Shown here one piece after another: positions 1 through 64,000 of a DNA stretch of 64,000 bases. The stretch covers positions 1 to 64,000 of the forward strand of contig NZ_JAIVAH010000028.1 of assembly GCF_020171745.1 (NCBI RefSeq). The letters are read 5' to 3'. The notes beneath the pieces are model-generated. The model ran no database searches. It was not told where the DNA came from and saw only the letters and a program-made list of their open reading frames with translations. A program made the translations under genes and the position numbers. Position 1 is the first letter of the stretch. Each line of letters starts with the position of its first letter. The stretch is from Prescottella equi. Its GTDB lineage: Bacteria; Actinomycetota; Actinomycetes; Mycobacteriales; Mycobacteriaceae.

Positions 1-41
1 AGTGGCGCCGGCGAGGGATGAGGGATCTCGCCGGCGCCACT
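1..41. terminator. Perfect hairpin at the window edge, downstream of cyp125
   Basis: Two perfectly complementary 15-base arms (AGTGGCGCCGGCGAG and its reverse complement) enclose an 11-base loop. The hairpin lies 20 bases past the cyp125 stop codon, so it probably terminates cyp125. No T-run follows within the window. The partner gene to the left is not visible. Confidence 0.7.
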
Positions 42-60
42 GCGCCTGTGGGTGTCGAAG

Positions 61-1314
61 CTAGTGCTTGACCGGGCAACCGCCGGTCTTGTAGTCGACC
101 TGGTACTCCTTGATGCCGTTGAGCCAGCCCGAGCGCAGGCGACGGGTGTCGCCGGCCTCGGTGATGTCCGGCAGGAAGTCGGCGATCGCGTTGAAGATCA
201 GCTCGATCTCCATGCGAGCGAGGTTGGCGCCCAGGCAGTAGTGCGCGCCGGTGCCGCCGAACGACAGGTGCGGGTTGGGGTCGCGGGTGATGTCGAACGA
301 GTGCGGGTTCTCGAACACGTCCTCGTCGAAGTTGGCCGAGACGTAGCTCATCACCACGCGCTGGCCCTTCTTGATCGCGACGCCGCCGATCTCGGTGTCC
401 TCGAGCGCGGTGCGCTGGAACGACGCGACCGGGGTGGCCCAACGGATGACCTCGTCGGCCATCGTCTTCGGGCGCTCCTTCTTGAACAACTCCCACTGCT
501 CGGGGTTGTCCATGAACGCCTTCATGCCGTGCGTCGTGGCGTTGCGGGTGGTCTCGTTGCCGGCCACCGCCAGCACGATCACGAAGAAGCCGAACTCCTC
601 CGGGCTGAGCACGTCACCGTCGACGTCCGCCTCGATGAGGGTCGTGACGAGGTCGTCGGCCGGGTTCTCCTTGCGGGCCTCCGCCATCTGGTAGGCGTAG
701 CCGAGGATCTCCATCGACGCGGCGGCCGGATCGATGTCCGCGAACTCCGGGTCGTCGTACGAGGTCATCTGGTTGGACCACTCGAAGACCTTGCCGCGAT
801 CCTCCTGCGGCACACCGATGAGCTCGGCGATGGCCTGCAGCGGCAGCTCCGCGGCGACCTGGGTGACGAAGTCGCCGCTACCCTCCGCAGCGGCGGCCTT
901 GACGATGGCCTCGGCGCGGGACTGCAGCTCGGCCTTGAGACCGTTGATCGCGCGGGGCGTGAAGCCGCGGGCGACGAGCTTGCGCAGCTTGGTGTGCTCC
1001 GGTGCGTCCTTGTTCAGGAGCACGAAGCGCTGCAGCTCGATCTGCGCACGCTCCATGTCGTCGTTGAAGCGCGGGATCGCGGTGTTCTCCCACGTGGAGA
1101 ACACGTCGCTGCGCTGCGAGACGTCACGGATGTCCTCGTGCCGGGTGACGAGCCAGTAGCCGCCGTCGTTGAAGCCGCCGACACCGTCCGGCTGCTCGAC
1201 CCAGAACACGGGCTCGGTCTTCCGCACCTCGGCGAGCTCTGCGACCGGGATCCGGTGTGCGTAGATGTCAGGATCCGTAAAGTCGAAACCTGCGGGAATG
1301 TTGGGCTGCGCCAC
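61..1314 (-). CDS. cyp125: Cytochrome P450 CYP125, steroid C26/C27 monooxygenase
   Basis: This 417-residue cytosolic P450 starts side-chain catabolism by oxidising the terminal methyl (C26/C27) of cholesterol or cholestenone to the alcohol and on to the acid, using ferredoxin electrons. The sequence shows the I-helix oxygen-activation motif AGNETTRN, the K-helix ExxR region, and the haem loop FGGTGAHYCLG with Cys360 as the thiolate ligand. The GTG start at 1312-1314 follows a GGAG ribosome site. It is divergent from fadA5 across a 175-base promoter with two KstR sites, the same arrangement as Rv3545c/Rv3546, which supports the CYP125 assignment over other P450s. Confidence 0.95.
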   Translation of the reverse strand: MAQPNIPAGFDFTDPDIYAHRIPVAELAEVRKTEPVFWVEQPDGVGGFNDGGYWLVTRHEDIRDVSQRSDVFSTWENTAIPRFNDDMERAQIELQRFVLLNKDAPEHTKLRKLVARGFTPRAINGLKAELQSRAEAIVKAAAAEGSGDFVTQVAAELPLQAIAELIGVPQEDRGKVFEWSNQMTSYDDPEFADIDPAAASMEILGYAYQMAEARKENPADDLVTTLIEADVDGDVLSPEEFGFFVIVLAVAGNETTRNATTHGMKAFMDNPEQWELFKKERPKTMADEVIRWATPVASFQRTALEDTEIGGVAIKKGQRVVMSYVSANFDEDVFENPHSFDITRDPNPHLSFGGTGAHYCLGANLARMEIELIFNAIADFLPDITEAGDTRRLRSGWLNGIKEYQVDYKTGGCPVKH

Positions 1315-1354
1315 TGCTGTCTCCTGCCCTCGCGGTCAGGCCCGCGAAGTGATG

Positions 1355-1368
1355 TGGAACACGTTCTA
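1355..1368. promoter_or_regulatory. KstR operator, cyp125 side
   Basis: TGGAACACGTTCTA matches the published KstR consensus TnnAACnnGTTnnA at all fixed positions. It lies about 40 bases upstream of the cyp125 GTG. KstR is the TetR repressor of upper cholesterol catabolism, released by steroid CoA thioesters; kstR itself is not in this window. Confidence 0.85.
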
Positions 1369-1443
1369 CATGCATTGAATCACAGTGCGTCGATCAGGGA
1401 AAGACTAGGCAAAAATCAACCCACCGGGCGCTTGCCCGGCAGG

Positions 1444-1457
1444 GAGAACTTGTTCTA
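1444..1457. promoter_or_regulatory. KstR operator, fadA5 side
   Basis: GAGAACTTGTTCTA matches the KstR consensus except for the first T. It lies 33 bases upstream of the fadA5 GTG. Having two sites in one divergent intergenic region suggests separate repression of cyp125 and fadA5. Confidence 0.75.
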
Positions 1458-1477
1458 CTTTTCGAAGTAGAGAGTGA

Positions 1478-3140
<1,663 letters not shown>

Positions 3141-3241
3141 CTTTCGGCCCTCCCCCGCGCGGCCTCGGACGGGAATAATGGTGGACGACGCCCGGCATAT
3201 CGGCGCCGGGCACACCGGTTCTCGAGGAGGAATGTCTCAAC

Positions 3242-3913
3242 ATGACCGTGAAGAACCACGACCAGGTGATCGACCGGCGCGAGATCGCTTCGGCCCTGCT
3301 GAAGGCACTCGACCGGCGCCACGAAGTCCTGGACGCCATCGTCGAGAGCAAGGATCGTGAGGCCGCCGTCGCGGCCGTCCGCGACCTGCTCGACACGTCG
3401 GATTTCTGCGCCGAGGCCGTACTGGGCCTGCGCTTCGACCGCCTGACGGTCAAGGAACGCGACCGTATCCGCACCGAACTCGAGGATCTCGACGCGACGC
3501 TGCAGTGGCTACCCGAGCAGCGCCCGTACAGCACGGGTGCGGGAGTTCGCGTGCGCCCGTTCACCGATTCCGACGCGGACACCGCACTGTTCCGGGCGCG
3601 GTCCACGGAGCGCTTCGACGAGTCCGGCTCGCCGTGGAGCGCGGACCGCGTCGAGCAGGAACGCCAGGACGGCCTGAAGCGCATCGACGACGAGTCGGCG
3701 GCATGGTTCGTCGCGGAATGCACGACGGGTGACGAACCGAGCAGCGTCGGCCTGGTGTTCGGCGAACTGGCCGGCAACGAGGTGGACGTCGCGGTCTGGG
3801 TGGCGCCCGACGCCCGCAAGCAGGGCTACGGCACCGCGTCGCTCAAGCAGGCCCGCAGTGAACTGGCCGCGTATTTCCCGGGCACCGTGCTGATCGTCCG
3901 CACCCCCGCCTGA
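3242..3913 (+). CDS. GyrA-arm-like domain fused to a GNAT acetyltransferase domain
   Basis: This 223-residue protein has two parts. Residues 15-90 resemble the helical arm of DNA gyrase/topoisomerase IV subunit A: a LLKALDxxxEVLxAI helix, then an AEAVLGLRFDRLTxxERDRI helix where GyrA has QAQAILDMxLxRLxxxE. Residues 98-223 form a GNAT-like domain with the acetyl-CoA loop ARKQGYGTA (191-199). The protein ends soon after motif A, so the usual GNAT motif B is shortened or absent. The ATG follows a strong GAGGAGG site. It sits between ddn and the convergent SDR, where M. tuberculosis has no equivalent gene. Substrate unknown; the N-terminal similarity was judged by eye. Confidence 0.75.
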   Translation: MTVKNHDQVIDRREIASALLKALDRRHEVLDAIVESKDREAAVAAVRDLLDTSDFCAEAVLGLRFDRLTVKERDRIRTELEDLDATLQWLPEQRPYSTGAGVRVRPFTDSDADTALFRARSTERFDESGSPWSADRVEQERQDGLKRIDDESAAWFVAECTTGDEPSSVGLVFGELAGNEVDVAVWVAPDARKQGYGTASLKQARSELAAYFPGTVLIVRTPA

Positions 3914-3930
3914 ACGACCCTCGGAAACGG

Positions 3931-3965
3931 ACAACGCCCGTGCGCACGAAGCGCACGGGCGTTGT
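3931..3965. terminator. Bidirectional hairpin between convergent genes
   Basis: Perfect 15-base arms ACAACGCCCGTGCGC and its complement flank a 5-base loop, between the GNAT gene (+) and the SDR gene (-). It can serve both strands. Confidence 0.85.
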
Positions 3966-3979
3966 CGTCACTGCGTGAC

Positions 3980-4894
3980 TTACGCGCCGTAGACCGGCGT
4001 CGGGACCTCGGCCTTGGCCAGCAGGTCGGCGACGACCGGGCCCAGCTCCTTGGGATCCCAGCGGTCACCCTTGTCCTGGGTGGGGCCGTGGCGCCAGCCC
4101 TCGGCGACCGTGATCTTGCCGCCCTCGACCTCGAAGACGCGTCCGGTGACGTCCTTCGACTCGGCGGAGCCCAGCCACACGACCAGCGGGGAGATGTTCT
4201 CCGGCGCCATCGCGTCGAAGCCCTCCTCCGGAGCGGCCATCGCCTCGGCCATGGCGCCACCGGCACCGACGGTCATGCGGGTGCGGGCCGCGGGGGCGAT
4301 CGCGTTGACGGAGACGCCGTAGTTCTTCAGCTCGGCGGCGGCCTGGATGGTCATCTCGGCGATGCCGGCCTTGGCCGCGGCGTAGTTGCCCTGGCCGATG
4401 GAGCCCTGCAGGCCCGCGCCCGAGCTGGTGTTGATGATGCGGGCGTCGACCGGGCGTCCGGCCTTGGACTCGGCACGCCAGTACGCGGCGGCGTGGCGCA
4501 GCGGGGCGAAGTGGCCCTTGAGGTGCACGCGGATGACCGCGTCCCACTCCTGCTCGCTCATGCCGACGAGCATGCGGTCACGCAGGAAGCCCGCGTTGTT
4601 GACCAGGATGTCCAGGCCACCGAAGGTGTCGATGGCGGTCTGGATCAGGTTCTGGGCACCCTCCCACGACGCGACGTCGTCACCGTTGGTGACGGCCTCG
4701 CCGCCGGCGGCCTTGATCTCCGCGACGACCTGCTCGGCCGGGGTCTCGCCGGTGTTGGAGCCGTCGCCGCCGACACCGATGTCGTTGACGACGACCTTGG
4801 CGCCCTCGGCCGCGAAGGCCAGTGCGTGGGCGCGACCGATTCCACGGCCGGCGCCGGTGATGATGACGACTCGGCCGTCAAGCAAACCGCTCAC
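3980..4894 (-). CDS. Short-chain dehydrogenase, Rv3548c-type, in the KstR2 regulon
   Basis: This 304-residue SDR resembles the dehydrogenase domain of 17-beta-HSD type 4 multifunctional enzymes. It shows the dinucleotide motif TGAGRGIGRAHALAFA, then NNAG, a catalytic Ser in NTSSGAG and YAAAK (Tyr/Lys). About 50 residues follow the normal core. Its GTG at 4892-4894 overlaps the TGA of the upstream SDR as GTGA, so the two are translationally coupled, as in Rv3549c-Rv3548c. It is expected to oxidise or reduce a hydroxyacyl-CoA intermediate of HIP or side-chain breakdown; the exact step is not assigned here. Confidence 0.88.
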   Translation of the reverse strand: MSGLLDGRVVIITGAGRGIGRAHALAFAAEGAKVVVNDIGVGGDGSNTGETPAEQVVAEIKAAGGEAVTNGDDVASWEGAQNLIQTAIDTFGGLDILVNNAGFLRDRMLVGMSEQEWDAVIRVHLKGHFAPLRHAAAYWRAESKAGRPVDARIINTSSGAGLQGSIGQGNYAAAKAGIAEMTIQAAAELKNYGVSVNAIAPAARTRMTVGAGGAMAEAMAAPEEGFDAMAPENISPLVVWLGSAESKDVTGRVFEVEGGKITVAEGWRHGPTQDKGDRWDPKELGPVVADLLAKAEVPTPVYGA

Positions 4895-5676
4895 TTGTTC
4901 TCCTCTGTAGTTGCCGCGGCCAGGAAGGCCGGGCGCTCGCCGCCGCCGTGGACGGTAAGGGTCGATCCGCTGACGTAGGCCGCCAGCGGGGATGCCAGGA
5001 ATGTCGCACAGTTGCCGATGTCCTCGGGACGGGCCATCCGACCCAGCGGGACGGTGGCGCCGACCGCGTCGATGCCGGCGTCGTCGCCGTAGTGCAGGTG
5101 GCTCAGCTCGGTCTGGACCAGGCCGACGACGATCGAGTTGACCCGCACCTTGGGGGCCCACTCGACGGACAGGCTGGCCGAGAGCGAGTCGATACCGGCC
5201 TTGGCCGCGCCGTACGCCGCGGTGCCCGGGGAGGGCCGACTGCCGCTGACGGAGGAGATCATCACGATCGATCCCCCGTCCTCCTGCTTCTGCATGACCG
5301 CGTTGGCGATCTGCGAGAGCAGCAGGGGCGCGAGCAGATTGAGCTCGACGATCTTGGAATGGAACTTGGGGCTGGCGTCGGCCGCCATCGCGAACGGGGC
5401 ACCGCCGGCGTTGTTGACGACGGAGTCCAGGCGGCCGTACTTCGCCACGATCTGATCGACCATCGACTGCACCTGCTCGGGGTCCCGGACGTCGCACGCG
5501 ATGAAGTTGACACCGCGGCCGTCGACCTCGATGGGCTCGGCAGTGTCTTCCCTCGGGCGCCGCGCACACGTCACGACCGTCGCCCCCGCACGCAGGAAGG
5601 ACCGGCTGATTCCGGCACCGATTCCGCGCACCCCGCCGGTCACCAGTACGACCTTGCCTTCGAGACCGAGATCCAC
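4891..5676 (-). CDS. Short-chain dehydrogenase, Rv3549c-type, in the KstR2 regulon
   Basis: This 261-residue SDR has the cofactor motif TGGVRGIGAGIS, NNAG, a catalytic Ser in ISSVSG and YGAAK. The GTG at 5674-5676 is chosen because an AGGGAGG site lies just upstream; longer in-frame starts run through the operator region. It is first in a two-SDR operon read leftward from a KstR2-type operator shared with the divergent echA20. The layout matches Rv3549c/Rv3550 of M. tuberculosis. A role in C/D-ring degradation is inferred from regulation and neighbours, without a defined substrate. Confidence 0.87.
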   Translation of the reverse strand: MDLGLEGKVVLVTGGVRGIGAGISRSFLRAGATVVTCARRPREDTAEPIEVDGRGVNFIACDVRDPEQVQSMVDQIVAKYGRLDSVVNNAGGAPFAMAADASPKFHSKIVELNLLAPLLLSQIANAVMQKQEDGGSIVMISSVSGSRPSPGTAAYGAAKAGIDSLSASLSVEWAPKVRVNSIVVGLVQTELSHLHYGDDAGIDAVGATVPLGRMARPEDIGNCATFLASPLAAYVSGSTLTVHGGGERPAFLAAATTEENK

Positions 5677-5728
5677 CTTGTTCCTCCCTGAAGCGGCACG
5701 GGTCATTCGCACCCGTCTGTGATAACTT

Positions 5729-5746
5729 ACCAAGCAATCGCTTGGT
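5729..5746. promoter_or_regulatory. kstR2 operator: KstR2-type operator between the SDR operon and echA20-ipdABC
   Basis: ACCAAGCAATCGCTTGGT is an 18-base inverted repeat with perfect 7-base arms ACCAAGC/GCTTGGT. Each half fits one side of the published KstR2 motif AnCAAGnnCTTGnT. It sits between divergent starts at 5676 and 5774 and closely resembles the sites at 20800 and 22961. KstR2 is released by HIP-CoA, so this would control both operons. Confidence 0.85.
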
Positions 5747-5773
5747 TCGGTCAATAGACGTAAGGAACATGCC

Positions 5774-6559
5774 ATGGGCATCACTTCGACCTCGGACGGT
5801 GCCGGGATCACCACGGTCACCGTCGACTACCCGCCGGTGAACGCCATCCCGTCCAAGGGCTGGTTCGAGTTGGCCGACGCCATCCTGGCGGCGGGCAAGG
5901 ATCCCGAGACCCACGTGGTGATCCTGCGCGCCGAGGGACGCGGCTTCAACGCCGGCGTCGACATCAAGGAAATGCAGGCCACCGAGGGTCACGGCGCCCT
6001 GATCGACGCCAACCGCGGCTGCGCGGCGGCCTTCTCCGCGGTCTACGACTGCGAGGTTCCCGTCGTGGTCGCCGTCAACGGCTTCTGCGTCGGCGGCGGC
6101 ATCGGCCTGGTCGGCAACGCGGACGTCATCGTCGCGTCCGACGACGCCATCTTCGGCCTGCCCGAGGTGGACCGCGGCGCGCTGGGCGCGGCCACGCACC
6201 TCGCGCGCCTGGTCCCGCAGCACATGATGCGCACGCTGTACTACACGGCGAAGAACGTCGACGCCCAGACGCTCAAGCACTTCGGTTCCGTGTACGACGT
6301 CGTCCCGCGCGCCGAGCTCGACGCCTGCGCGCTGAAGATCGCCGGCGAGATCGCCGCCAAGGACACCCGGGTCATCCGGCGTGCCAAGGAAGCCATCAAC
6401 CGCATCGACGTGATGGACGTGCACACGAGCTACCGGATCGAGCAGGGCTTCACGTTCGAGCTCAACCTGGCCGGCGTCGCCGACGAGCACCGCGACGAGT
6501 TCGTCGCCACCGGCAAGCCGAAGTCGAACACCACCGCACCCAAGGGAGACAGCAAGTAA
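5774..6559 (+). CDS. echA20: EchA20, crotonase-fold hydrolase of steroid ring D
   Basis: This 261-residue crotonase-superfamily protein matches EchA20 (Rv3550), which hydrolytically opens ring D of the bicyclic HIEC-CoA intermediate derived from HIP-CoA. The oxyanion-hole segments are visible as EGRGFNAGVDIKEM and NGFCVGGGIGLVGNADVIVA, followed by LPEVDRGALGA. An AAGGA site precedes the ATG. It is first in the rightward operon echA20-ipdA-ipdB-ipdC, directly downstream of the KstR2 operator; its TAA overlaps the ipdA ATG as TAATG. Assignment rests on family, operon and order. Confidence 0.92.
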   Translation: MGITSTSDGAGITTVTVDYPPVNAIPSKGWFELADAILAAGKDPETHVVILRAEGRGFNAGVDIKEMQATEGHGALIDANRGCAAAFSAVYDCEVPVVVAVNGFCVGGGIGLVGNADVIVASDDAIFGLPEVDRGALGAATHLARLVPQHMMRTLYYTAKNVDAQTLKHFGSVYDVVPRAELDACALKIAGEIAAKDTRVIRRAKEAINRIDVMDVHTSYRIEQGFTFELNLAGVADEHRDEFVATGKPKSNTTAPKGDSK

Positions 6560-7449
6560 TGGCTGAGAAGCGCGAAAAGCGCCGCTCACTGGATGAGGCA
6601 GTCGCCGGTATCCAGAGCGGGATGACCATCGGCATCGGCGGCTGGGGCTCGCGGCGCAAGCCGATGGCCCTCGTGCGTGCGCTGCTGCGCAGCGACGTCA
6701 AGGACCTGACCGTCGTCGGGTACCTCGGCCCGGACCTCGGACTGCTGATCTCCGCAGGCAAGGTCAAGCGCGCCTACTACGGCTTCGTGTCCCTGGACTC
6801 GGCGCCGTTCTACGATCCCTGGTTCGCCCAGGCCCGCGTCGCCGGGACCATCGAGTCCCGCGAGATGGACGAGGGCATGGTCAAGGCCGGCCTGCAGGCC
6901 GCGGCCGCGCGCCTGCCGTTCATGCCGATCCGCGCCGGCCTCGGCTCGGACGCGCAGACCGTCTGGGGCGACGAGCTCAAGACCGTCGCGTCGCCGTACC
7001 CGGACGCCGACGGCCGTATCGAGTCCCTCATCGCGATGCCCGCGCTGAAGCTCGACGCCGCCCTGGTCCACCTGGACCTGGCCGACGAGCGCGGCAACGC
7101 CGCCTACACCGGCGTCGACCCGTACTTCGACGACCTGTTCTGCCTCGCGGCCGAGCAGCGCATCCTCAGCGTCGACAAGATCGTCTCGACCGAGGAGCTC
7201 GTCAAGTCGGTCCCGAATCAGGCCCTGATCCTGAACCGCTCGATGGTCGACACGGTCACCGAGGCCCCCAACGGCGCGCACTTCACCTTCGCCGGCAGCT
7301 ACAAGCGCGACGAGAAGTTCCAGCGCCACTACGCCGAGTCCGCCAAGACCCCCGAGGCATGGCAGGCGTTCGCCGAGACCTACCTGTCCGGCAGCGAGGA
7401 CGACTACCAGGCAGCCGTGCGCAAGTTCGCAGAGGAGCAGAAGTCATGA
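6559..7449 (+). CDS. ipdA: IpdA, alpha subunit of COCHEA-CoA ring-C hydrolase
   Basis: This 296-residue class I CoA-transferase-fold protein is the alpha subunit of IpdAB. In the known pathway IpdAB works as a hydrolase that opens the last steroid ring (COCHEA-CoA) rather than as a CoA transferase. Typical features are the N-terminal GMTIGIGGWGSRRKPMALVRALL segment (shown here only as a family feature around residues 15-35) and LDAALVHLDLADERGN. It overlaps echA20 by one base and ipdB by four (ATGA), implying tight coupling of the two subunits. Loss of ipdAB is known to give cholesterol-dependent toxicity in Rhodococcus and mycobacteria. Confidence 0.93.
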   Translation: MAEKREKRRSLDEAVAGIQSGMTIGIGGWGSRRKPMALVRALLRSDVKDLTVVGYLGPDLGLLISAGKVKRAYYGFVSLDSAPFYDPWFAQARVAGTIESREMDEGMVKAGLQAAAARLPFMPIRAGLGSDAQTVWGDELKTVASPYPDADGRIESLIAMPALKLDAALVHLDLADERGNAAYTGVDPYFDDLFCLAAEQRILSVDKIVSTEELVKSVPNQALILNRSMVDTVTEAPNGAHFTFAGSYKRDEKFQRHYAESAKTPEAWQAFAETYLSGSEDDYQAAVRKFAEEQKS

Positions 7450-8195
7450 CCGAGGTAACCCGCGCGGAGTACTGCGCCATCGCGTGCGCCGAACTGTTCG
7501 CCGACGCCGGCGAGATCTTCGCCTCGCCCATGGCGACGCTGCCGCTGATCGGTGCCCGCCTGGCCAAGCTCACCACCGAGCCTGACCTGATCATCACCGA
7601 CGGCGAGGCCCTGATCCTGGCCGACGCCCCGGCCATCGGTGCCAGCGCACCGATCGAGGGCTACATCCCGTTCTCCAAGGTGTTCGACGTGGTCGCTTCC
7701 GGCCGTCGCCACGTGGTCATGGGTGCGAACCAGATCGACAAGTTCGGCAACCAGAACCTCTCCGCGTTCGGCCCGCTCGACAAGCCGACCCGTCAGATGT
7801 TCGGTCTGCGTGGCGCCCCCGGCAACACCATCAACCACGCCACCAGCTACTGGGTCGGCAAGCACTCCTCGCGCGTGTTCGCCGAGCAGGTCGACGTGGT
7901 GTGCGGTGTCGGCTACGACAAGGTGGACCCGGAGAACCCGGCGTTCCGCTTCCTGAAGAACCACCAGGTGGTCACCAACCTGGGTGTCTTCGACTTCCAG
8001 GGCCCCGGCCAGACGATGCGCGCGGTCACCCTGCACCCCGGCGTCACCGCCGAGGACGTCAAGGCCAACACGTCCTTCGAGATCGCCGGTCTGGACTCCG
8101 CGGGCATCACCCGTGAGCCCACCGCCGAGGAGCTTCGCCTGATCCGCGAGGTCATCGACCCGAAGAGCCTGCGTGACCGCGAGGTCTCGCTGTGA
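7446..8195 (+). CDS. ipdB: IpdB, beta subunit of COCHEA-CoA ring-C hydrolase
   Basis: This 249-residue beta subunit pairs with IpdA. CoA-transferase family-I beta motifs are visible: LIITDGEALIL, VVMGANQIDKFGNQN and the Gly-rich GLRGAPGNTINHATSYW. The ATG at 7446 overlaps the ipdA stop as ATGA; a longer in-frame extension back to 7359 would lie inside ipdA and is rejected. The gene ends by overlapping the ipdC GTG (GTGA at 8192-8195). Function is from the characterised IpdAB family and operon position. Confidence 0.93.
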   Translation: MTEVTRAEYCAIACAELFADAGEIFASPMATLPLIGARLAKLTTEPDLIITDGEALILADAPAIGASAPIEGYIPFSKVFDVVASGRRHVVMGANQIDKFGNQNLSAFGPLDKPTRQMFGLRGAPGNTINHATSYWVGKHSSRVFAEQVDVVCGVGYDKVDPENPAFRFLKNHQVVTNLGVFDFQGPGQTMRAVTLHPGVTAEDVKANTSFEIAGLDSAGITREPTAEELRLIREVIDPKSLRDREVSL

Positions 8196-9256
8196 GCCAG
8201 GTGCTGAAGACGCCGTTCACCGAGCTGGTGGGCGTCGAGCATCCGATCGTGCAGACGGGCATGGGCTGGGTCTCCGGCCCGCGCCTGACCGCGGCCACCG
8301 CCAACGCCGGCGGCCTCGGCATCCTCGCCTCGGCGACGATGACGTACGAGGAGCTCGAGGCTGCGGTCAAGAAGACCAAGCAGCTCACCGGCAAGCCGTT
8401 CGGCGTCAACATGCGCGCCGACGCGTCGGACGCCTCCAAGCGCTGCGATCTGCTGATCCGCGAGGGCGTCAAGGTTGCCTCGTTCGCGCTGGCGCCCAAG
8501 AAGGAACTGATCGCCAAGCTCAAGGACAACGGGATCGTCGTGATCCCGTCGATCGGTGCCGCCAAGCACGCCGTGAAGGTGGCCTCGTGGGGCGCCGACG
8601 CGGTGATCGTGCAGGGCGGTGAGGGCGGTGGCCACACCGGCGGTGTGGCGACGACGCTGCTGCTGCCGTCCGTGCTCGACGCGGTCGACATCCCTGTCGT
8701 CGCCGGTGGCGGCTTCTTCGACGGTCGCGGCCTGGCCGCGGCGCTGTCGTACGGTGCCGCGGGTGTCGCGATGGGCACCCGCTTCCTGCTGACGAGCGAT
8801 TCGGCGGTGCCGGACTCGGTCAAGCAGGAGTACCTCAAGCGCAGCCTGACCGACACCACGGTGTCGGTGAAGGTCGACGGCATGCCGCACCGCGTGCTCA
8901 ACACCGATCTGGTGAACGCACTCGAGAAGTCCAGCTACGCAAAGGGACTCGCCGCGGCCACCAAGAACGCGCTGAAGTTCAAGGCGATGACGGGCATGAA
9001 GTGGTCCACCCTCGCCAAGGACGGGCTCGCCATGAAGAAGTCCGGCGACCGCACGTGGCAGCAGATCATCATGGCCGCCAACACCCCGATGCTGCTCAAG
9101 GCCGGTCTGGTCGAGGGCAACACGGAGGCCGGCGTGCTCGCGTCCGGTCAGGTGGTCGGCATGATCGACGACCTGCCCAGCTGCCAGGAACTGATCGACC
9201 GCATCATGGCCGACGCCGTGAAGCGCATCGATGCACTTGGAGACCTCAAGGCCTGA
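8192..9256 (+). CDS. ipdC: IpdC, flavin-dependent oxidoreductase of HIP-CoA degradation
   Basis: This 354-residue TIM-barrel flavoprotein belongs to the nitronate monooxygenase/2-nitropropane dioxygenase-like family. It shows the N-terminal PIVQTGMGWVSG, the central VQGGEGGGHTGG and the FMN-phosphate loop PVVAGGGFFDGRGLAAAL with GAAGVAMGTRFL. IpdC (Rv3553) is required for 5-hydroxy-HIC-CoA metabolism during C/D-ring breakdown. The GTG start overlaps the ipdB stop by four bases. It is last in the echA20-ipdABC operon, which ends at a strong hairpin 18 bases downstream. Confidence 0.9.
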   Translation: MSQVLKTPFTELVGVEHPIVQTGMGWVSGPRLTAATANAGGLGILASATMTYEELEAAVKKTKQLTGKPFGVNMRADASDASKRCDLLIREGVKVASFALAPKKELIAKLKDNGIVVIPSIGAAKHAVKVASWGADAVIVQGGEGGGHTGGVATTLLLPSVLDAVDIPVVAGGGFFDGRGLAAALSYGAAGVAMGTRFLLTSDSAVPDSVKQEYLKRSLTDTTVSVKVDGMPHRVLNTDLVNALEKSSYAKGLAAATKNALKFKAMTGMKWSTLAKDGLAMKKSGDRTWQQIIMAANTPMLLKAGLVEGNTEAGVLASGQVVGMIDDLPSCQELIDRIMADAVKRIDALGDLKA

Positions 9257-9273
9257 TCGGCCGGTTCTCCACC

Positions 9274-9316
9274 GAAGGGACCCTTCCCGCGCCACCAGCG
9301 CGCGGAGGGTCCCTTC
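9274..9316. terminator. 43-bp hairpin, member 1 of a recurrent family
   Basis: The element starts with GAAGGGACCCTTC and ends with GAGGGTCCCTTC, with GC-rich inner arms and a CCACCAGCGC-type centre. It separates the convergent ipdC and ParA-like genes and is likely a bidirectional terminator. It is the same length and plan as the elements at 40932-40974 and 41604-41646. Confidence 0.8.
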
Positions 9317-9323
9317 CTCCGTT

Positions 9324-10103
9324 TCAGGCGAGTTCGCTGCTCGACTCCCCCGACCCCGGCGGGGCGAGGCGGGTGAGCAGCCCGCCTAGGACGTCGAGGG
9401 CGTCGGTCCAGGCGTCGAGGGTGGCCGGCGCCAGCCTGCGGTGGTCGAGCACGCCGGGTTGCGCGAGGGCCGCGTCGAACGGCACCTCGACGAAGCCGGC
9501 GATGCGCGGCGCGAGCGCCGACCGGATCGGCCCCAGGTCCACGGGGGCGTCCGGCATCTGGTGCGAGACGGCGACGATGGTGCGTCCGAGCACGTCGGCG
9601 CCGTAGGTGGACATCACCCAGGTGAGGGCGTCACGCATCCTGCTCAGGGGCTCGGATCGGGCGGGCGCGACGACCACCAGCGCGGCGCCGGACCGCAGCA
9701 GCGGAGCCAGTCGCGGTGAGCGCAGCGCGGTCCCGACGTCGTGGATCCGGGCGCTGTGCCGGGCCGCGAGGAGTTCGTCGACGATGGCCGGGTCGCTGGG
9801 CTGGCCGCCGCCGTTGCCGACCACGACGACGCCGGCCGACGTCAGCGCCATGTGCGCCTGGAACTGGCGGATCGAGCGGGACGCGTCGACGGCCTCGAAT
9901 CCGGTGCGGGAGAGCAGGTTGCCGCCGTCGCTGGTGGCGTCGACCGCGGAGACCTCCTTGCCGGTACCCAGCCGCAGGGCCGTGGCGAGTCCGAACGCGG
10001 TGGTGGTGGTCGCAGCGCCGCCCGAGCCGGCGACGACCACGGCCGACACCTGTTCGGGTTCGGCCACTTTCGGGACTCGGCGCAGCGACACCACGTTGTT
10101 CAT
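9324..10103 (-). CDS. MinD/ParA-like protein with a degenerate P-loop
   Basis: This 259-residue protein has the look of a SIMIBI-class (MinD/ParA) NTPase. A beta strand and glycine loop VVVAGSGGAATTTTAF (residues 22-37) stand where KGGxGKTT is expected, but the signature lysines are missing. A later strand TSAGVVVVGNGGG and the segment ALVVVAPARSEPL fit the fold. It is the last gene of a leftward three-gene set; its ATG overlaps the preceding gene's TGA as ATGA. Nucleotide hydrolysis is doubtful without the P-loop lysine. The partner membrane protein suggests a role at the envelope; function unknown. Confidence 0.7.
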   Translation of the reverse strand: MNNVVSLRRVPKVAEPEQVSAVVVAGSGGAATTTTAFGLATALRLGTGKEVSAVDATSDGGNLLSRTGFEAVDASRSIRQFQAHMALTSAGVVVVGNGGGQPSDPAIVDELLAARHSARIHDVGTALRSPRLAPLLRSGAALVVVAPARSEPLSRMRDALTWVMSTYGADVLGRTIVAVSHQMPDAPVDLGPIRSALAPRIAGFVEVPFDAALAQPGVLDHRRLAPATLDAWTDALDVLGGLLTRLAPPGSGESSSELA

Positions 10104-10897
10104 CGCAGGTCCTCCACCGTCGCGATCTTGAACCCGTCGGGCGAGGCGGCGACGGTGATGCGCTGCCGGATGGTGCCGTCCGTGCCGTCGGGCATCCGCA
10201 GCCGGAGATCGACCATGTAGGCGTTCGGGTCCGGGGTGGACGCGATGGTGACGCAGTGCTCGGTGCCGACCTGGACGTCGTCGATCCACTTCTGGATCTC
10301 CGGCACCGGGTTCGGGGTGACCATCAGCGACGCGACCCGACTGCCGTCCCGTTCGGCGTAGTACGCGTGGTCGAAGGCGCGGATCACACCGGGCCCGTTG
10401 TCGACGGTTCCCGGTCCGCGTCCGACGCTCCGGCCCTCGCCCACCTCGTCGGCGCACCAGGCCGTCGAGATCGCCGATGCCCCGGCGGCCGCGGTGTCCT
10501 GTCCCGTCGCCGACGCCCCGGCCACCGGCACGGCCGATCCGGTGGTCTCGCGGTCGCCGCCAGTCACGAAGACGGCGGTCACTGCTCCGACGACGGCCAG
10601 CAGCGAGGCCGCGGCGGCGGCGATGACGATAGGCCTGCGCGTCGGGCGCGCGGTCGGCTCGGGTTCGGGTTCCACGTGCGGTTCGGCGAGCCAGGTGGGC
10701 CGGTGTTCGAAGTCCGACGCCGGCTCCTCGGGAACCGACTCCTCGGAGACACGGTCCTCAGGGGTCGGATCGATGGTGGGCGGATCGGTGGTGATCGGAA
10801 CTGGATGCACGACAGCACTTTCGGCCGACGGCTCCGATTCGTAGTGCTCCGTCACGTCCGGGAACAGCGCGGGTCCGTTCCGGTTGTCGGTCGCCAT
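10100..10897 (-). CDS. Single-pass membrane protein with Pro/Glu-rich cytoplasmic tail
   Basis: This 265-residue protein has an acidic, Pro/Glu-rich N-terminus (1-85), a basic stop-transfer PTRRP, one transmembrane helix at about 89-112 and an exported C-terminal domain of about 150 residues with two cysteines that could pair. The start chosen is the ATG at 10897 behind a GGAGGA site. It overlaps the ParA-like gene by four bases, so the two proteins are probably made in fixed ratio. No family was recognised; the plan resembles anchored partners of envelope NTPases, which is inference. Confidence 0.72.
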   Translation of the reverse strand: MATDNRNGPALFPDVTEHYESEPSAESAVVHPVPITTDPPTIDPTPEDRVSEESVPEEPASDFEHRPTWLAEPHVEPEPEPTARPTRRPIVIAAAAASLLAVVGAVTAVFVTGGDRETTGSAVPVAGASATGQDTAAAGASAISTAWCADEVGEGRSVGRGPGTVDNGPGVIRAFDHAYYAERDGSRVASLMVTPNPVPEIQKWIDDVQVGTEHCVTIASTPDPNAYMVDLRLRMPDGTDGTIRQRITVAASPDGFKIATVEDLR

Positions 10898-10916
10898 TTC
10901 TCCTCCGCGGTGAGCG

Positions 10917-10944
10917 GGTGGGGCGGGATCGTTCCCGCCCCACC
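10917..10944. terminator. Hairpin between the secreted-protein and membrane-protein genes
   Basis: GGTGGGGCGGGA pairs with TCCCGCCCCACC around a tetraloop. It lies seven bases past the stop of the leftward secreted-protein gene and 20 bases before the start of the membrane-protein gene, so it may attenuate read-through. Confidence 0.6.
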
Positions 10945-10950
10945 GATGGG

Positions 10951-12138
10951 TCATGCCTGGACGCCGGCCCCGACGGCCTCGCCGATCATGTTCGCCGCGA
11001 CACCCAGGGACGATTCCTGGACGAACGCGGTGATCCCGGCGTCGATCTGCCCGAGCACCTGCTCGCCGCCGGGCTGCGCCGCCACGAAATCACGTGCCTG
11101 ACGGTCGATTCCGGGCGCAGCGGCCGCGACGTCGCGCACCGCCGACGCGGCGGCGCCGCCGACCGGGTTGCTCTCCAACCGCGCGAGGGTGTCCTGCGTC
11201 TGCGCCGTGACCGCGGGCTGGTCGACGTCGTTGAACAAGCCCCGCACCTCGGCGGGGAATTCCTGCGGCTCGCCGAGGTCGCCGGCGCCGAACATGGTGC
11301 CCGCATGGACACCGGTAGCGCCTCCGACAACCGCCCCGGCCAGAGCGGCCGGGACACCGCCGATCGCCGCGCCTACCGCGGTGCCGAACACGCCGCCCGG
11401 CACCCAGCCGATGCCGGTGACCCACGCCGGAGGGTTGACGGCAGTGACGTATCCACCGATACCACCGCCGACCAACGCAGCCGGAACACCCCAAGTCACG
11501 GCCGTCCCGATCGCACCCGCCGCACCCATGCCCAACTGCGCCGCCGCGAGCCTGTTCGCCCGTGTGGTCTCGACGCCCAGGGAGCGCCAGAACGTCGACA
11601 CCTCGGCCTCGATGACGGCGGAGGTGTTGTTGGTACGTGCGAGGTCGCCGTCGGTGATCCAGTTGGGCTGCGCCACATGGTAGGTGCCCAGTCGAAGGGT
11701 CTCGCGCGGCGCGATGATGGGCGCGGTGGGCTCGACGTACGTGGGCAGGTGCAATTCCTCGAACCGGAGGGGTTCGACGTAGTAGTCGTCGGGCGCGTTG
11801 TAGGTGTTGGTGTCGTAGTCGTAGTTGTCGAGCGCCTGGTACTCGATGTTCTCGTACTGCGCCGGCGGCGCCACCCAGTACACGGGTTCGGGCTGCGCCG
11901 GTGCGGCCGTCACGCCGCCCTGAGTGGTCGGTGTGGACGTCACCCCGCCCTGGGTCAGGGGCGCTTCGCCGACGTCGCCCTGCGTCGGCGGTGCCGTCGT
12001 CACACCGCCCTGCGACGGCAGTTCGTTCGGCGCCGCGGACGCCACCCCCGAGGCCGCCACGACCACCGCGGCCGCGGCGGACGGGACCAGCGCCATCCGT
12101 GCGATCGTGCTGACCCGGCTCTTGCGGTGCTTACCCAT
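10951..12138 (-). CDS. Secreted repeat protein with glycine-zipper-like segment
   Basis: This 395-residue exported protein has a Sec signal peptide at 1-36 (KHRKSR n-region, ASGVASAAP cleavage region). Four degenerate repeats built on TQGGVTxAP occupy about residues 39-80. A Tyr/Asp-rich stretch follows, then a central Gly/Ala-rich hydrophobic block (about 205-290) with repeated GxxxG spacing (GGGIGG, GAAIGG, GAVVGG) that looks membrane-active. The C-terminus is predicted helical. It is first in the leftward set with the membrane and ParA-like genes. No function was recognised; a surface or envelope role is inferred from export and the glycine zipper. Confidence 0.75.
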   Translation of the reverse strand: MGKHRKSRVSTIARMALVPSAAAAVVVAASGVASAAPNELPSQGGVTTAPPTQGDVGEAPLTQGGVTSTPTTQGGVTAAPAQPEPVYWVAPPAQYENIEYQALDNYDYDTNTYNAPDDYYVEPLRFEELHLPTYVEPTAPIIAPRETLRLGTYHVAQPNWITDGDLARTNNTSAVIEAEVSTFWRSLGVETTRANRLAAAQLGMGAAGAIGTAVTWGVPAALVGGGIGGYVTAVNPPAWVTGIGWVPGGVFGTAVGAAIGGVPAALAGAVVGGATGVHAGTMFGAGDLGEPQEFPAEVRGLFNDVDQPAVTAQTQDTLARLESNPVGGAAASAVRDVAAAAPGIDRQARDFVAAQPGGEQVLGQIDAGITAFVQESSLGVAANMIGEAVGAGVQA

Positions 12139-12439
12139 CGAGGATCCCCCTAGTGATTCGAGACTGAGACGTCGCGTTGTTCAGTGCCGCAGCAACCGCT
12201 GGTCCACGGAGGCGGTGAACGCCGATGTCTCGGTCCGGAATGCCTGGAATGCAAACGATGTGCGGGCAGCACGGCCCGCCACGACTCGAACGCGGGCACA
12301 CGAATGCCCGCTCATCCCCCTCGGCAACCTGCCGCCCCCATCACGAAAACGTCCCCCGCCGATCCGGTTCCCCCCGGTCGGTGTTGCTTCGAGCGCGAGA
12401 GTAACAGCAGCGCCCGACCGACGCCGCGTGGCCCTCGCG
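12139..12439. other. Intergenic region upstream of the secreted repeat protein
   Basis: This 301-base stretch must hold the promoter for the leftward secreted-protein gene and the 3' flank of the DUF2277 gene. I see no convincing coding frame, RNA gene or strong hairpin in it. Confidence 0.5.
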
Positions 12440-12727
12440 TCAGCAATCGGCAGTGGTCCCCTTCGCCGCAGCCATCCGCGCGCGCACCTCGGGCCGGCGC
12501 AGCGGCGGGACGGTCTTGGGCGGCTGTCGGCGCGGCGGCAGCACGGCGAGCAGTTCCATCGTCGTGGCGGTGACCTCCTCGACGGCCTTCTCGAAGGCGT
12601 CGCGGTTGGCGTCGGACAGCTTGTGGACGCCGCTGACCTTGCGGATGTACTGGCGGGCGGCGGCCTCGATCTCCTCGGCGGTGGCGGCCGGTTCGAGCCC
12701 ACGCAATTCGGTGATGTTTCGGCACAT
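12440..12727 (-). CDS. DUF2277 family protein
   Basis: This 95-residue protein matches DUF2277: it begins with the diagnostic MCRNI, followed by LRGLEPAATAEEIEAAARQYIRKVSG (family region 8-33) and a helix with DANRDAFEKAVEEV. The C-terminus is basic and Pro-rich. The family is small, conserved in many bacteria and has no established function. It is divergent from the P450 remnant and separated from it by about 100 bases. Confidence 0.85.
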   Translation of the reverse strand: MCRNITELRGLEPAATAEEIEAAARQYIRKVSGVHKLSDANRDAFEKAVEEVTATTMELLAVLPPRRQPPKTVPPLRRPEVRARMAAAKGTTADC

Positions 12728-12831
12728 GCCTCGAACGGTAATCCCGCGTCGGCACCCCCGAAAGGGTGTCGGACGGCGAACCTAGGGCGTACTTTCGGTA
12801 CCACACACCGAACCGGCACCGCGGGGGCACG

Positions 12832-14236
12832 ATGCGCGTCGTTGAGAACTCGAGCACCGCAACCACGGCGGTTCCGCATCCGCCGCGGCGCCTGCCGTTG
12901 CTCGGCGACGTCCTGGGCGTCTCGCTGCATACCCCGGTGCAGGACTCGATGCGGCTCGAGCGGCAACTGGGCCCGATCTTCGAGCGCAAGGCGCTGGGTC
13001 ACCGGTTCGTGTTCGTGTCGGGCGCCGACATGGTCGCGGAGTTGTCGGACGAGTCTCGCTTCGCCAAGAACGTCGCTCCCGGTATCGCCGAGTTGCGCGG
13101 GATCGGCGGCGACGGCCTGTTCACCGCCTTCAACGAGGAGCCCAACTGGGGCAGAGCGCACAATCTGCTGCGTCCGGCGTTCACGCAGGCAGCGATGCTG
13201 CTCGTACCACGACATCATGGTGGCGGTGGCCGGCGAACTCACCGAGCACTGGGACGCGCGGGTCGGTGGGGCGCCGGTGGACGTGTCGTCGGACATGACG
13301 AAGCTGACGCTCGAGACCATCGGGCGCGCGGGGTTCAGCTATTCGTTCGATTCGTTCCGCCGGGAGCGGCCGGATCCGTTCGTCGAGGCGATGGTCCGCG
13401 CACTGACGCATGCCCAGCGGCGCACCTTCCGCAACGTGCCGCTCGTCTCGAAGTTGCTGTACCGCAAGTCCGATCGACAGAACGAACTCGACACCGCCTA
13501 CCTGGCACACGTGGTGGACGAGGTGATCCGGCAGCGTCGCGACAGCGCCACGGAGGGGCCCGAGGATCTGCTCGAGATCATGCTGCGCGCGGCCCGCGAA
13601 GACGACCCGAATCGACTCGACGAGATCAACATTCGCAACCAGGTGGTCACGTTCCTCGTTGCCGGTCACGAAACCACTTCGGGCGCCCTGTCGTTCGCGC
13701 TCCACTATCTCGCCCGCAACCCCGAGGTGCTGGCGAAGGCACGCGCCGAGGTCGATACGGTGTGGGGCGACGGGACGCCGGCCTTCGAACAGGTGGCGAA
13801 ACTGCGGTACGTCCGACGCGTGCTGGACGAGACGCTGCGACTGTGGCCCACTGCTCCCGCCTACGCGCGCGAGGCACGGGAGGACACCGTGCTCGCGGGC
13901 CGCTATCCGATGCGGGCCGGCGAGTGGGTGCTGGTCCTCATCCCGTCACTGCACCGCGACCCGGCCTGGGGAACCGCTCCCGAACGTTTCGACCCGGACC
14001 GCTTCGCCCCCGAACATGTCCGTGGCCGCGCCCCGCACATCTACAAACCGTTCGGGACCGGCGAGCGTGCGTGCATCGGAAGGCAATTCGCGATTCACGA
14101 GGCCGTCCTCGTGCTCGGCACGATCCTGCGCCGTTACGACCTCGCTGCCGATCCCGACTACCAGCTGCGCATCCAGGAGCGGCTGACGCTCATGCCGGTC
14201 GGCTTCACGCTGTCGCTGCGCCGCCGTCGAATCTGA
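12832..14236 (+). pseudogene. Frameshifted CYP102-like cytochrome P450 haem domain
   Basis: Two reading frames together encode one P450. Frame one from the ATG at 12832 gives the N-terminal third up to AFTQAAM; after position 13196-13204 homology continues one frame over from SYHDIMVAVAGEL to the end. The total span of 1405 bases is one base more than 468 codons, so a single inserted base near the CTGCTCG run would explain it. The downstream part has AGHETTSG, ETLRLWP and FGTGERACIGRQFAIHEA, close to the CYP102 haem loop, but no reductase domain follows. A real mutation and a sequencing error cannot be told apart here. Confidence 0.82.
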
Positions 14237-14330
14237 GCCCAGAGGAACATATTCCGGCATTTCGACCACCCGCTGCCGTCGTGCCCACTACCGTGCGCGT
14301 CACACCCGCACCCGAGGAACGGCGAACGAC

Positions 14331-15248
14331 ATGGACTCTCCCCTGGCCACTGTGGCTCTGCCGGCCGCGCTCGCGATCATCATGTTCGGGCTCGGCCTGT
14401 CCCTGACGACCGCCGACTTCGCGCGCGTCGCGCGGCATCCCCGTGTCGTCTCGATCGCGCTCGCGTGCCAGCTGTTGATCCTGCCGGCGATCGCGTTCGG
14501 CCTGGTCCTCCTGTTCGATCTGCCGCCGCTGCTCGCGGTCGGCATGATGGTCCTCGCCGCCTCCCCCGGCGGCACCACCGCCAACCTCTTCAGCCATCTC
14601 TACCGCGGCGACGTCGCGCTCAACATCACACTGACCGCCGTCAATTCGGTGATCGCCGTGGTCACGCTGCCGATCGTCACCAACTTCGCCCTCGGCTACT
14701 TCGACCCCGACACCGGAACCTCGATGGGCCTGCAGTTCGGCAAGGTCCTGCAGGTGTTCGCGATCGTGCTGATCCCGGTCGCGATCGGCATGTTCGTCCG
14801 CGCCCGGTGGACGGACTTCGCACACCGCATGGACAAGCCGGTGCGGATCGCGTCGGCGGTCGTGCTGGTGCTCGTCATCGTCGGCACGATCGCCGCCGAG
14901 AGCGAGAACGTGGGCAGCTACCTCGCCGACGTCGGCGCCATCACCGCACTGTTCTGTGTGGCGAGTCTCGCCGTCGGATATTGGATTCCGAAGCTTCTCG
15001 GTGCCGGACAGCGGCAGTCCATCGCGTGCTCGATGGAGATCGGAGTCCACAACAGCACCCTGGCGATCGCGATCTCGATCAGCGTCCTCGACAGCGTCGA
15101 CATCGCGATCCCCGCCGCCGTCTACGGCGTGGTGATGTTCCCGCTCGCCGCAGCGGTCGGCTGGCTGATCAGCCGGGGCACAGCCACCGAGACGACGGAT
15201 ACCCTCCCGGTCCAGGATCGGACCGAGAGGGCCGCCGAGAGCGGCTGA
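14331..15248 (+). CDS. Bile acid:sodium symporter (BASS) family transporter
   Basis: This 305-residue polytopic membrane protein has about nine or ten helices and BASS-family signatures: GLGLSLTTADF early, AASPGGTTANLFSHLYRGDVALN (conserved region around residues 79-101) and EIGVHNSTLAIAI. Members import bile acids, pantoate or other organic anions with sodium. It starts at an ATG 94 bases after the P450 remnant. A steroid-acid substrate would suit the neighbourhood but is not shown; it lies outside the visible KstR/KstR2 sites. Confidence 0.88.
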   Translation: MDSPLATVALPAALAIIMFGLGLSLTTADFARVARHPRVVSIALACQLLILPAIAFGLVLLFDLPPLLAVGMMVLAASPGGTTANLFSHLYRGDVALNITLTAVNSVIAVVTLPIVTNFALGYFDPDTGTSMGLQFGKVLQVFAIVLIPVAIGMFVRARWTDFAHRMDKPVRIASAVVLVLVIVGTIAAESENVGSYLADVGAITALFCVASLAVGYWIPKLLGAGQRQSIACSMEIGVHNSTLAIAISISVLDSVDIAIPAAVYGVVMFPLAAAVGWLISRGTATETTDTLPVQDRTERAAESG

Positions 15249-15252
15249 CCGC

Positions 15253-16218
15253 TCACGGCACGAGCACGATCGTTCCGTTGGTCGCGCGCTCGTCGATTCG
15301 TCGGTGCGCCGTAGCGATCGCATCGAGAGGAACCGTCGAGTCGATCACGGGCCGGATCGTGCCGTCGACGACGCGGTCGAGGGCCGTCGCGCGAAGGTCG
15401 GCGACGCGCTCGAGCCAGGCCGGCCCGGCACAGGCCGTGACGGTGTGGCCACCGGTGTAGAGATCCGCCGCCACGATTCGGGGCGGCTCCCCGGAGAGCA
15501 TTCCGTACGACAGGAGTCGTCCGCGCAGCGGCGCGAGAACGTCGAGGACACGTCGTGCGGTCTCTCCCCCGATCGAGTCGAACGCCACGTCGATCGGGCA
15601 CCCGCCCGCCGCCGCCTCGAGCGCGCCCGGCCGCTCCAGGTCCGCGTGGTCCACCACCACGTCCGCACCGAACGACACTGCCCGCGTCCGGCTTTCCGCG
15701 CTGCCCGCGGTCCCGATCACACGGCCGGCGCGGCCGCGGAGCAGTTGTGTCAGGTACGCGCCTATCCCGCTACCTGCCGCCTCGACGAGCACGGTCGCGT
15801 CGCGGAGATCACCGGCGCGTTCCACCAGCGCGAGTGCGACGGGCGCTCCCGCGAGCACGGCAGCCGCGTCCACGGCGCCGATCCCGTCGGGTACCTCGAC
15901 GCACTGTTCGACCGGGGCGGCGACGAACTCGGCGTGCGCCCCGATCGCGACCCCGCTCACCGCAGCCCGGGTGCCGACCAGCCGCGGATCGACACCGTCG
16001 CCGACCTCGTCGACCACTCCCACCGCCTGGGAACCGAACACCGCCGGTAGCGATCCCGGCGAGGGCACCAGTCCGGCACGCATCCGTGTCTCGATCCACA
16101 ACACCGGACTGGCCTCGACCCGTATCCGCACGTGCCCGGCGGTGGCGTGCACCTCCTCGACATCGCGCGCCGCCAATTCGTCCGGCCCGCCTGCCTGCGC
16201 CCATACGACCCCACGCAT
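15253..16218 (-). CDS. MDR-family zinc-independent quinone oxidoreductase-like protein
   Basis: This 321-residue medium-chain dehydrogenase has an N-terminal GroES-like domain and a Rossmann domain with VEAAGSGIGAYLTQLLRGRAG (about 147-167, consistent with NADPH binding). The structural zinc cysteines are absent, as in quinone reductase-type enzymes. It ends four bases after the convergent BASS gene and is divergent from a TetR gene with two operator-like repeats between them, so it is a likely target of that regulator. Substrate unknown. Confidence 0.85.
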   Translation of the reverse strand: MRGVVWAQAGGPDELAARDVEEVHATAGHVRIRVEASPVLWIETRMRAGLVPSPGSLPAVFGSQAVGVVDEVGDGVDPRLVGTRAAVSGVAIGAHAEFVAAPVEQCVEVPDGIGAVDAAAVLAGAPVALALVERAGDLRDATVLVEAAGSGIGAYLTQLLRGRAGRVIGTAGSAESRTRAVSFGADVVVDHADLERPGALEAAAGGCPIDVAFDSIGGETARRVLDVLAPLRGRLLSYGMLSGEPPRIVAADLYTGGHTVTACAGPAWLERVADLRATALDRVVDGTIRPVIDSTVPLDAIATAHRRIDERATNGTIVLVP

Positions 16219-16234
16219 CACATCACCCCTTAAA

Positions 16235-16249
16235 TGGACCAACGGTTCA
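16235..16249. promoter_or_regulatory. Operator-like repeat 1 for the adjacent TetR regulator
   Basis: TGGACCAACGGTTCA is an imperfect dyad of the same form as TGGACCGGCGGTCAA 34 bases away. It begins 17 bases upstream of the oxidoreductase start. Confidence 0.55.
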
Positions 16250-16268
16250 GTTAAAGCATGCGTCGATC

Positions 16269-16283
16269 TGGACCGGCGGTCAA
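16269..16283. promoter_or_regulatory. Operator-like repeat 2 for the adjacent TetR regulator
   Basis: TGGACCGGCGGTCAA is a near-perfect dyad (TGGACC/GGTCAA) and a tandem copy of the motif at 16235. It lies 43 bases upstream of the TetR start. Confidence 0.55.
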
Positions 16284-16326
16284 GATATATTCGGTCACCG
16301 ACTTGCAACGGCCCCCAGGAGATTCG

Positions 16327-16902
16327 ATGCCCGACGCGCGACCCGAACGCGCCGACGCCGCCCGAAACCGGCAGGCGATCCTTGCCGCCGCGGAACGTCT
16401 GTTCACCGAGCGCGGGCCCGAACACGTGTCGATCGACCAGATCGCCGCGGCGGCCGGCGTCGGAAAGGCGACGGTGTTCCACCGGTTCGGCAACCGGAAC
16501 GAGCTGGTGCGCGCGGTCGTGTTCGAACACGCGAACGCTCTGCGCGAGGCCGTCCTCGGCGCACCGGCCCCGCTCGGCCCCGGCGCGCCGGCAGGAGACC
16601 GCCTCGTCGCGTTCCTCGCTGCCTTCGCACACCTCATCGTCGATCGCCCCGCACTCATCGCCGCCTACGACGCGGCCGGCGGAGACGAGCGAGCCGACGA
16701 CCTGCACCGCTTCTGGTACGACCACGTGAGCGCACTGATCACCGAGACCCGGCCCGACATCGACCCGGACGCGACGGCCGTACTGCTGCTGGGAATGATC
16801 GGCGGGGTCTCGCGCCCGCTCGCCGCCGGCGGTGCCCGCGCCGAGCGGATCGTCGACTCGATCGAAGCCGTCGCACGCTCGATAGTCGGAGACCGGGCAT
16901 GA
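16327..16902 (+). CDS. TetR/AcrR family regulator
   Basis: This 191-residue regulator has an N-terminal TetR HTH (about 15-60; RQAILAAAERLFTERG ... IAAAAGVGKATVFHRFGNR) and a helical ligand domain. The ATG at 16327 is preferred because AGGAG precedes it; an ATG at 16258 would overlap the second operator repeat. It is divergent from the MDR oxidoreductase and probably represses both. The ligand is unknown. Confidence 0.87.
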   Translation: MPDARPERADAARNRQAILAAAERLFTERGPEHVSIDQIAAAAGVGKATVFHRFGNRNELVRAVVFEHANALREAVLGAPAPLGPGAPAGDRLVAFLAAFAHLIVDRPALIAAYDAAGGDERADDLHRFWYDHVSALITETRPDIDPDATAVLLLGMIGGVSRPLAAGGARAERIVDSIEAVARSIVGDRA

Positions 16903-16938
16903 TGGTGTGACGTAGAGAGCACAGGCTGGAGGCCCACA

Positions 16939-18027
16939 TTGGGTCAACCGTCCTCGCGGGACACGCTCGAACCGCGCCGCCCGGTCCGCTTCTTCACGGC
17001 GCCGACCGGCGCGCGGATCGCGTACGCCCGCACCGGTCGGGGGAAGCCGCTGCTGGTTCCCGCGGCGTGGATCAGCCACCTGGAACTGCTGTGGCAGGAC
17101 CCGGCCTACCGCGACTTCTTCATGCCGCTGTCGGCCGTCCGCACCGTCGTTCAGTACGACCGACCCGGCTGCGGGCTGTCCGATCCGTTGCCGGGACCCG
17201 CGGGCCTGGACGCCGACCTGGCGCTGCTCGAGGCCCTGGCCGATCACCTGGATCTGGAGCGCTTCGATCTGCTGGGCATCTCCCTGGGCGCTCCGGTGTC
17301 GATCGCCTTCGCGGCGCGGTTCCCGCAGCGGGTCGACCGGCTGATCCTGTACGGCGGTTACGCCGACGGCTCGGAGGTCGCCACACCGGAGGTCCGCACC
17401 GCCATGCTGGGCATGATCCGGGCCCACTGGGGGTTGGGGTCGGAGATGCTGGCCGACATCTTCCTGCCGGACGGCGATGCCGCGACCAAGGCGCTGTTCA
17501 CCCGGCTGCAGAAGGAAGCCGCGTCACCCGAACTCGCCGCCGACCTGCTCGCGCAGTGCTACGAGATCGACGTGACCGACCTCCTCGACCGGGTCGCCGC
17601 CCCGACGCTCGTCGTACACCGGCGAGGCGACCGGGCGATCCCCTACCGCGCCGGCCGCGAGCTGGCCGCGCGGATCCCCGGCGCGCGGCTGGTATCGCTG
17701 CCCGGCCACAGCCATTTCCCGCACGTCGGCGACGGCGCCGCCGTCGTCCGAGCGATGCTCGAATTCCTGGGGCACGAGACCACCGCGGCTCCCCCGGAAC
17801 CGCTGGACGAGTTGACCGCGCGGCAGCTGCAGGTGGCGGCGCTCGTCGCGGAGGGCATGACCAACCGGCAGATCGGTCAGCGGCTGGGCATCGAGGAGCG
17901 CTCCGCCGAGGGACACGTCGAGCGCATCCGGCTCCGCCTCGGCGTCACCTCCCGGGCGCAGGTCGCCGCCTGGTGGGCCCGACGGGTCGCGCCCGGCCCG
18001 GGAACCGACGTCGAGGTACCGGATTGA
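16939..18027 (+). CDS. Alpha/beta hydrolase fused to a LuxR-type DNA-binding domain
   Basis: This 362-residue protein combines an alpha/beta hydrolase (about 15-285) with a C-terminal LuxR HTH (about 295-345, LTARQLQVAALVAEGMTNRQIG onward). The hydrolase part keeps the nucleophile elbow GISLGAP (Ser115), a late Asp in HRRGDRAIP and His in GHSHFPH, so catalysis or ligand hydrolysis is possible. A TTG start is inferred from CTGGAGG seven bases upstream; no ATG or GTG fits the domain start. It follows the TetR gene by 36 bases. Such fusions are predicted ligand-responsive regulators; target and ligand are unknown. Confidence 0.82.
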   Translation: MGQPSSRDTLEPRRPVRFFTAPTGARIAYARTGRGKPLLVPAAWISHLELLWQDPAYRDFFMPLSAVRTVVQYDRPGCGLSDPLPGPAGLDADLALLEALADHLDLERFDLLGISLGAPVSIAFAARFPQRVDRLILYGGYADGSEVATPEVRTAMLGMIRAHWGLGSEMLADIFLPDGDAATKALFTRLQKEAASPELAADLLAQCYEIDVTDLLDRVAAPTLVVHRRGDRAIPYRAGRELAARIPGARLVSLPGHSHFPHVGDGAAVVRAMLEFLGHETTAAPPEPLDELTARQLQVAALVAEGMTNRQIGQRLGIEERSAEGHVERIRLRLGVTSRAQVAAWWARRVAPGPGTDVEVPD

Positions 18028-18122
18028 GGTACCGGCTGGGGTGATTCCCGCCTATCCGCCGCCGCGGCGCTCCGCGAGGCTCGTAGTCACATCGACCACG
18101 AACCCGGAAAGGAGCGCCCGCG

Positions 18123-18812
18123 ATGGACGCCAGCCACGATGTACTGCCCTTCGAGCCCCAGGAGTTCGCGCCGAGCGACTTTCGGCCGCATCCGCTCCGC
18201 GGGCCGTTCAACGCCCTGTTCTTCAGCGCGCTCGACCGGTACCAGGACCACCTGCTGCGACCACACAAACAAGCACTCTTCCGCGACCTGCCCCGCACCG
18301 TCGTCGAACTGGGGCCCGGGGTCGGGGCCAACCTGCGCTACCTCCGCCCCGGCACGCGGCTGATCGCCGTCGAACCGAACCCGGCCATGCACGACCGCCT
18401 CCGCGCGCGGGCCGCCCGCGCCCGCATCGATCTCGAACTGCACAGCGTCGGCGCCGAACGGCTCGATCTGCCCGACGCATCGGTGGACGCGGTGATCTCC
18501 AGCCTCGTTCTGTGCACCGTGCCCGACCCCGCCGCCGTCCTCGCCGAGGTGCACCGGGTCCTACGCCCCGGCGGGCTATACGCATTCCTGGAACACGTCG
18601 CCGCGCCGGAGGGCACCCCGCTCCGCCGCCTGCAGCGGGCCGCACGCCGGCCATGGGGTTGGGCGTTCGAAGGCTGCTCGTGTGAGCGGGACCTGCAGTC
18701 AGTCGTCGAGGCTGCCGGATTCGCCGAGACGACCATCGACGCCTACCGGCTGCGCTCGCCGTTCCTACCGGTCAACAGCCAGATCGCCGGCGTCGCCCGC
18801 AAGCGCCCCTGA
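18123..18812 (+). CDS. Class I SAM-dependent methyltransferase
   Basis: This 229-residue methyltransferase of the Methyltransf_11 type shows motif I VVELGPGVGANLRYL, an acidic end of beta-2 in LIAVEPNPAMH, DAVISSLVLCTVPD (motif IV) and VLRPGGLYAFLEH (post-motif region). These are the usual features of ubiquinone/menaquinone-type and small-molecule methyltransferases. AAAGGAG precedes the ATG. It is monocistronic between the hydrolase-LuxR gene and a large inverted repeat. Substrate unknown. Confidence 0.85.
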   Translation: MDASHDVLPFEPQEFAPSDFRPHPLRGPFNALFFSALDRYQDHLLRPHKQALFRDLPRTVVELGPGVGANLRYLRPGTRLIAVEPNPAMHDRLRARAARARIDLELHSVGAERLDLPDASVDAVISSLVLCTVPDPAAVLAEVHRVLRPGGLYAFLEHVAAPEGTPLRRLQRAARRPWGWAFEGCSCERDLQSVVEAAGFAETTIDAYRLRSPFLPVNSQIAGVARKRP

Positions 18813-18826
18813 CCGCACCCCACCAA

Positions 18827-18891
18827 CCGCGTTTTGCGCACTTGTCGCGCTCCGCCGGTCATCCGAGTCGCGATAAGTGCGCAAAACGCGG
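18827..18891. repeat. Large intergenic inverted repeat
   Basis: Arms at 18827-18849 and 18869-18891 are 23 bases long with one mismatch and share the segment GCGTTTTGCGCACTT; the loop is 19 bases. It follows the methyltransferase stop by 14 bases and may act as its terminator, but there is no T-run and the arm sequence looks like a dispersed palindrome. Confidence 0.65.
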
Positions 18892-18921
18892 GGCTACGGA
18901 ACGACGGCGGGCCACGGAACG

Positions 18922-18965
18922 ACGAATGCCCTGCCGGTTCGGAAGTGAACCGGCAGGGCATTCGT
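18922..18965. terminator. Terminator of the kstR2-fadA6 operon
   Basis: Perfect 19-base arms (ACGAATGCCCTGCCGGTTC and its complement) flank a 6-base loop, 20 bases past the fadA6 stop. Confidence 0.85.
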
Positions 18966-18985
18966 GAGCGGGAGGACTGGTCGGA

Positions 18986-20140
18986 CTAGTTCTCGATGCG
19001 CTCGATGATCGTGACGTTGGCGGTGCCGCCACCCTCGCAGATGGTGAGCAGGCCGTAGCGGCCGCCCGTGCGCTCGAGCTCGTTGAGCAGCGTCGCCATC
19101 AGCTTGGTGCCGGTCGCGCCGAGCGGGTGGCCCAGGGCGATCGCGCCACCGTTGACGTTGACCTTGGCCGGGTCGGCGCCCAGCTCCTTGATCCACGCGA
19201 GCACGACGGGTGCGAAGGCCTCGTTGATCTCGATCAGGTCGATGTCGTCGAGGGTCAGGCCCGTCTTCTCCAGCGCGTGCTGGGTGGCCGGGATCGGCGC
19301 GCTCAGCATGAAGATCGGGTCATCGCCGCGGGCGCTCATGTGGTGGATGCGGGCGCGCGGCTTCAGGCCGTACTTCTGCACGGCCTCCTCCGACGCGAGC
19401 AGCAGCGCGCTGGCGCCGTCGGAGATCTGGCTGGCGACCGCGGCGGTCAGGCGGCCACCCTCGACGAGGACGTTGAGGCTCGCCATCTTCTCGAGGCTGG
19501 TCTCACGCGGGCCCTCGTCGGTCTTGAACTCGTCGAACGCGACGATCTCGTTCTCGAAGCGCCCCTCGGCGATCGCGGCCTTGGCGCGCTCGTGGCTCTG
19601 CAGAGCCCACTTCTCGAGGTCCTCGCGGCTGATGTCCCACTTGTCGGCGATCATCTCGGCGCCGCGGAACTGCGACACCTCCTCGTTGCCGTAGCGCTCG
19701 GTCCAGCCCTTGGACTCGGCGGTGGGGGTGCTGAAGCCGTACTGGTCGCCGACGATCATGGCGGCCGAGATCGGGATCTGGCTCATGTTCTGGACGCCAC
19801 CGGCGACGATCAGGTCGGCGGTGCCGGCCAGGATCGCCTGCGCACCGAACTGGATGGCCTGCTGGCTCGAGCCGCACTGACGGTCGACGGTCACGCCGGG
19901 CACGTGCTGCGGCAGGCCCGCGGCCAGCCACGACAGGCGCGCGATGTTGCCGGCCTGGCCACCGATGGCGTCGACACAGCCGAAGATGACGTCGTCGACG
20001 TCGGCCGGGTCGATGCCGGTGCGATCCACGACAGCCTTGATGACGTGCGCGCCCAGGTCGATCGGGTGAACGGGCGCCAGGCTGCCGTTCTTCTTACCGA
20101 TCGCGGTGCGGATCGCGTCGACGATGTAAACCTCGGGCAT
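18986..20140 (-). CDS. fadA6: FadA6, acetyl-CoA acetyltransferase of ring C/D catabolism
   Basis: This 384-residue thiolase matches FadA6 (Rv3556c), expected to cleave a late 3-oxoacyl-CoA from HIP degradation. The nucleophile Cys is in VDRQCGSSQQ, the GHP box in NGGAIALGHPLGATG and the second Cys in CEGGGTANV. The ATG at 20140 has a GGAG site. It lies 19 bases downstream of kstR2 on the same strand, reproducing the Rv3557c-Rv3556c pair, so it is probably transcribed with its repressor from the operator at 20800. Confidence 0.93.
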   Translation of the reverse strand: MPEVYIVDAIRTAIGKKNGSLAPVHPIDLGAHVIKAVVDRTGIDPADVDDVIFGCVDAIGGQAGNIARLSWLAAGLPQHVPGVTVDRQCGSSQQAIQFGAQAILAGTADLIVAGGVQNMSQIPISAAMIVGDQYGFSTPTAESKGWTERYGNEEVSQFRGAEMIADKWDISREDLEKWALQSHERAKAAIAEGRFENEIVAFDEFKTDEGPRETSLEKMASLNVLVEGGRLTAAVASQISDGASALLLASEEAVQKYGLKPRARIHHMSARGDDPIFMLSAPIPATQHALEKTGLTLDDIDLIEINEAFAPVVLAWIKELGADPAKVNVNGGAIALGHPLGATGTKLMATLLNELERTGGRYGLLTICEGGGTANVTIIERIEN

Positions 20141-20159
20141 AACAGCTCCTGGATTCGGA

Positions 20160-20783
20160 TTACTTGTGGGAGTCGGGGCTGGCGAGCCCGTCCAGAACGA
20201 TGGAGAGGTACTGCTTGGCGACGGCCTCGGCGGTCAGCGGGCCGCCCGGCCGGTACCAGCGCACGGCCACCCAGACCGTGTCGCGCATGAAACGGAAGAC
20301 GATCTCGACGTCGAGATCCTGGCGGAAGCTGCCGTCAGCGACGCCGGCCTCGAGCACCCCGACCCACAGGTCGCGGAACTCCTGGTTACGCTCGGCGAGG
20401 TACGCGAACCGCTCGTTGGACGCGAGGTGCTTGACCTCGTCCTGGTAGATCGCGACCGCGCTGTGCGAGGCGTCGATGGCCTCGAACGACGCGACCACGA
20501 GGGCCTCGAACGTCTCGCGCGAGCCCATGCCGGCGGCGACGATCTCGCGGTAGCGACCGAACAGGTCGTCCTGGAAGCCGCGCAGGATCTCGTCGACCAT
20601 CGACTCCTTGGAGTCGAAGTGGTGGTAGAGGCTGCCGGAGAGGATGCCCGCCGCGTCGGCGATGTCCCGCACGGTGGTGGCCCGCAGGCCACGTTCGGCG
20701 AACAGGCCGGCGGCGAGTTCGAGGAGCTCGGCGCGACGCCCGGACTTGTTCGAAGACTCGTCGGCGCCTCGGGGTGGAGTCAT
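20160..20783 (-). CDS. kstR2: KstR2, TetR repressor of the HIP (ring C/D) regulon
   Basis: This 207-residue TetR regulator has an HTH (about 20-65) with ELAAGLFAERGLRATTVRDI and a ligand domain ending VAVRWYRPGGPLTAE, both very close to M. tuberculosis KstR2 (Rv3557c). KstR2 represses the C/D-ring genes and is released by HIP-CoA. The start is uncertain: ATG at 20783 is used, and ATG at 20792 or 20828 also lie in frame, the latter crossing the operator. The operator at 20800-20817 ends just upstream, giving autorepression; two more copies control the echA20/SDR and fadE30/fadD3 promoters. Confidence 0.93.
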   Translation of the reverse strand: MTPPRGADESSNKSGRRAELLELAAGLFAERGLRATTVRDIADAAGILSGSLYHHFDSKESMVDEILRGFQDDLFGRYREIVAAGMGSRETFEALVVASFEAIDASHSAVAIYQDEVKHLASNERFAYLAERNQEFRDLWVGVLEAGVADGSFRQDLDVEIVFRFMRDTVWVAVRWYRPGGPLTAEAVAKQYLSIVLDGLASPDSHK

Positions 20784-20799
20784 GCCGGACATCCTACCA

Positions 20800-20817
20800 A
20801 CCAAGCGATTGCTAGGG
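20800..20817. promoter_or_regulatory. kstR2 operator: KstR2-type operator, autoregulatory
   Basis: ACCAAGCGATTGCTAGGG keeps the left arm of the 18-base dyad and a weakened right arm. It lies 16 bases before the kstR2 ATG. The weaker match may allow basal repressor synthesis. Confidence 0.8.
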
Positions 20818-20855
20818 TATCGGCGCATTTCGCCCAGTGGGCACTTTTGCGCGAC

Positions 20856-20906
20856 GGCCGAATGTCACACCGGTTCAGTCGGACTGCACCGATGTGACAT
20901 TCGGCC
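20856..20906. repeat. Inverted repeat between kstR2 promoter and ipdF
   Basis: Arms GGCCGAATGTCACACCGGT (20856-20874) and its complement (20888-20906) differ at one base and enclose 13 bases. It begins 20 bases past the ipdF stop, so it is probably the terminator or 3' stabiliser of the fadE30-ipdF transcript. No T-run. Confidence 0.65.
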
Positions 20907-20926
20907 ACCACGATCACGGGGGTTAC

Positions 20927-21732
20927 CTACGCGCGCTGGCTCGAGACCGAGACGATCTCGCCGGTCATGTAGGTGGTGTAGTCGCTCGCGAGCATCGCGA
21001 TGACCGACGCGATCTCCCACACCTCGGCGGCGCGGCCGTAGGCCTCACGCGACGCCAGGCTGTCGAGCAGCTCGTCGCTGGTGACCTTCGCCAGGAACGG
21101 GTGCTTGGCGATGGACGGCGAGACCGCGTTGATACGGACGCCGAACTCGGCGGCCTCGATCGCGGAGCAGCGGGTCAGCGCCATGACGCCGGCCTTGGCC
21201 GCCGCGTAGTGCGACTGCGAGTGCTGCGCACGCCAGCCCAGGACCGACGCGTTGTTGACGATGACGCCGCCGTGCTCGACACCCTTGAAGTAGCGCATCG
21301 CGGCGCGGGTGGCGCGGAAGGTGCTCGTCAGCGTGATGTCGACGACGCGGTCCCACTGCTCGTCGGTCATGTCGACGATCGGGGTCTCGCCGCCCAGGCC
21401 GGCGTTGTTGACCAGGGTGTCGATGCGGCCCAGCTTCTCGGCGGCGGCGACGATCAGCGCGTCGACCTGCTCGGTGCTCGAGACGTCGCACACGAACGAC
21501 TCGACCTGCTGGTTGCCGAACTCGGCCGACAGCTTCTCGACGGTCTCACCGAGACGACGCTCGTGGAAGTCCGAGACCAGGACGTCGGCGCCCTCGAGCA
21601 GCGCGCGACGCGCGGTCGAGAAGCCGATGCCGGTGCCGGCCGCGGCGGTCACGACGATCTTCTTGCCCTTGAGCAGGTCGTGGCCCGCAACCTCTTCGGG
21701 GGCGACGGCGAGCGGGGACTTGATGGTGGCGG

Positions 21733-21736
<4 letters not shown>
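20927..21736 (-). CDS. ipdF: IpdF, 5-hydroxy-HIP-CoA dehydrogenase (SDR)
   Basis: This 269-residue SDR matches IpdF (Rv3559c), which oxidises the 5-hydroxyl of the HIP-CoA derivative. The cofactor loop reads TAAAGTGIGFSTA rather than the usual TGxxxGIG, and it has NNAG, a Ser in NNASVLG and a YAAAK catalytic pair. The GTG at 21734-21736 overlaps the fadE30 stop (GTGA). Order fadE30-ipdF equals Rv3560c-Rv3559c; control is from the KstR2 operator at 22961. Confidence 0.91.
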
Positions 21737-22944
<1,208 letters not shown>

Positions 22945-22960
22945 AGCGATACGGTACCCT

Positions 22961-22978
22961 ACCAAGCACTTGCTTTGT
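22961..22978. promoter_or_regulatory. kstR2 operator: KstR2-type operator between fadE30-ipdF and fadD3
   Basis: ACCAAGCACTTGCTTTGT; its first 14 bases fit the published KstR2 motif AnCAAGnnCTTGnT exactly. It lies 17 bases before fadE30 and 32 before fadD3, so one site can repress both operons. Confidence 0.87.
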
Positions 22979-23009
22979 ATAGAGGTTCCGCCTCGCCTTA
23001 GGAGAGATT

Positions 23010-24599
23010 GTGAGCACGAATGTGACCACCGAGCCCCGGACGACCCCGGCCGCGCTGTGGCGCGCCGCTGAGCAATTCGGATCGAACGAGGCTGTAGCGG
23101 ACGGTTCCGACCGCACCACTTACACCGAGCTGCTGGAGCGCGTGCGCCTCGCCGCCCGGGCATTGATGGCCAAGGGTGTCGAAGCAGGCGACCGCGTTGC
23201 GGTCTGGGCCCCCAACACCCACCACTGGATCGAGGCGTTCCTCGCCGCGCAGTACGCCGGCGCGACGCTGGTGCCGATCAGCACTCGCTACACCGGACAC
23301 GAGGCCCTCGATCTGCTCGAGCGCACCCGGGCCAAGGTCCTGGTCGTGCCGGATCGCTTCCTCAAGAACGATCGCCTCGCCGACGTTCTCAAGGCCGCCG
23401 GCTCCGGCGGCATCCCGACGCTGCAGCTCGTGCTCCGCACGCCGTCGGACGACCCCGCGGCCGGTGCCCCGACCACCGAGTTCCCCGGCGGCGAGATCCT
23501 CGAGTGGGATCAGCTCGCGGCCGCGGCCGAGCCGGTTTCGGTGGAGGAGGCGGACGCTCGCGCTCGCGCCGTCTCCCCCGACGACGTCGCCGACATCCTG
23601 TTCACGTCCGGCACCACCGGCAAGAGCAAGGGCGTCATGACCGCGCACCGCCAGACCGTCGGTATCGCCGACGCGTGGGCCGACTGCGCCGAGGTCGACC
23701 AGAACGACCGCTACCTGGTCATCAACCCGTTCTTCCACACCTTCGGCTACAAGGCCGGACTCATGGTGTGCATCCTGCGTGGCGCGACGATGGTCCCGGC
23801 GGCGGTCTTCGACGTCCCGACCATCATGGCGACCATCGCGAACGAGAAGATCAGCGTGCTGCCGGGTGCCCCGACCATCCACCAGACGATCCTCGACTTC
23901 CCGACCCGCGACGACTACGACCTGTCGAGCCTGCGCGTCGCGATCACCGGTGCGGCCGCGATCCCGGTCGTCCTGGTCGAGCGCATGCAGGCCGAGCTCG
24001 GCTACGACGCCGTCATCACCGCCTACGGCCAGACCGAGGCGGTCGTGGTGACGATGTGCCGCACGGACGACGATCCGGTGACGGTGGCGACCTCGTCGGG
24101 CCGCGCGATCCCCGGCATGGAGGTCCGGATCGGCGAGCACGGCGAGATCCTGGTGCGCGGCGAGAACGTCATGCTCGGCTACCTCGACGACCCCGAGTCG
24201 ACGAAGAAGACGATCGACGCGGACGGCTGGCTGCACACCGGCGACGTGGGCGTGCTCGACGAGCGCGGCTACCTCGACATCACCGACCGCCTCAAGGACA
24301 TGTACATCTCCGGCGGGTTCAACGTGTACCCCGCGGAGATCGAGAACGCGCTGGCCCGCATGGAATCCCTCGCCGAGGCCGCCGTCATCGGTATCCCGGA
24401 CGAGCGCATGGGCGAGGTCGGCCGCGCGTACGTCGTTCCGAAGCCCGGTGTCGCCCTGACCGAGGACGAGGTCATCGCGTTCTGCAAGGAGCGCCTGGCG
24501 AACTTCAAGATCCCGCGCGAGGTGGCGATCGTCGGCGCGCTGCCGCGCAACCCGTCGGGCAAGGTGCTCAAGAACGATCTGCGGGAGGGCAAGGCATGA
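23010..24599 (+). CDS. fadD3: FadD3, HIP-CoA synthetase
   Basis: This 529-residue acyl-CoA ligase matches FadD3 (Rv3561), which activates the C/D-ring propionate HIP with ATP and CoA and so makes the inducer of the KstR2 regulon. It has the P-loop-like LFTSGTTGKSKGV, the YGQTEA motif, the hinge TGDVGVLDERGYLDITDR (about 410-427) and the C-terminal catalytic Lys in PRNPSGKVLKN. A TAGGAGAGAT site precedes the GTG. Its TGA overlaps the next gene's ATG (ATGA), starting a five-gene coupled operon. Confidence 0.93.
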   Translation: MSTNVTTEPRTTPAALWRAAEQFGSNEAVADGSDRTTYTELLERVRLAARALMAKGVEAGDRVAVWAPNTHHWIEAFLAAQYAGATLVPISTRYTGHEALDLLERTRAKVLVVPDRFLKNDRLADVLKAAGSGGIPTLQLVLRTPSDDPAAGAPTTEFPGGEILEWDQLAAAAEPVSVEEADARARAVSPDDVADILFTSGTTGKSKGVMTAHRQTVGIADAWADCAEVDQNDRYLVINPFFHTFGYKAGLMVCILRGATMVPAAVFDVPTIMATIANEKISVLPGAPTIHQTILDFPTRDDYDLSSLRVAITGAAAIPVVLVERMQAELGYDAVITAYGQTEAVVVTMCRTDDDPVTVATSSGRAIPGMEVRIGEHGEILVRGENVMLGYLDDPESTKKTIDADGWLHTGDVGVLDERGYLDITDRLKDMYISGGFNVYPAEIENALARMESLAEAAVIGIPDERMGEVGRAYVVPKPGVALTEDEVIAFCKERLANFKIPREVAIVGALPRNPSGKVLKNDLREGKA

Positions 24600-25459
24600 C
24601 CGACCCCCACGGTGTTCCTGACGAGGGGGAAGTCGTCACGTACGAGGTGCGGGACCACGTCGCGTTCGTGACGCTGAACCGCCCCGACTACCGCAACGCC
24701 CAGAACTCGGTGATGACGTACGCCCTCGACGCCGCCTTCGAGCGGGCCGTCGAGGACGACGACGTGAAGGTGATCGTGCTGGCCGGCAACGGCGAGCATT
24801 TCAGCGCCGGCCACGACATCGGTACGCCCGGCCGCGACCACCACGTGCACTACGAAAACAAGGCCGCGCTGTGGTGGGACCACCTCGGCAAGGCCGGCGG
24901 TGACCAGCGTTTCGCCCGCGAGACCGAGGTCTACCTGGGCATGTGCCGTCGGTGGCGGGAGATCCCGAAGCCGATGATCGCGCAGATCCACGGCGCCTGC
25001 ATCGCCGGTGGCCTCATGCTCGCGTGGTGCTGCGACCTGATCGTGGCCTCGGATGACGCGTACTTCTCGGATCCCGTTGTCCGCATGGGCGTTCCGGGTG
25101 TCGAATACTTCGCACACCCGTGGGTGCTGGGATCGCGGTTCGCGAAGGAGATCCTCTTCACGGGCGATCGTTTCTCCGCGCAGCGCGCGTACGAGGTGGG
25201 CATGGTCAACCGGGTGGTGCCGCGCACCGACCTCGAGACCGAGACCCTGGCGCTGGCCGCCCGCGTCGCGGAGATGCCGCGGTTCGGCCTGGCGCTCACC
25301 AAGAAGGCCGTCAACCAGTGCGAGGACCTCATGGGTCAGCGCGCCGGTATGGATGCGGTGTTCGGCCTGCACCACTTTGCCCACGCGCACAATGCCGAGG
25401 TGGGCAGGGACTCGCTGGGTGGAATGGACGTCAACAGTATGAAAGCGAAGGCGAAATAG
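24596..25459 (+). CDS. Enoyl-CoA hydratase/isomerase family protein inserted in the fadD3 operon
   Basis: This 287-residue crotonase has the N-terminal VAFVTLNRPDYRNAQN, an oxyanion region GEHFSAGHDI and IHGACIAGGLMLAWCCDLIVAS, and a Pro/Gly-rich VRMGVPGVEYFAHPW where hydratases carry a catalytic Glu; the usual hydratase glutamates are not obvious. It overlaps fadD3 by four bases and the next GTG by one (TAGTG). M. tuberculosis has fadE31 directly after fadD3, so this gene is extra. It probably acts on a HIP-derived CoA ester; the reaction is not assigned. Confidence 0.87.
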   Translation: MTDPHGVPDEGEVVTYEVRDHVAFVTLNRPDYRNAQNSVMTYALDAAFERAVEDDDVKVIVLAGNGEHFSAGHDIGTPGRDHHVHYENKAALWWDHLGKAGGDQRFARETEVYLGMCRRWREIPKPMIAQIHGACIAGGLMLAWCCDLIVASDDAYFSDPVVRMGVPGVEYFAHPWVLGSRFAKEILFTGDRFSAQRAYEVGMVNRVVPRTDLETETLALAARVAEMPRFGLALTKKAVNQCEDLMGQRAGMDAVFGLHHFAHAHNAEVGRDSLGGMDVNSMKAKAK

Positions 25460-26598
25460 TGGATCTCGAACTGGATGAAAAGGCCCGCGCCTTCCAGCTG
25501 GAAGTGCGCGAATGGCTCGCGGCCAACGTCCCGGCGGAACCGCTGCCGTCGATGGACACCGCGGAGGGCTTCGAGGCCCACCGCGAGTGGGAGCACAAGC
25601 TCGCCGACGCACGCCTGTCGACCGTTTCGTGGCCAGCCGAGTACGGCGGTCGTGACGCGTCGATGATCGAGTGGGTGCTCTTCGAGGAGGAGTACTACAA
25701 GGCCGGCGCCCCCGGCCGCGTCAGCCAGAACGGCATCTTCCTGTTCGCGCCGACGCTGTTCGAGCACGGCACGGAGGAGCAGCTCGCGCGCATCATGCCG
25801 AGCATGTCCCGCGCCGACGTCATCTGGGCGCAGGCGTGGTCCGAGCCGGAGGCCGGCAGCGACCTGGCGGGCATCCGCTCGACGGCTCGTCGCACCGAGG
25901 GCGGCTGGATCCTCAACGGCCAGAAGACGTGGAGCTCGCGTGCGGTGTACGCGGACTGGGGCTTCGGCATGTTCCGCACCGACCCGGAGGCCCAGCGCCA
26001 CAAGGGTCTGACGTACTTCATGTTCCCGCTGAACCAGGACGGCGTCACCGTGCGCGCCATCCCGCAGTTGGACGGCGAGCCCGGCTTCGCGGAGATCTTC
26101 TTCGAGGACGTCTTCGTCCCGGACGCCGACGTCGTCGGTGAGGTCAACAACGGCTGGCGCGTCGCGATGAGCACCGCCTCCAACGAGCGTGGCCTGTCGC
26201 TGCGCAGCCCGGGCCGCTTCATCTCCGCGGTGAACCGCCTGATCGAGGTGTGGAAGGCGAACTCCGACGACACCGACACCGCCGCGCGTGACCGCGTCGT
26301 CGACGCGTGGATCGGCGCCGAGGCGTACCGCCTGCACACCTGGGGCACCGTCACCCGCATGCTCGAGGGTGTCCCCCTCGGCGTCGAGGGCTCGATCAAC
26401 AAGATCTTCTGGTCCGAGCTCGACGTCCGCATCCACGAGACGGCGCTCGACATCATGGGCGCCGACGGCGAGCTCGCCGGCAAGTGGCAGGACGGGTACC
26501 TGTTCTCGCTGTCCGGCCCGATCTACGCCGGCACCAACGAAATTCAGCGCAACATCGTTGCCGAGCGGATGCTCGGACTCCCGAAGGCGGATCGATGA
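25459..26598 (+). CDS. fadE31: FadE31, acyl-CoA dehydrogenase
   Basis: This 379-residue acyl-CoA dehydrogenase corresponds to FadE31 (Rv3562). FAD/substrate segments WAQAWSEPEAGSDLAGIR and LNGQKTWSSRAVYADW are present, with C-terminal GPIYAGTNEIQRNIVAERMLGLP. Steroid FadEs generally work as alpha2beta2 heterotetramers made from adjacent genes, so pairing with FadE32 or FadE33 is likely. The GTG start overlaps the upstream stop by one base, and the ATGA overlap links it to fadE32. It belongs to the KstR2-controlled fadD3 transcript. Confidence 0.9.
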   Translation: MDLELDEKARAFQLEVREWLAANVPAEPLPSMDTAEGFEAHREWEHKLADARLSTVSWPAEYGGRDASMIEWVLFEEEYYKAGAPGRVSQNGIFLFAPTLFEHGTEEQLARIMPSMSRADVIWAQAWSEPEAGSDLAGIRSTARRTEGGWILNGQKTWSSRAVYADWGFGMFRTDPEAQRHKGLTYFMFPLNQDGVTVRAIPQLDGEPGFAEIFFEDVFVPDADVVGEVNNGWRVAMSTASNERGLSLRSPGRFISAVNRLIEVWKANSDDTDTAARDRVVDAWIGAEAYRLHTWGTVTRMLEGVPLGVEGSINKIFWSELDVRIHETALDIMGADGELAGKWQDGYLFSLSGPIYAGTNEIQRNIVAERMLGLPKADR

Positions 26599-27581
26599 AA
26601 TTCTCTCTGTCCACCGAGCAGCGCGATTTCGCGGAGAGCCTCCGCGGCCTGCTCGCCAACGCCAACACCCCGGCCGTCGTCCGGTCGTGGGGTGAGAACG
26701 ACACCGCCGCGGGTCTGGCGCTGCTGCAGCAGCTCGCCGAGACGGGTGTGACCGCGCTGGCCGTGCCCGAGGAGTTCGACGGCATCGGCGCGCATCCGGC
26801 CGACCTGGCCGTCGCGTTCATCGAGCTGGGCCGCGCCGCGGTTCCCGGCCCGATCCTGGAGACGGCCGCCGCCGTCCCCGCCCTGCTGTCGGCGCTGAAC
26901 GACCAGCAGCTGGCCAAGCGCTTCCTGCCCGGCATCGCCGAGGGCAACCTCGCGTCGCTGGTGCTCGAGCCGTCCACGCCGCGTGCCCTCGACGCCGATG
27001 TCGCCGAGCCGGTGCTGCGGGTTTCCGGTGACACCCTCGAGCTGGTCCGCCCGACCACGCAGCTGGAGTCGGTCGACCCGGCCCGTCGCCTGTTCGAGGT
27101 CGAGTCGGTCGAGACGCTCGCGCAGGGCGCGGACGTCGCCGCCGCCGCGGAGAAGGCCTACGACCTCGCGGTGCTGGCCGCGTCGGCGCAGCTGATCGGC
27201 GCCGGTCACGCGATGATCGAGACCGCCACCGAATACGCCAAGAACCGTTCGCAGTTCGGTCGCGTCATCGGCAGCTTCCAGGCCGTCAAGCACCACATGT
27301 CCGACGCCCTCGTGGCCGTCGAGATGGCGACGCCGCTGGTCTACGGCGCGGCGATCTCCATCGCCGAGGGGTCCGACACCGTCGCCCGCGACGTCTCGGC
27401 CGCCAAGGTCGCCGCCGCGAATGCCGCATACGTGGCGTCGCGCAAGGCACTGCAGGTCCACGGCGCGATCGGTTACACCCTCGAGTGCGACCTGTCGCTG
27501 TGGCTGACCAAGACGCGGGCGCTGCAGTCCGCGTGGGGCACCGCCTCTGCACACCGCGCACGGATTGCGAGCGCGCTGTGA
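26595..27581 (+). CDS. fadE32: FadE32, acyl-CoA dehydrogenase subunit
   Basis: This 328-residue protein is a shortened acyl-CoA dehydrogenase corresponding to FadE32 (Rv3563). It keeps an N-terminal helical domain, a reduced beta domain and the C-terminal segment RSQFGRVIGSFQAVKHHMSD and QVHGAIGYTLECDLSLWL. The middle domain lacks the clear FAD-binding WxxTEP-type motif, consistent with the non-catalytic or half-site partner of a heterotetramer. It is coupled on both sides (ATGA with fadE31, GTGA with fadE33). Confidence 0.89.
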   Translation: MKFSLSTEQRDFAESLRGLLANANTPAVVRSWGENDTAAGLALLQQLAETGVTALAVPEEFDGIGAHPADLAVAFIELGRAAVPGPILETAAAVPALLSALNDQQLAKRFLPGIAEGNLASLVLEPSTPRALDADVAEPVLRVSGDTLELVRPTTQLESVDPARRLFEVESVETLAQGADVAAAAEKAYDLAVLAASAQLIGAGHAMIETATEYAKNRSQFGRVIGSFQAVKHHMSDALVAVEMATPLVYGAAISIAEGSDTVARDVSAAKVAAANAAYVASRKALQVHGAIGYTLECDLSLWLTKTRALQSAWGTASAHRARIASAL

Positions 27582-28705
27582 GCGGGGTCGGCGTGTTCAC
27601 CGAGGAGCAGATCGAGCTCCGCAAGATTGTCGCCCAGCTGCTGGCCAAGCGGGCCGATCCGGCCGCGCTGCGCAAGACGCTCGAGTCGGGCGAGGCGTTC
27701 GACCGCGGCCTGTGGGATCTGCTGTGCCAGCAGGTCGGTGTCTCGGCGCTCGCGATCCCGGAGGAGTTCGGCGGCTTCGGTGCCACGCTCGTCGAGCAGC
27801 ACCTGGTGCTCGAGGAGCTCGGCGCCGCGCTGACGCCGTCGCCGATGTTCGGCTCCGCGGTCCTGGCCGCGCAGGCGATCCTGGCGACCGGCAACGAGGA
27901 GGCGTGCGAGCGCCTGCTGCCCGGTATCGCCGAGGGCTCGTCCATCGCCGCGCTGTGCTGGGTGGGCCCCGAGGGCCACTGGCGCAGTGACGACGTCGCG
28001 TGCACGGCCGCCGGCAGCGACGCCGACGGCTACACGGTCTCGGGTGCCGCCCACTACGTGCTCGACGGCGCACACGCCGACGTGCTGATCGTGGCCGCCT
28101 CCGTGGACGGCGCGATCGCGCTGTTCGAGGTCGACCCGACCGCTGCCGGCGTCGCCCGCCGCCAGCTGCCGACGATGGACCTCACCCGTCCGATGTCGTT
28201 GGTGGAGTTCGCGTCCGCCCCGGCCGTGCGGCTCACCGCCGACGACGCGACCGCGGCGCTCGAGAAGGTTCGCACCATCGCGATCGTCGCGCTGTCGGCC
28301 GAGCAGGTCGGCGCCGCCGAGCGCTGCCTGCAGATGACGGTGGACTACAGCAAGGATCGCGTCCAGTTCGGTCGCGCGATCGGCAGCTTCCAGGCGCTCA
28401 AGCACCGCATGGCAGACCTGTACTTCCTGGTGGAGACGGCCCGGTCGGCGTCGTACGCGGCCGTGTACTCGCTGAGCGAGGGTCTGCCGACGGCTGCCGC
28501 CGACGCCGCGGTCGCGAAGGCGTACTGCTCGGAGGCACTGCTCGCCGTCACCGGTGATTCGATCCAGCTGCACGGCGGCATCGCGATCACGTGGGAGCAC
28601 GACGCGCACCTGTTCTTCAAGCGGGCCCACGGCAGCGCGCAGCTGCTCGGCCAGCCGGAGGAGTTCTTCAAGGAGATGGAGACGCTCGCGGGTCTGCCCG
28701 CCTGA
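27578..28705 (+). CDS. fadE33: FadE33, acyl-CoA dehydrogenase subunit
   Basis: This 375-residue acyl-CoA dehydrogenase corresponds to FadE33 (Rv3564). It has ALAIPEEFGGFG in the N-domain, a middle domain with HYVLDGAHADVLIVAA, and the C-terminal DRVQFGRAIGSFQALKHRMAD and QLHGGIAITWEHDAHLFFKRA. Its GTG overlaps the fadE32 stop. It ends the fadD3-ech-fadE31-32-33 operon at a hairpin 16 bases downstream. It is presumed to form a heteromeric dehydrogenase with its neighbours for late ring-C/D beta-oxidation. Confidence 0.89.
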   Translation: MSGVGVFTEEQIELRKIVAQLLAKRADPAALRKTLESGEAFDRGLWDLLCQQVGVSALAIPEEFGGFGATLVEQHLVLEELGAALTPSPMFGSAVLAAQAILATGNEEACERLLPGIAEGSSIAALCWVGPEGHWRSDDVACTAAGSDADGYTVSGAAHYVLDGAHADVLIVAASVDGAIALFEVDPTAAGVARRQLPTMDLTRPMSLVEFASAPAVRLTADDATAALEKVRTIAIVALSAEQVGAAERCLQMTVDYSKDRVQFGRAIGSFQALKHRMADLYFLVETARSASYAAVYSLSEGLPTAAADAAVAKAYCSEALLAVTGDSIQLHGGIAITWEHDAHLFFKRAHGSAQLLGQPEEFFKEMETLAGLPA

Positions 28706-28720
28706 TCTCGTCCCCGGTTC

Positions 28721-28754
28721 GAGGGCCGGCCCGGTATCTTCCGGGCCGGCTCTC
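28721..28754. terminator. Hairpin after fadE33
   Basis: Arms GAGGGCCGGCCCGG and CCGGGCCGGCTCTC (nearly complementary) surround TATCTT. It lies between the convergent fadE33 and TetR genes. Confidence 0.78.
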
Positions 28755-28771
28755 GGCGTATGTCGGGTGTT

Positions 28772-29413
28772 TCAGACCTCGGTCGGGGTCCAGCGGGCCT
28801 CCCGGATCCGGTCGATCTTGTGACGGCGTCGCGGCGCCATGATCCCGGGCAGGAGGAACGACAGCATCTGGTCGATGCGCTCGTACAGATCTTCCCGTCC
28901 GGTGAGCACGTTGGAGACCATCTGCACGCCGGTGAAGGCACCGACGATGAAGCGGCCCAACTCCTCCGGGACGACCGTGTCGACGACGTCGCCCTCCTCG
29001 ATCGCGGCGCGCGCCACGCGGTCGCAGGCGTCGATCCAGTCCGCGTACGGCCTCTGGGGCCCTCCTTCGGCACTCATCTCGAGGGTGAGTCGGATGCCGG
29101 CCCGCACGATGTTGTCCTCGAGCATCTGCCGACCCATCTCGTAGCAGAGCATCGCCAACTGATCGAGCCCCGACTCACCCGAGGAGGTGATCGCCTCGAC
29201 GGCCTTCATCGAGATGGCGTGCTGCTCGTCGATGACCACACTCGCGAGCTCGTCCTTCGACTTGAAGTGGAAGTACAGCGCCCCCTTGGTGATACCGGAC
29301 AATTCGACGATTTCGGCGAGGCTGGCCCGCTCGTATCCGACGCGGTCGAACATCTCCGCCGCACCGTTGACGATCTGCTGCCGCGTGATCACCGCCCGTT
29401 CCTGCCTGAGCAT
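28772..29413 (-). CDS. Gamma-butyrolactone-receptor-like TetR regulator
   Basis: This 213-residue TetR protein starts LRQERAVITRQQIVNGAAEMF and continues GYERASLAEIVELSGITKGALYFHFKSKDELA (HTH, about 10-60), the pattern of ArpA/ScbR/FarA autoregulator receptors. Such repressors are released by gamma-butyrolactone signals, which have been reported in Rhodococcus. The ATG at 29413 fits the family start; a longer start at 29449 would run into the palindrome at 29446. No A-factor synthase (AfsA) gene is in the window. Ligand and targets are unknown. Confidence 0.82.
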   Translation of the reverse strand: MLRQERAVITRQQIVNGAAEMFDRVGYERASLAEIVELSGITKGALYFHFKSKDELASVVIDEQHAISMKAVEAITSSGESGLDQLAMLCYEMGRQMLEDNIVRAGIRLTLEMSAEGGPQRPYADWIDACDRVARAAIEEGDVVDTVVPEELGRFIVGAFTGVQMVSNVLTGREDLYERIDQMLSFLLPGIMAPRRRHKIDRIREARWTPTEV

Positions 29414-29445
29414 CAAGCCGCACCCTTCGTCTGACGTGTTCCGAC

Positions 29446-29460
29446 GCAATGAATCATTGC
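29446..29460. promoter_or_regulatory. Perfect palindrome upstream of the butyrolactone-receptor-like gene
   Basis: GCAATGAATCATTGC is a perfect 7+1+7 palindrome, 33 bases upstream of the receptor-like start. Outer arms CCCTTCGTC and GACGAAGGG extend the dyad. Autoregulation is the simplest reading. Confidence 0.6.
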
Positions 29461-29503
29461 CGACGAAGGGGAATCCGACCAGAGTTATTTCGACGAATTT
29501 TGG

Positions 29504-30316
29504 TCAGGCCGTCAGTTCTTCGAGATACTGCGCGACGCCGTCGTCGTCGTTCGGGGGCAATACCCGGTCGGCGAGGGCACGAACCTCGGGGATCGCGTTC
29601 TCCGGGCACAGCGCGGTGCCGCCCCACATCAGCATCGGGATGTCGTTGACGGCATCACCGATCACCGCGACCTCGTCGGCGCCAATGCCTCTCGCCGCGC
29701 ACAGCCGCGCGAGCGCGCTGGCCTTGGACACCCCGGTCGCCGCCATCTCGACGTACGGCGCACCCGAGTGCGTCAGTTCGACGCCGTCCACCCCGGCCGC
29801 GACCGCGAGCCGGTACAGCTCGTGGCTGGGCACCTCGGGATGCCGGGCGACGATCTTGACCATCGGCTCCCCCACCCGGGGCAGTCGTTCCTCGAGGATC
29901 ATCTCGTCCAGGGTCCGGTGGTGGTCGGCGTAGTCGCACAGCGCCGCGTACTCGGGTTCGGCCACGAATGTCGTCGGCCCGACGTTGGCGAACACCACGC
30001 CGGGCACGAGCGTGCGGACGCGCTCCATCGCCGCAAGCGCCTCGGTGACTTCGATCGAGACGGTGCCGGTGATCTCGGGGGTGCCGTCCGCGAGATCGAG
30101 GGTGACGGCCCCGTTGGCGCAGATCGCCTCGCCGCGGAAGCCGCAGGACCGGGCCAGGGCGTCCACCGAGTGCCGGGCCCGCGCGGTCGCCCACACCACC
30201 TCGATGCCGGCGTCCCGCGCGGCCGCCATCGCCCGCGCCGTGCGCGGCGACACCGTCCGGTCGGACCGCAGCAGCGTGCCGTCGAGATCGGAGGCCACCA
30301 GTCTGATTCGCGTCAC
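29504..30316 (-). CDS. Cof-type HAD-superfamily phosphatase
   Basis: This 270-residue HAD hydrolase shows motif I VASDLDGTLL (nucleophile and general-acid Asp), motif II ATAR, a Lys in the VSKASAL region and motif IV VIGDAVNDIPML. The IIB (Cof) cap lies between. Members dephosphorylate sugar phosphates, flavins or similar. The GTG at 30314-30316 is the best-supported start but has a weak ribosome site. It is divergent from the CmtR-like gene. Substrate unknown. Confidence 0.88.
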   Translation of the reverse strand: MTRIRLVASDLDGTLLRSDRTVSPRTARAMAAARDAGIEVVWATARARHSVDALARSCGFRGEAICANGAVTLDLADGTPEITGTVSIEVTEALAAMERVRTLVPGVVFANVGPTTFVAEPEYAALCDYADHHRTLDEMILEERLPRVGEPMVKIVARHPEVPSHELYRLAVAAGVDGVELTHSGAPYVEMAATGVSKASALARLCAARGIGADEVAVIGDAVNDIPMLMWGGTALCPENAIPEVRALADRVLPPNDDDGVAQYLEELTA

Positions 30317-30372
30317 CTGTCGATGATCCCAGGCGCGGGATGAGGCGCGGCCGCCGCATTCGATACACCCTT

Positions 30373-30386
30373 TTCTGAATACAGAA
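30373..30386. promoter_or_regulatory. Candidate operator of the CmtR-like repressor
   Basis: TTCTGAATACAGAA is a 5-4-5 inverted repeat located 20 bases before the CmtR-like start, in an unusually AT-rich stretch for this genome. Typical for an ArsR-family autoregulated promoter. Confidence 0.6.
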
Positions 30387-30405
30387 TTCGATGTACTGTC
30401 ACGGC

Positions 30406-30735
30406 ATGGAGACCCTGATGCACCGCGACGCCCTGGCGCGCTTCGGCTACGCGCTCTCCGACGCGACGCGGGCGCAGATACTGCTGAGCCTGCGCACGAG
30501 TCCCGGCTACCCGTCCGATCTCGCCGACACGATCGGCGTCTCCCGACAGACGATCTCGAATCACCTTGCCTGCCTTCGCGGCTGCGGGCTGGTCGTCGCG
30601 GTACCGGAGGGCCGGCGCACCCGGTACGAACTCGCCGATCCGCGGATCGGGCACGCCCTCGGCGACCTGCTGGGACTGGTGCTGGCGGTCGACCCGGCGT
30701 GCTGCCCGGCCGCCGCCGACGAGAGCTGCTGCTGA
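30406..30735 (+). CDS. ArsR-family metal sensor, CmtR-like
   Basis: This 109-residue winged-helix repressor is close in pattern to mycobacterial CmtR (Cd/Pb sensor): LARFGYALSDATRAQIL, then SNHLACLRGCGLVVA with Cys56 and Cys60 matching CmtR Cys57/Cys61. C-terminal cysteines at 99/100 and 108/109 could supply the third ligand (CmtR Cys102). The ATG at 30406 is used; ATG 30391 is an alternative. Its TGA overlaps the CDF gene's ATG (TGATG), so sensor and exporter are coupled. Cd(II)/Pb(II) sensing is inferred from the ligands. Confidence 0.85.
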   Translation: METLMHRDALARFGYALSDATRAQILLSLRTSPGYPSDLADTIGVSRQTISNHLACLRGCGLVVAVPEGRRTRYELADPRIGHALGDLLGLVLAVDPACCPAAADESCC

Positions 30736-31388
30736 TGCCGTCCGGTGTCGCGGTGTCGCCCGATCGGCGGGCGGTACTCGCGCGGCGCATCCGCTGGTTC
30801 GTCGCCGCCACCATCACCTACAACGTGATCGAGGCCGCAGTCGCGCTCACCGAGGGTGTTCGGGTGTCGTCGACGGCACTGATCGGGTTCGGTCTCGACT
30901 CGGTGATCGAGGTGTCGTCGGCCGCGGCCGTGGCGTGGCAGTTCGCCGGACGCGATCCGGAGGCGCGCGAGCGGGTAGCGCTGCGGATCATCGCGTTCTC
31001 GTTCTTCGGCCTCGCCGCATACGTCACCGTCGACTCCCTGCGCGCGCTGTTCGGTGTGGGCGAGGCTCGGCACTCCACGGTCGGCATCGCGCTGGCCGCC
31101 GTGAGTCTCGCGATCATGCCGGTGTTGTCGTGGGCGCAGCGACGGGCAGGCCGCGAACTGGGATCGCTGTCCGCGGTGGCGGATTCGAAGCAGACGCTGC
31201 TGTGCACCTACCTGTCCGGGGTGCTCCTGGTGGGGCTGCTCCTCAACAGCTTGTTCGGGTGGGCGTGGGCCGACCCGATCGCCGCCCTGGTCATCGCCGC
31301 GGTCGCGGTGCGCGAGGGCATCGACGCGTGGAAGGGCGACGCGTGCTGCGCGGCCCCGGTCAGCGACCGAACACAGTGCCACCATTGA
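30735..31388 (+). CDS. Cation diffusion facilitator-type metal transporter
   Basis: This 217-residue membrane protein has about six helices and the CDF-like acidic sites GFGLDSVIE in an early helix and VADSKQTLLCTYLSG in a later one, which would form the transport site. The C-terminal cytoplasmic domain is very short. Translation is coupled to the CmtR-like gene, suggesting export of Cd, Pb, Zn or a related ion. The last 29 bases overlap the 3' end of the convergent SDR gene. Confidence 0.85.
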   Translation: MPSGVAVSPDRRAVLARRIRWFVAATITYNVIEAAVALTEGVRVSSTALIGFGLDSVIEVSSAAAVAWQFAGRDPEARERVALRIIAFSFFGLAAYVTVDSLRALFGVGEARHSTVGIALAAVSLAIMPVLSWAQRRAGRELGSLSAVADSKQTLLCTYLSGVLLVGLLLNSLFGWAWADPIAALVIAAVAVREGIDAWKGDACCAAPVSDRTQCHH

Positions 31389-32136
31389 GGTGGATCACCT
31401 GAGCGTTCACCAGGCCACCGGCCTCGCTGCACAACCACAGGACGGCCGCACCGACGTCGGCGCCGGTGCCGAGCCGACCGATCGGAACCCCGCGAATCAT
31501 CTTCTGCACATCGGGCTCGTCTGCGCGACCCAGGCCCTCCATCAGACCCAGTGCCAACGCATTGGCAGTGACGCCGTGCGGTCCGCATTCCACACCGAGA
31601 TGCCGGACCAGACCCTCCGAGCCCGCCTTCGCGGCGCCGTACGCCCCGACACCGATCGGTAGCCCCTGCGATGATGCGCCCGACGAGATCTGGACGATGC
31701 GGCCCCAGCCGTTCTCGATCTGCCGGGGCAGCACCGCCTGCACCATGCGCATCATTGCGACCAGGTTGAGGTCGATCTGCAGCTGCCAGTCGGACGGCGG
31801 CATGTCGACGAACCGGTTCGGCCGCCCACCGCCGTCGGGGATGCCGGCGTTGTGGACGAGGATGTCGACGTCACCCACGAGGTCCGTCAATCGGGCGAGC
31901 TCCTCCTCGGCTCGCTCCGCGTCGGTGACGTCGAATGGGCAGGGGACCGCCGCTCCCCCGGCCTCGACGATCGCGTCGACCACCGACTCCGCGCGTTCGG
32001 CGTGGAGATCGTTCACAGCCACCGTCGCTCCGGCGGCCGCCAGAACCTGCGCGATTCCCGCGCCCACGCCCCGGCCCGCGCCCGTCACCAAGGCCGTGCG
32101 CCCACTCAGCCCGAACTGCTCCACACCGAGGTCCAT
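31360..32136 (-). CDS. Short-chain dehydrogenase/reductase
   Basis: This 258-residue classical SDR has TGAGRGVGAGIAQVLA, NNAG replaced by HNAG, a Ser in ISSGASS and YGAAK. The ATG at 32136 follows GGAGGA. It overlaps the convergent CDF gene by 29 bases and is divergent from an NTF2-like gene. No KstR or KstR2 site was seen upstream. Substrate unknown; a steroid or hydroxyacyl-CoA role is only a neighbourhood guess. Confidence 0.86.
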   Translation of the reverse strand: MDLGVEQFGLSGRTALVTGAGRGVGAGIAQVLAAAGATVAVNDLHAERAESVVDAIVEAGGAAVPCPFDVTDAERAEEELARLTDLVGDVDILVHNAGIPDGGGRPNRFVDMPPSDWQLQIDLNLVAMMRMVQAVLPRQIENGWGRIVQISSGASSQGLPIGVGAYGAAKAGSEGLVRHLGVECGPHGVTANALALGLMEGLGRADEPDVQKMIRGVPIGRLGTGADVGAAVLWLCSEAGGLVNAQVIHLNGGTVFGR

Positions 32137-32286
32137 CGTGTCCTCCGTCCGCTCCGACAGTGTGCACATGGTGGCAGCCCGGAGGATCAGTCCGGCCGAT
32201 CGCTCCCACCGAACGGGATTCTCTGCACCCGAACCAATTCCGCAGAAGCAACCCGGGCAGAAGGACCGCTGTGTGATGCTCCGCGA

Positions 32287-32793
32287 ATGACCACCCGCTC
32301 TGCTGAAGAATTCGACGCCCTCGAGGACATCCGGCAACTCAAGTACCGGTACTTCCGTTCGCTGGACCTCAAGCGCTGGGACGAGTTCGCGGACACGCTC
32401 GCGGTGGACATCGTGGCCGAGTACGGCACGCACGCGCTGGGCAAGCCGTTGGTGTTCGACGGCCGGGAGGCGCTGGCCGGGTTCATGCGCAAGGCACTGG
32501 GCCCGGCGGTCACCTCGGTGCACTTCGCCCACCACCCCGAGATCACGGTCGCCGGGTCCACCGCGGAAGGATCGTGGGCGTTCGAGGACACGGTGATCGT
32601 CTCCGAGTACCGGTGCCTGATCCGCGGGGCGGGCTACTACCGGGACGTCTATCGCCGCGACGAGGACGGCCGCTGGCGGATCACTCGCACGTCGTACGAC
32701 CGGATCTACGAGTCGATGATCTCGCTCGACGACGTGCCGAGTTTCGAACTCCTCTCGCACATGTGGGCGCAGCCGCCGGCGAAGGGCGCCTGA
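32287..32793 (+). CDS. NTF2/SnoaL-like protein
   Basis: This 168-residue protein has the SnoaL_4/NTF2-like pattern: IRQLKYRYFRSLDLKRWDEFADTL at the N-terminus (family region 15-38), HFAHHPEI in the middle and DGRWRITRTSYDRIYES near the end. The fold includes ketosteroid isomerases and dehydratases, but the catalytic residues cannot be assigned. It is divergent from the SDR and followed after 39 bases by the aldo/keto reductase. Confidence 0.82.
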   Translation: MTTRSAEEFDALEDIRQLKYRYFRSLDLKRWDEFADTLAVDIVAEYGTHALGKPLVFDGREALAGFMRKALGPAVTSVHFAHHPEITVAGSTAEGSWAFEDTVIVSEYRCLIRGAGYYRDVYRRDEDGRWRITRTSYDRIYESMISLDDVPSFELLSHMWAQPPAKGA

Positions 32794-32832
32794 CTACCTG
32801 CGACGCGACGGGAAGGCTCCTAGCCTGGATCC

Positions 32833-33708
32833 ATGACCACTCCCGAGATCACCCTGAATTCCGGAACAGTCATCCCCCAACTCGGCCTGGGCGTGTGGCA
32901 GGCCACCAACGACGAGACCGAGCACGCCGTCCGCTTCGCACTCGACGACGCCGGCTACCGGCACGTCGACACCGCCGCCGCGTACGGCGACGAGGAGGGC
33001 GTGGGCCGCGGCGTCGCGAACTCGACGGTGGCGCGCGAGGACATCTTCGTCACCACCAAGCTGTGGAACTCCGATCAGGGCTACGAGCCCACCCTGGCCG
33101 CATTCGACGCGAGCCTGTCCCGCCTCGGCCTCGACTACGTCGACATGTACCTGGTGCACTGGCCGCTGCAGGATCAGGACACCCGCCTGCGCACGTGGGA
33201 CGCAATGGAGAAGATCGCCGAATCCGGTCGAGCCAAGGCAGTGGGCGTGTGCAACTTCGAACCACACCACCTCCAGGACCTGGTCGACCGCGGCGGCCTG
33301 TTGCCCGCCGTCGACCAGGTGGAACTCCACCCGCACCTCCCCCAGCACGCGATCCGAGACTTCGCGGCCCTGCACGGCATCGCGGTCGAGTCGTGGAGTC
33401 CACTGGGTGGCACCAGCAACTCCGGGTGGGGCCCCGCGTCCAAACCCAACACCCTGCTCGACGCCCCCGTCGTCACCCGCATCGGCGAGGCACACGGCAA
33501 GTCCCCCGCCCAGGTCCTCATCCGCTGGCACCTGCAGAACGGCCTGATCGTCATCCCGAAGTCGGTGCACGACAACCGGATCGCGCAGAACATCGACGTG
33601 TTCGACTTCGCGCTCACCGACAAGGACCTGGCCGCCATCGCAACCCTCGACGACGGCGTGCGCGTCGGCTTCCACCCGGACGAGATGAACCTGGGCGCAC
33701 CGAAATAG
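32833..33708 (+). CDS. Aldo/keto reductase
   Basis: This 291-residue NADPH-dependent AKR shows HVDTAAAYGDEEGVGRG (catalytic Asp and Tyr), a Lys in TTKLWNSDQGY, a His in VHWPL and the C-terminal IPKSVHDNRIAQN cofactor motif. These are the features of AKR5-type 2,5-diketo-gluconate reductase-like enzymes. It is monocistronic or transcribed with the NTF2-like gene. Physiological substrate unknown. Confidence 0.9.
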   Translation: MTTPEITLNSGTVIPQLGLGVWQATNDETEHAVRFALDDAGYRHVDTAAAYGDEEGVGRGVANSTVAREDIFVTTKLWNSDQGYEPTLAAFDASLSRLGLDYVDMYLVHWPLQDQDTRLRTWDAMEKIAESGRAKAVGVCNFEPHHLQDLVDRGGLLPAVDQVELHPHLPQHAIRDFAALHGIAVESWSPLGGTSNSGWGPASKPNTLLDAPVVTRIGEAHGKSPAQVLIRWHLQNGLIVIPKSVHDNRIAQNIDVFDFALTDKDLAAIATLDDGVRVGFHPDEMNLGAPK

Positions 33709-33803
33709 GACGATCGCCGGGAGTTTCGCGAAAAACGCCGCGACCTCCGGCCCCGTGCGCGCAGGATGATCCCGCACCTCGACCGGTTCGGGAAGGACCA
33801 CAC

Positions 33804-34232
33804 ATGCGCGCTCGACACCGCCTCGCCCTCGCCGCCATCTCCGCCGCGGTCGCGCTCGGCCTGACACCGGGTGTCGCCGCGGCCACCCCGAGCGAGGGCG
33901 TCACCGGCGAGATCATCGCGCAGGCGACGGTGGACGACAAGGACTACATCCTCCGGAAGATCACGATCTCGCCCGGCGGAACCACGGGCTGGCACTTCCA
34001 CGACGGCATGCTGTACGGCATTGTCACCGAGGGCACGCTGACGCACTACAAGTCGGACTGCACCACCGACGGCATCTACAACGCCGGTGGCACCATCGTC
34101 GAACCGAGCGGGCACGACTACGTCCATATGGGCCGCAACATCGGCCCCGCACCGATGGTGCTGCACGTGCTGTACGTGCTTCCGACGGGGAAGCCGATGT
34201 CGGAGGACGCACCCGCGCCGGGCTGCGCGTAG
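33804..34232 (+). CDS. Secreted cupin-domain protein
   Basis: This 142-residue protein has a Sec signal peptide (about 1-27, ending AAA-TP) and a single cupin: GGTTGWHFHDGMLYGIVTEG supplies His-x-His and Glu-like metal ligands, with GHDYVHMGRN as the second motif. Two cysteines late in the chain could form a disulphide outside the cell. The ATG follows GGAAGGA. Function unknown. Confidence 0.83.
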   Translation: MRARHRLALAAISAAVALGLTPGVAAATPSEGVTGEIIAQATVDDKDYILRKITISPGGTTGWHFHDGMLYGIVTEGTLTHYKSDCTTDGIYNAGGTIVEPSGHDYVHMGRNIGPAPMVLHVLYVLPTGKPMSEDAPAPGCA

Positions 34233-34272
34233 TCGCCCGCGCCTGTCGGAGGGCTCCGCTACCATCGAAACT

Positions 34273-35838
34273 ATGTTCGAAACGGTGGCGGCGGGCGGGA
34301 CGGTGGACGCGGAGGCGTCCGCCGCACTCGTCGAGCTACACGCCCGCATCGCGCGCGAACAGTTCCGCGAGATCGATTCGGTGACAACACTGTTCATCTT
34401 TCGCTGCGAAGAAGATGCGCGCGCGGGACGGAACGAGGCGCATCAGGGCGAGTTCGCGCACGTCGAGGTCGCCGGCATCCTCGGTCTCACCGAAACCGCG
34501 GCACGGCGCATGATCGGACTGGGCTGCGATCTGCGGTGGCGCCTGCACCAGGTCCGCGCCGAGTTCCAGGTCGGCCGGATCGACCTCGCGAAGGCTCATG
34601 CGCTGTCCGAGGCACTGGCGAACGTCTCCGACGACAAACTGGAGGAGATCGAGCGCCGCCTGCTCGACGGCGCGGGCCGCTCGACCACCTCCAGGCTCAA
34701 GGAACGCGCCCGACGGCTGATCGCCCGACTCGACCCGGACGGCGCGCGGGAACGGCGGCTTCGGGCCGCCGACGACCGTGACGTCCGAGTGATCGCCGGT
34801 GACAACGCGATGTCGCATCTCGACGGTCTGCTTCCCGCCGAAGGTGGCCGCATCCTTGCGATGCGCCTCCGCGCGATGGCCTTCGACGTCTGCGCACACG
34901 ATCCACGCACCCAGGCTCAACGCCGCGCGGATGCCCTCGTCGCCTTGGCCGCCGGCGACACCCACCTCGTATGCCGCTGCGGCTCACCGGAGTGCACGGC
35001 CAGTGACGGCAGCGCCGCAACAGGCTCGGGCATGAAGGTCCAGGTACTCGTCGGAGTGAATACATCGACCCTCCTCGGGTTCGACGACGCGCCCGGCTAC
35101 CTGTCCGGATACGGAGCCATCGACGCCGACCTCGCCCGCGAACTCGCCGCGGATGCAACGTGGAAGCGGATCCTCACGCTGTCCGCAGTCGATCGGGCGA
35201 GGCTGGCCGAGGGCCCACTCACCGGACCGGTACTCGGCATCGGCCCGCCGCTTCCGTCCCCGAAACACTCCCCTTCGACGATCGCGACCAGAACGCGAAA
35301 ACGATTGCAGGAAACAACCTATCGACCCGGTGCCCGACTAGCTGAGATCGTTCGCACGAGAGACGGCGTGTGCCGATTCCCGAACTGCAACGCGCCGGCC
35401 ACCGCTTGCGACCTCGACCACACGATTCCGTTCGACCATGAGGACCACGCTCGGGGCGGGCTCACCACCGAATCGAATCTTGCGTGCCTGTGTCGGACCC
35501 ATCACCGGCTCAAGACTCTCGGCTACTGGTCCGTCCGTCAGATCGGTGAAGGCCGCCTCGAATGGCTCGACCCCACCGGCCGGGCCACGGTGACGCATCC
35601 ACGCGGGCCGTTCTCCGATCCGGAGATGCAACCGGATCTGACGGCCGGACTCGACGACCGACTCACGGCGCGGCTCACCGATGCCCGCACCCTCGCGCGG
35701 CTCAACTACTCGACGGCCGAAGGCAACCTCGACTATCTCCTCGACAGCCTGATCCCCGCACGCAGTCGCCGACGCCCTGCCCCGCGCACGTCCTGTCCCG
35801 CCAGGACCATCGACTACGACGGCATTCCGCCATTCTGA
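34273..35838 (+). CDS. DUF222/HNH-endonuclease (13E12-like) protein
   Basis: This 521-residue protein has an N-terminal DUF222 helical region (about 10-330) and a C-terminal HNH domain with CRFPNCNAP, DLDHTIPFDHEDHARGG and NLACLCRTHHRLKT. These proteins form a multicopy family in actinobacteria (13E12 repeat proteins in M. tuberculosis), without an established role and not by themselves mobile. Its last 25 bases overlap the cyp142 3' end. Confidence 0.87.
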   Translation: MFETVAAGGTVDAEASAALVELHARIAREQFREIDSVTTLFIFRCEEDARAGRNEAHQGEFAHVEVAGILGLTETAARRMIGLGCDLRWRLHQVRAEFQVGRIDLAKAHALSEALANVSDDKLEEIERRLLDGAGRSTTSRLKERARRLIARLDPDGARERRLRAADDRDVRVIAGDNAMSHLDGLLPAEGGRILAMRLRAMAFDVCAHDPRTQAQRRADALVALAAGDTHLVCRCGSPECTASDGSAATGSGMKVQVLVGVNTSTLLGFDDAPGYLSGYGAIDADLARELAADATWKRILTLSAVDRARLAEGPLTGPVLGIGPPLPSPKHSPSTIATRTRKRLQETTYRPGARLAEIVRTRDGVCRFPNCNAPATACDLDHTIPFDHEDHARGGLTTESNLACLCRTHHRLKTLGYWSVRQIGEGRLEWLDPTGRATVTHPRGPFSDPEMQPDLTAGLDDRLTARLTDARTLARLNYSTAEGNLDYLLDSLIPARSRRRPAPRTSCPARTIDYDGIPPF

Positions 35839-37037
35839 CTTGGATCTTCCGCCGCCGCGGTGAACTTCACCGGCATCGCCTCGAGACCCGAGACGAAGTT
35901 CGCGGGCCGGCGCGGCAGCGGCTCGGACGTCGCGAGTGCCATGTCCGGCAGGCGCGCGAGCAGGCGCTCGAACATCATCACACCCTCCAACCGCGCGAGC
36001 TGGTTGCCGAGGCAGAAGTGGGTGCCGAAACCGAAGGCCACGTGCGGGTTCGGAGAGCGTCGGGTGTCGAAGCGGTCGGGGTCGTCGAACACTGTCTCGT
36101 CGAAGTTCGCGGACTCGAACAGCAGCAGCATCTTCTCGCCCTCCCGTAGGTCGGTGCCGAAGAAGGTGGTGTCGCGGGTGACGGTGCGGGCCATGTTCTT
36201 GATCGGCGAGACCCACCGCAGCATCTCCTCCACCGCGAGCGGAATGCCCGACGGCTCGGCCACCAGCCGATCACGCTGATCCTCGTGCAGCATCAGCTGT
36301 TCCATACCGCCGCTGAGCACGTGCCGGGTGGTCTCGTCGCCGCCGATGAGGATCAGCAGCGACTCGTTGACGATCTCCTGGTCGTCGAGCCGCTGCCCGT
36401 CGATCTCGGCGTGCACGAGGATGCTGATGAGGTCGTCTGCCGGGTCCTTGCGCCGCTCGGCGATGGTGCGGAAGGTGTACTCGTTGAACGCGACATACGC
36501 GTCCATCATGGCCTTCAACTGCGCCTCGGTCGCGTTGCTGCCCAACGCCTTCACCAGATCGTCCGACCACTGCAGGAAGACGTCCCGCTCCTCGGGCCGG
36601 ACCCCGAGCATGTCGCCGATGACCGCCATCGGCAGCGGGGCGGCCAGCTCGGCGACGAAGTCGCACTCACCCTTCTCGCACACCGCGTCGATCAGCTGGT
36701 CGCAGATCTCCCGGATCCGGCCGATCTTCGCCTCCACCTTCTTGCGGGTGAAGCCGGTGTTCACGAGCCGGCGGCGCTGTAGATGCGCGGGGTCGTCCAT
36801 GTCGATCATCTGCGGCAGCGGACCGGTCTCCGGCCGGATCCCGCCCGCGTTGGAGAACAGGCCCGGGTCGCGCTCGGCGGCGATCACCGCCGCGTACGAC
36901 GCCGCGGCCGGCACCCCGTTCCGGTCCCGGAACACCGGTTGATGGCTCCGCATCCACGCGTAGGCCGCGCGGGGATCGCCCGACGCGCCCGCGTAGAAGC
37001 GGCCATCGAGCAGATCGGTCTCGTTCACGATCGTCAT
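35814..37037 (-). CDS. cyp142: Cytochrome P450 CYP142, steroid C26/C27 hydroxylase
   Basis: This 407-residue P450 matches M. tuberculosis CYP142 (Rv3518c) along its length: AYAWMRSHQPVFRDRNGVPAA near residue 25, SNAGGIRP, PLPMAVIGDMLGVRPEERD, GGDETTRHVLSGG in the I helix and FGFGTHFCLGNQLARLE with haem ligand Cys342. CYP142 provides a second route for cholesterol side-chain oxidation with opposite stereochemistry to CYP125. It is divergent from an SDR with one KstR site between them. The long C-terminus overlaps the HNH gene by 25 bases. Confidence 0.93.
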   Translation of the reverse strand: MTIVNETDLLDGRFYAGASGDPRAAYAWMRSHQPVFRDRNGVPAAASYAAVIAAERDPGLFSNAGGIRPETGPLPQMIDMDDPAHLQRRRLVNTGFTRKKVEAKIGRIREICDQLIDAVCEKGECDFVAELAAPLPMAVIGDMLGVRPEERDVFLQWSDDLVKALGSNATEAQLKAMMDAYVAFNEYTFRTIAERRKDPADDLISILVHAEIDGQRLDDQEIVNESLLILIGGDETTRHVLSGGMEQLMLHEDQRDRLVAEPSGIPLAVEEMLRWVSPIKNMARTVTRDTTFFGTDLREGEKMLLLFESANFDETVFDDPDRFDTRRSPNPHVAFGFGTHFCLGNQLARLEGVMMFERLLARLPDMALATSEPLPRRPANFVSGLEAMPVKFTAAAEDPSQNGGMPS

Positions 37038-37105
37038 CCGCGTGCTCCTTCATCCGAACGGACGAACCAGAAAGCCTCGACAATCACCCAAACCTGCCCC
37101 GATAG

Positions 37106-37119
37106 TAGAACTTGTTCCT
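37106..37119. promoter_or_regulatory. KstR operator between cyp142 and the SDR/ADC pair
   Basis: TAGAACTTGTTCCT fits TnnAACnnGTTnnA except for the last A. It sits midway between divergent starts at 37037 and 37158. Confidence 0.72.
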
Positions 37120-37157
37120 ACGATCGGCGGGGTATCGGACACACGAGGGGAGACGTG

Positions 37158-38018
37158 ATGGGTTCGGAGGCGGATACCGGCGCATTCACCGGCAGATCGG
37201 TCCTGGTCACAGGCGGCGGCAGCGGCATTGGCCTCGGGATCGCCCAGAATCTCGTGGCGGCCGGCGCACACGTGACGATCTGCGGCCGCAGCGCCGACAA
37301 GCTGTCGACGGCGGCCGAGAAGATCGCCGCGACCGGCGCGTTCTCCTCCGGCGGGTCGATCTCCACCGTCGCCGCCGACGTCACCGTGGAGAGCGACGTC
37401 GAACGGGCCGTCACCCGCGCGGTCGAGACCACCGGGCGCCTCGACGGCGTCGTCGCCTGTGCCGGGGGCAACGAGACCATCGCCCCCATCACACAACTCG
37501 ACGCCGACGCCTGGCGCCGCACCGTCGACCTCAACGTCACCGGCACGATGCTCACCGTCAAGCACGGCGCCCGCGCGCTCGTCGCGGCCGGTGGCGGTGC
37601 GATCGTCGCGATCTCGTCGATCGCATCCAGCAACACACACCGCTGGTTCGGCGCCTACGGGGTCTCCAAGGCGGGCGTCGATCACCTGGTGCAACTGGCT
37701 GCCGACGAATTGGGCGCCAGCAATGTCCGCGTCAACGGCATCCGTCCCGGCCTCACCCGCACCGACCTGGTCGCGATGATCACCGACGGCGGCCCGATCC
37801 TCGACGACTACATGGCGTGCACACCCCTGGCCCGCGTCGGGGAGATCGAGGACATCGCGGCGCTCGCGCTGTTCCTGCTGGGCCCGCAGTCCACCTGGAT
37901 CACCGGGCAGGTCATCAACGTCGACGGCGGTCAAATGCTCCGGCGCGGGCCCGACTTCACGTCGATGCTCGAACAGGTCTACGGCGCCGACGGACTACGA
38001 GGAGTGGTGTCGCAGTGA
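37158..38018 (+). CDS. Short-chain dehydrogenase beside cyp142
   Basis: This 286-residue SDR has TGGGSGIGLGIAQNL, a CAGG motif in place of NNAG, a Ser in ISSIASSNTH and YGVSK. The ATG at 37158 lies behind a GAGGGGAG site and downstream of the KstR operator. It overlaps the next gene's GTG (GTGA). A role in steroid side-chain or ring oxidation is likely from regulation, but the substrate is not known. Confidence 0.87.
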   Translation: MGSEADTGAFTGRSVLVTGGGSGIGLGIAQNLVAAGAHVTICGRSADKLSTAAEKIAATGAFSSGGSISTVAADVTVESDVERAVTRAVETTGRLDGVVACAGGNETIAPITQLDADAWRRTVDLNVTGTMLTVKHGARALVAAGGGAIVAISSIASSNTHRWFGAYGVSKAGVDHLVQLAADELGASNVRVNGIRPGLTRTDLVAMITDGGPILDDYMACTPLARVGEIEDIAALALFLLGPQSTWITGQVINVDGGQMLRRGPDFTSMLEQVYGADGLRGVVSQ

Positions 38019-38746
38019 GTTCGCATCAGGTGCTCGGCAAGCAGGTCGACATGCCCGTCGAGATCCGGACCGCGTCTGCGTTCATGGCGATGTACTCGGT
38101 CCCGACGGCCGCCGCCCAGAAGCTGATCGACCACACTGGCCTCGAGATCCTGCAGTGGCGCCGTGGTCGCGGACTGTGCGGGCTGGTGTTCGTCGACTAC
38201 ATCGACGGCGACCTGGGTCCGTACAACGAATTCGGCGTCACCTTCATGGTCCGCGACCACGAGCAGCGTGGGGCCGTCCCGGTGCGAAAGGACCTGCGCT
38301 CCCTGGCGAACGGCACCGGCGGCGCCCTCATCCACCAACTGCCGGTCGACGGCGAGTTCACGCTCGCCGCCGGCCGCGGCATCTGGGGATTTCCCAAGAT
38401 CCTGGCCGATTTCGACACCGACCACGTGAGCGACGTCCGCCGCGGCAAGGTCAGTCAGGACGGGCACCTCATCGCGGAACTGACCGTCAAGCAGGGCATC
38501 CCGATGCCCGGACGCGGCGCCAACACATCGCTCGACGCGTACTCGAACCTCGACGGCATCACCCGCTGCACGTCCTGGGACATGAACCCACGAGGGGTCC
38601 GAATGAGACTGGGCGGCGCCGAACTGCGCCTCGGCGACCACCCGGTCGCCGACGAACTGCGCTCGCTGGGACTGCCCCGCCGAGCCCTGGCGACCACCAC
38701 GATCCCGGACCTGCAGATGACGTTCGGGGACGCGTCCTCGATCTGA
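38015..38746 (+). CDS. Acetoacetate-decarboxylase-like protein, Rv3519-type
   Basis: This 243-residue protein is of the acetoacetate decarboxylase superfamily, in the same position relative to cyp142 as Rv3519. Visible features are YNEFGVTFMV, FTLAAGRGIWGFPKILADFD (residues about 117-136) and a C-terminal strand-rich region. The catalytic Lys of true acetoacetate decarboxylases is not clearly placed, so decarboxylation is uncertain. It is translationally coupled to the SDR and presumably controlled by KstR. Confidence 0.82.
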   Translation: MSSHQVLGKQVDMPVEIRTASAFMAMYSVPTAAAQKLIDHTGLEILQWRRGRGLCGLVFVDYIDGDLGPYNEFGVTFMVRDHEQRGAVPVRKDLRSLANGTGGALIHQLPVDGEFTLAAGRGIWGFPKILADFDTDHVSDVRRGKVSQDGHLIAELTVKQGIPMPGRGANTSLDAYSNLDGITRCTSWDMNPRGVRMRLGGAELRLGDHPVADELRSLGLPRRALATTTIPDLQMTFGDASSI

Positions 38747-38858
38747 CCACCTCGGCGCTCGGCGTGGCGGCCCTTGCGATTCGAGACCGACTGGTGTGTG
38801 CTGGAGACTTGGACGCTTGCTCAAGTTCGATTCTCCACCTCGCGCAAAGGATTACGTC

Positions 38859-40916
38859 GTGACGATCAGTCGACGCAGCGTGCTGGCCGGAGCCGCGGCC
38901 GCACCGGCGCTCGCAGCCATAGCCAGCTCGACCGCTTCAGCTCAGCCCCGCTCCGCCTCCGCTCCTGCCCGCCGAACCGCGCCCGACCAGGGGTTCCGGG
39001 TCGGCGTCGGGCTGTCGGACATGACCGGCCCGGTCGCCGAGAACGGCATGATGGGCTACTCGCAGTTCGACCAGCGCGCCGAGGGCCTGCACCAGCGAAC
39101 CCGGGTGCGCGCCTACGTCTTCGCCGACGCCGAGGACAACCGCGTCGTCTACACGTGCGCCGACACCTGCATGGTGTTCCAGGCCGTGCACGACGCCGTG
39201 CTGGCCAAGCTGGCCGCGCGGTTCGGCAACCTGTACACCGAGAAGAACGTGATGCTCACGGCCGTGCACTCGCACGCGGCGTGTGGCGGCGCGTCGCAGG
39301 ACTACGCGTACAGCCTCGCCACGCTGGGCTTCCAGCCGCAGGTGTTCGACGCCGAGGTCGACGGCGTCGTCGAGGCCATCGTCGCCGCGCACGACAACCT
39401 CGCCGCCGGCACCGTCGCGTACGGGCGCAGCGAACTGAAGGACGCGAGCGTGAACCGTTCGCGTGCGGCGTTCGATCGGAACCCGCAGCACGACAGGGAC
39501 TACTACCCGCTCGGCATCGACACCGCGATGCGGGTGCTCCGGATCAGTCAGGGCGGCGACAACGTCGGCGGCATCGGCTGGTTCCCCACCCACGGCGCGT
39601 CGCTGACCAACAAGAACCACCTCATCTCCGGTGACAACAAGGGCGCCGCCGCGTACTTCTGGGAGCACGATGTCGCCGGGGTGCGCTACCTCGACGGCAA
39701 GCCCGGGTTCGTCGCGTGCTTCCCGCAGACCAACACCGGCGACATGTCCCCCAACCTGGACCTGAAGCCCGGCCACGGTCCCACCGCGGACGATTTCGAG
39801 AACACTCGCATCATCGGTGAGCGCCAGGTGGCGGCCGCCCGCGAGGCGTTCAAGAAGGCGGCACCGCTGTCGTCGACCACCGTGGACAGCCGAATCATGT
39901 ACCTCGACATGGCGAACCAGGTGGTGGACGGCAAGTACACCTCCGACGGGCAGGTCCGCCGCACCGCGCCGGCCTGCATCGGCGCCGCGATGGCGGCGGG
40001 CAGCACCGAGGACGGCCCGGCGATCGACATCTTCACCGAGGGCACCCGCAACCCGATGATCGACGCGCTCGGCGGCATCGACACCCCCACCCCGCAGTGG
40101 CTCGCCGACGCCCAGGCCCCCAAGCTGGTGCTCGTGCCCGTCGGCCTGCTGCCGCCGGACGGCTGGGTCCCGCACGTGCTCAAGATCCAGATCATCCGCA
40201 TCGGCGACGTCTACGTCGTCGGTGGTCCGGCCGAGTTCACCATCGTCTCCGGCCTGCGGATCCGCCGCACCGTCGCCGAGGGACTGGGCGTCCCGCTCGA
40301 GAACGTCATCTTCAACGGCTACGCCAACGCGTACTCGAGCTACTGCACCACGCCCGAGGAGTACGACGCCCAGCAGTACGAGGGCGGATCGACGCTGTTC
40401 GGCCGCAACACCCTTCCCGCGTATCAGCAGGGCTTCGCTGCCCTCGCGGCCGGGATGAAGGCGGGCGCCGACGTCCCGCGCGGCCCGGCGCCGCGCGACC
40501 TGTCCGGTTTTCAGCCCGGTTTCGGACGCGAGTTCCCGTTCGACGCCCCGCTGCCCGGCCGCAACTTCGGCGACGTCGTGGTGCAGCCCGCGGGCAGCGT
40601 CGGCTCCGGCGAACAGGTTGCCGCCGAGTTCGTCACCGGTCACCCCAAGAACGACCTACACCGCCGCGGAACGTATTTCGAGGTGCAGCGCCGCGATGGC
40701 GCCCGCTGGATTCGGCACGCCGACGACGGCGACTGGGCCACCAAGTACCGCTGGCGCCGGGACGGCCTCAACGCGTCGATCGCCCGCATCACGTGGGACG
40801 TCCCCGCCGGCACTCCGACAGGAACCTACCGCATCCAGCACTTCGGGAACTGGAAGAATCCGGAGGGCGCGGTGTTCGCACTCACCGGAACGTCGGCGGA
40901 GTTCACCGTCCGCTAG
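38859..40916 (+). CDS. Tat-exported neutral/alkaline ceramidase
   Basis: This 685-residue protein is of the neutral ceramidase family, which cleaves the amide of ceramides to release sphingosine and fatty acid outside the cell. A twin-arginine signal SRRSVLAGAAAAPALAAI opens the protein. The zinc/active-site set is seen as AVHSHAACGG, WFPTHGASLTNKNHLISGDN with the nucleophile Ser region, and QTNTGDMSPN; a C-terminal immunoglobulin-like domain follows. The GTG at 38859 has AAAGGA nine bases upstream. It ends at a 43-bp hairpin. Host or environmental sphingolipid use is an inference. Confidence 0.88.
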   Translation: MTISRRSVLAGAAAAPALAAIASSTASAQPRSASAPARRTAPDQGFRVGVGLSDMTGPVAENGMMGYSQFDQRAEGLHQRTRVRAYVFADAEDNRVVYTCADTCMVFQAVHDAVLAKLAARFGNLYTEKNVMLTAVHSHAACGGASQDYAYSLATLGFQPQVFDAEVDGVVEAIVAAHDNLAAGTVAYGRSELKDASVNRSRAAFDRNPQHDRDYYPLGIDTAMRVLRISQGGDNVGGIGWFPTHGASLTNKNHLISGDNKGAAAYFWEHDVAGVRYLDGKPGFVACFPQTNTGDMSPNLDLKPGHGPTADDFENTRIIGERQVAAAREAFKKAAPLSSTTVDSRIMYLDMANQVVDGKYTSDGQVRRTAPACIGAAMAAGSTEDGPAIDIFTEGTRNPMIDALGGIDTPTPQWLADAQAPKLVLVPVGLLPPDGWVPHVLKIQIIRIGDVYVVGGPAEFTIVSGLRIRRTVAEGLGVPLENVIFNGYANAYSSYCTTPEEYDAQQYEGGSTLFGRNTLPAYQQGFAALAAGMKAGADVPRGPAPRDLSGFQPGFGREFPFDAPLPGRNFGDVVVQPAGSVGSGEQVAAEFVTGHPKNDLHRRGTYFEVQRRDGARWIRHADDGDWATKYRWRRDGLNASIARITWDVPAGTPTGTYRIQHFGNWKNPEGAVFALTGTSAEFTVR

Positions 40917-40931
40917 CTCGCCTCACCGACC

Positions 40932-40974
40932 GAAGGGTCCCTTCGTGCACTGTCAGCGCACGAAGGGACCCTTC
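40932..40974. terminator. 43-bp hairpin, member 2 of a recurrent family
   Basis: GAAGGGTCCCTTCGTGC pairs with GCACGAAGGGACCCTTC. It separates convergent ceramidase and SRPBCC genes and overlaps the SRPBCC stop codon by two bases. Confidence 0.82.
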
Positions 40975-41428
40975 AGCCGTTCGGGGTCTCGAGAATGACC
41001 TTGGCCTTCTGCAGGTTGCCGCGGACGTCGTGTGCGTACAGCTTCAGAACAATTGCGTCCGCGAACTTGAACAGGCCGCTGCCTTCCTCGGCGTCCTGTA
41101 CATAGGTCACCTTGGTCGCCCCGTCGCCGTCGCTGCTGAAGCCGATCTCACGTGTGTAGGCGATCTTCGAGTCTGCCGACTCGAAGCCCATGCGCTTGTC
41201 TTTCTCGTACGCGGTGACCTTCTCGGTGGCATCGATCCGGGCGCCCGCGACTTTCGCAGTCACCGACATAACGGCACCCACTTCGTCGGGCGAACCGGAG
41301 AGAACCTTGTAATCGACTATGTTGCTGCCCCATTCGGCGGCATTCGCAGGATCGGTCAGATAGGCGAACACTTCGGGCAGTGGTTTGTCGATCACGATCG
41401 ACTCGTTCACTTGCAGCGTCTTGGCCAT
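40973..41428 (-). CDS. SRPBCC/START-like lipid-binding fold protein
   Basis: This 151-residue protein has the SRPBCC (polyketide cyclase/START-like) pattern: IVIDKPLPEVFAYLTDPANAAEWG at the N-terminus (family region 13-36), a central beta sheet, and a C-terminal helix with ADAIVLKLYAHDVRGNLQKAK. The fold holds a hydrophobic pocket for lipids or steroids. The ATG at 41428 follows GAGGATGTGAG. It lies downstream of the hsa operon but behind its own promoter. Ligand unknown. Confidence 0.84.
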   Translation of the reverse strand: MAKTLQVNESIVIDKPLPEVFAYLTDPANAAEWGSNIVDYKVLSGSPDEVGAVMSVTAKVAGARIDATEKVTAYEKDKRMGFESADSKIAYTREIGFSSDGDGATKVTYVQDAEEGSGLFKFADAIVLKLYAHDVRGNLQKAKVILETPNG

Positions 41429-41603
41429 GGATCTCACATCCTCGACTCGCGAAAATGGTCGACGCGTCACCCATGAGGTTGGCGCACCCGCGCCGATTGA
41501 CCGCTCGCGCAGCCGCTTTCACGATCCACCGGGCGGCACCCGCACGAGCATCTCTTTCGATCCTAGCCCGACGACCCGCGGTTTTGAAGGCCCCGCAACA
41601 GAC

Positions 41604-41646
41604 GAAGGGCCCCTTCACGCGCCGTCAGCGCAAGAAGGGACCCTTC
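41604..41646. terminator. 43-bp hairpin, member 3 of a recurrent family
   Basis: GAAGGGCCCCTTC and GAAGGGACCCTTC flank a centre with CAGCGC. It lies 50 bases past the stop of the last gene in the hsa operon, so it probably terminates that transcript. Confidence 0.8.
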
Positions 41647-41696
41647 GGCCCTATCCCCCCTGGGCAAGCTTGCTACAGGACACGACCTCCTCCGGG

Positions 41697-42530
41697 TTAC
41701 CCCAGAGGGAAGACGAAGGTGTCGTTGACGAAGCGCTCGGCACGGCCGGAGAAGGCGACGCCGGTTGCGTTGCCGTCGCCGAGGATCCGGTGCACCACAC
41801 TTCCCTCCGGCGCCGTCACCGTCCCGACGCCAACCGCGGGCTGGTCGATCGTCATGTTCGCGTTCGTGGTGACCACGTTGCGGCCCAGCGCATCCCGGGT
41901 CCACAGCTTGTAGACGACTCCCGGATTCGGCACCCTCACCCCGTCGGGCAGCAGCGACGGCGTCAATTGCGCTGTGGCGGAGATCGATGCGAGATCGCCG
42001 CCGGCCGTCGCGGACGCGTGGCGGACGAGTTGGCCGGGCGTGCCGAGGTCGAGCGTGATGTCGACGATCTCGCTTCGGTAGCCGAGACCCGACTTGAAAT
42101 CGGACAGCAGCGTATTCGTGTCCAACTGCGAGAGCGTGTAGATGTTCTCGGCGACGATCTCACCCAGTCGCGGCGACGCGATGGGCGCGGGTGGCACGAC
42201 CGACACCGCAGCCTCGGACAGGTGGAACCGGCCGATCTCGGTTCCGTTCACGTTCGCATCTGCACAGGTCGAAGTCTCGACCAGCATCGTGGGTATCGCG
42301 GCGAGGGCGAAGCCCGCCGGGAGCATCGCTCGGGCCCGATCCGCCTGCACCGGGTCGAGTGGGATCGTGACACCGAGATTCGTACACGATCGCGCCTCCA
42401 CGACCCCCGCATGTGTCGCACCCGCCGCCGCCGATTCGGCAGCAGCGGGTGCGACGAACACCAAGGGAAGCATGAGTGCACTCATCGTGCCCCGAGCCAA
42501 CGCCTTTCGTCGTTCACGAGACACATACAC
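41697..42530 (-). CDS. Secreted protein at the end of the hsa operon
   Basis: This protein of about 277 residues has a signal peptide (REERK-type basic n-region, hydrophobic SALMLPLVFVAPAAA) and a beta-rich mature domain with CTNLGVTIPLDPVQADRARAMLPAGF, a pattern slightly reminiscent of acetoacetate decarboxylase-like folds (residues about 50-75). The GTG at 42530 is chosen for a GAGAGG site nine bases upstream; a GTG at 42557 would overlap the hsaB stop by one base. It follows hsaB directly and is likely KstR-controlled. No family was recognised; a link to steroid uptake or surface chemistry is inference. Confidence 0.75.
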   Translation of the reverse strand: MYVSRERRKALARGTMSALMLPLVFVAPAAAESAAAGATHAGVVEARSCTNLGVTIPLDPVQADRARAMLPAGFALAAIPTMLVETSTCADANVNGTEIGRFHLSEAAVSVVPPAPIASPRLGEIVAENIYTLSQLDTNTLLSDFKSGLGYRSEIVDITLDLGTPGQLVRHASATAGGDLASISATAQLTPSLLPDGVRVPNPGVVYKLWTRDALGRNVVTTNANMTIDQPAVGVGTVTAPEGSVVHRILGDGNATGVAFSGRAERFVNDTFVFPLG

Positions 42531-42556
42531 TGCGGTCCGCCTCTCTGCTGCGGACA

Positions 42557-43143
42557 CTAGAGCCAGGTGTCCTCACTGGCGGTGGTGAGGAACGCCTCGA
42601 GGTCGTCCCGCCACTTCGCCGGCACGGTCTTGTCCGGTTCGATCCCGGTGTACTGGCCGCGGTAGAACAGCAGTGGCCGTTCGGACTTGATCTCACTCAT
42701 CGAGTGCACCCGACCGAACACCACGTAGTGGTCGCCGCCGTCGTGCACCGTCTCGACCGTGCAGTCGATGTGGGCGAGCGATCCGGTGAGGATCGGCGAA
42801 CCCAACGGCGACGGCGTCCAGTCGATTCCGGCGAACTTGTCGGGCTCGCGCGAACCGAAACGGGCACAGGTGGACTGCTGCTCCTCGGCGAGGACGTTGA
42901 CGGCGAAGCGGCCGGACCGCTCGATCGCCGACCACGACCGCGACGCCTTGGTGGGGCAGAACAGCACGAGCGGCGGGTCCAGCGACAGCGCCGCGAACGA
43001 CTGACACGCGAAGCCCACCGGGGCGTCGTCGTCGACCGTCGTGATGATCGTGACGCCGGTGCAGAACTGGCCGAGCACGGTGCGGAACTGGCGCGGATCG
43101 ATCTCCGCGCCGGTTCCCACACCGGACGTCTCGTGCGCGGACA

Positions 43144-43144
<1 letters not shown>
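42557..43144 (-). CDS. hsaB: HsaB, flavin reductase of the HsaAB monooxygenase
   Basis: This 195-residue flavin reductase supplies reduced FMN to HsaA for hydroxylation of 3-HSA to the catechol 3,4-DHSA. The family pattern FRTVLGQFCTGVTIITT, FACQSFAALSLDPPLVLFCP and DHYVVFGRVHSM is clear. The GTG at 43142-43144 overlaps the hsaC stop (TAGTG). It is fourth in the transcript hsaA-hsaD-hsaC-hsaB. Confidence 0.93.
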
Positions 43145-46134
<2,990 letters not shown>

Positions 46135-46177
46135 TGGACGCTCCCGTCTGTAATTCGATGTTGACTTGCCCTGAGAC

Positions 46178-46191
46178 TAGAACACGTTCTC
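46178..46191. promoter_or_regulatory. KstR operator, hsaA side
   Basis: TAGAACACGTTCTC fits the KstR consensus except for the final A. It is 44 bases upstream of hsaA. Confidence 0.78.
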
Positions 46192-46281
46192 TTCCGTGTC
46201 GAGGAAACGTCAATTCCACTGGTCACACGAAGTCTTTGCCGATAGTAAGCACGCGAAATCTAGCGGAATCTCCCGAAGTTC

Positions 46282-46295
46282 TATAACGTGTTCTA
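46282..46295. promoter_or_regulatory. KstR operator, kshA side
   Basis: TATAACGTGTTCTA fits TnnAACnnGTTnnA fully and is identical to the kstD site at 57894. It is 30 bases upstream of kshA. Confidence 0.87.
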
Positions 46296-46324
46296 GCAAC
46301 AGCTAGAAGGGATGTGAGGTACTG

Positions 46325-47485
46325 ATGGCGCAGATTCGTGAGATCGATGTGGGAGCTCCGCAGACGCGTTTCGCACGCGGTTGGCACTGCATCGGTCTGG
46401 AGAGCGAGTTCCTCGACGGGAAGCCGCACGCAGTCGAAGCGTTCGGCACCAAGCTGGTGGTGTTCGCCGACAGCCAGGACAAGCTCCACGTACTCGACGC
46501 GTACTGCCGGCACATGGGCGGCGACCTCAGCCAGGGCGAGATCAAGGGCGACTCGGTCGCATGCCCGTTCCACGACTGGCGCTGGGGCGGTAACGGCAAG
46601 TGCACCGACATCCCCTACGCCCGTCGAGTGCCGCCGATCGCGCGGACCCGCACGTGGACCACGCTGCAGGAGAACAAGCAGCTGTTCATCTGGAACGACC
46701 CGGAGGGCAACCCCCCGCCGGACGACGTCACGATTCCGCGCCTGCCGGAGGTCTTCACCGACGAGTGGACCGACTGGAAGTGGAACCGCATCCTCGTCGA
46801 GGGTTCCAACTGCCGCGAGATCGTCGACAACGTCGTCGACATGGCGCACTTCTTCTACGTTCACTTCGGCTTCCCGAAGTACTTCAAGAACGTCTTCGAG
46901 GGCCACATCGCGTCGCAGTACCTGCAGAACCACGGCCGGCCCGACGTCGGGAGCATGGGCACCCAGTACGGCGATTCGGTGCTGGACTCGGAGGCGTCGT
47001 ACTTCGGCCCGTCCTACATGGTGAACTGGCTGCACAACAACTACAGCGGCTACAAGGTCGAGAGCATCCTGATCAACTGCCACTACCCGGTCACCCAGGA
47101 CTCGTTCGTGCTGATGTACGGCGTCGCCGTACAGAAGCCGAAGGGCCTCGACGACGCCACCAGCGACAAGCTGGCGACGAAGTTCACCGAGGGTGTCGCC
47201 ATGGGCTTCGAGCAGGACGTCGCGATCTGGAAGAACAAGACCAAGATCGAGAATCCGCTGCTCTGCGAGGAGGACGGCCCGGTCTACCAGCTGCGTCGCT
47301 GGTACGACCAGTTCTACGTGGACGTCGCCGACATCGATGAGAAGGCGACGCAGCGCTTCGAGTTCGAGATCGACACCACCAAGGCCGTCGAGGCCTGGCA
47401 GCGTGAGGTCGACGCGAACCTGGCGCGCCAGGCGGAGGAGAAGGCGGCGGCCGAATCGGCCGCCGAGCACAAGACTGGAGTGTGA
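46325..47485 (+). CDS. kshA: KshA, oxygenase of 3-ketosteroid 9-alpha-hydroxylase
   Basis: This 386-residue Rieske oxygenase hydroxylates C9 of 3-ketosteroids, which with KstD opens ring B. The Rieske ligands are Cys61/His63 and Cys80/His83 (CRHMGG...CPFHDW); the mononuclear iron is held by His175, His180 (DMAHFFYVH) and Asp298. The reductase KshB is not in the window. The ATG follows GTGAGG. It is divergent from hsaA and followed after two bases by a small Cys-rich protein. Confidence 0.95.
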   Translation: MAQIREIDVGAPQTRFARGWHCIGLESEFLDGKPHAVEAFGTKLVVFADSQDKLHVLDAYCRHMGGDLSQGEIKGDSVACPFHDWRWGGNGKCTDIPYARRVPPIARTRTWTTLQENKQLFIWNDPEGNPPPDDVTIPRLPEVFTDEWTDWKWNRILVEGSNCREIVDNVVDMAHFFYVHFGFPKYFKNVFEGHIASQYLQNHGRPDVGSMGTQYGDSVLDSEASYFGPSYMVNWLHNNYSGYKVESILINCHYPVTQDSFVLMYGVAVQKPKGLDDATSDKLATKFTEGVAMGFEQDVAIWKNKTKIENPLLCEEDGPVYQLRRWYDQFYVDVADIDEKATQRFEFEIDTTKAVEAWQREVDANLARQAEEKAAAESAAEHKTGV

Positions 47486-47487
47486 CG

Positions 47488-47835
47488 ATGACCTCGACCT
47501 GGGCCAAGGCCCCCAGCTATTCCGACAGCCCGGCCCGGGTCGAGGCCGTCCGCGCGCAGACCGCCGTCGACCAGCAGAAGTACCTCGAGCAGGGGCTGCA
47601 AGAGGTGCAGTGCCGGGCGTGCGGGACGTGCGTGCTCGTCCAGAAGAACAGCTTCAAGCACACCAGCATCCAGTGGCAGGGCAATCCTGCCGAGGTGTGC
47701 CCGGAGTTCACGGCTGCCGGCGGGCGCGCCGGGTCGCGTCAGACCTGTCCGCGCATGATCAGCAGCATCCAGCATGCGGTGATGGAAGGCATTCTCGAGG
47801 TCCCGGAGGACCGGCCGACCGGATCTGCGAGCTGA
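47488..47835 (+). CDS. Small conserved Cys protein cotranscribed with kshA
   Basis: This 115-residue protein has a CRACGTC knot (Cys42, 45, 48) followed by Cys71 and Cys87, a spacing that could bind zinc or an Fe-S cluster, and a conserved-looking VLVQKNSFKHTSIQWQG. The ATG at 47488 has a GGAG site seven bases away from kshA's end; a GTG at 47482 overlaps the kshA stop but has no room for a site. No function was recognised. Close coupling to kshA suggests an accessory or electron-transfer role, which is inference. Confidence 0.8.
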   Translation: MTSTWAKAPSYSDSPARVEAVRAQTAVDQQKYLEQGLQEVQCRACGTCVLVQKNSFKHTSIQWQGNPAEVCPEFTAAGGRAGSRQTCPRMISSIQHAVMEGILEVPEDRPTGSAS

Positions 47836-47843
47836 CATACCCA

Positions 47844-47884
47844 CAGCAAGGCCCCGAACCAACGAGCGGTTCGGGGCCTTGCTG
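47844..47884. terminator. Terminator after the kshA operon
   Basis: CAGCAAGGCCCCGAACC and its exact complement flank a 7-base loop between convergent genes. Confidence 0.88.
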
Positions 47885-47896
47885 CATGTGGACGGC

Positions 47897-48658
47897 TCAG
47901 CGCCGGATCGTGGACTCGATGAGGTCGTAGCCGAGTTCGGGATGGATCGCGTTCGTGGGGTCCACTCGCGAGAACCACGTCGAGTCGGCCTCCGGGTGCG
48001 GCCCGACCACACCCACCCGTCCCGATCCGTACGGCGCGACCACAGCCGCGGGCTGTCCACCCTGATAGGTGGCGACGATCTCGGCGTTCGCACCGGGTTC
48101 GAGCCAGAACGCCGGCCCGTCCTGGAAGAAGACCGTGCGCGCACTCCCCCGCCACCGGACGTCGATCCGGGACGCCGCGGCGGTCTTCACCGTGGCGTTC
48201 GACGCCGTGATGTACTGCCACGTGTCGCCGGGCAGCAGGTTGAATCCGGGCGTGGCGCCGGCGAGGTACCCGCCGAGGCAGAACCCGAGATAGTTGCCGC
48301 CGCCCGCCACCCACTCGCGGATGACGGTCGCATGCGGACTCATCGCCGCCCAGCCCTTCGACAGGCTGGGACCGCCCGGCTGTGCGTACACGACCGCCCC
48401 CGCCAGGTTCGCTTTCGTGATCTTCTTCTTCTCGTTGGGACCCACGTATTCGGTGCGGAATCCGGTTGGGGAATCCCGCAGCAGCTGCGCCACCGCCTCG
48501 GGGCAGCCGGGCAACGACGCGGGCCCTCGGTAGACGAGCGCCAGCGGCTTGGTCGTGGCGGCCGCGCGGCTCGCACCCGCGGCCGATGCCACGGACGGCG
48601 TCAGGGCGAGAGCACCCGCCACACCCACACCTGCCAGAAATCCTCGTCGACTGATCAC
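47897..48658 (-). CDS. Tat-exported BPL_N/amidotransferase-like protein
   Basis: This 253-residue protein has a twin-arginine signal SRRGFLAGVGVAGALAL and a class I glutamine-amidotransferase-like (BPL_N) domain: PLALVYRGPASLPGC, YAQPGG, GGNYLGFCLGGYLAG with a nucleophile-elbow Cys127, and VVGPHPEAD near the end. The domain is found at the N-terminus of eukaryotic biotin protein ligases; bacterial stand-alone members have no agreed activity. It is divergent from the Pls-like NRPS gene and is a paralogue of the gene at 53172-53846, suggesting a shared job inside and outside the cell. Confidence 0.82.
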   Translation of the reverse strand: MISRRGFLAGVGVAGALALTPSVASAAGASRAAATTKPLALVYRGPASLPGCPEAVAQLLRDSPTGFRTEYVGPNEKKKITKANLAGAVVYAQPGGPSLSKGWAAMSPHATVIREWVAGGGNYLGFCLGGYLAGATPGFNLLPGDTWQYITASNATVKTAAASRIDVRWRGSARTVFFQDGPAFWLEPGANAEIVATYQGGQPAAVVAPYGSGRVGVVGPHPEADSTWFSRVDPTNAIHPELGYDLIESTIRR

Positions 48659-49167
48659 ATTGCGCCTTTCGTCGTGCTCACATGCCGCCGGCGCCCGGCC
48701 GGCGGCCCCCTACGATCCGCGGGCGATCCGGCGGATACATGCTGTTCGGGACCCGAGGCCGACGGCCGCGGGTCCCGTGTCACGCATCACGATTTGAGCA
48801 GAAAAAGGGTTAAACCGCGGGTGAATCCGCAGTCGACACCCGGCAGCCCCCGCGAGGTCCTTCCCGGCCACCGAAAGCGGACCGGACGACCGACCAGATA
48901 GACCGGGTCGAACGGCCCGATTCTGCAAGTGGTCAACCGTTTGACCAGTAGCAATGCGCACGACCGACCACTCGGCATGTCGACGGCACGGCGCTCGCGC
49001 CGCCCGACTCCCCCGATGTCGAATCCGACACACTGCCAGCATTTTCGGAGGCCTCGCGCAGAACGATCACCGAAAGAGTCACTGGTTCGATTGCAAGTTG
49101 TGACCAATGGGGGGACACCGCGGCACGGAGACCGGACCCCCGAGAGACTCGACTGCGAGGTGGGATC
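48659..49167. other. Divergent promoter region of the Pls-like cluster
   Basis: This 509-base region separates the exported BPL_N-like gene from the NRPS. It has no convincing coding frame. It contains the dyad at 48930-48947 and must hold promoters for both directions. Base composition is slightly less GC-rich than the flanking genes. Confidence 0.55.
48930..48947. promoter_or_regulatory. 18-bp perfect inverted repeat upstream of the Pls-like NRPS
   Basis: TGGTCAACCGTTTGACCA has perfect 7-base arms around CCGT. It is 221 bases before the NRPS start. It is distinct from the KstR and KstR2 sites; the binding protein is not known. Confidence 0.6.
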
Positions 49168-52100
49168 GTGAATCGACGGGATCTTCGAATTCGCGCCGAG
49201 AGCCGATTGCGCTCCCGGAAGACCGCACCCGCAGGCCGTCTGCCACGCCGTCTCGAGCAGGTGTTCGAGAACTCGTGCGATCGCACCCCCGCCGCTGTCG
49301 CGCTCGAGTGCGACGACCGCCGGTTCACGTACGCCGAACTCGACGGCCGCGCGAACCAGCTCGCCCGGCTGCTGATCGACCTGGGCCTCGAGTCGGGCAA
49401 TCGCGTCGCGATCCTGCTCGAACGCTCCCCCGAGACCTACGTCGCACTGCTGGCCGCGCTCAAGGCCGGTGCCTCGTTCGTCCCCATCGATCCGGGCGCT
49501 CCGCAGGAGCGCATCGGCTACATCACCTCGAACGCCGAGGTCGATCTGGTGCTCACGTCGTCGTCGTTCGCCGACACCCTCGCTCCCCTCGGGCACCGCT
49601 GGGTCGAGATCGACACCGAGGCCGGCACCCTCGACGCCTACCCGACCGAACGCCCGTCGGTGCAGTTCGACGCCGCCGCGGACCCCACCTGCTACGTCAT
49701 CTACACCTCGGGCTCGACGGGCCAGCCCAAGGGCGTCGAGGTGGCACAGTCGAGCATCTGCAACTTCCTCGACGTCGTGCCCGGCGTGTACGACGTGCGG
49801 CCGACCGACCGTGTCTACCAGGGCATGACCATCTCGTTCGATTTCTCGATCGAGGAGATCTGGCCGACGTGGGCGGTCGGCGCGACCCTCGTCGCCGGAC
49901 CTACCGACTCGCGGCGACTGGGCGGCGAACTCGCCGATTTCCTCGAGGACGCGGCCGTCACCGTGCTGTATTGCGTGCCGACACTGCTCGCGACCATCCC
50001 GCGTGAACTTCCTTTGCTGCGAAGCGTTCTCGTCGGCGGCGAGGCGTGCCCCGGCGAACTCGTCGAACGCTGGAGCCGCCCCGGCCGGCGCATCCTCAAC
50101 ACGTACGGCCCCACCGAGGCGACCGTCACGGCGACGTGGTGCGAACTGCTTCCCGGCCGGATCGTCACGATCGGCCGCCCCTTGCCGACGTATTCGGTGG
50201 TGCTGCTCGACGACCATCGGCTGCAGGTGCCGGACGGCGAGATCGGCGAGATCTGCATCGGCGGACCCGGCGTCGCCCGTGGCTACGTGGGCCGTCCCGA
50301 GCAGACTGCCGAGCGGTTCATCGACCACCCCCATGCCGCGCCGGGCCGAAAGCTCTACCGCACAGGCGATCTGGGGCGGATCACGGCAGAAGGCGAGATC
50401 GAGTACCTGGGCCGCGCGGACAGCGAGGTCAAGATCCGCGGTCACCGTGTCGATCTGGGCGAGATCGAGAGCGTGCTGCTCGAGGACGTCCAGATCGCCA
50501 GCAGCGTCGTGGCGCTCGTCTCGAACTCCGGGTCGGAGGAACTGGCGGCGTTCGTGGTGCCCCGGTCGGGCACCTCCCGCACCGAGCTCGACGACGACGC
50601 CGCGCGCGTGGTGCTGATCGAGCGGCTCCTGACCGAACTGCACAGCCGCCTGCCCGAGTACATGGTCCCGGCCTTCCTCGACATCGTCGACGAACTGCCG
50701 ACCATGCCCAGCGGCAAGGTCGACCGGTCGCGTCTCCCGGTTCCGGGTCCCCGCCGGGTCCTCGGCTCGTCCGGCCCCGTCGAGGAGCCCCGCGACGCGG
50801 CCGAGACGCGGCTGCGCGGGATCTGGGCGGAAGTGCTCGGACTCGAACCTGCCGCGCTGTCCGTCGAGGCCGACTTCTTCACCGAACTGGGCGGGCACTC
50901 CCTCGCCGCCGCACGCCTGGTGTCGGTGCTACGCGAGTCCGCGGGCGACCACGCCGTGGGCCTGCGTGACGTCTACACCCATCCGACGGTGCGTGCGCTC
51001 GCGGCCGCGCTGACCGCCGTCCCCTCGGGGGGATCCGGCGTCGCCCACCCCGACGACGATCTCGACCCGTTGGAGCACAGCACCTTCCGTGTCGCCGTCG
51101 CGGGCGCGGCGCAGGCGGCGGCGCTGCTCCTGATGCTGCTCGTGGTGACGCTGCCGGTGTCGATCGTGTACAGCATCCATCACGGCCAGCCGTCGTTCCA
51201 GGCGCTGCGGGACCTGCTGATCGCGACGGTGCCGACGTATCTCGGTGTCCGATGGGTACTTCCGGTCCTCGTCGTGCGACCGCTCTCGCGGGGGCTGAAG
51301 CCGGGACGCTACCCGCTGTGGGGCGCCACGTACCTGCGACTGTGGGCGATCGACCGGGTCCTGGCGCTGTCCCCGATGCCGGTGCTCGCCGGGTCGCCGC
51401 TGATGGCGTCGTTCCTCCGCGCCGTCGGCGCACGGGTGGGGCGGGACACCGAGATCGGCACCAGTTCGATCCCGTTCCCCGCGATGGTCCGTCTCGGGGA
51501 CGGCGTCACGATCGGCTACAACGCCGACCTGCGCGCCTGGAAGGTGGTGTCCGGCTGGGTCGTCGTCGAGAACGTGGTGGTCGAGGACCGCGCCTTCGTC
51601 GGCGCCAACAGCGTGCTCGAACCGGGCGCGCACGTGGAGCATTCGGCGATGCTGGCCGACCAGTCGGTGCTCGACCGCGGACGGCGTCTGCCGGCCGGAC
51701 AGCGCTGGGCGGGGTCCCCGCCGCAGCCGGTCGACGCGCTCGACGCCGCCGTCGAGGCGATGGCTGCCGACACTCCCCCGCCCCCGTGGTCGAGGCGCCT
51801 GCTCGTCGCCGCGGCGCTGGGCCTGGCCGCCCTCGAACTCGTCGCGATCGCGACGCTCGTCCCCAGCCTGGTGCTGGTCTGGTACGTACTGCTCGAGTGG
51901 GGCATGATCGCGTCCTTCCTCGCGACGCTCGCGACCGGCACCGTCTACGTGGCGAGCGTGTGCGCGGCCGTGGCACTCGGCAAGCGCCTCCTTCTCCCGC
52001 ACGTGCCCGTCGGCATCCAGAACGCCCGCAGCGGCCTCGGCGTCCGGAAGTGGATGACCGACAAGCTATTCCTGATGAGCCTCACCTACACCGGCTCGCT

Positions 52101-53175
52101 CTACGCGACCCTGTACACCGCGCCGTGGCTGCGCATGCTCGGCGCCCGGGTGGGTCGAGGCGCAGAGGTCTCGACCGCTGCGCACATCGACCCCGACCTG
52201 CTCACCATCGGCAACGACAGCTTCGTCGCCGACATGGCGAGCGTCGGCGGGTCGTCGTTCTGCAACGGCCGGGTCGCGTTCGACACCACCACCGTCGGCG
52301 ATCGCGCGTTCGTCGGCAACGCCGCCTTCGTCCCTGCCGGTACGCACACCGGTGACCGCTCGCTCGTCGGCGTGCTGACGGTGCCCGGCCGGGACGGTGT
52401 GCCCGCGGACTCGTCGTGGCTCGGCTCGCCCGCCATCTACCTGCCCGCCCGCCAGGACAGCGGCGATTTCGCGGAGTCCGACACGTTCGCCCCGCCGCGT
52501 TCGGTGGTCGCGCACCGGTTGTTCATCGAGTTCTTCCGGATCACCCTGCCCGCGACCCTGATCGGCGTGAGCCTGTTCGTGTACCTGCTCGCACTGTCCC
52601 AGGTGGCCCGCTCGTCGGGACTGCTGGTGACGATCGCGGTGGCGCCGTTCATCGCGATCGCGACCGCGATCGGCGTGGTGCTGTACGCGTCGGCGGTGAA
52701 GCGGAACATGGTGGGCGTCTACGAGCCCCGCGTGGAACCCCTGTGGGCCAGGTTCGTCCGGCGTTCCGAGTTCGCCACCGGTATCTACGAGGCCGCCGCG
52801 GTCCCGGTCCTGCTCGACCAGTTGAAGGGCACCCCGTTCCTCCCGACCGCGCTGCGCGGTTTCGGCGCGCAGATCGGGCGGCGCACCTGGATCGGCACGA
52901 CTTACCTGACGGAGTTCGACCTCGTACGGATCGGCGACGGCGCGGCCGTCGGGTCCAACGCCTCGATGCAGACCCACCTGTTCGAGGACCGCGTCATGAA
53001 GATGTCGGTCGTCACGGTCGGTGCCGACGCGACGGTCGGCACGCGGTCCATCGTGCTCTACGACGCCACCGTCGGCGACGGCGCCGAACTCGGCCCGCTG
53101 TCGCTGCTCATGAAGGGCGAGCACCTGCCCGCCGCCACCCGCGCCAACGGCATCCCGGCACAGGTGGAGCGATGA
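49168..53175 (+). CDS. Pls/PosA-family membrane non-ribosomal peptide synthetase
   Basis: This 1335-residue single-module NRPS has the architecture of epsilon-poly-L-lysine synthetase. The adenylation domain (about 30-540) shows CYVIYTSGSTGQPKGVE, NTYGPTEATV, YRTGDL, SEVKIRGHRVDLGEIE and a Lys in MPSGKVDR. The carrier domain has GGHSL with Ser578 for phosphopantetheine. There is no condensation or thioesterase domain. Six transmembrane segments lie near 641-672, 684-705, 876-898, 900-938, 1118-1143 and 1152-1177, separating three left-handed beta-helix-like domains with GAxVGxxxxIG repeats. The GTG follows GAGGTGGG; the stop overlaps the next gene (ATGA). The product is probably a homopolymer or short peptide of a basic amino acid; identity unknown. 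Confidence 0.9.
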   Translation: MNRRDLRIRAESRLRSRKTAPAGRLPRRLEQVFENSCDRTPAAVALECDDRRFTYAELDGRANQLARLLIDLGLESGNRVAILLERSPETYVALLAALKAGASFVPIDPGAPQERIGYITSNAEVDLVLTSSSFADTLAPLGHRWVEIDTEAGTLDAYPTERPSVQFDAAADPTCYVIYTSGSTGQPKGVEVAQSSICNFLDVVPGVYDVRPTDRVYQGMTISFDFSIEEIWPTWAVGATLVAGPTDSRRLGGELADFLEDAAVTVLYCVPTLLATIPRELPLLRSVLVGGEACPGELVERWSRPGRRILNTYGPTEATVTATWCELLPGRIVTIGRPLPTYSVVLLDDHRLQVPDGEIGEICIGGPGVARGYVGRPEQTAERFIDHPHAAPGRKLYRTGDLGRITAEGEIEYLGRADSEVKIRGHRVDLGEIESVLLEDVQIASSVVALVSNSGSEELAAFVVPRSGTSRTELDDDAARVVLIERLLTELHSRLPEYMVPAFLDIVDELPTMPSGKVDRSRLPVPGPRRVLGSSGPVEEPRDAAETRLRGIWAEVLGLEPAALSVEADFFTELGGHSLAAARLVSVLRESAGDHAVGLRDVYTHPTVRALAAALTAVPSGGSGVAHPDDDLDPLEHSTFRVAVAGAAQAAALLLMLLVVTLPVSIVYSIHHGQPSFQALRDLLIATVPTYLGVRWVLPVLVVRPLSRGLKPGRYPLWGATYLRLWAIDRVLALSPMPVLAGSPLMASFLRAVGARVGRDTEIGTSSIPFPAMVRLGDGVTIGYNADLRAWKVVSGWVVVENVVVEDRAFVGANSVLEPGAHVEHSAMLADQSVLDRGRRLPAGQRWAGSPPQPVDALDAAVEAMAADTPPPPWSRRLLVAAALGLAALELVAIATLVPSLVLVWYVLLEWGMIASFLATLATGTVYVASVCAAVALGKRLLLPHVPVGIQNARSGLGVRKWMTDKLFLMSLTYTGSLYATLYTAPWLRMLGARVGRGAEVSTAAHIDPDLLTIGNDSFVADMASVGGSSFCNGRVAFDTTTVGDRAFVGNAAFVPAGTHTGDRSLVGVLTVPGRDGVPADSSWLGSPAIYLPARQDSGDFAESDTFAPPRSVVAHRLFIEFFRITLPATLIGVSLFVYLLALSQVARSSGLLVTIAVAPFIAIATAIGVVLYASAVKRNMVGVYEPRVEPLWARFVRRSEFATGIYEAAAVPVLLDQLKGTPFLPTALRGFGAQIGRRTWIGTTYLTEFDLVRIGDGAAVGSNASMQTHLFEDRVMKMSVVTVGADATVGTRSIVLYDATVGDGAELGPLSLLMKGEHLPAATRANGIPAQVER

Positions 53176-53846
53176 TCGCGACCGCCCGCCCCCTCGCGCT
53201 CGTCTACCGCGGACGGGCGTCGCTGCCGGGCTGCTCCGAGTCGGTGGCCGACCTGTTGCGGGCCAGCCACTGGAACTTCGACGTCCGGTACGTGGGCCCG
53301 CGTGAGGAACTCCCGCTCACCGCGGACGTCCTCGCCCGCGCGACGCTCTACGCCCAGCCCGGCGGGGGCACCCTGCGCGCGGCGTGGCGGCGGATGCGCA
53401 AGCACAACAAGCTCGTTCGCGGTTTCGTCGCGGGCGGCGGGCGCTACCTCGGGTTCTGCCTCGGCGGCTACCTCGCCGGCGCCACCCCCGGATTCGACCT
53501 GCTCCCCGGCGACACCGACCAGTACATCGCGACGGATCGCGCCACCGTCGCCTCGACGCGGCCCGCCGTCGTCGAGGTGGACTGGCGCGACAACCGCCGC
53601 AGCCTCTATTTCCAGGACGGAGCGACCTTCCACGTGGAACCCCGAACCCCCGAACTCGACGTGATCGCGACGTACCCCAACGGCGAAATCGCCGCACTCG
53701 CCGTTCCCTTCGGCGAGGGGCGGGTCGCCGTGGTCGGCCCGCACCCCGAGGCCGACGCCGACTGGTTCCGAGACTCGGGCCTCCGGGTCCCCGCCCACAG
53801 CTCGCTGCCCACCGGGCTCGAGCTGGTGGACGCGGTGATGCGCTGA
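53172..53846 (+). CDS. Cytosolic BPL_N/amidotransferase-like protein
   Basis: This 224-residue protein is a paralogue of the exported one at 47897 but has no signal peptide. It shares LALVYRGRASLPGC, YAQPGGGTL, GGGRYLGFCLGGYLAG with Cys96, LYFQDGATFHVEP and VVGPHPEAD. It overlaps the NRPS stop as ATGA and the following gene by one base (TGATG), so it is made together with the synthetase. A role in trimming, releasing or amidating the Pls-type product is inferred from coupling only. Confidence 0.82.
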   Translation: MIATARPLALVYRGRASLPGCSESVADLLRASHWNFDVRYVGPREELPLTADVLARATLYAQPGGGTLRAAWRRMRKHNKLVRGFVAGGGRYLGFCLGGYLAGATPGFDLLPGDTDQYIATDRATVASTRPAVVEVDWRDNRRSLYFQDGATFHVEPRTPELDVIATYPNGEIAALAVPFGEGRVAVVGPHPEADADWFRDSGLRVPAHSSLPTGLELVDAVMR

Positions 53847-55099
53847 TGAGCACGTCGCTGCACAGCCCCGCCCCGGCGTCCGGCACCGCGAACGCACCCG
53901 CCCGGAGCCGGCGCCTCACCGCGATCGACGCCACCCGCGGTCTCGCGGTCCTCGGCATGATCGCGGTGCACTCACTCAACGCCTACGACGACTCCTACAA
54001 CCCGACCTGGACGTACAAGCTGTCCGCGGGTCACGCGTCGGCGATCTTCGCGGTCCTCGCCGGCGTCGGCATCGCGTTCATCTCGCGCCGACGGCAACAG
54101 GTCCGCGGCCCGCAGGCGACCGCGACGTCGTGGTCGCTCGTGGGCCGCGCCCTCATGGTCGGCCTCATCGGTCTGACGCTCGGCTTCACCGACAGCGAGT
54201 ACGGCGTCGTCATCCTCGGCTACTACGCCGTGATGTTCCTGCTCGCGATCCCGCTGATCTACCTCGGTACCCGGACGCTGGCAGCGGTGGCGCTCACCCT
54301 CGCGGTCACCACGCCCGTCGTCAGCCAGGTCCTGCGTCCGCATCTGCCCGAACCGCTGGGAATGCAGCCGTCGTTCGACGCGCTGCTGCACGCGCCGCTG
54401 CGGCTCCTGTCGGACCTCGCGTTCACCGGCGAGTTCCCGGCCACGGTGTGGATGACGTACGTGTGCGTCGGTCTCCTCGTGGGCCGACTGAACCTCACCG
54501 CGTTCCGCACCGCGGCCACGCTCGCCGCGTCGGGCATGGCACTCATGCTGTCGTCCGCCGCCGTGTCGTGGCTCGTGCTGTATCCGATGGGCGGGCTCGA
54601 GCGGATCGAGGCGATCGAGGACCCCGAATCCGTCTCGGAGATCCTCACGTTCGGCGCCGACGGCACCGTCCCCACGTCGAGCTGGTGGTGGCTCGGCGTC
54701 GCGAGCCCGCACACCGGCACACCGCTCGATCTGATGGCCACCCTCGGCAGTTCGCTGCTGGTCCTCGGCGCGATGCTGCTGCTCGGTCACGTCACCCATC
54801 GTGTCTGGGCCCGGGTGATCAGGGTCGCGCTCGCCCCGCTCGCGGCGATCGGCAGCATGTCGCTCACGATCTACGTCAGCCACATCCTCTTCGTGAACTC
54901 CGATTTCGACGTCTACGGCCCGTGGTCCGGCTACATCCGGCAGCTGGTCTTCATGTTCGCGTTCGCGCTGGCATGGCGTGCGACGGCCGGACGCGGCCCA
55001 CTCGAGGGGCTCGTCGCGTTCGTCACCACCCGGATCAAGCGCGTCTCGCTGCGCCGGACGGAGAACCGGATCACAACAGGGACAAGCGTTTCGCCTTGA
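53846..55099 (+). CDS. DUF418/HGSNAT-like membrane acyltransferase-type protein
   Basis: This 417-residue polytopic protein begins RRLTAIDATRGLAVLGMIAVH, the heparan-alpha-glucosaminide-acetyltransferase-like N-terminal signature, with about ten helices and a C-terminal DUF418-like SLTIYVSHI. Such proteins are presumed to move acyl groups across the membrane. It is coupled to the BPL_N-like gene. Acylation or export of the NRPS product is a hypothesis. Its last 29 bases overlap the 3' end of the convergent STAND-LuxR gene. Confidence 0.82.
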   Translation: MSTSLHSPAPASGTANAPARSRRLTAIDATRGLAVLGMIAVHSLNAYDDSYNPTWTYKLSAGHASAIFAVLAGVGIAFISRRRQQVRGPQATATSWSLVGRALMVGLIGLTLGFTDSEYGVVILGYYAVMFLLAIPLIYLGTRTLAAVALTLAVTTPVVSQVLRPHLPEPLGMQPSFDALLHAPLRLLSDLAFTGEFPATVWMTYVCVGLLVGRLNLTAFRTAATLAASGMALMLSSAAVSWLVLYPMGGLERIEAIEDPESVSEILTFGADGTVPTSSWWWLGVASPHTGTPLDLMATLGSSLLVLGAMLLLGHVTHRVWARVIRVALAPLAAIGSMSLTIYVSHILFVNSDFDVYGPWSGYIRQLVFMFAFALAWRATAGRGPLEGLVAFVTTRIKRVSLRRTENRITTGTSVSP

Positions 55100-57656
55100 C
55101 CAGCGCCTCCTGTCGAGAGCTCACTCCCAGCTTCCGATAGGCGCTGCGCAGCTGACTCTTGACGGTGTTGGGAGAGACGAACAACCGACCGGCTACATCG
55201 ACGATCCCGCTGCCGTCGGCGACAGCACGCAGGACGGCGCGTTCACGATCGGTGAGCGCGATCACCGGCAGCTTCTCCGGGAAGACCCCGCGCTCGTAGC
55301 GACCGGCCACCCGCGACCAGGCGTCCGGCAGGTCTGCCCCCTCGGCGAGGGCCTCGAGCCGGGCGGCCGGCACGGCGGCGAACGGCCGTACCGCTCCGGT
55401 CTGTTCCGAGAGCGAAACGACGCGCAGAAAGATCCTCCGGGCCTGCGCCAACCGGCCCAGGGCCAACTCGGCCTGAGCCTCGACGATCGACGCATCCATG
55501 TAGATCCGGGTGTACGACGCGGCCGAACGGGCGATCGAACGTCGCTCCGCGAGCGCACGCTCCGGGTGTCCGTTCAGCAGTTCCACGCGGGCGCGCGACA
55601 CTCGCACGAAAGCATTCTCGCGCTGACCGTCGCCGAGGATCTGCCAGGCCTCGTTGCCCCGACCCAACGCGCACAGCAACTCGGACTCGGCGGTTGCCAG
55701 CAGAGCCGCGGCACCGGAATCCTCGGTCGTCCATCGTTCGAAGATGACCTTCGCCCGGCGGACGCGCACCAGACCACGATCGGCGGAACCCGTCAGCATG
55801 GCGTGCACGTGGTGCGCGTACTGGACGAAGGCCCAGTACTCCTCGTCGTCGGGAACATCCGCGAGTTCGTCCATCACCGGCGCCGCAGCCTCGATGTCCA
55901 AGCGTTCCAGGGCGACGAGCGCACGCGCGACGGTCGACGGCACCGCGACCATCTCGCCCAGCCGGCCGGGGACAACTCCGTGTCGAGCGACCCGCTCGAG
56001 CCAGGCCTCCGCGTGATGCAGTTCGTCGGCCATCGCGAAATGCAGTGCGAGGCAGGCGGCCGCGTTGGTGGCGACGAATGCAGGGCCGTGCTGCACTGCG
56101 TCCCGGTAGGTGTCGCGGAAGCAGCGAGCGGCCTCGCCGTACCGCCCCGCCAACTGCATCGTGATGGCCCACTGCACCTTCATCACCGAAAGGCCCGCAC
56201 GATCGAGGCCGCTCGGCGACCCCAGGTCGTCGACCACCTTCGCGAGACGCTTGGCAAGGTCCGCGGCGTCGGAGAACTTTCCGACGACCCGGAGTCCGAT
56301 CACGTGTGCAGTCGCAACCTCGATGAGGTCGGTGGCACCCTCGGCCCCCTCGAGCGATGCGAGGTCCTCGATCTCGTCGGCCTGGTCACTGAGCCGCGTC
56401 CAGGTCAGACCCGGGCCGGAGAAGACCGCCCGGCCGGCCCGCAGCGTCGCATCCGACTCCACTACCGCGTCGGGCAGCTTCGCGAGGGCGTCACGCAGCA
56501 AGCCGACGTCCGCGGAGAACACCCGCACCCAATTGCTCTTGAGGATCACGCCGACGAGATTCCAGTCCTGCGCCTCGACCGCGTGGAACAGGGCGCGTGG
56601 AATGTCGTCGGCGGACAGGTAGTACCGCGCGAGGAGCACCGAGTTCGGCAGGGGGCGAATCGGAGTCGTCTTCCTGACTCGCCGCATCAGAGACTCCCTC
56701 AGCGCCGGCACCATCCGCCATTCCCGCGTGCCGGGCGAGGTCGCACGGGAGATCACGCCCGCATACTCGAGATCGATCAGGCGAGCTTCCGAGACCGAAT
56801 CCCCCGTGAGCACCGACAGCACTTCCGGAGTGAGATCTACTGCCGTCGAACAGATCACGACGAGCTCCGACACCCCTTCGAGCATCGGGTCCGCAAGAAT
56901 CGCGTCCTCGACATACGCATCCACGGCGCGCTCGACCGCATCCGCGGCCACACCCCGGCTGGACCCGAACTCCCCGCCGAACAGGCGAGCCACCGACACC
57001 GCCATGCGCGCCAGAACCGACCAGCCCCCGACGAGTTCATGGATCGCGTCGGTGGTCGCTCGATCTGCCGAAAGTCCGGCCAGGGCGAACACCTGCGCCG
57101 TCTCGTCCGTGGTGAACTCCAGGTCGAGCGGAGTGATCACCTGGCAGTCGAGTTCCAGATCTGCCATCCCCCGGAAACACTCGGACGTGCGCACACACAG
57201 GACAACCCGGACGTGGTCCAGATCAACCACCAGGTCGGCGAGATGCGCGTACAGGAGTCGGTCGGCGACCCGATCGGGGTGATCGAGAACCAGCACGACG
57301 GGGGAATCGACCGTCCCGAGAATTCTGTGGACGCGCGCTCGCGACGCCTCGTCCGGCGAGTCCGCGGCGAGAACGTCACCTACCCCCGACGCCGAAACGA
57401 CGGCCGCCGCCACGGACCGCCAGTATCTGTCGGGCGCGCATCCGCGGGACGGCGCAGCCACGCGAACGATCGTTCGTCCTTCGGCACGCTCGAGCCATTG
57501 GGAGACGAGGACACTCTTCCCGGAGCCGCGCGGGCCGCGGACGACCGTGACCGCAGCGTCCCTATCGAGCATCTCGCGCAGTCGTGGCCGATCGAGCAAG
57601 GTGCGGCGCGAACGCGGCGACGACGGCACGCCACGGGTCCCAGTCCCCTCGTCCAT
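55071..57656 (-). CDS. STAND ATPase with C-terminal LuxR DNA-binding domain
   Basis: This 861-residue MalT-like regulator has a P-loop at 41-48 (GPRGSGKS), a Walker-B-like strand VVLVLDHPDRV, a long helical sensor region with TPR-like repeats, and a LuxR HTH at about 795-861 (LTDRERAVLRAVADGSG, FVSPNTVKSQLRSAYRKLGV). The ATG at 57656 is used; the frame stays open far upstream, antisense to kstD and the MaoC gene, but that part has no domain. It is divergent from kstD, so it may act on kstD as well as elsewhere; ligand unknown. Confidence 0.85.
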   Translation of the reverse strand: MDEGTGTRGVPSSPRSRRTLLDRPRLREMLDRDAAVTVVRGPRGSGKSVLVSQWLERAEGRTIVRVAAPSRGCAPDRYWRSVAAAVVSASGVGDVLAADSPDEASRARVHRILGTVDSPVVLVLDHPDRVADRLLYAHLADLVVDLDHVRVVLCVRTSECFRGMADLELDCQVITPLDLEFTTDETAQVFALAGLSADRATTDAIHELVGGWSVLARMAVSVARLFGGEFGSSRGVAADAVERAVDAYVEDAILADPMLEGVSELVVICSTAVDLTPEVLSVLTGDSVSEARLIDLEYAGVISRATSPGTREWRMVPALRESLMRRVRKTTPIRPLPNSVLLARYYLSADDIPRALFHAVEAQDWNLVGVILKSNWVRVFSADVGLLRDALAKLPDAVVESDATLRAGRAVFSGPGLTWTRLSDQADEIEDLASLEGAEGATDLIEVATAHVIGLRVVGKFSDAADLAKRLAKVVDDLGSPSGLDRAGLSVMKVQWAITMQLAGRYGEAARCFRDTYRDAVQHGPAFVATNAAACLALHFAMADELHHAEAWLERVARHGVVPGRLGEMVAVPSTVARALVALERLDIEAAAPVMDELADVPDDEEYWAFVQYAHHVHAMLTGSADRGLVRVRRAKVIFERWTTEDSGAAALLATAESELLCALGRGNEAWQILGDGQRENAFVRVSRARVELLNGHPERALAERRSIARSAASYTRIYMDASIVEAQAELALGRLAQARRIFLRVVSLSEQTGAVRPFAAVPAARLEALAEGADLPDAWSRVAGRYERGVFPEKLPVIALTDRERAVLRAVADGSGIVDVAGRLFVSPNTVKSQLRSAYRKLGVSSRQEALVKAKRLSLL

Positions 57657-57893
57657 GCTGCTCCGCGCAACCCTTCCACCCCGTGATCGACGTCTCGAGT
57701 CTAGCCAGGGCAGGCGCGGGCAGGCGCTCCATGTGCGCCCCGACCTCGGCATCTTCGGCAATTCCGGCGGTGTCTGGACTGCAGTCCCACCGAGCTGTCG
57801 ACACTGAAACGCGTGTTCGTTTGCCACCCGCCCGGGAGCGGGGCCCCGGGAATACTTCCTGGCAGAAAGCATGGACTGGCACGCACCTAGTTC

Positions 57894-57907
57894 TATAACG
57901 TGTTCTA
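57894..57907. promoter_or_regulatory. KstR operator immediately before the kstD start codon
   Basis: TATAACGTGTTCTA fits the KstR consensus fully and is identical to the kshA site. It ends one base before the kstD ATG, leaving no room for a ribosome site, so the transcript may be leaderless. Confidence 0.85.
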
Positions 57908-57908
57908 C

Positions 57909-59600
57909 ATGAGCAAGCAGGAATACGACATCGTCGTCGTCGGCAGCGGTGCTGCAGGCATGACCGCAGCCCTGACCGCGGCGCACAAGGGGCTGAGTGT
58001 GGTCGTGGTCGAGAAGGCCGCCCACTACGGCGGCTCGTCCGCACGGTCGGGCGGAGGTGTCTGGATCCCGAACAACGAGGTGCTGAAGCGGGACGGCGTC
58101 ACCGACACGGTCGACGCCGCGCGCACCTACCTCCACAACATCATCGGCGACGTCGTCGATCCCGCGAAGATCGACACCTACATCGACCGCGGCCCCGAGA
58201 TGCTCTCGTTCGTCATGGAGAACAGCGCGCTCGAGCTGCAGTGGGTGCCCGACTACTCCGACTACTACCCGGAGGCCCCGGGCGGGCGACTCGGCGGCCG
58301 CTCCGTCGAGCCGGTCCCGTTCGACGGCAACCGCCTCGGCGACGACCGCAAGAACCTCGAGCCCGACTACGTCAAGGCGCCGCGGAACTTCGTCATCACG
58401 CAGGCCGACTACCGCTGGCTCAACCTGCTCATGCGCAACCGCCGCGGCCCGCTGCGCGCGATGAAGGTCGGCATGCGATTCCTGGCGGCCAAGGCCCGCG
58501 GCAAGGACCTCCTCGTCCGCGGCCAGGCCCTGATGGCCGGCATGCGAATCGGCCTGCGCGACGCCGGGGTCCCGATCCTGCTGAACACCCCCCTCACCGA
58601 GCTGTACACCGAGGACGGCGCGGTCCGCGGCGTGAAGGTGCTCGTCGACGGTGAGGAGCAGATCATCCGCGCCCGCCACGGCGTCGTCCTCGGCGCGGGC
58701 GGATTCGAGCACAACGACGAGATGCGTAAGAAGTACCAGCGCGGCCCGATCGGCACCGAGTGGACCGTCGGAGCCAAGGCCAATACCGGTGACGGCATCG
58801 CCGCCGGCCAGAAGCTGGGTGCGGCAGTCGAGTTCATGGAGGACTCGTGGTGGGGTCCGTCGATCCCGCTCACCGGCGGTCCGTGGTTCGCACTGTCCGA
58901 GCGCACACTGCCGGGCTCCATGATGGTCAACACGCGCGGCAAGCGCTTCGGTAACGAGGCCGCGCCGTACGTCGAGGCGACGCACATGATGTACGGCGGC
59001 AAGTACGGCCACGGCGAGGGCCCGGGCGAGAACATCCCCACCTGGATGATCCTCGACCAGCGCTACCGCAACCGGTACACGTTCGCAGGTATCACGCCGC
59101 GCTCGCCGTTCCCCGGACGCTGGCTCAAGGCCGGGATCATCGTCAAGGCGAACACGATCGCCGAACTGGCCGAGAAGACCGGCCTTCCGGCCGACACCCT
59201 CGCCGAGACCGTGGCGCGATTCAACGGCTTCGCCCGCAACGGCAAGGACGAGGACTTCGGTCGCGGCGACAGCGGCTACGACCGCTACTACGGCGATCCC
59301 CGTCTGAAGAACCCGAGCCTCGCCGAGATCGACAAGGCGCCGTTCTACGCGATCAAGATGGTGCCCGGCGACCTCGGCACCAAGGGCGGCATCCGCACCG
59401 ACGTCGACGGGCGCGCGCTGCGCGAGGACGGCTCGGTCATCGAGGGCCTGTACGCGGCCGGTAACTGCAGCTCGCCGGTCATGGGCCACACGTACGCCGG
59501 CCCCGGCGCGACCATCGGTCCCGCGATGACCTTCGCGTACCTCGCGGTACTCGACATCGCCGACCGTGCCCGCGCCGCAGCGCCGTCCGTGACGAACTGA
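57909..59600 (+). CDS. kstD: KstD, 3-ketosteroid delta-1-dehydrogenase
   Basis: This 563-residue FAD enzyme desaturates C1-C2 of 3-ketosteroids, making the 1,4-diene that, with 9-alpha-hydroxylation, opens ring B. It shows YDIVVVGSGAAGMTAALTAA at the N-terminus, HYGGSSARSGGGVWIPNNEV, YSDYYPEAPGG, and C-terminal KMVPGDLGTKGGI and MGHTYAGPGATIGPAMTFAY (about 525-544). It resembles Rv3537 throughout. The ATG at 57909 matches the family start; the abutting KstR site implies direct steric repression. It is followed after 12 bases by the MaoC hydratase, as in Rv3537-Rv3538. Confidence 0.95.
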   Translation: MSKQEYDIVVVGSGAAGMTAALTAAHKGLSVVVVEKAAHYGGSSARSGGGVWIPNNEVLKRDGVTDTVDAARTYLHNIIGDVVDPAKIDTYIDRGPEMLSFVMENSALELQWVPDYSDYYPEAPGGRLGGRSVEPVPFDGNRLGDDRKNLEPDYVKAPRNFVITQADYRWLNLLMRNRRGPLRAMKVGMRFLAAKARGKDLLVRGQALMAGMRIGLRDAGVPILLNTPLTELYTEDGAVRGVKVLVDGEEQIIRARHGVVLGAGGFEHNDEMRKKYQRGPIGTEWTVGAKANTGDGIAAGQKLGAAVEFMEDSWWGPSIPLTGGPWFALSERTLPGSMMVNTRGKRFGNEAAPYVEATHMMYGGKYGHGEGPGENIPTWMILDQRYRNRYTFAGITPRSPFPGRWLKAGIIVKANTIAELAEKTGLPADTLAETVARFNGFARNGKDEDFGRGDSGYDRYYGDPRLKNPSLAEIDKAPFYAIKMVPGDLGTKGGIRTDVDGRALREDGSVIEGLYAAGNCSSPVMGHTYAGPGATIGPAMTFAYLAVLDIADRARAAAPSVTN

Positions 59601-59612
59601 CAGGAGACGCCA

Positions 59613-60473
59613 GTGCCCATCGATCCGTCGATCGCGATCGGAGCCGAGTTGCCGGCCCAGGAGTTCTCCTGGACGCCCTCGGACGTCCAGCTCTACCACC
59701 TCGGAATCGGTGCCGGCGCACGCCCGCTCGACCCGCGGGAGCTCGCCTACCTCGACGACGCAAAGCCGCAGGTGCTGCCGACGTTCGCGACGGTCGTCGC
59801 GAACATCCACGCGACCGAGGCGCCGCGGGTCTCGTTCCCGGGCGTCGAGATCGACCTCGCGAAGGTCGTCCACGGCAGCCAGGAGGTCACCGTCCACGCA
59901 CCGATCCCCGCCAGCGGGTCGGCGCGGACCACGACTCGGATCGTCGAGGTGTGGGACAAGGGCAAGGCGGCGGTGATCGTGCAGGAATCCGCGACGGTCG
60001 CGCTCGACGGGTCGCCACTGTGGACGGCGCGCTCGTCCATCTTCGCGCGCGGCGAGGGTGGATTCGGGGGTGAACGCGGACCGTCCGAGTCCGTCGTACT
60101 CCCCGACAGGGCACCGGATTTCGAGTCGATCTCGCAGGTCCTGCCGCAGCAGGCGCTGCTGTACCGGATGTGCGGCGACCGGAACCCGTTGCACTCAGAT
60201 CCGGCATTTGCGACCGCGGCGGGCTTCCCGGCGCCTATTCTGCATGGACTGTGCACCTACGGGATCGTCTGCAAGGCTGCCACCGACACCGTCCTCGACG
60301 GTGATGCCAGCCGCGTCAAGGGATTTCGCGCTCGTTTCGCCGGGGTAGTCTTTCCCGGTGAAAATCTTCGGACGCGAATGTGGCGCGACGGTGACCAGCT
60401 GCTGATCTCTGCAACCGTTCCCGAGCGCGACGACTCACCGGCGCTGGCCGACGTCGTACTCACTGTCGCCTAG
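59613..60473 (+). CDS. hsd4B: MaoC-type 2-enoyl-CoA hydratase, Rv3538/Hsd4B-like
   Basis: This 286-residue double-hotdog hydratase hydrates steroid side-chain enoyl-CoAs. The catalytic segment is GDRNPLHSDPAFA with Asp189 and His194, followed by GFPAPILHGLCTYG. The N-terminal half is the partner hotdog without the catalytic motif. The GTG at 59613 has AGGAG. Pairing with kstD matches Rv3537-Rv3538; the symbol hsd4B follows Rhodococcus usage and is moderately certain. Confidence 0.87.
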   Translation: MPIDPSIAIGAELPAQEFSWTPSDVQLYHLGIGAGARPLDPRELAYLDDAKPQVLPTFATVVANIHATEAPRVSFPGVEIDLAKVVHGSQEVTVHAPIPASGSARTTTRIVEVWDKGKAAVIVQESATVALDGSPLWTARSSIFARGEGGFGGERGPSESVVLPDRAPDFESISQVLPQQALLYRMCGDRNPLHSDPAFATAAGFPAPILHGLCTYGIVCKAATDTVLDGDASRVKGFRARFAGVVFPGENLRTRMWRDGDQLLISATVPERDDSPALADVVLTVA

Positions 60474-60578
60474 CGACGTCCGCACACAGCTGTACCGGTC
60501 GGGTCGGCCCTGACACCGACCCGACCGGGAATATCGCACCCGTACTTCTTTCCCCCTCACACACCTTGGAGTACACGT

Positions 60579-62432
60579 ATGACGCTCAACGACGAGCAGT
60601 TGCGGCTGTCCCGGCGAGGATTCCTCACCGCGGGTGCCGCCGGCGCAGGCGTGCTGGCGGCCGGCGCTCTCGGCGGCTGGACCCCGGCCTTCGCCGTTCC
60701 GGCCGGTTCCGCAGGCTCCCTCGGGTCGCTCGGATCGACCGGCCCGGTGGCACCGCTCCCGACGCCGCCGAACTTCCCGCAGGGCATCGCTCTCTTCCAG
60801 CAGGCGTACCAGAACTGGTCCAAGGAGATCATGCTGGACGCCACCTGGGTGTGCTCGCCCAAGACGGCGGATGACGTGGTCACCATTGCCAACTGGGCGC
60901 ACGCCAACCAGTACAAGGTTCGTCCGCGCGGCGCGATGCACGGCTGGACCCCGCTCACCGTCGAGAAGGGCGCCAACGTCGACAAGGTGATCCTCGTCGA
61001 CACGATGACCCACCTGAACGCCATCACGGTGAACCCGGGCGGCACCGTCGCCACCGTCACCGCGGGCACCGGCGCGAGCATCGAAGCGATCGTCACCGAA
61101 CTGCAGAAGCACAACCTCGGCTGGGCCAACCTGCCCGCGCCGGGTGTGCTGTCGATCGGCGGCGCCCTCGCGGTCAACGCCCACGGCGCCGCGCTCCCCG
61201 CGGAGGGTGAGACGACGCTGCCGGGCCACACCTACGGGTCGCTCAGCAACCTGGTCACCGCACTGACCGCGGTGGTGTGGAACGCGAACACGAACGCGTA
61301 CGAGCTGAAGACGTACCAGCGCAACGATCCCAAGATCTCCCCGATGCTCACCAACCTCGGACGCTGCTTCCTGACGTCGGTGACGATGCAGGCCGGCCCC
61401 AACCTCCGGCAGCGCTGCCAGAGCTACACCGACATCCCGTGGCAGGAGCTCTTCGCCGCGAAGGGTGCCAGCGGCCGGACGTTCGAGAAGTTCGTCGCCG
61501 AGTGCGGTGGCGCCGAGGCGATCTGGTACCCGTTCACCGACAAGCCGTGGATGAAGACCTGGACCAACACGCCGGTCAAGCCGGAATCGGCGAACGGAAG
61601 CCTCGGCTCGCTCGGCTCGCTGGGCTCGCTCGCGGGCATGCCCCCGCAGTCGCGTGAGGTCACGGGCCCGTACAACTACATCTTCTCCGACAACCTGCCG
61701 GAGCCCATCACCGACATGATCGGTGCGATCAACGCCGGGAACCCCGGTATCGCACCGCTGTTCGGCCCCGCGATGTACGGCATCACCGTCGCCGGCCTGG
61801 CCGCGACGAATGCCAACGACATCTGGGGCTGGTCGAAGGACGTCCAGTTCTACATCAAGGCCACGACGCTGCGGCTCACCGAAGGCGGCGGCGCCGTCGT
61901 CACGCGACGCGACAACATCGCGACCGTGATCCACGACTTCACGCAGTGGTTCAACCAGCGCATCGAGTACTACCGCGCGAAGGGCGAGTTCCCGCTCAAC
62001 GGTCCGGTCGAGATCCGCTGCTGCGGACTCGATAAGGCGTCCGACGTCCTGGTGGACTCGGCCGGCCCGTCGACCATCTCCGCGACCCGTCCGCGTCCCG
62101 ACCATCCGGACTGGGACGTCGCCATCTGGCTGAACGTTCTCGGCGTCCCGGGCACCCCCGGCATGTTCGAGTTCTATCAGGAGATGGAGCAGTGGATGCG
62201 GGGACACTACAACAACAACGACGCCACGTTCCGTCCCGAGTGGTCGAAGGGCTGGGCCTTCGGTCCGGACCCGTACACCGATGACGACATCGTCGAGAAC
62301 AAGATGCGGGCCACCTACATGGAAGGCGTCGCGAACGTCCCCAACTGGGACACCGCCAACGCTCGGTACAACGAGATCGACCCGCACCGCGTGTTCTCCA
62401 ACGGATTCATGGACAAGCTGCTCCCGTCATAA
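60579..62432 (+). CDS. Tat-exported type II-like cholesterol oxidase (VAO family)
   Basis: This 617-residue FAD protein is close in pattern to type II cholesterol oxidase of Brevibacterium sterolicum, which carries covalent FAD and converts cholesterol to cholest-4-en-3-one outside the cell. The Tat signal is LSRRGFLTAGAAGAGVLAAG. The FAD domain has RPRGAMHGWTPLTVEKGAN with the presumed flavinylated His, PGVLSIGGALAVNAHG and a substrate domain with YNEIDPHRVFSNGF at the end. Two GSLG-repeat tracts (about 44-53 and 340-353) are odd. TTGGAG precedes the ATG. Its enzyme would feed substrate to KshA/KstD. Confidence 0.87.
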   Translation: MTLNDEQLRLSRRGFLTAGAAGAGVLAAGALGGWTPAFAVPAGSAGSLGSLGSTGPVAPLPTPPNFPQGIALFQQAYQNWSKEIMLDATWVCSPKTADDVVTIANWAHANQYKVRPRGAMHGWTPLTVEKGANVDKVILVDTMTHLNAITVNPGGTVATVTAGTGASIEAIVTELQKHNLGWANLPAPGVLSIGGALAVNAHGAALPAEGETTLPGHTYGSLSNLVTALTAVVWNANTNAYELKTYQRNDPKISPMLTNLGRCFLTSVTMQAGPNLRQRCQSYTDIPWQELFAAKGASGRTFEKFVAECGGAEAIWYPFTDKPWMKTWTNTPVKPESANGSLGSLGSLGSLAGMPPQSREVTGPYNYIFSDNLPEPITDMIGAINAGNPGIAPLFGPAMYGITVAGLAATNANDIWGWSKDVQFYIKATTLRLTEGGGAVVTRRDNIATVIHDFTQWFNQRIEYYRAKGEFPLNGPVEIRCCGLDKASDVLVDSAGPSTISATRPRPDHPDWDVAIWLNVLGVPGTPGMFEFYQEMEQWMRGHYNNNDATFRPEWSKGWAFGPDPYTDDDIVENKMRATYMEGVANVPNWDTANARYNEIDPHRVFSNGFMDKLLPS

Positions 62433-62450
62433 GGGACTGCAGAATCCACA

Positions 62451-62493
62451 CGCCGACGCCGGTGGTGCCGCTCAGGCACCGCCGGCGTCGGCG
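62451..62493. terminator. Terminator after cholesterol oxidase
   Basis: Arms of about 19 bases (GCCGACGCCGGTGGTGCC and a near-complement with one mismatch) surround GCTCA. Confidence 0.8.
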
Positions 62494-62564
62494 TCTGCCG
62501 GGCACCCGCAGTCGGCGTACCGTCGAAAGTGATCGGTGACAGTCGCGAACGAGGGAGTGCTGTC

Positions 62565-62936
62565 ATGACATCGACGAATCCGGATCCCGTTCCTCCCCAG
62601 CCGCCGTCCGGCCCGACGCAGCCGCAGCAACCCCAACAGCCCCCGGCGCCGCCTCCGGCCAACGCCGGCTGGGCGGTCGCGGCCCTGGTCGCGTTCTGGC
62701 CCCTCGCGTTCGCGGCGTTCAGCAACGCGTTCGAGGTGTATCCCAGGTGGGCGCGCGGCGACTACGCGGGCGCGCAGTACGCGTCCGATCGGGTGCGCAA
62801 ACTCGGCCAGCTGTCGCTGTGGATCCTCGGTGGAATCCTCGTGCTGCTCGCGATCGCCTACATCGTCATCGCCGCGGTGTGGATCTCACACGGTGGGTAC
62901 GACGACAACTGGCACCGCGGCCGGATGGACTGGTAG
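62565..62936 (+). CDS. CD225/dispanin-like small membrane protein
   Basis: This 123-residue protein has a Pro/Gln-rich cytoplasmic N-terminus and two transmembrane helices (about 34-54 and 80-105), with the dispanin-like AGWAVAALVAFWPLAFAAFSNAF and ARGDYAGAQYASDRVRKLGQLSLW pattern. Bacterial members have no established function. The ATG at 62565 follows GAGGGAG; a GTG at 62529 is possible. It converges with the MFS gene across six bases. Confidence 0.78.
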   Translation: MTSTNPDPVPPQPPSGPTQPQQPQQPPAPPPANAGWAVAALVAFWPLAFAAFSNAFEVYPRWARGDYAGAQYASDRVRKLGQLSLWILGGILVLLAIAYIVIAAVWISHGGYDDNWHRGRMDW

Positions 62937-62942
62937 CCGGGC

Positions 62943-64000
62943 TCAGCCCGCGGGGACCGCATCACGCCCCGGATCGACGACGCCCGGGCGCGGCGGATTC
63001 CGATCTTCCCGGATCGGAATCGACGCCACGAGCAGCGCGACGGCGGACACCGCGGCGCCCAACCAGAACAACCTGTCGAGACTGTCGAGTGCCGGTACCG
63101 TCACGGTCCCGACCACGACGGCGGACGCCGCGAGGACCGCCGACCCCACCGCGCTCGCACCCGACGTCCCGATCGCACGAACCAGGCTGTTGACGCTGTT
63201 CGCCGACGCAGTCTGATCGAGCGGGACCGCGGTCGTGATCAGCACTGGCATCGCGGCGAGGGCGAACGCGACGCCCATCGACACGACGAAGGCGCTGACG
63301 CCGACAACGAGGACACTGCTGCCGAGCACACCTCGCTCGACGAATCCGAGACAGATCGCACCCGCACCGATCGCCAGGACCACCCGCGCTCCCCAATTCC
63401 GGATCATCGCCGCCGACACCGGGGCCAGGACGATCATCACCACCCCACCCGGCAACATCACGAGCCCGGCGGCCGTCGCACTCAAGCCCAGACCGTGACC
63501 AGCCGATGCCGGTACCTGGAGTTCCTGGGTGGAGGAGTACGAGCTGAGGAACATCGCGAAACCGAGGAGCAACGCACACAGATTCGACACCAGCACCGGA
63601 CGCCGGACCGAGGTGCGGAGGTCGACGAGAGGATGGGCGACCTTCAGCTGCAGGGGAACCCACACCATCAGACCGATCAGGCCGGCGGCCGCGAGCCCGA
63701 GCGTCGACACGCTCCCCCACCCCCACGCGCCGCCCTTCGAGATCGCGAGCAGCACGGCGGTCAACGCGGATGTCAGCAGCACAGCACCCGCGTAGTCGAA
63801 TCGTCCCGCGGCACGGGTGTCAGACTCGGGCACCACGAACGGCAACAGCACCGCCATCGCGACGGCGAATCCGGCCGGCACCCAGAACAACGCCTGCCAG
63901 CCGAGGCGGTCGTGGAGGACGCCGGCGAGCGGCATCCCCATCACGCTGCCGACACCGATCGTCGCGCTCATCAGCGCGACACCGCTGCCGAGTCGCTCGG
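62943..64000 (-). CDS. MFS transporter of the DHA2 drug-efflux type, partial
   Basis: The gene continues past the window's right edge; the C-terminal 352 residues are seen. GSVMGMPLAGVLHDRLGWQALFWVPAGFA shows the DHA2 (14-helix) antiporter motif (around the visible residues 19-47), followed by repeated hydrophobic helices and a short basic tail. An internal ATG at 63971 is not the start, because the reading frame and homology continue upstream. Likely a proton-driven exporter of drugs or small molecules. Confidence 0.85.
   Translation of the reverse strand, partial: ERLGSGVALMSATIGVGSVMGMPLAGVLHDRLGWQALFWVPAGFAVAMAVLLPFVVPESDTRAAGRFDYAGAVLLTSALTAVLLAISKGGAWGWGSVSTLGLAAAGLIGLMVWVPLQLKVAHPLVDLRTSVRRPVLVSNLCALLLGFAMFLSSYSSTQELQVPASAGHGLGLSATAAGLVMLPGGVVMIVLAPVSAAMIRNWGARVVLAIGAGAICLGFVERGVLGSSVLVVGVSAFVVSMGVAFALAAMPVLITTAVPLDQTASANSVNSLVRAIGTSGASAVGSAVLAASAVVVGTVTVPALDSLDRLFWLGAAVSAVALLVASIPIREDRNPPRPGVVDPGRDAVPAG

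What the first reader, a model, noticed from the sequence alone, without database searches (positions are those of the whole stretch)
47897..55099. Pls-like membrane NRPS in a compact cluster with two amidotransferase-like paralogues and a membrane acyltransferase
The 1335-residue synthetase has A and T domains, six membrane segments and three beta-helix-like domains but no condensation or thioesterase domain, the plan of epsilon-poly-L-lysine synthetase (established family). Here it is coupled by overlapping stops and starts to a cytosolic BPL_N-like protein and a DUF418/HGSNAT-like membrane protein, with an exported BPL_N paralogue divergent. I know no described system with this set; the product could be an isopeptide homopolymer that is processed on both sides of the membrane.
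Basis: partly seen in the sequence, partly recalled or inferred. Interest (0 to 1): 0.85.

Follow-up and report, generated by a model that had tools for sequence, protein, structure and literature searches.

The report
Cationic isopeptide polymer synthetase gene cluster
A small block of bacterial genes appears to build a positively charged chain of one amino acid and to include enzymes, one inside the cell and one outside, that may trim or disarm that chain.

Summary
The 1335-aa protein is a Pls/PosA-family (cationic homopoly-amino-acid, CHPA) synthetase, overlapping a cytosolic BPL_N gene that overlaps an HGSNAT-like membrane enzyme; a Tat-type BPL_N paralogue lies divergent. The set is a ~9.9-kb island (47897-57802) that also holds a LuxR/LAL regulator and is missing at this site in 7 of 7 congeners examined.
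Linkage is strongly conserved. Of the best 80 named relatives (of 361 found), 67 have BPL_N downstream without a signal peptide; 23 have further BPL_N copies, all with export signals. HGSNAT-like genes occur in 46, M1 peptidases in 27, arginine-dihydrolase-like genes in 17. Ten lysine-type loci have an M1 peptidase (PldII slot) in 9 and BPL_N in 0. Exported BPL_N and M1 peptidase never co-occur (0 of 80). BPL_N folds like a class I glutaminase with an invariant Cys-His-Glu triad; the membrane protein folds like human HGSNAT.
Best reading: a clade beside known CHPA clusters, probably making poly-ornithine or poly-diaminobutyrate, in which BPL_N enzymes take over PldII's trimming/self-protection role. 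Polymer, substrate and BPL_N activity are inferred, not shown. New variant of a known kind.

The parts
47897..48658 (-). Exported BPL_N (class I glutaminase-fold) protein, 253 aa, Tat-type signal SRRGFL
   Evidence: Pfam BPL_N 40.9 bits vs cut-off 24.2; N-terminus; lies with the exported copies in the BPL_N tree
49168..53175 (+). Pls/PosA-family synthetase (A-T-membrane/LbH), 1335 aa, pocket code DFETLGTVTK
   Evidence: TIGR02353 545.6 bits vs 423.1; AMP-binding and PP-binding; code; six membrane peaks
53172..53846 (+). Cytosolic BPL_N protein, 224 aa; C96, H191, E193 invariant in 32 of 32 aligned homologues; 4-bp overlap with the synthetase
53846..55099 (+). HGSNAT-like membrane acetyltransferase, 417 aa
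55071..57572 (-). LuxR/LAL (MalT-like) regulator, about 833 aa (start chosen by codon usage), probable cluster regulator
   Evidence: GerE and AAA matches, MalT-like; homologues at 32-37% divergently upstream of the synthetase in 3 distinct clusters (L048, L052, L054) among 125 loci searched
47897..57802 (.). About 9.9-kb island holding the five genes
   Evidence: In L190 (G004) and L191 (G006) the two flanks lie 27 and 137 bp apart; 5 other congeners have about 2.1 kb there and no cassette

Best explanation
The island encodes a membrane-bound, single-module synthetase that activates one short diamino acid, probably L-ornithine or L-2,4-diaminobutyrate, loads it on its T domain and polymerises it through side-chain isopeptide bonds into a cationic homopolymer (mechanism by homology to Pls/PosA). 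The BPL_N protein translated with it is a cytosolic Cys-His-Glu hydrolase of glutaminase / gamma-glutamyl-peptidase fold that cuts or edits the polymer inside; its Tat-exported paralogue does so outside, in place of the M1 peptidase (PldII) of epsilon-polylysine clusters. The HGSNAT-like enzyme moves acetyl groups from cytosolic acetyl-CoA onto polymer amines at the outer face, blunting charge. The LAL protein regulates the cluster. Shown here: families, folds, conserved active-site residues of BPL_N, localisation signals, linkage, mutual exclusion with M1. Inferred: substrate, product, direction of each reaction, self-protection role.
For: Family membership. Pocket: acidic D and E at positions 1 and 3 as described for CHPAs, Phe at position 2. 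BPL_N in 67 of 80 best relatives, first copy always downstream on the same strand; none of these 67 first copies has an N-terminal 15-residue stretch over hydropathy 1.26, whereas all 27 further copies (23 loci) have one of 1.53 or more, mostly behind a twin arginine. The two BPL_N kinds are an old split (cyt 69 rows needs 3 changes, exp 30 rows 2, shuffled means 31 and 26). Lysine-type loci: M1 peptidase 9 of 10, BPL_N 0 of 10. Exported BPL_N and M1 together in 0 of 80 (23 and 27 alone; Fisher p 1.2e-5, not corrected for kinship; 6 and 9 changes on the synthetase tree) and M1 in 0 of 16 family cassettes. PldII is coupled to pls, outside the membrane, and protects the producer (PMC9223678, passages). 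Arginine-dihydrolase-like gene in 17 of 80, TANAA motif invariant in all 17, nearest solved relatives ArgZ; dat/ask in 0 of 80. HGSNAT fold.
Against: No product or activity was tested. Phe at code position 2 is linked in print to the shorter Dap/Dab substrates, not ornithine (PMC10522769, passages), and the window cluster has no arginine-dihydrolase gene; the genus has a dat/ectB-type gene in 14 of 14 genomes, which suits Dab. Nine of 80 loci that are not cut at once by a contig end lack BPL_N (L121 among them has only 3.3 kb downstream), and 12 have BPL_N without HGSNAT-like, M1 or dihydrolase genes. Three of four plasmid cassettes show no second BPL_N within 5.5 kb in PLSDB's incomplete gene table (present). 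Exported BPL_N proteins also occur in genomes with no TIGR02353 match at E <= 1e-60 (G699, G727, G738), and BPL_N relatives on Agrobacterium plasmids, so the family is not polymer-specific. The LAL regulator is shared by few clusters. Whether HGSNAT's catalytic residues are kept was not tested.
Confidence: 0.5

Rival explanations
1. The cluster makes a CHPA, but BPL_N is a true glutaminase/amidotransferase or thioesterase-like release enzyme: the cytosolic form frees the chain from the T domain or caps it as an amide.
For: Closest folds are glutaminase subunits Pdx2 and HisH; overlapping genes; CHPAs have no thioesterase and release was unexplained in the PDAP paper (PMC4668381, passages).
Against: The exported paralogue keeps the same triad where no T-bound chain exists; lysine-type loci lack BPL_N (0 of 10); exclusion with the M1 peptidase points to a hydrolase outside.
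Confidence: 0.2
2. BPL_N is an acyltransferase of MetA type that modifies the polymer, together with the HGSNAT-like enzyme.
Against: No acyl-CoA would be available to the exported form (inference); glutaminase and gamma-glutamyl peptidase folds match as well or better.
Confidence: 0.1
3. The polymer is an intracellular or wall-bound nitrogen reserve rather than a secreted antimicrobial; BPL_N and arginine dihydrolase belong to its turnover, as in cyanophycin metabolism.
For: Arginine-dihydrolase-like gene in 17 of 80 relatives, nearest solved relatives ArgZ-type proteins Sll1336 and Alr4995; a cytosolic hydrolase.
Against: Epsilon-polylysine is excreted (PMC8117764); the synthetase is a membrane protein; an exported hydrolase and outer-face acetylation fit secretion.
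Confidence: 0.1
4. It is simply another epsilon-polylysine cluster.
For: Same enzyme family.
Against: Different pocket code; 37% identity to the genome's own lysine-type copy; BPL_N instead of M1 downstream.
Confidence: 0.05

Closest known systems
epsilon-poly-L-lysine synthetase Pls with PldII (Streptomyces, Corynebacterium; a lysine-type copy also elsewhere in this genome)
   Same: Domain plan A-T-membrane/LbH; a gene coupled directly downstream
   Different: Pocket code DFETLGTVTK not DAETIGTVVK; BPL_N and HGSNAT-like enzymes in place of the M1 peptidase; an exported BPL_N paralogue
gamma-poly-Dab synthetase clusters (pldA-dat-ask type; L088 here looks like one)
   Same: Phe at code position 2; 45% identity between L088 and the window synthetase
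   Different: No dat or ask beside it (0 of 80 relatives); code positions 6-7 are GT not SA
PosA, delta-poly-L-ornithine synthetase (Acinetobacter baumannii)
   Same: Family, acidic pocket, GTV(S/T)K end of the code
   Different: Met at position 2; single-gene operon in print (PMC10522769)
Class I glutaminases (Pdx2, HisH) and gamma-glutamyl peptidases
   Same: Fold; Cys-His-Glu residues invariant in BPL_N
   Different: No synthase partner seen; one paralogue is exported; substrate unknown
HGSNAT, transmembrane acetyl-CoA:amine N-acetyltransferase
   Different: Bacterial, overlapping a polymer-synthetase operon; acceptor unknown; 13-15% identity

Membership tests
CHPA synthetases (Pls/PosA, TIGR02353) | A domain plus carrier domain, no condensation or thioesterase domain | tested here: met
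CHPA synthetases (Pls/PosA, TIGR02353) | TIGR02353 terminal region above curated cut-off | tested here: met
   545.6 vs 423.1 bits, profile 34-695
CHPA synthetases (Pls/PosA, TIGR02353) | Six membrane segments separating three tandem C-terminal domains | tested here: met
   six hydropathy peaks in three pairs; Hexapep hits
CHPA synthetases (Pls/PosA, TIGR02353) | Acidic pocket residues D and E at code positions 1 and 3 | tested here: met
   rule from PMC10522769 (passages)
CHPA synthetases (Pls/PosA, TIGR02353) | Makes a cationic isopeptide homopolymer | not testable with these tools
   needs biochemistry
epsilon-poly-L-lysine synthetase (Pls proper) | Ala at code position 2 | tested here: not met
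   Phe
epsilon-poly-L-lysine synthetase (Pls proper) | Peptidase gene (PldII) directly downstream | tested here: not met
   BPL_N there; M1 peptidase in 0 of 16 family cassettes
gamma-poly-Dab synthetase cluster | dat and ask genes adjacent | tested here: not met
   none among the window neighbours scanned; 0 of 80 relatives
delta-poly-ornithine synthetase PosA | Substrate L-ornithine | tested here: inconclusive
   code shares D, E, GTV, K but Phe for Met; arginine dihydrolase in 17 of 80 relatives, not in the window cluster
BPL_N / class I glutaminase-like | Pfam PF09825 above cut-off | tested here: met
   53.2 and 40.9 vs 24.2
BPL_N / class I glutaminase-like | Nucleophile Cys, His and Glu triad | tested here: met
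   C96, H191, E193 invariant in 32 of 32; glutaminase fold; their geometry in the model was not measured
BPL_N / class I glutaminase-like | Glutaminase or isopeptidase activity | not testable with these tools
   needs assay
HGSNAT family | HGSNAT_cat above cut-off and HGSNAT fold | tested here: met
HGSNAT family | Catalytic residues of human HGSNAT conserved | not tested
   no residue-level alignment to the solved structures was made

The most novel reading that the evidence does not exclude
A widespread actinomycete clade of cationic homopolymer clusters makes poly-ornithine (or a related short-chain polymer) and controls its length and toxicity with a new two-compartment pair of cysteine isopeptidases of glutaminase fold, the exported one standing in repeatedly for the metallopeptidase PldII, backed by outer-face acetylation through an HGSNAT-type enzyme.
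Probability: 0.35. Interest if true: 0.78.

Novelty: new variant of a known kind. Interest (0 to 1): 0.62.

Why it matters
CHPA polymers such as epsilon-polylysine are used as food preservatives, yet how their makers set chain length and survive their product is only partly understood. This clade offers conserved, paired enzymes in the place of the one known protection enzyme, a clean substitution pattern across many genera, and a first hint of a function for the BPL_N family, for which a keyword search found no paper. It makes substrate and self-protection directly testable with purified proteins.

Tried and rejected
Lysine as substrate: rejected on the pocket code. Dap: the SbnA-type family gave no match over its cut-off in any of 14 congeners, only weaker ones of the kind seen in 12 of 14 control genomes, so less likely in this genus. 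Dat/ask supply beside the synthetase: found in 0 of 80 relatives. Chance neighbourhood: rejected by conservation. Transposon origin of the island: nothing that looked like terminal repeats among the repeats shown; the long inverted pairs I1 and I2 are the two BPL_N genes. phmmer of BPL_N gave one useless match (E 0.56) and an HMM of the HGSNAT-like alignment none among PDB sequences; folds did better. VIA comparisons re-rank Foldseek's list only, so unlisted families are not excluded. The synthetase tree is a quick search with long branches at the outgroups. The gene caller is a simple GC3 script and misses some genes (e.g. BPL_N in L056), so counts of BPL_N, HGSNAT-like and dat/ask use tblastn, M1 and dihydrolase counts use protein clusters (tblastn gave 11 M1 with two queries, clusters 27; dihydrolase 18 and 17); one member of an M1 cluster and one close homologue of the other were checked in Pfam. 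The lysine-type control is the 10 loci with a readable DAET code out of 17 TIGR02353 loci fetched; 2 read DFET (L088, L100) and 5 were not read (L089, L091, L094, L097, L099). The meaning of the Asn in TANAA as a mark of dihydrolases is recalled; a paper search found nothing.
Full report
Observation. The four genes are real and lie where stated. The synthetase (49168-53175) has AMP-binding, AMP-binding_C and PP-binding domains, hexapeptide repeats, no condensation or thioesterase match, and TIGR02353 'Pls/PosA family non-ribosomal peptide synthetase' at 545.6 bits against a cut-off of 423.1. Six hydropathy peaks fall in three pairs. The cytosolic BPL_N gene starts inside the synthetase stop (53172) and the HGSNAT-like gene starts on the last base of the BPL_N stop (53846). 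The divergent paralogue (53% identical) starts MISRRGFLAGVG, a Tat-type signal.

Island. In congeners G004 and G006 the DNA matching the window up to about 47896 (47835 in G006) and from about 57803 (57851 in G006) is almost contiguous (27 and 137 bp between); five further congeners have about 2.1 kb of other, unread DNA there and no cassette (7 of 7 examined). G003, G005 and G009 carry the cassette elsewhere in their genomes. The island therefore holds five genes, including a LuxR/LAL regulator (55071-57572) whose homologues (32-37% identity) lie divergently upstream of the synthetase in three other clusters of the family; the other loci of the 125 searched have none at that threshold. Its flanks are sterol-degradation genes: HsaA, a KshA-type oxygenase, 3-oxosteroid dehydrogenase and cholesterol oxidase.

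Linkage in relatives. In the genus, all 14 genomes have one TIGR02353 match of 743-757 bits (its code was read in three, all lysine type); the second synthetase and both BPL_N proteins occur in exactly the same 4 of 14 (G000, G003, G005, G009; the G003 copy is broken into several frames). In 401 genomes of the family, BPL_N (E <= 1e-15) is in 23; 15 of these 23 carry the cassette, as 16 clusters (one genome has two), each with synthetase, cytosolic BPL_N, HGSNAT-like gene and at least one BPL_N whose N-terminus reads by eye as a Tat or Sec signal. Of the other 8, five were read in wide flanks and three only in 1.5-kb flanks; one of the five (G314, L063) holds a decayed remnant of the synthetase beside a cut BPL_N. 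In 394 genomes of the class, BPL_N is in 11 and TIGR02353 (E <= 1e-60) in 105; in 7 of the 11, BPL_N follows a synthetase of the window's type.

Named relatives. A genome-contig scan with the synthetase's C-terminal alignment returned the best 80 of 361 related loci, from Rhodococcus, Nocardia, Micromonospora, Dactylosporangium, Actinomycetospora, Pseudonocardia, Prauserella, Microbispora, Streptomyces and others. BPL_N is present in 67 of 80, the first copy always downstream on the same strand; among these 67 the highest N-terminal 15-residue hydropathy is 1.26, while the 27 further copies (23 loci) all reach 1.53 or more. One first copy, in L150, is a partial, 39% match without a clear start. 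A start overlaps the synthetase stop by 4 bp in 26 of 67 and lies within -30 to +60 bp in 48. Of the 13 without BPL_N, 4 are cut within 1 kb by a contig end (L118, L131, L138, L142) and 9 are not, though L121 has only 3.3 kb. HGSNAT-like genes occur in 46 (all 23 loci with a second BPL_N among them), M1 peptidases in 27 (HExxH in 27 of 27), arginine-dihydrolase-like genes in 17, dat or ask in none. Rhodococcus plasmids carry the set too: 4 of 5 plasmid hits in that genus, annotated as Pls/PosA NRPS, BPL-N and heparan-alpha-glucosaminide N-acetyltransferase proteins (the fifth is a lone BPL_N); three of those four show no second BPL_N within 5.5 kb.

Control and exclusion. Ten lysine-type loci (code DAETIGTVVK) have an M1 peptidase directly downstream in 9, and BPL_N, HGSNAT-like and arginine-dihydrolase genes in 0. 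In S. albulus PldII is translationally coupled to pls, lies outside the membrane, affects polymer length and is described as needed for self-protection (PMC9223678, passages). That the M1 peptidase of my lysine-type loci is PldII I infer from its place, from 'aminopeptidase' in that paper and from the pls-peptidase operon in PMC8117764 (parts 1-2 of 4 of the text). In the window's clade, the exported BPL_N (23 loci) and the M1 peptidase (27 loci) never occur together (0 of 80; 0 of the 70 loci with at least 5.5 kb of downstream DNA), although the labels change at least 6 and 9 times on the quick synthetase tree. This is the strongest argument that the exported BPL_N does PldII's job; the test is not corrected for kinship. 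The two BPL_N kinds split anciently, so the pair has been kept, not newly duplicated.

Substrate. The pocket code is DFETLGTVTK; the 76 of 80 named relatives that could be read in full all read DFETxGTVTK. PMC10522769 (passages) gives D M E H N G T V S K for the ornithine enzyme and links position 2 to chain length (Phe in Dap/Dab, Met in Orn, Ala in Lys). L088, beside dat- and ask-like genes, reads DFETLSAVTK and is probably the Dab type. Phe favours Dab; GT at positions 6-7 and the recurring arginine-dihydrolase-like gene (nearest solved relatives ArgZ; label changes 6 times on the tree) favour ornithine. I lean to ornithine over Dab by a small margin. The genus has a dat/ectB-type gene in 14 of 14 and no SbnA-type gene over cut-off.

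Literature. No paper describing this set turned up in keyword searches; PMC5550956 on Rhodococcus metabolites has none of the six terms I looked for. The held library lacks most subscription journals, so absence is weak.

Verdict. A real, conserved variant of CHPA clusters, undescribed as far as searched. Confidence that it makes a cationic isopeptide homopolymer about 0.8; that BPL_N acts as its hydrolase about 0.5; ornithine about 0.45, Dab about 0.35.

Noticed in passing
G000:C28:169102-172902 (L064:9064-14258): Second CHPA synthetase of lysine type overlapping an M1 peptidase gene, probably a classical pls-pldII pair. A match of this kind (743-757 bits) is in 14 of 14 congeners; code and M1 neighbour were read in three (L064, L066, L067).
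   Followed up: partly
window 44959-47485 and 57900-62432: The island interrupts a sterol-degradation region (HsaA, KshA-type, 3-oxosteroid dehydrogenase, cholesterol oxidase).
   Followed up: partly
L167 (Streptomyces pinistramenti): A window-type synthetase plus BPL_N is followed directly by a lysine-type synthetase plus M1 peptidase: two CHPA systems side by side.
   Followed up: no
L088 (G622): Synthetase 45% identical to the window's with diaminobutyrate transaminase-like and aspartate kinase-like genes: probable gamma-poly-Dab cluster.
   Followed up: partly
L059, L061, L062, L084, L085, L201: Lone BPL_N proteins away from any CHPA synthetase in the stretches read; the first five have lipoprotein-like N-termini; L201 is from Agrobacterium. 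A family of unknown role.
   Followed up: no
L063 (G314), about 7900-8844: A short stretch 63% identical to the synthetase's A-domain start, then out of frame, beside a cut BPL_N: remnant of a lost cassette.
   Followed up: partly
L045 (G003): The cassette copy in G003 is split over several frames in a 79%-complete assembly; error or decay not decided.
   Followed up: no
L128: Record titled Rhodococcus sp. IEGM 1379 is labelled as a cyanobacterium by the tree tool's taxonomy; probably a label fault.
   Followed up: no
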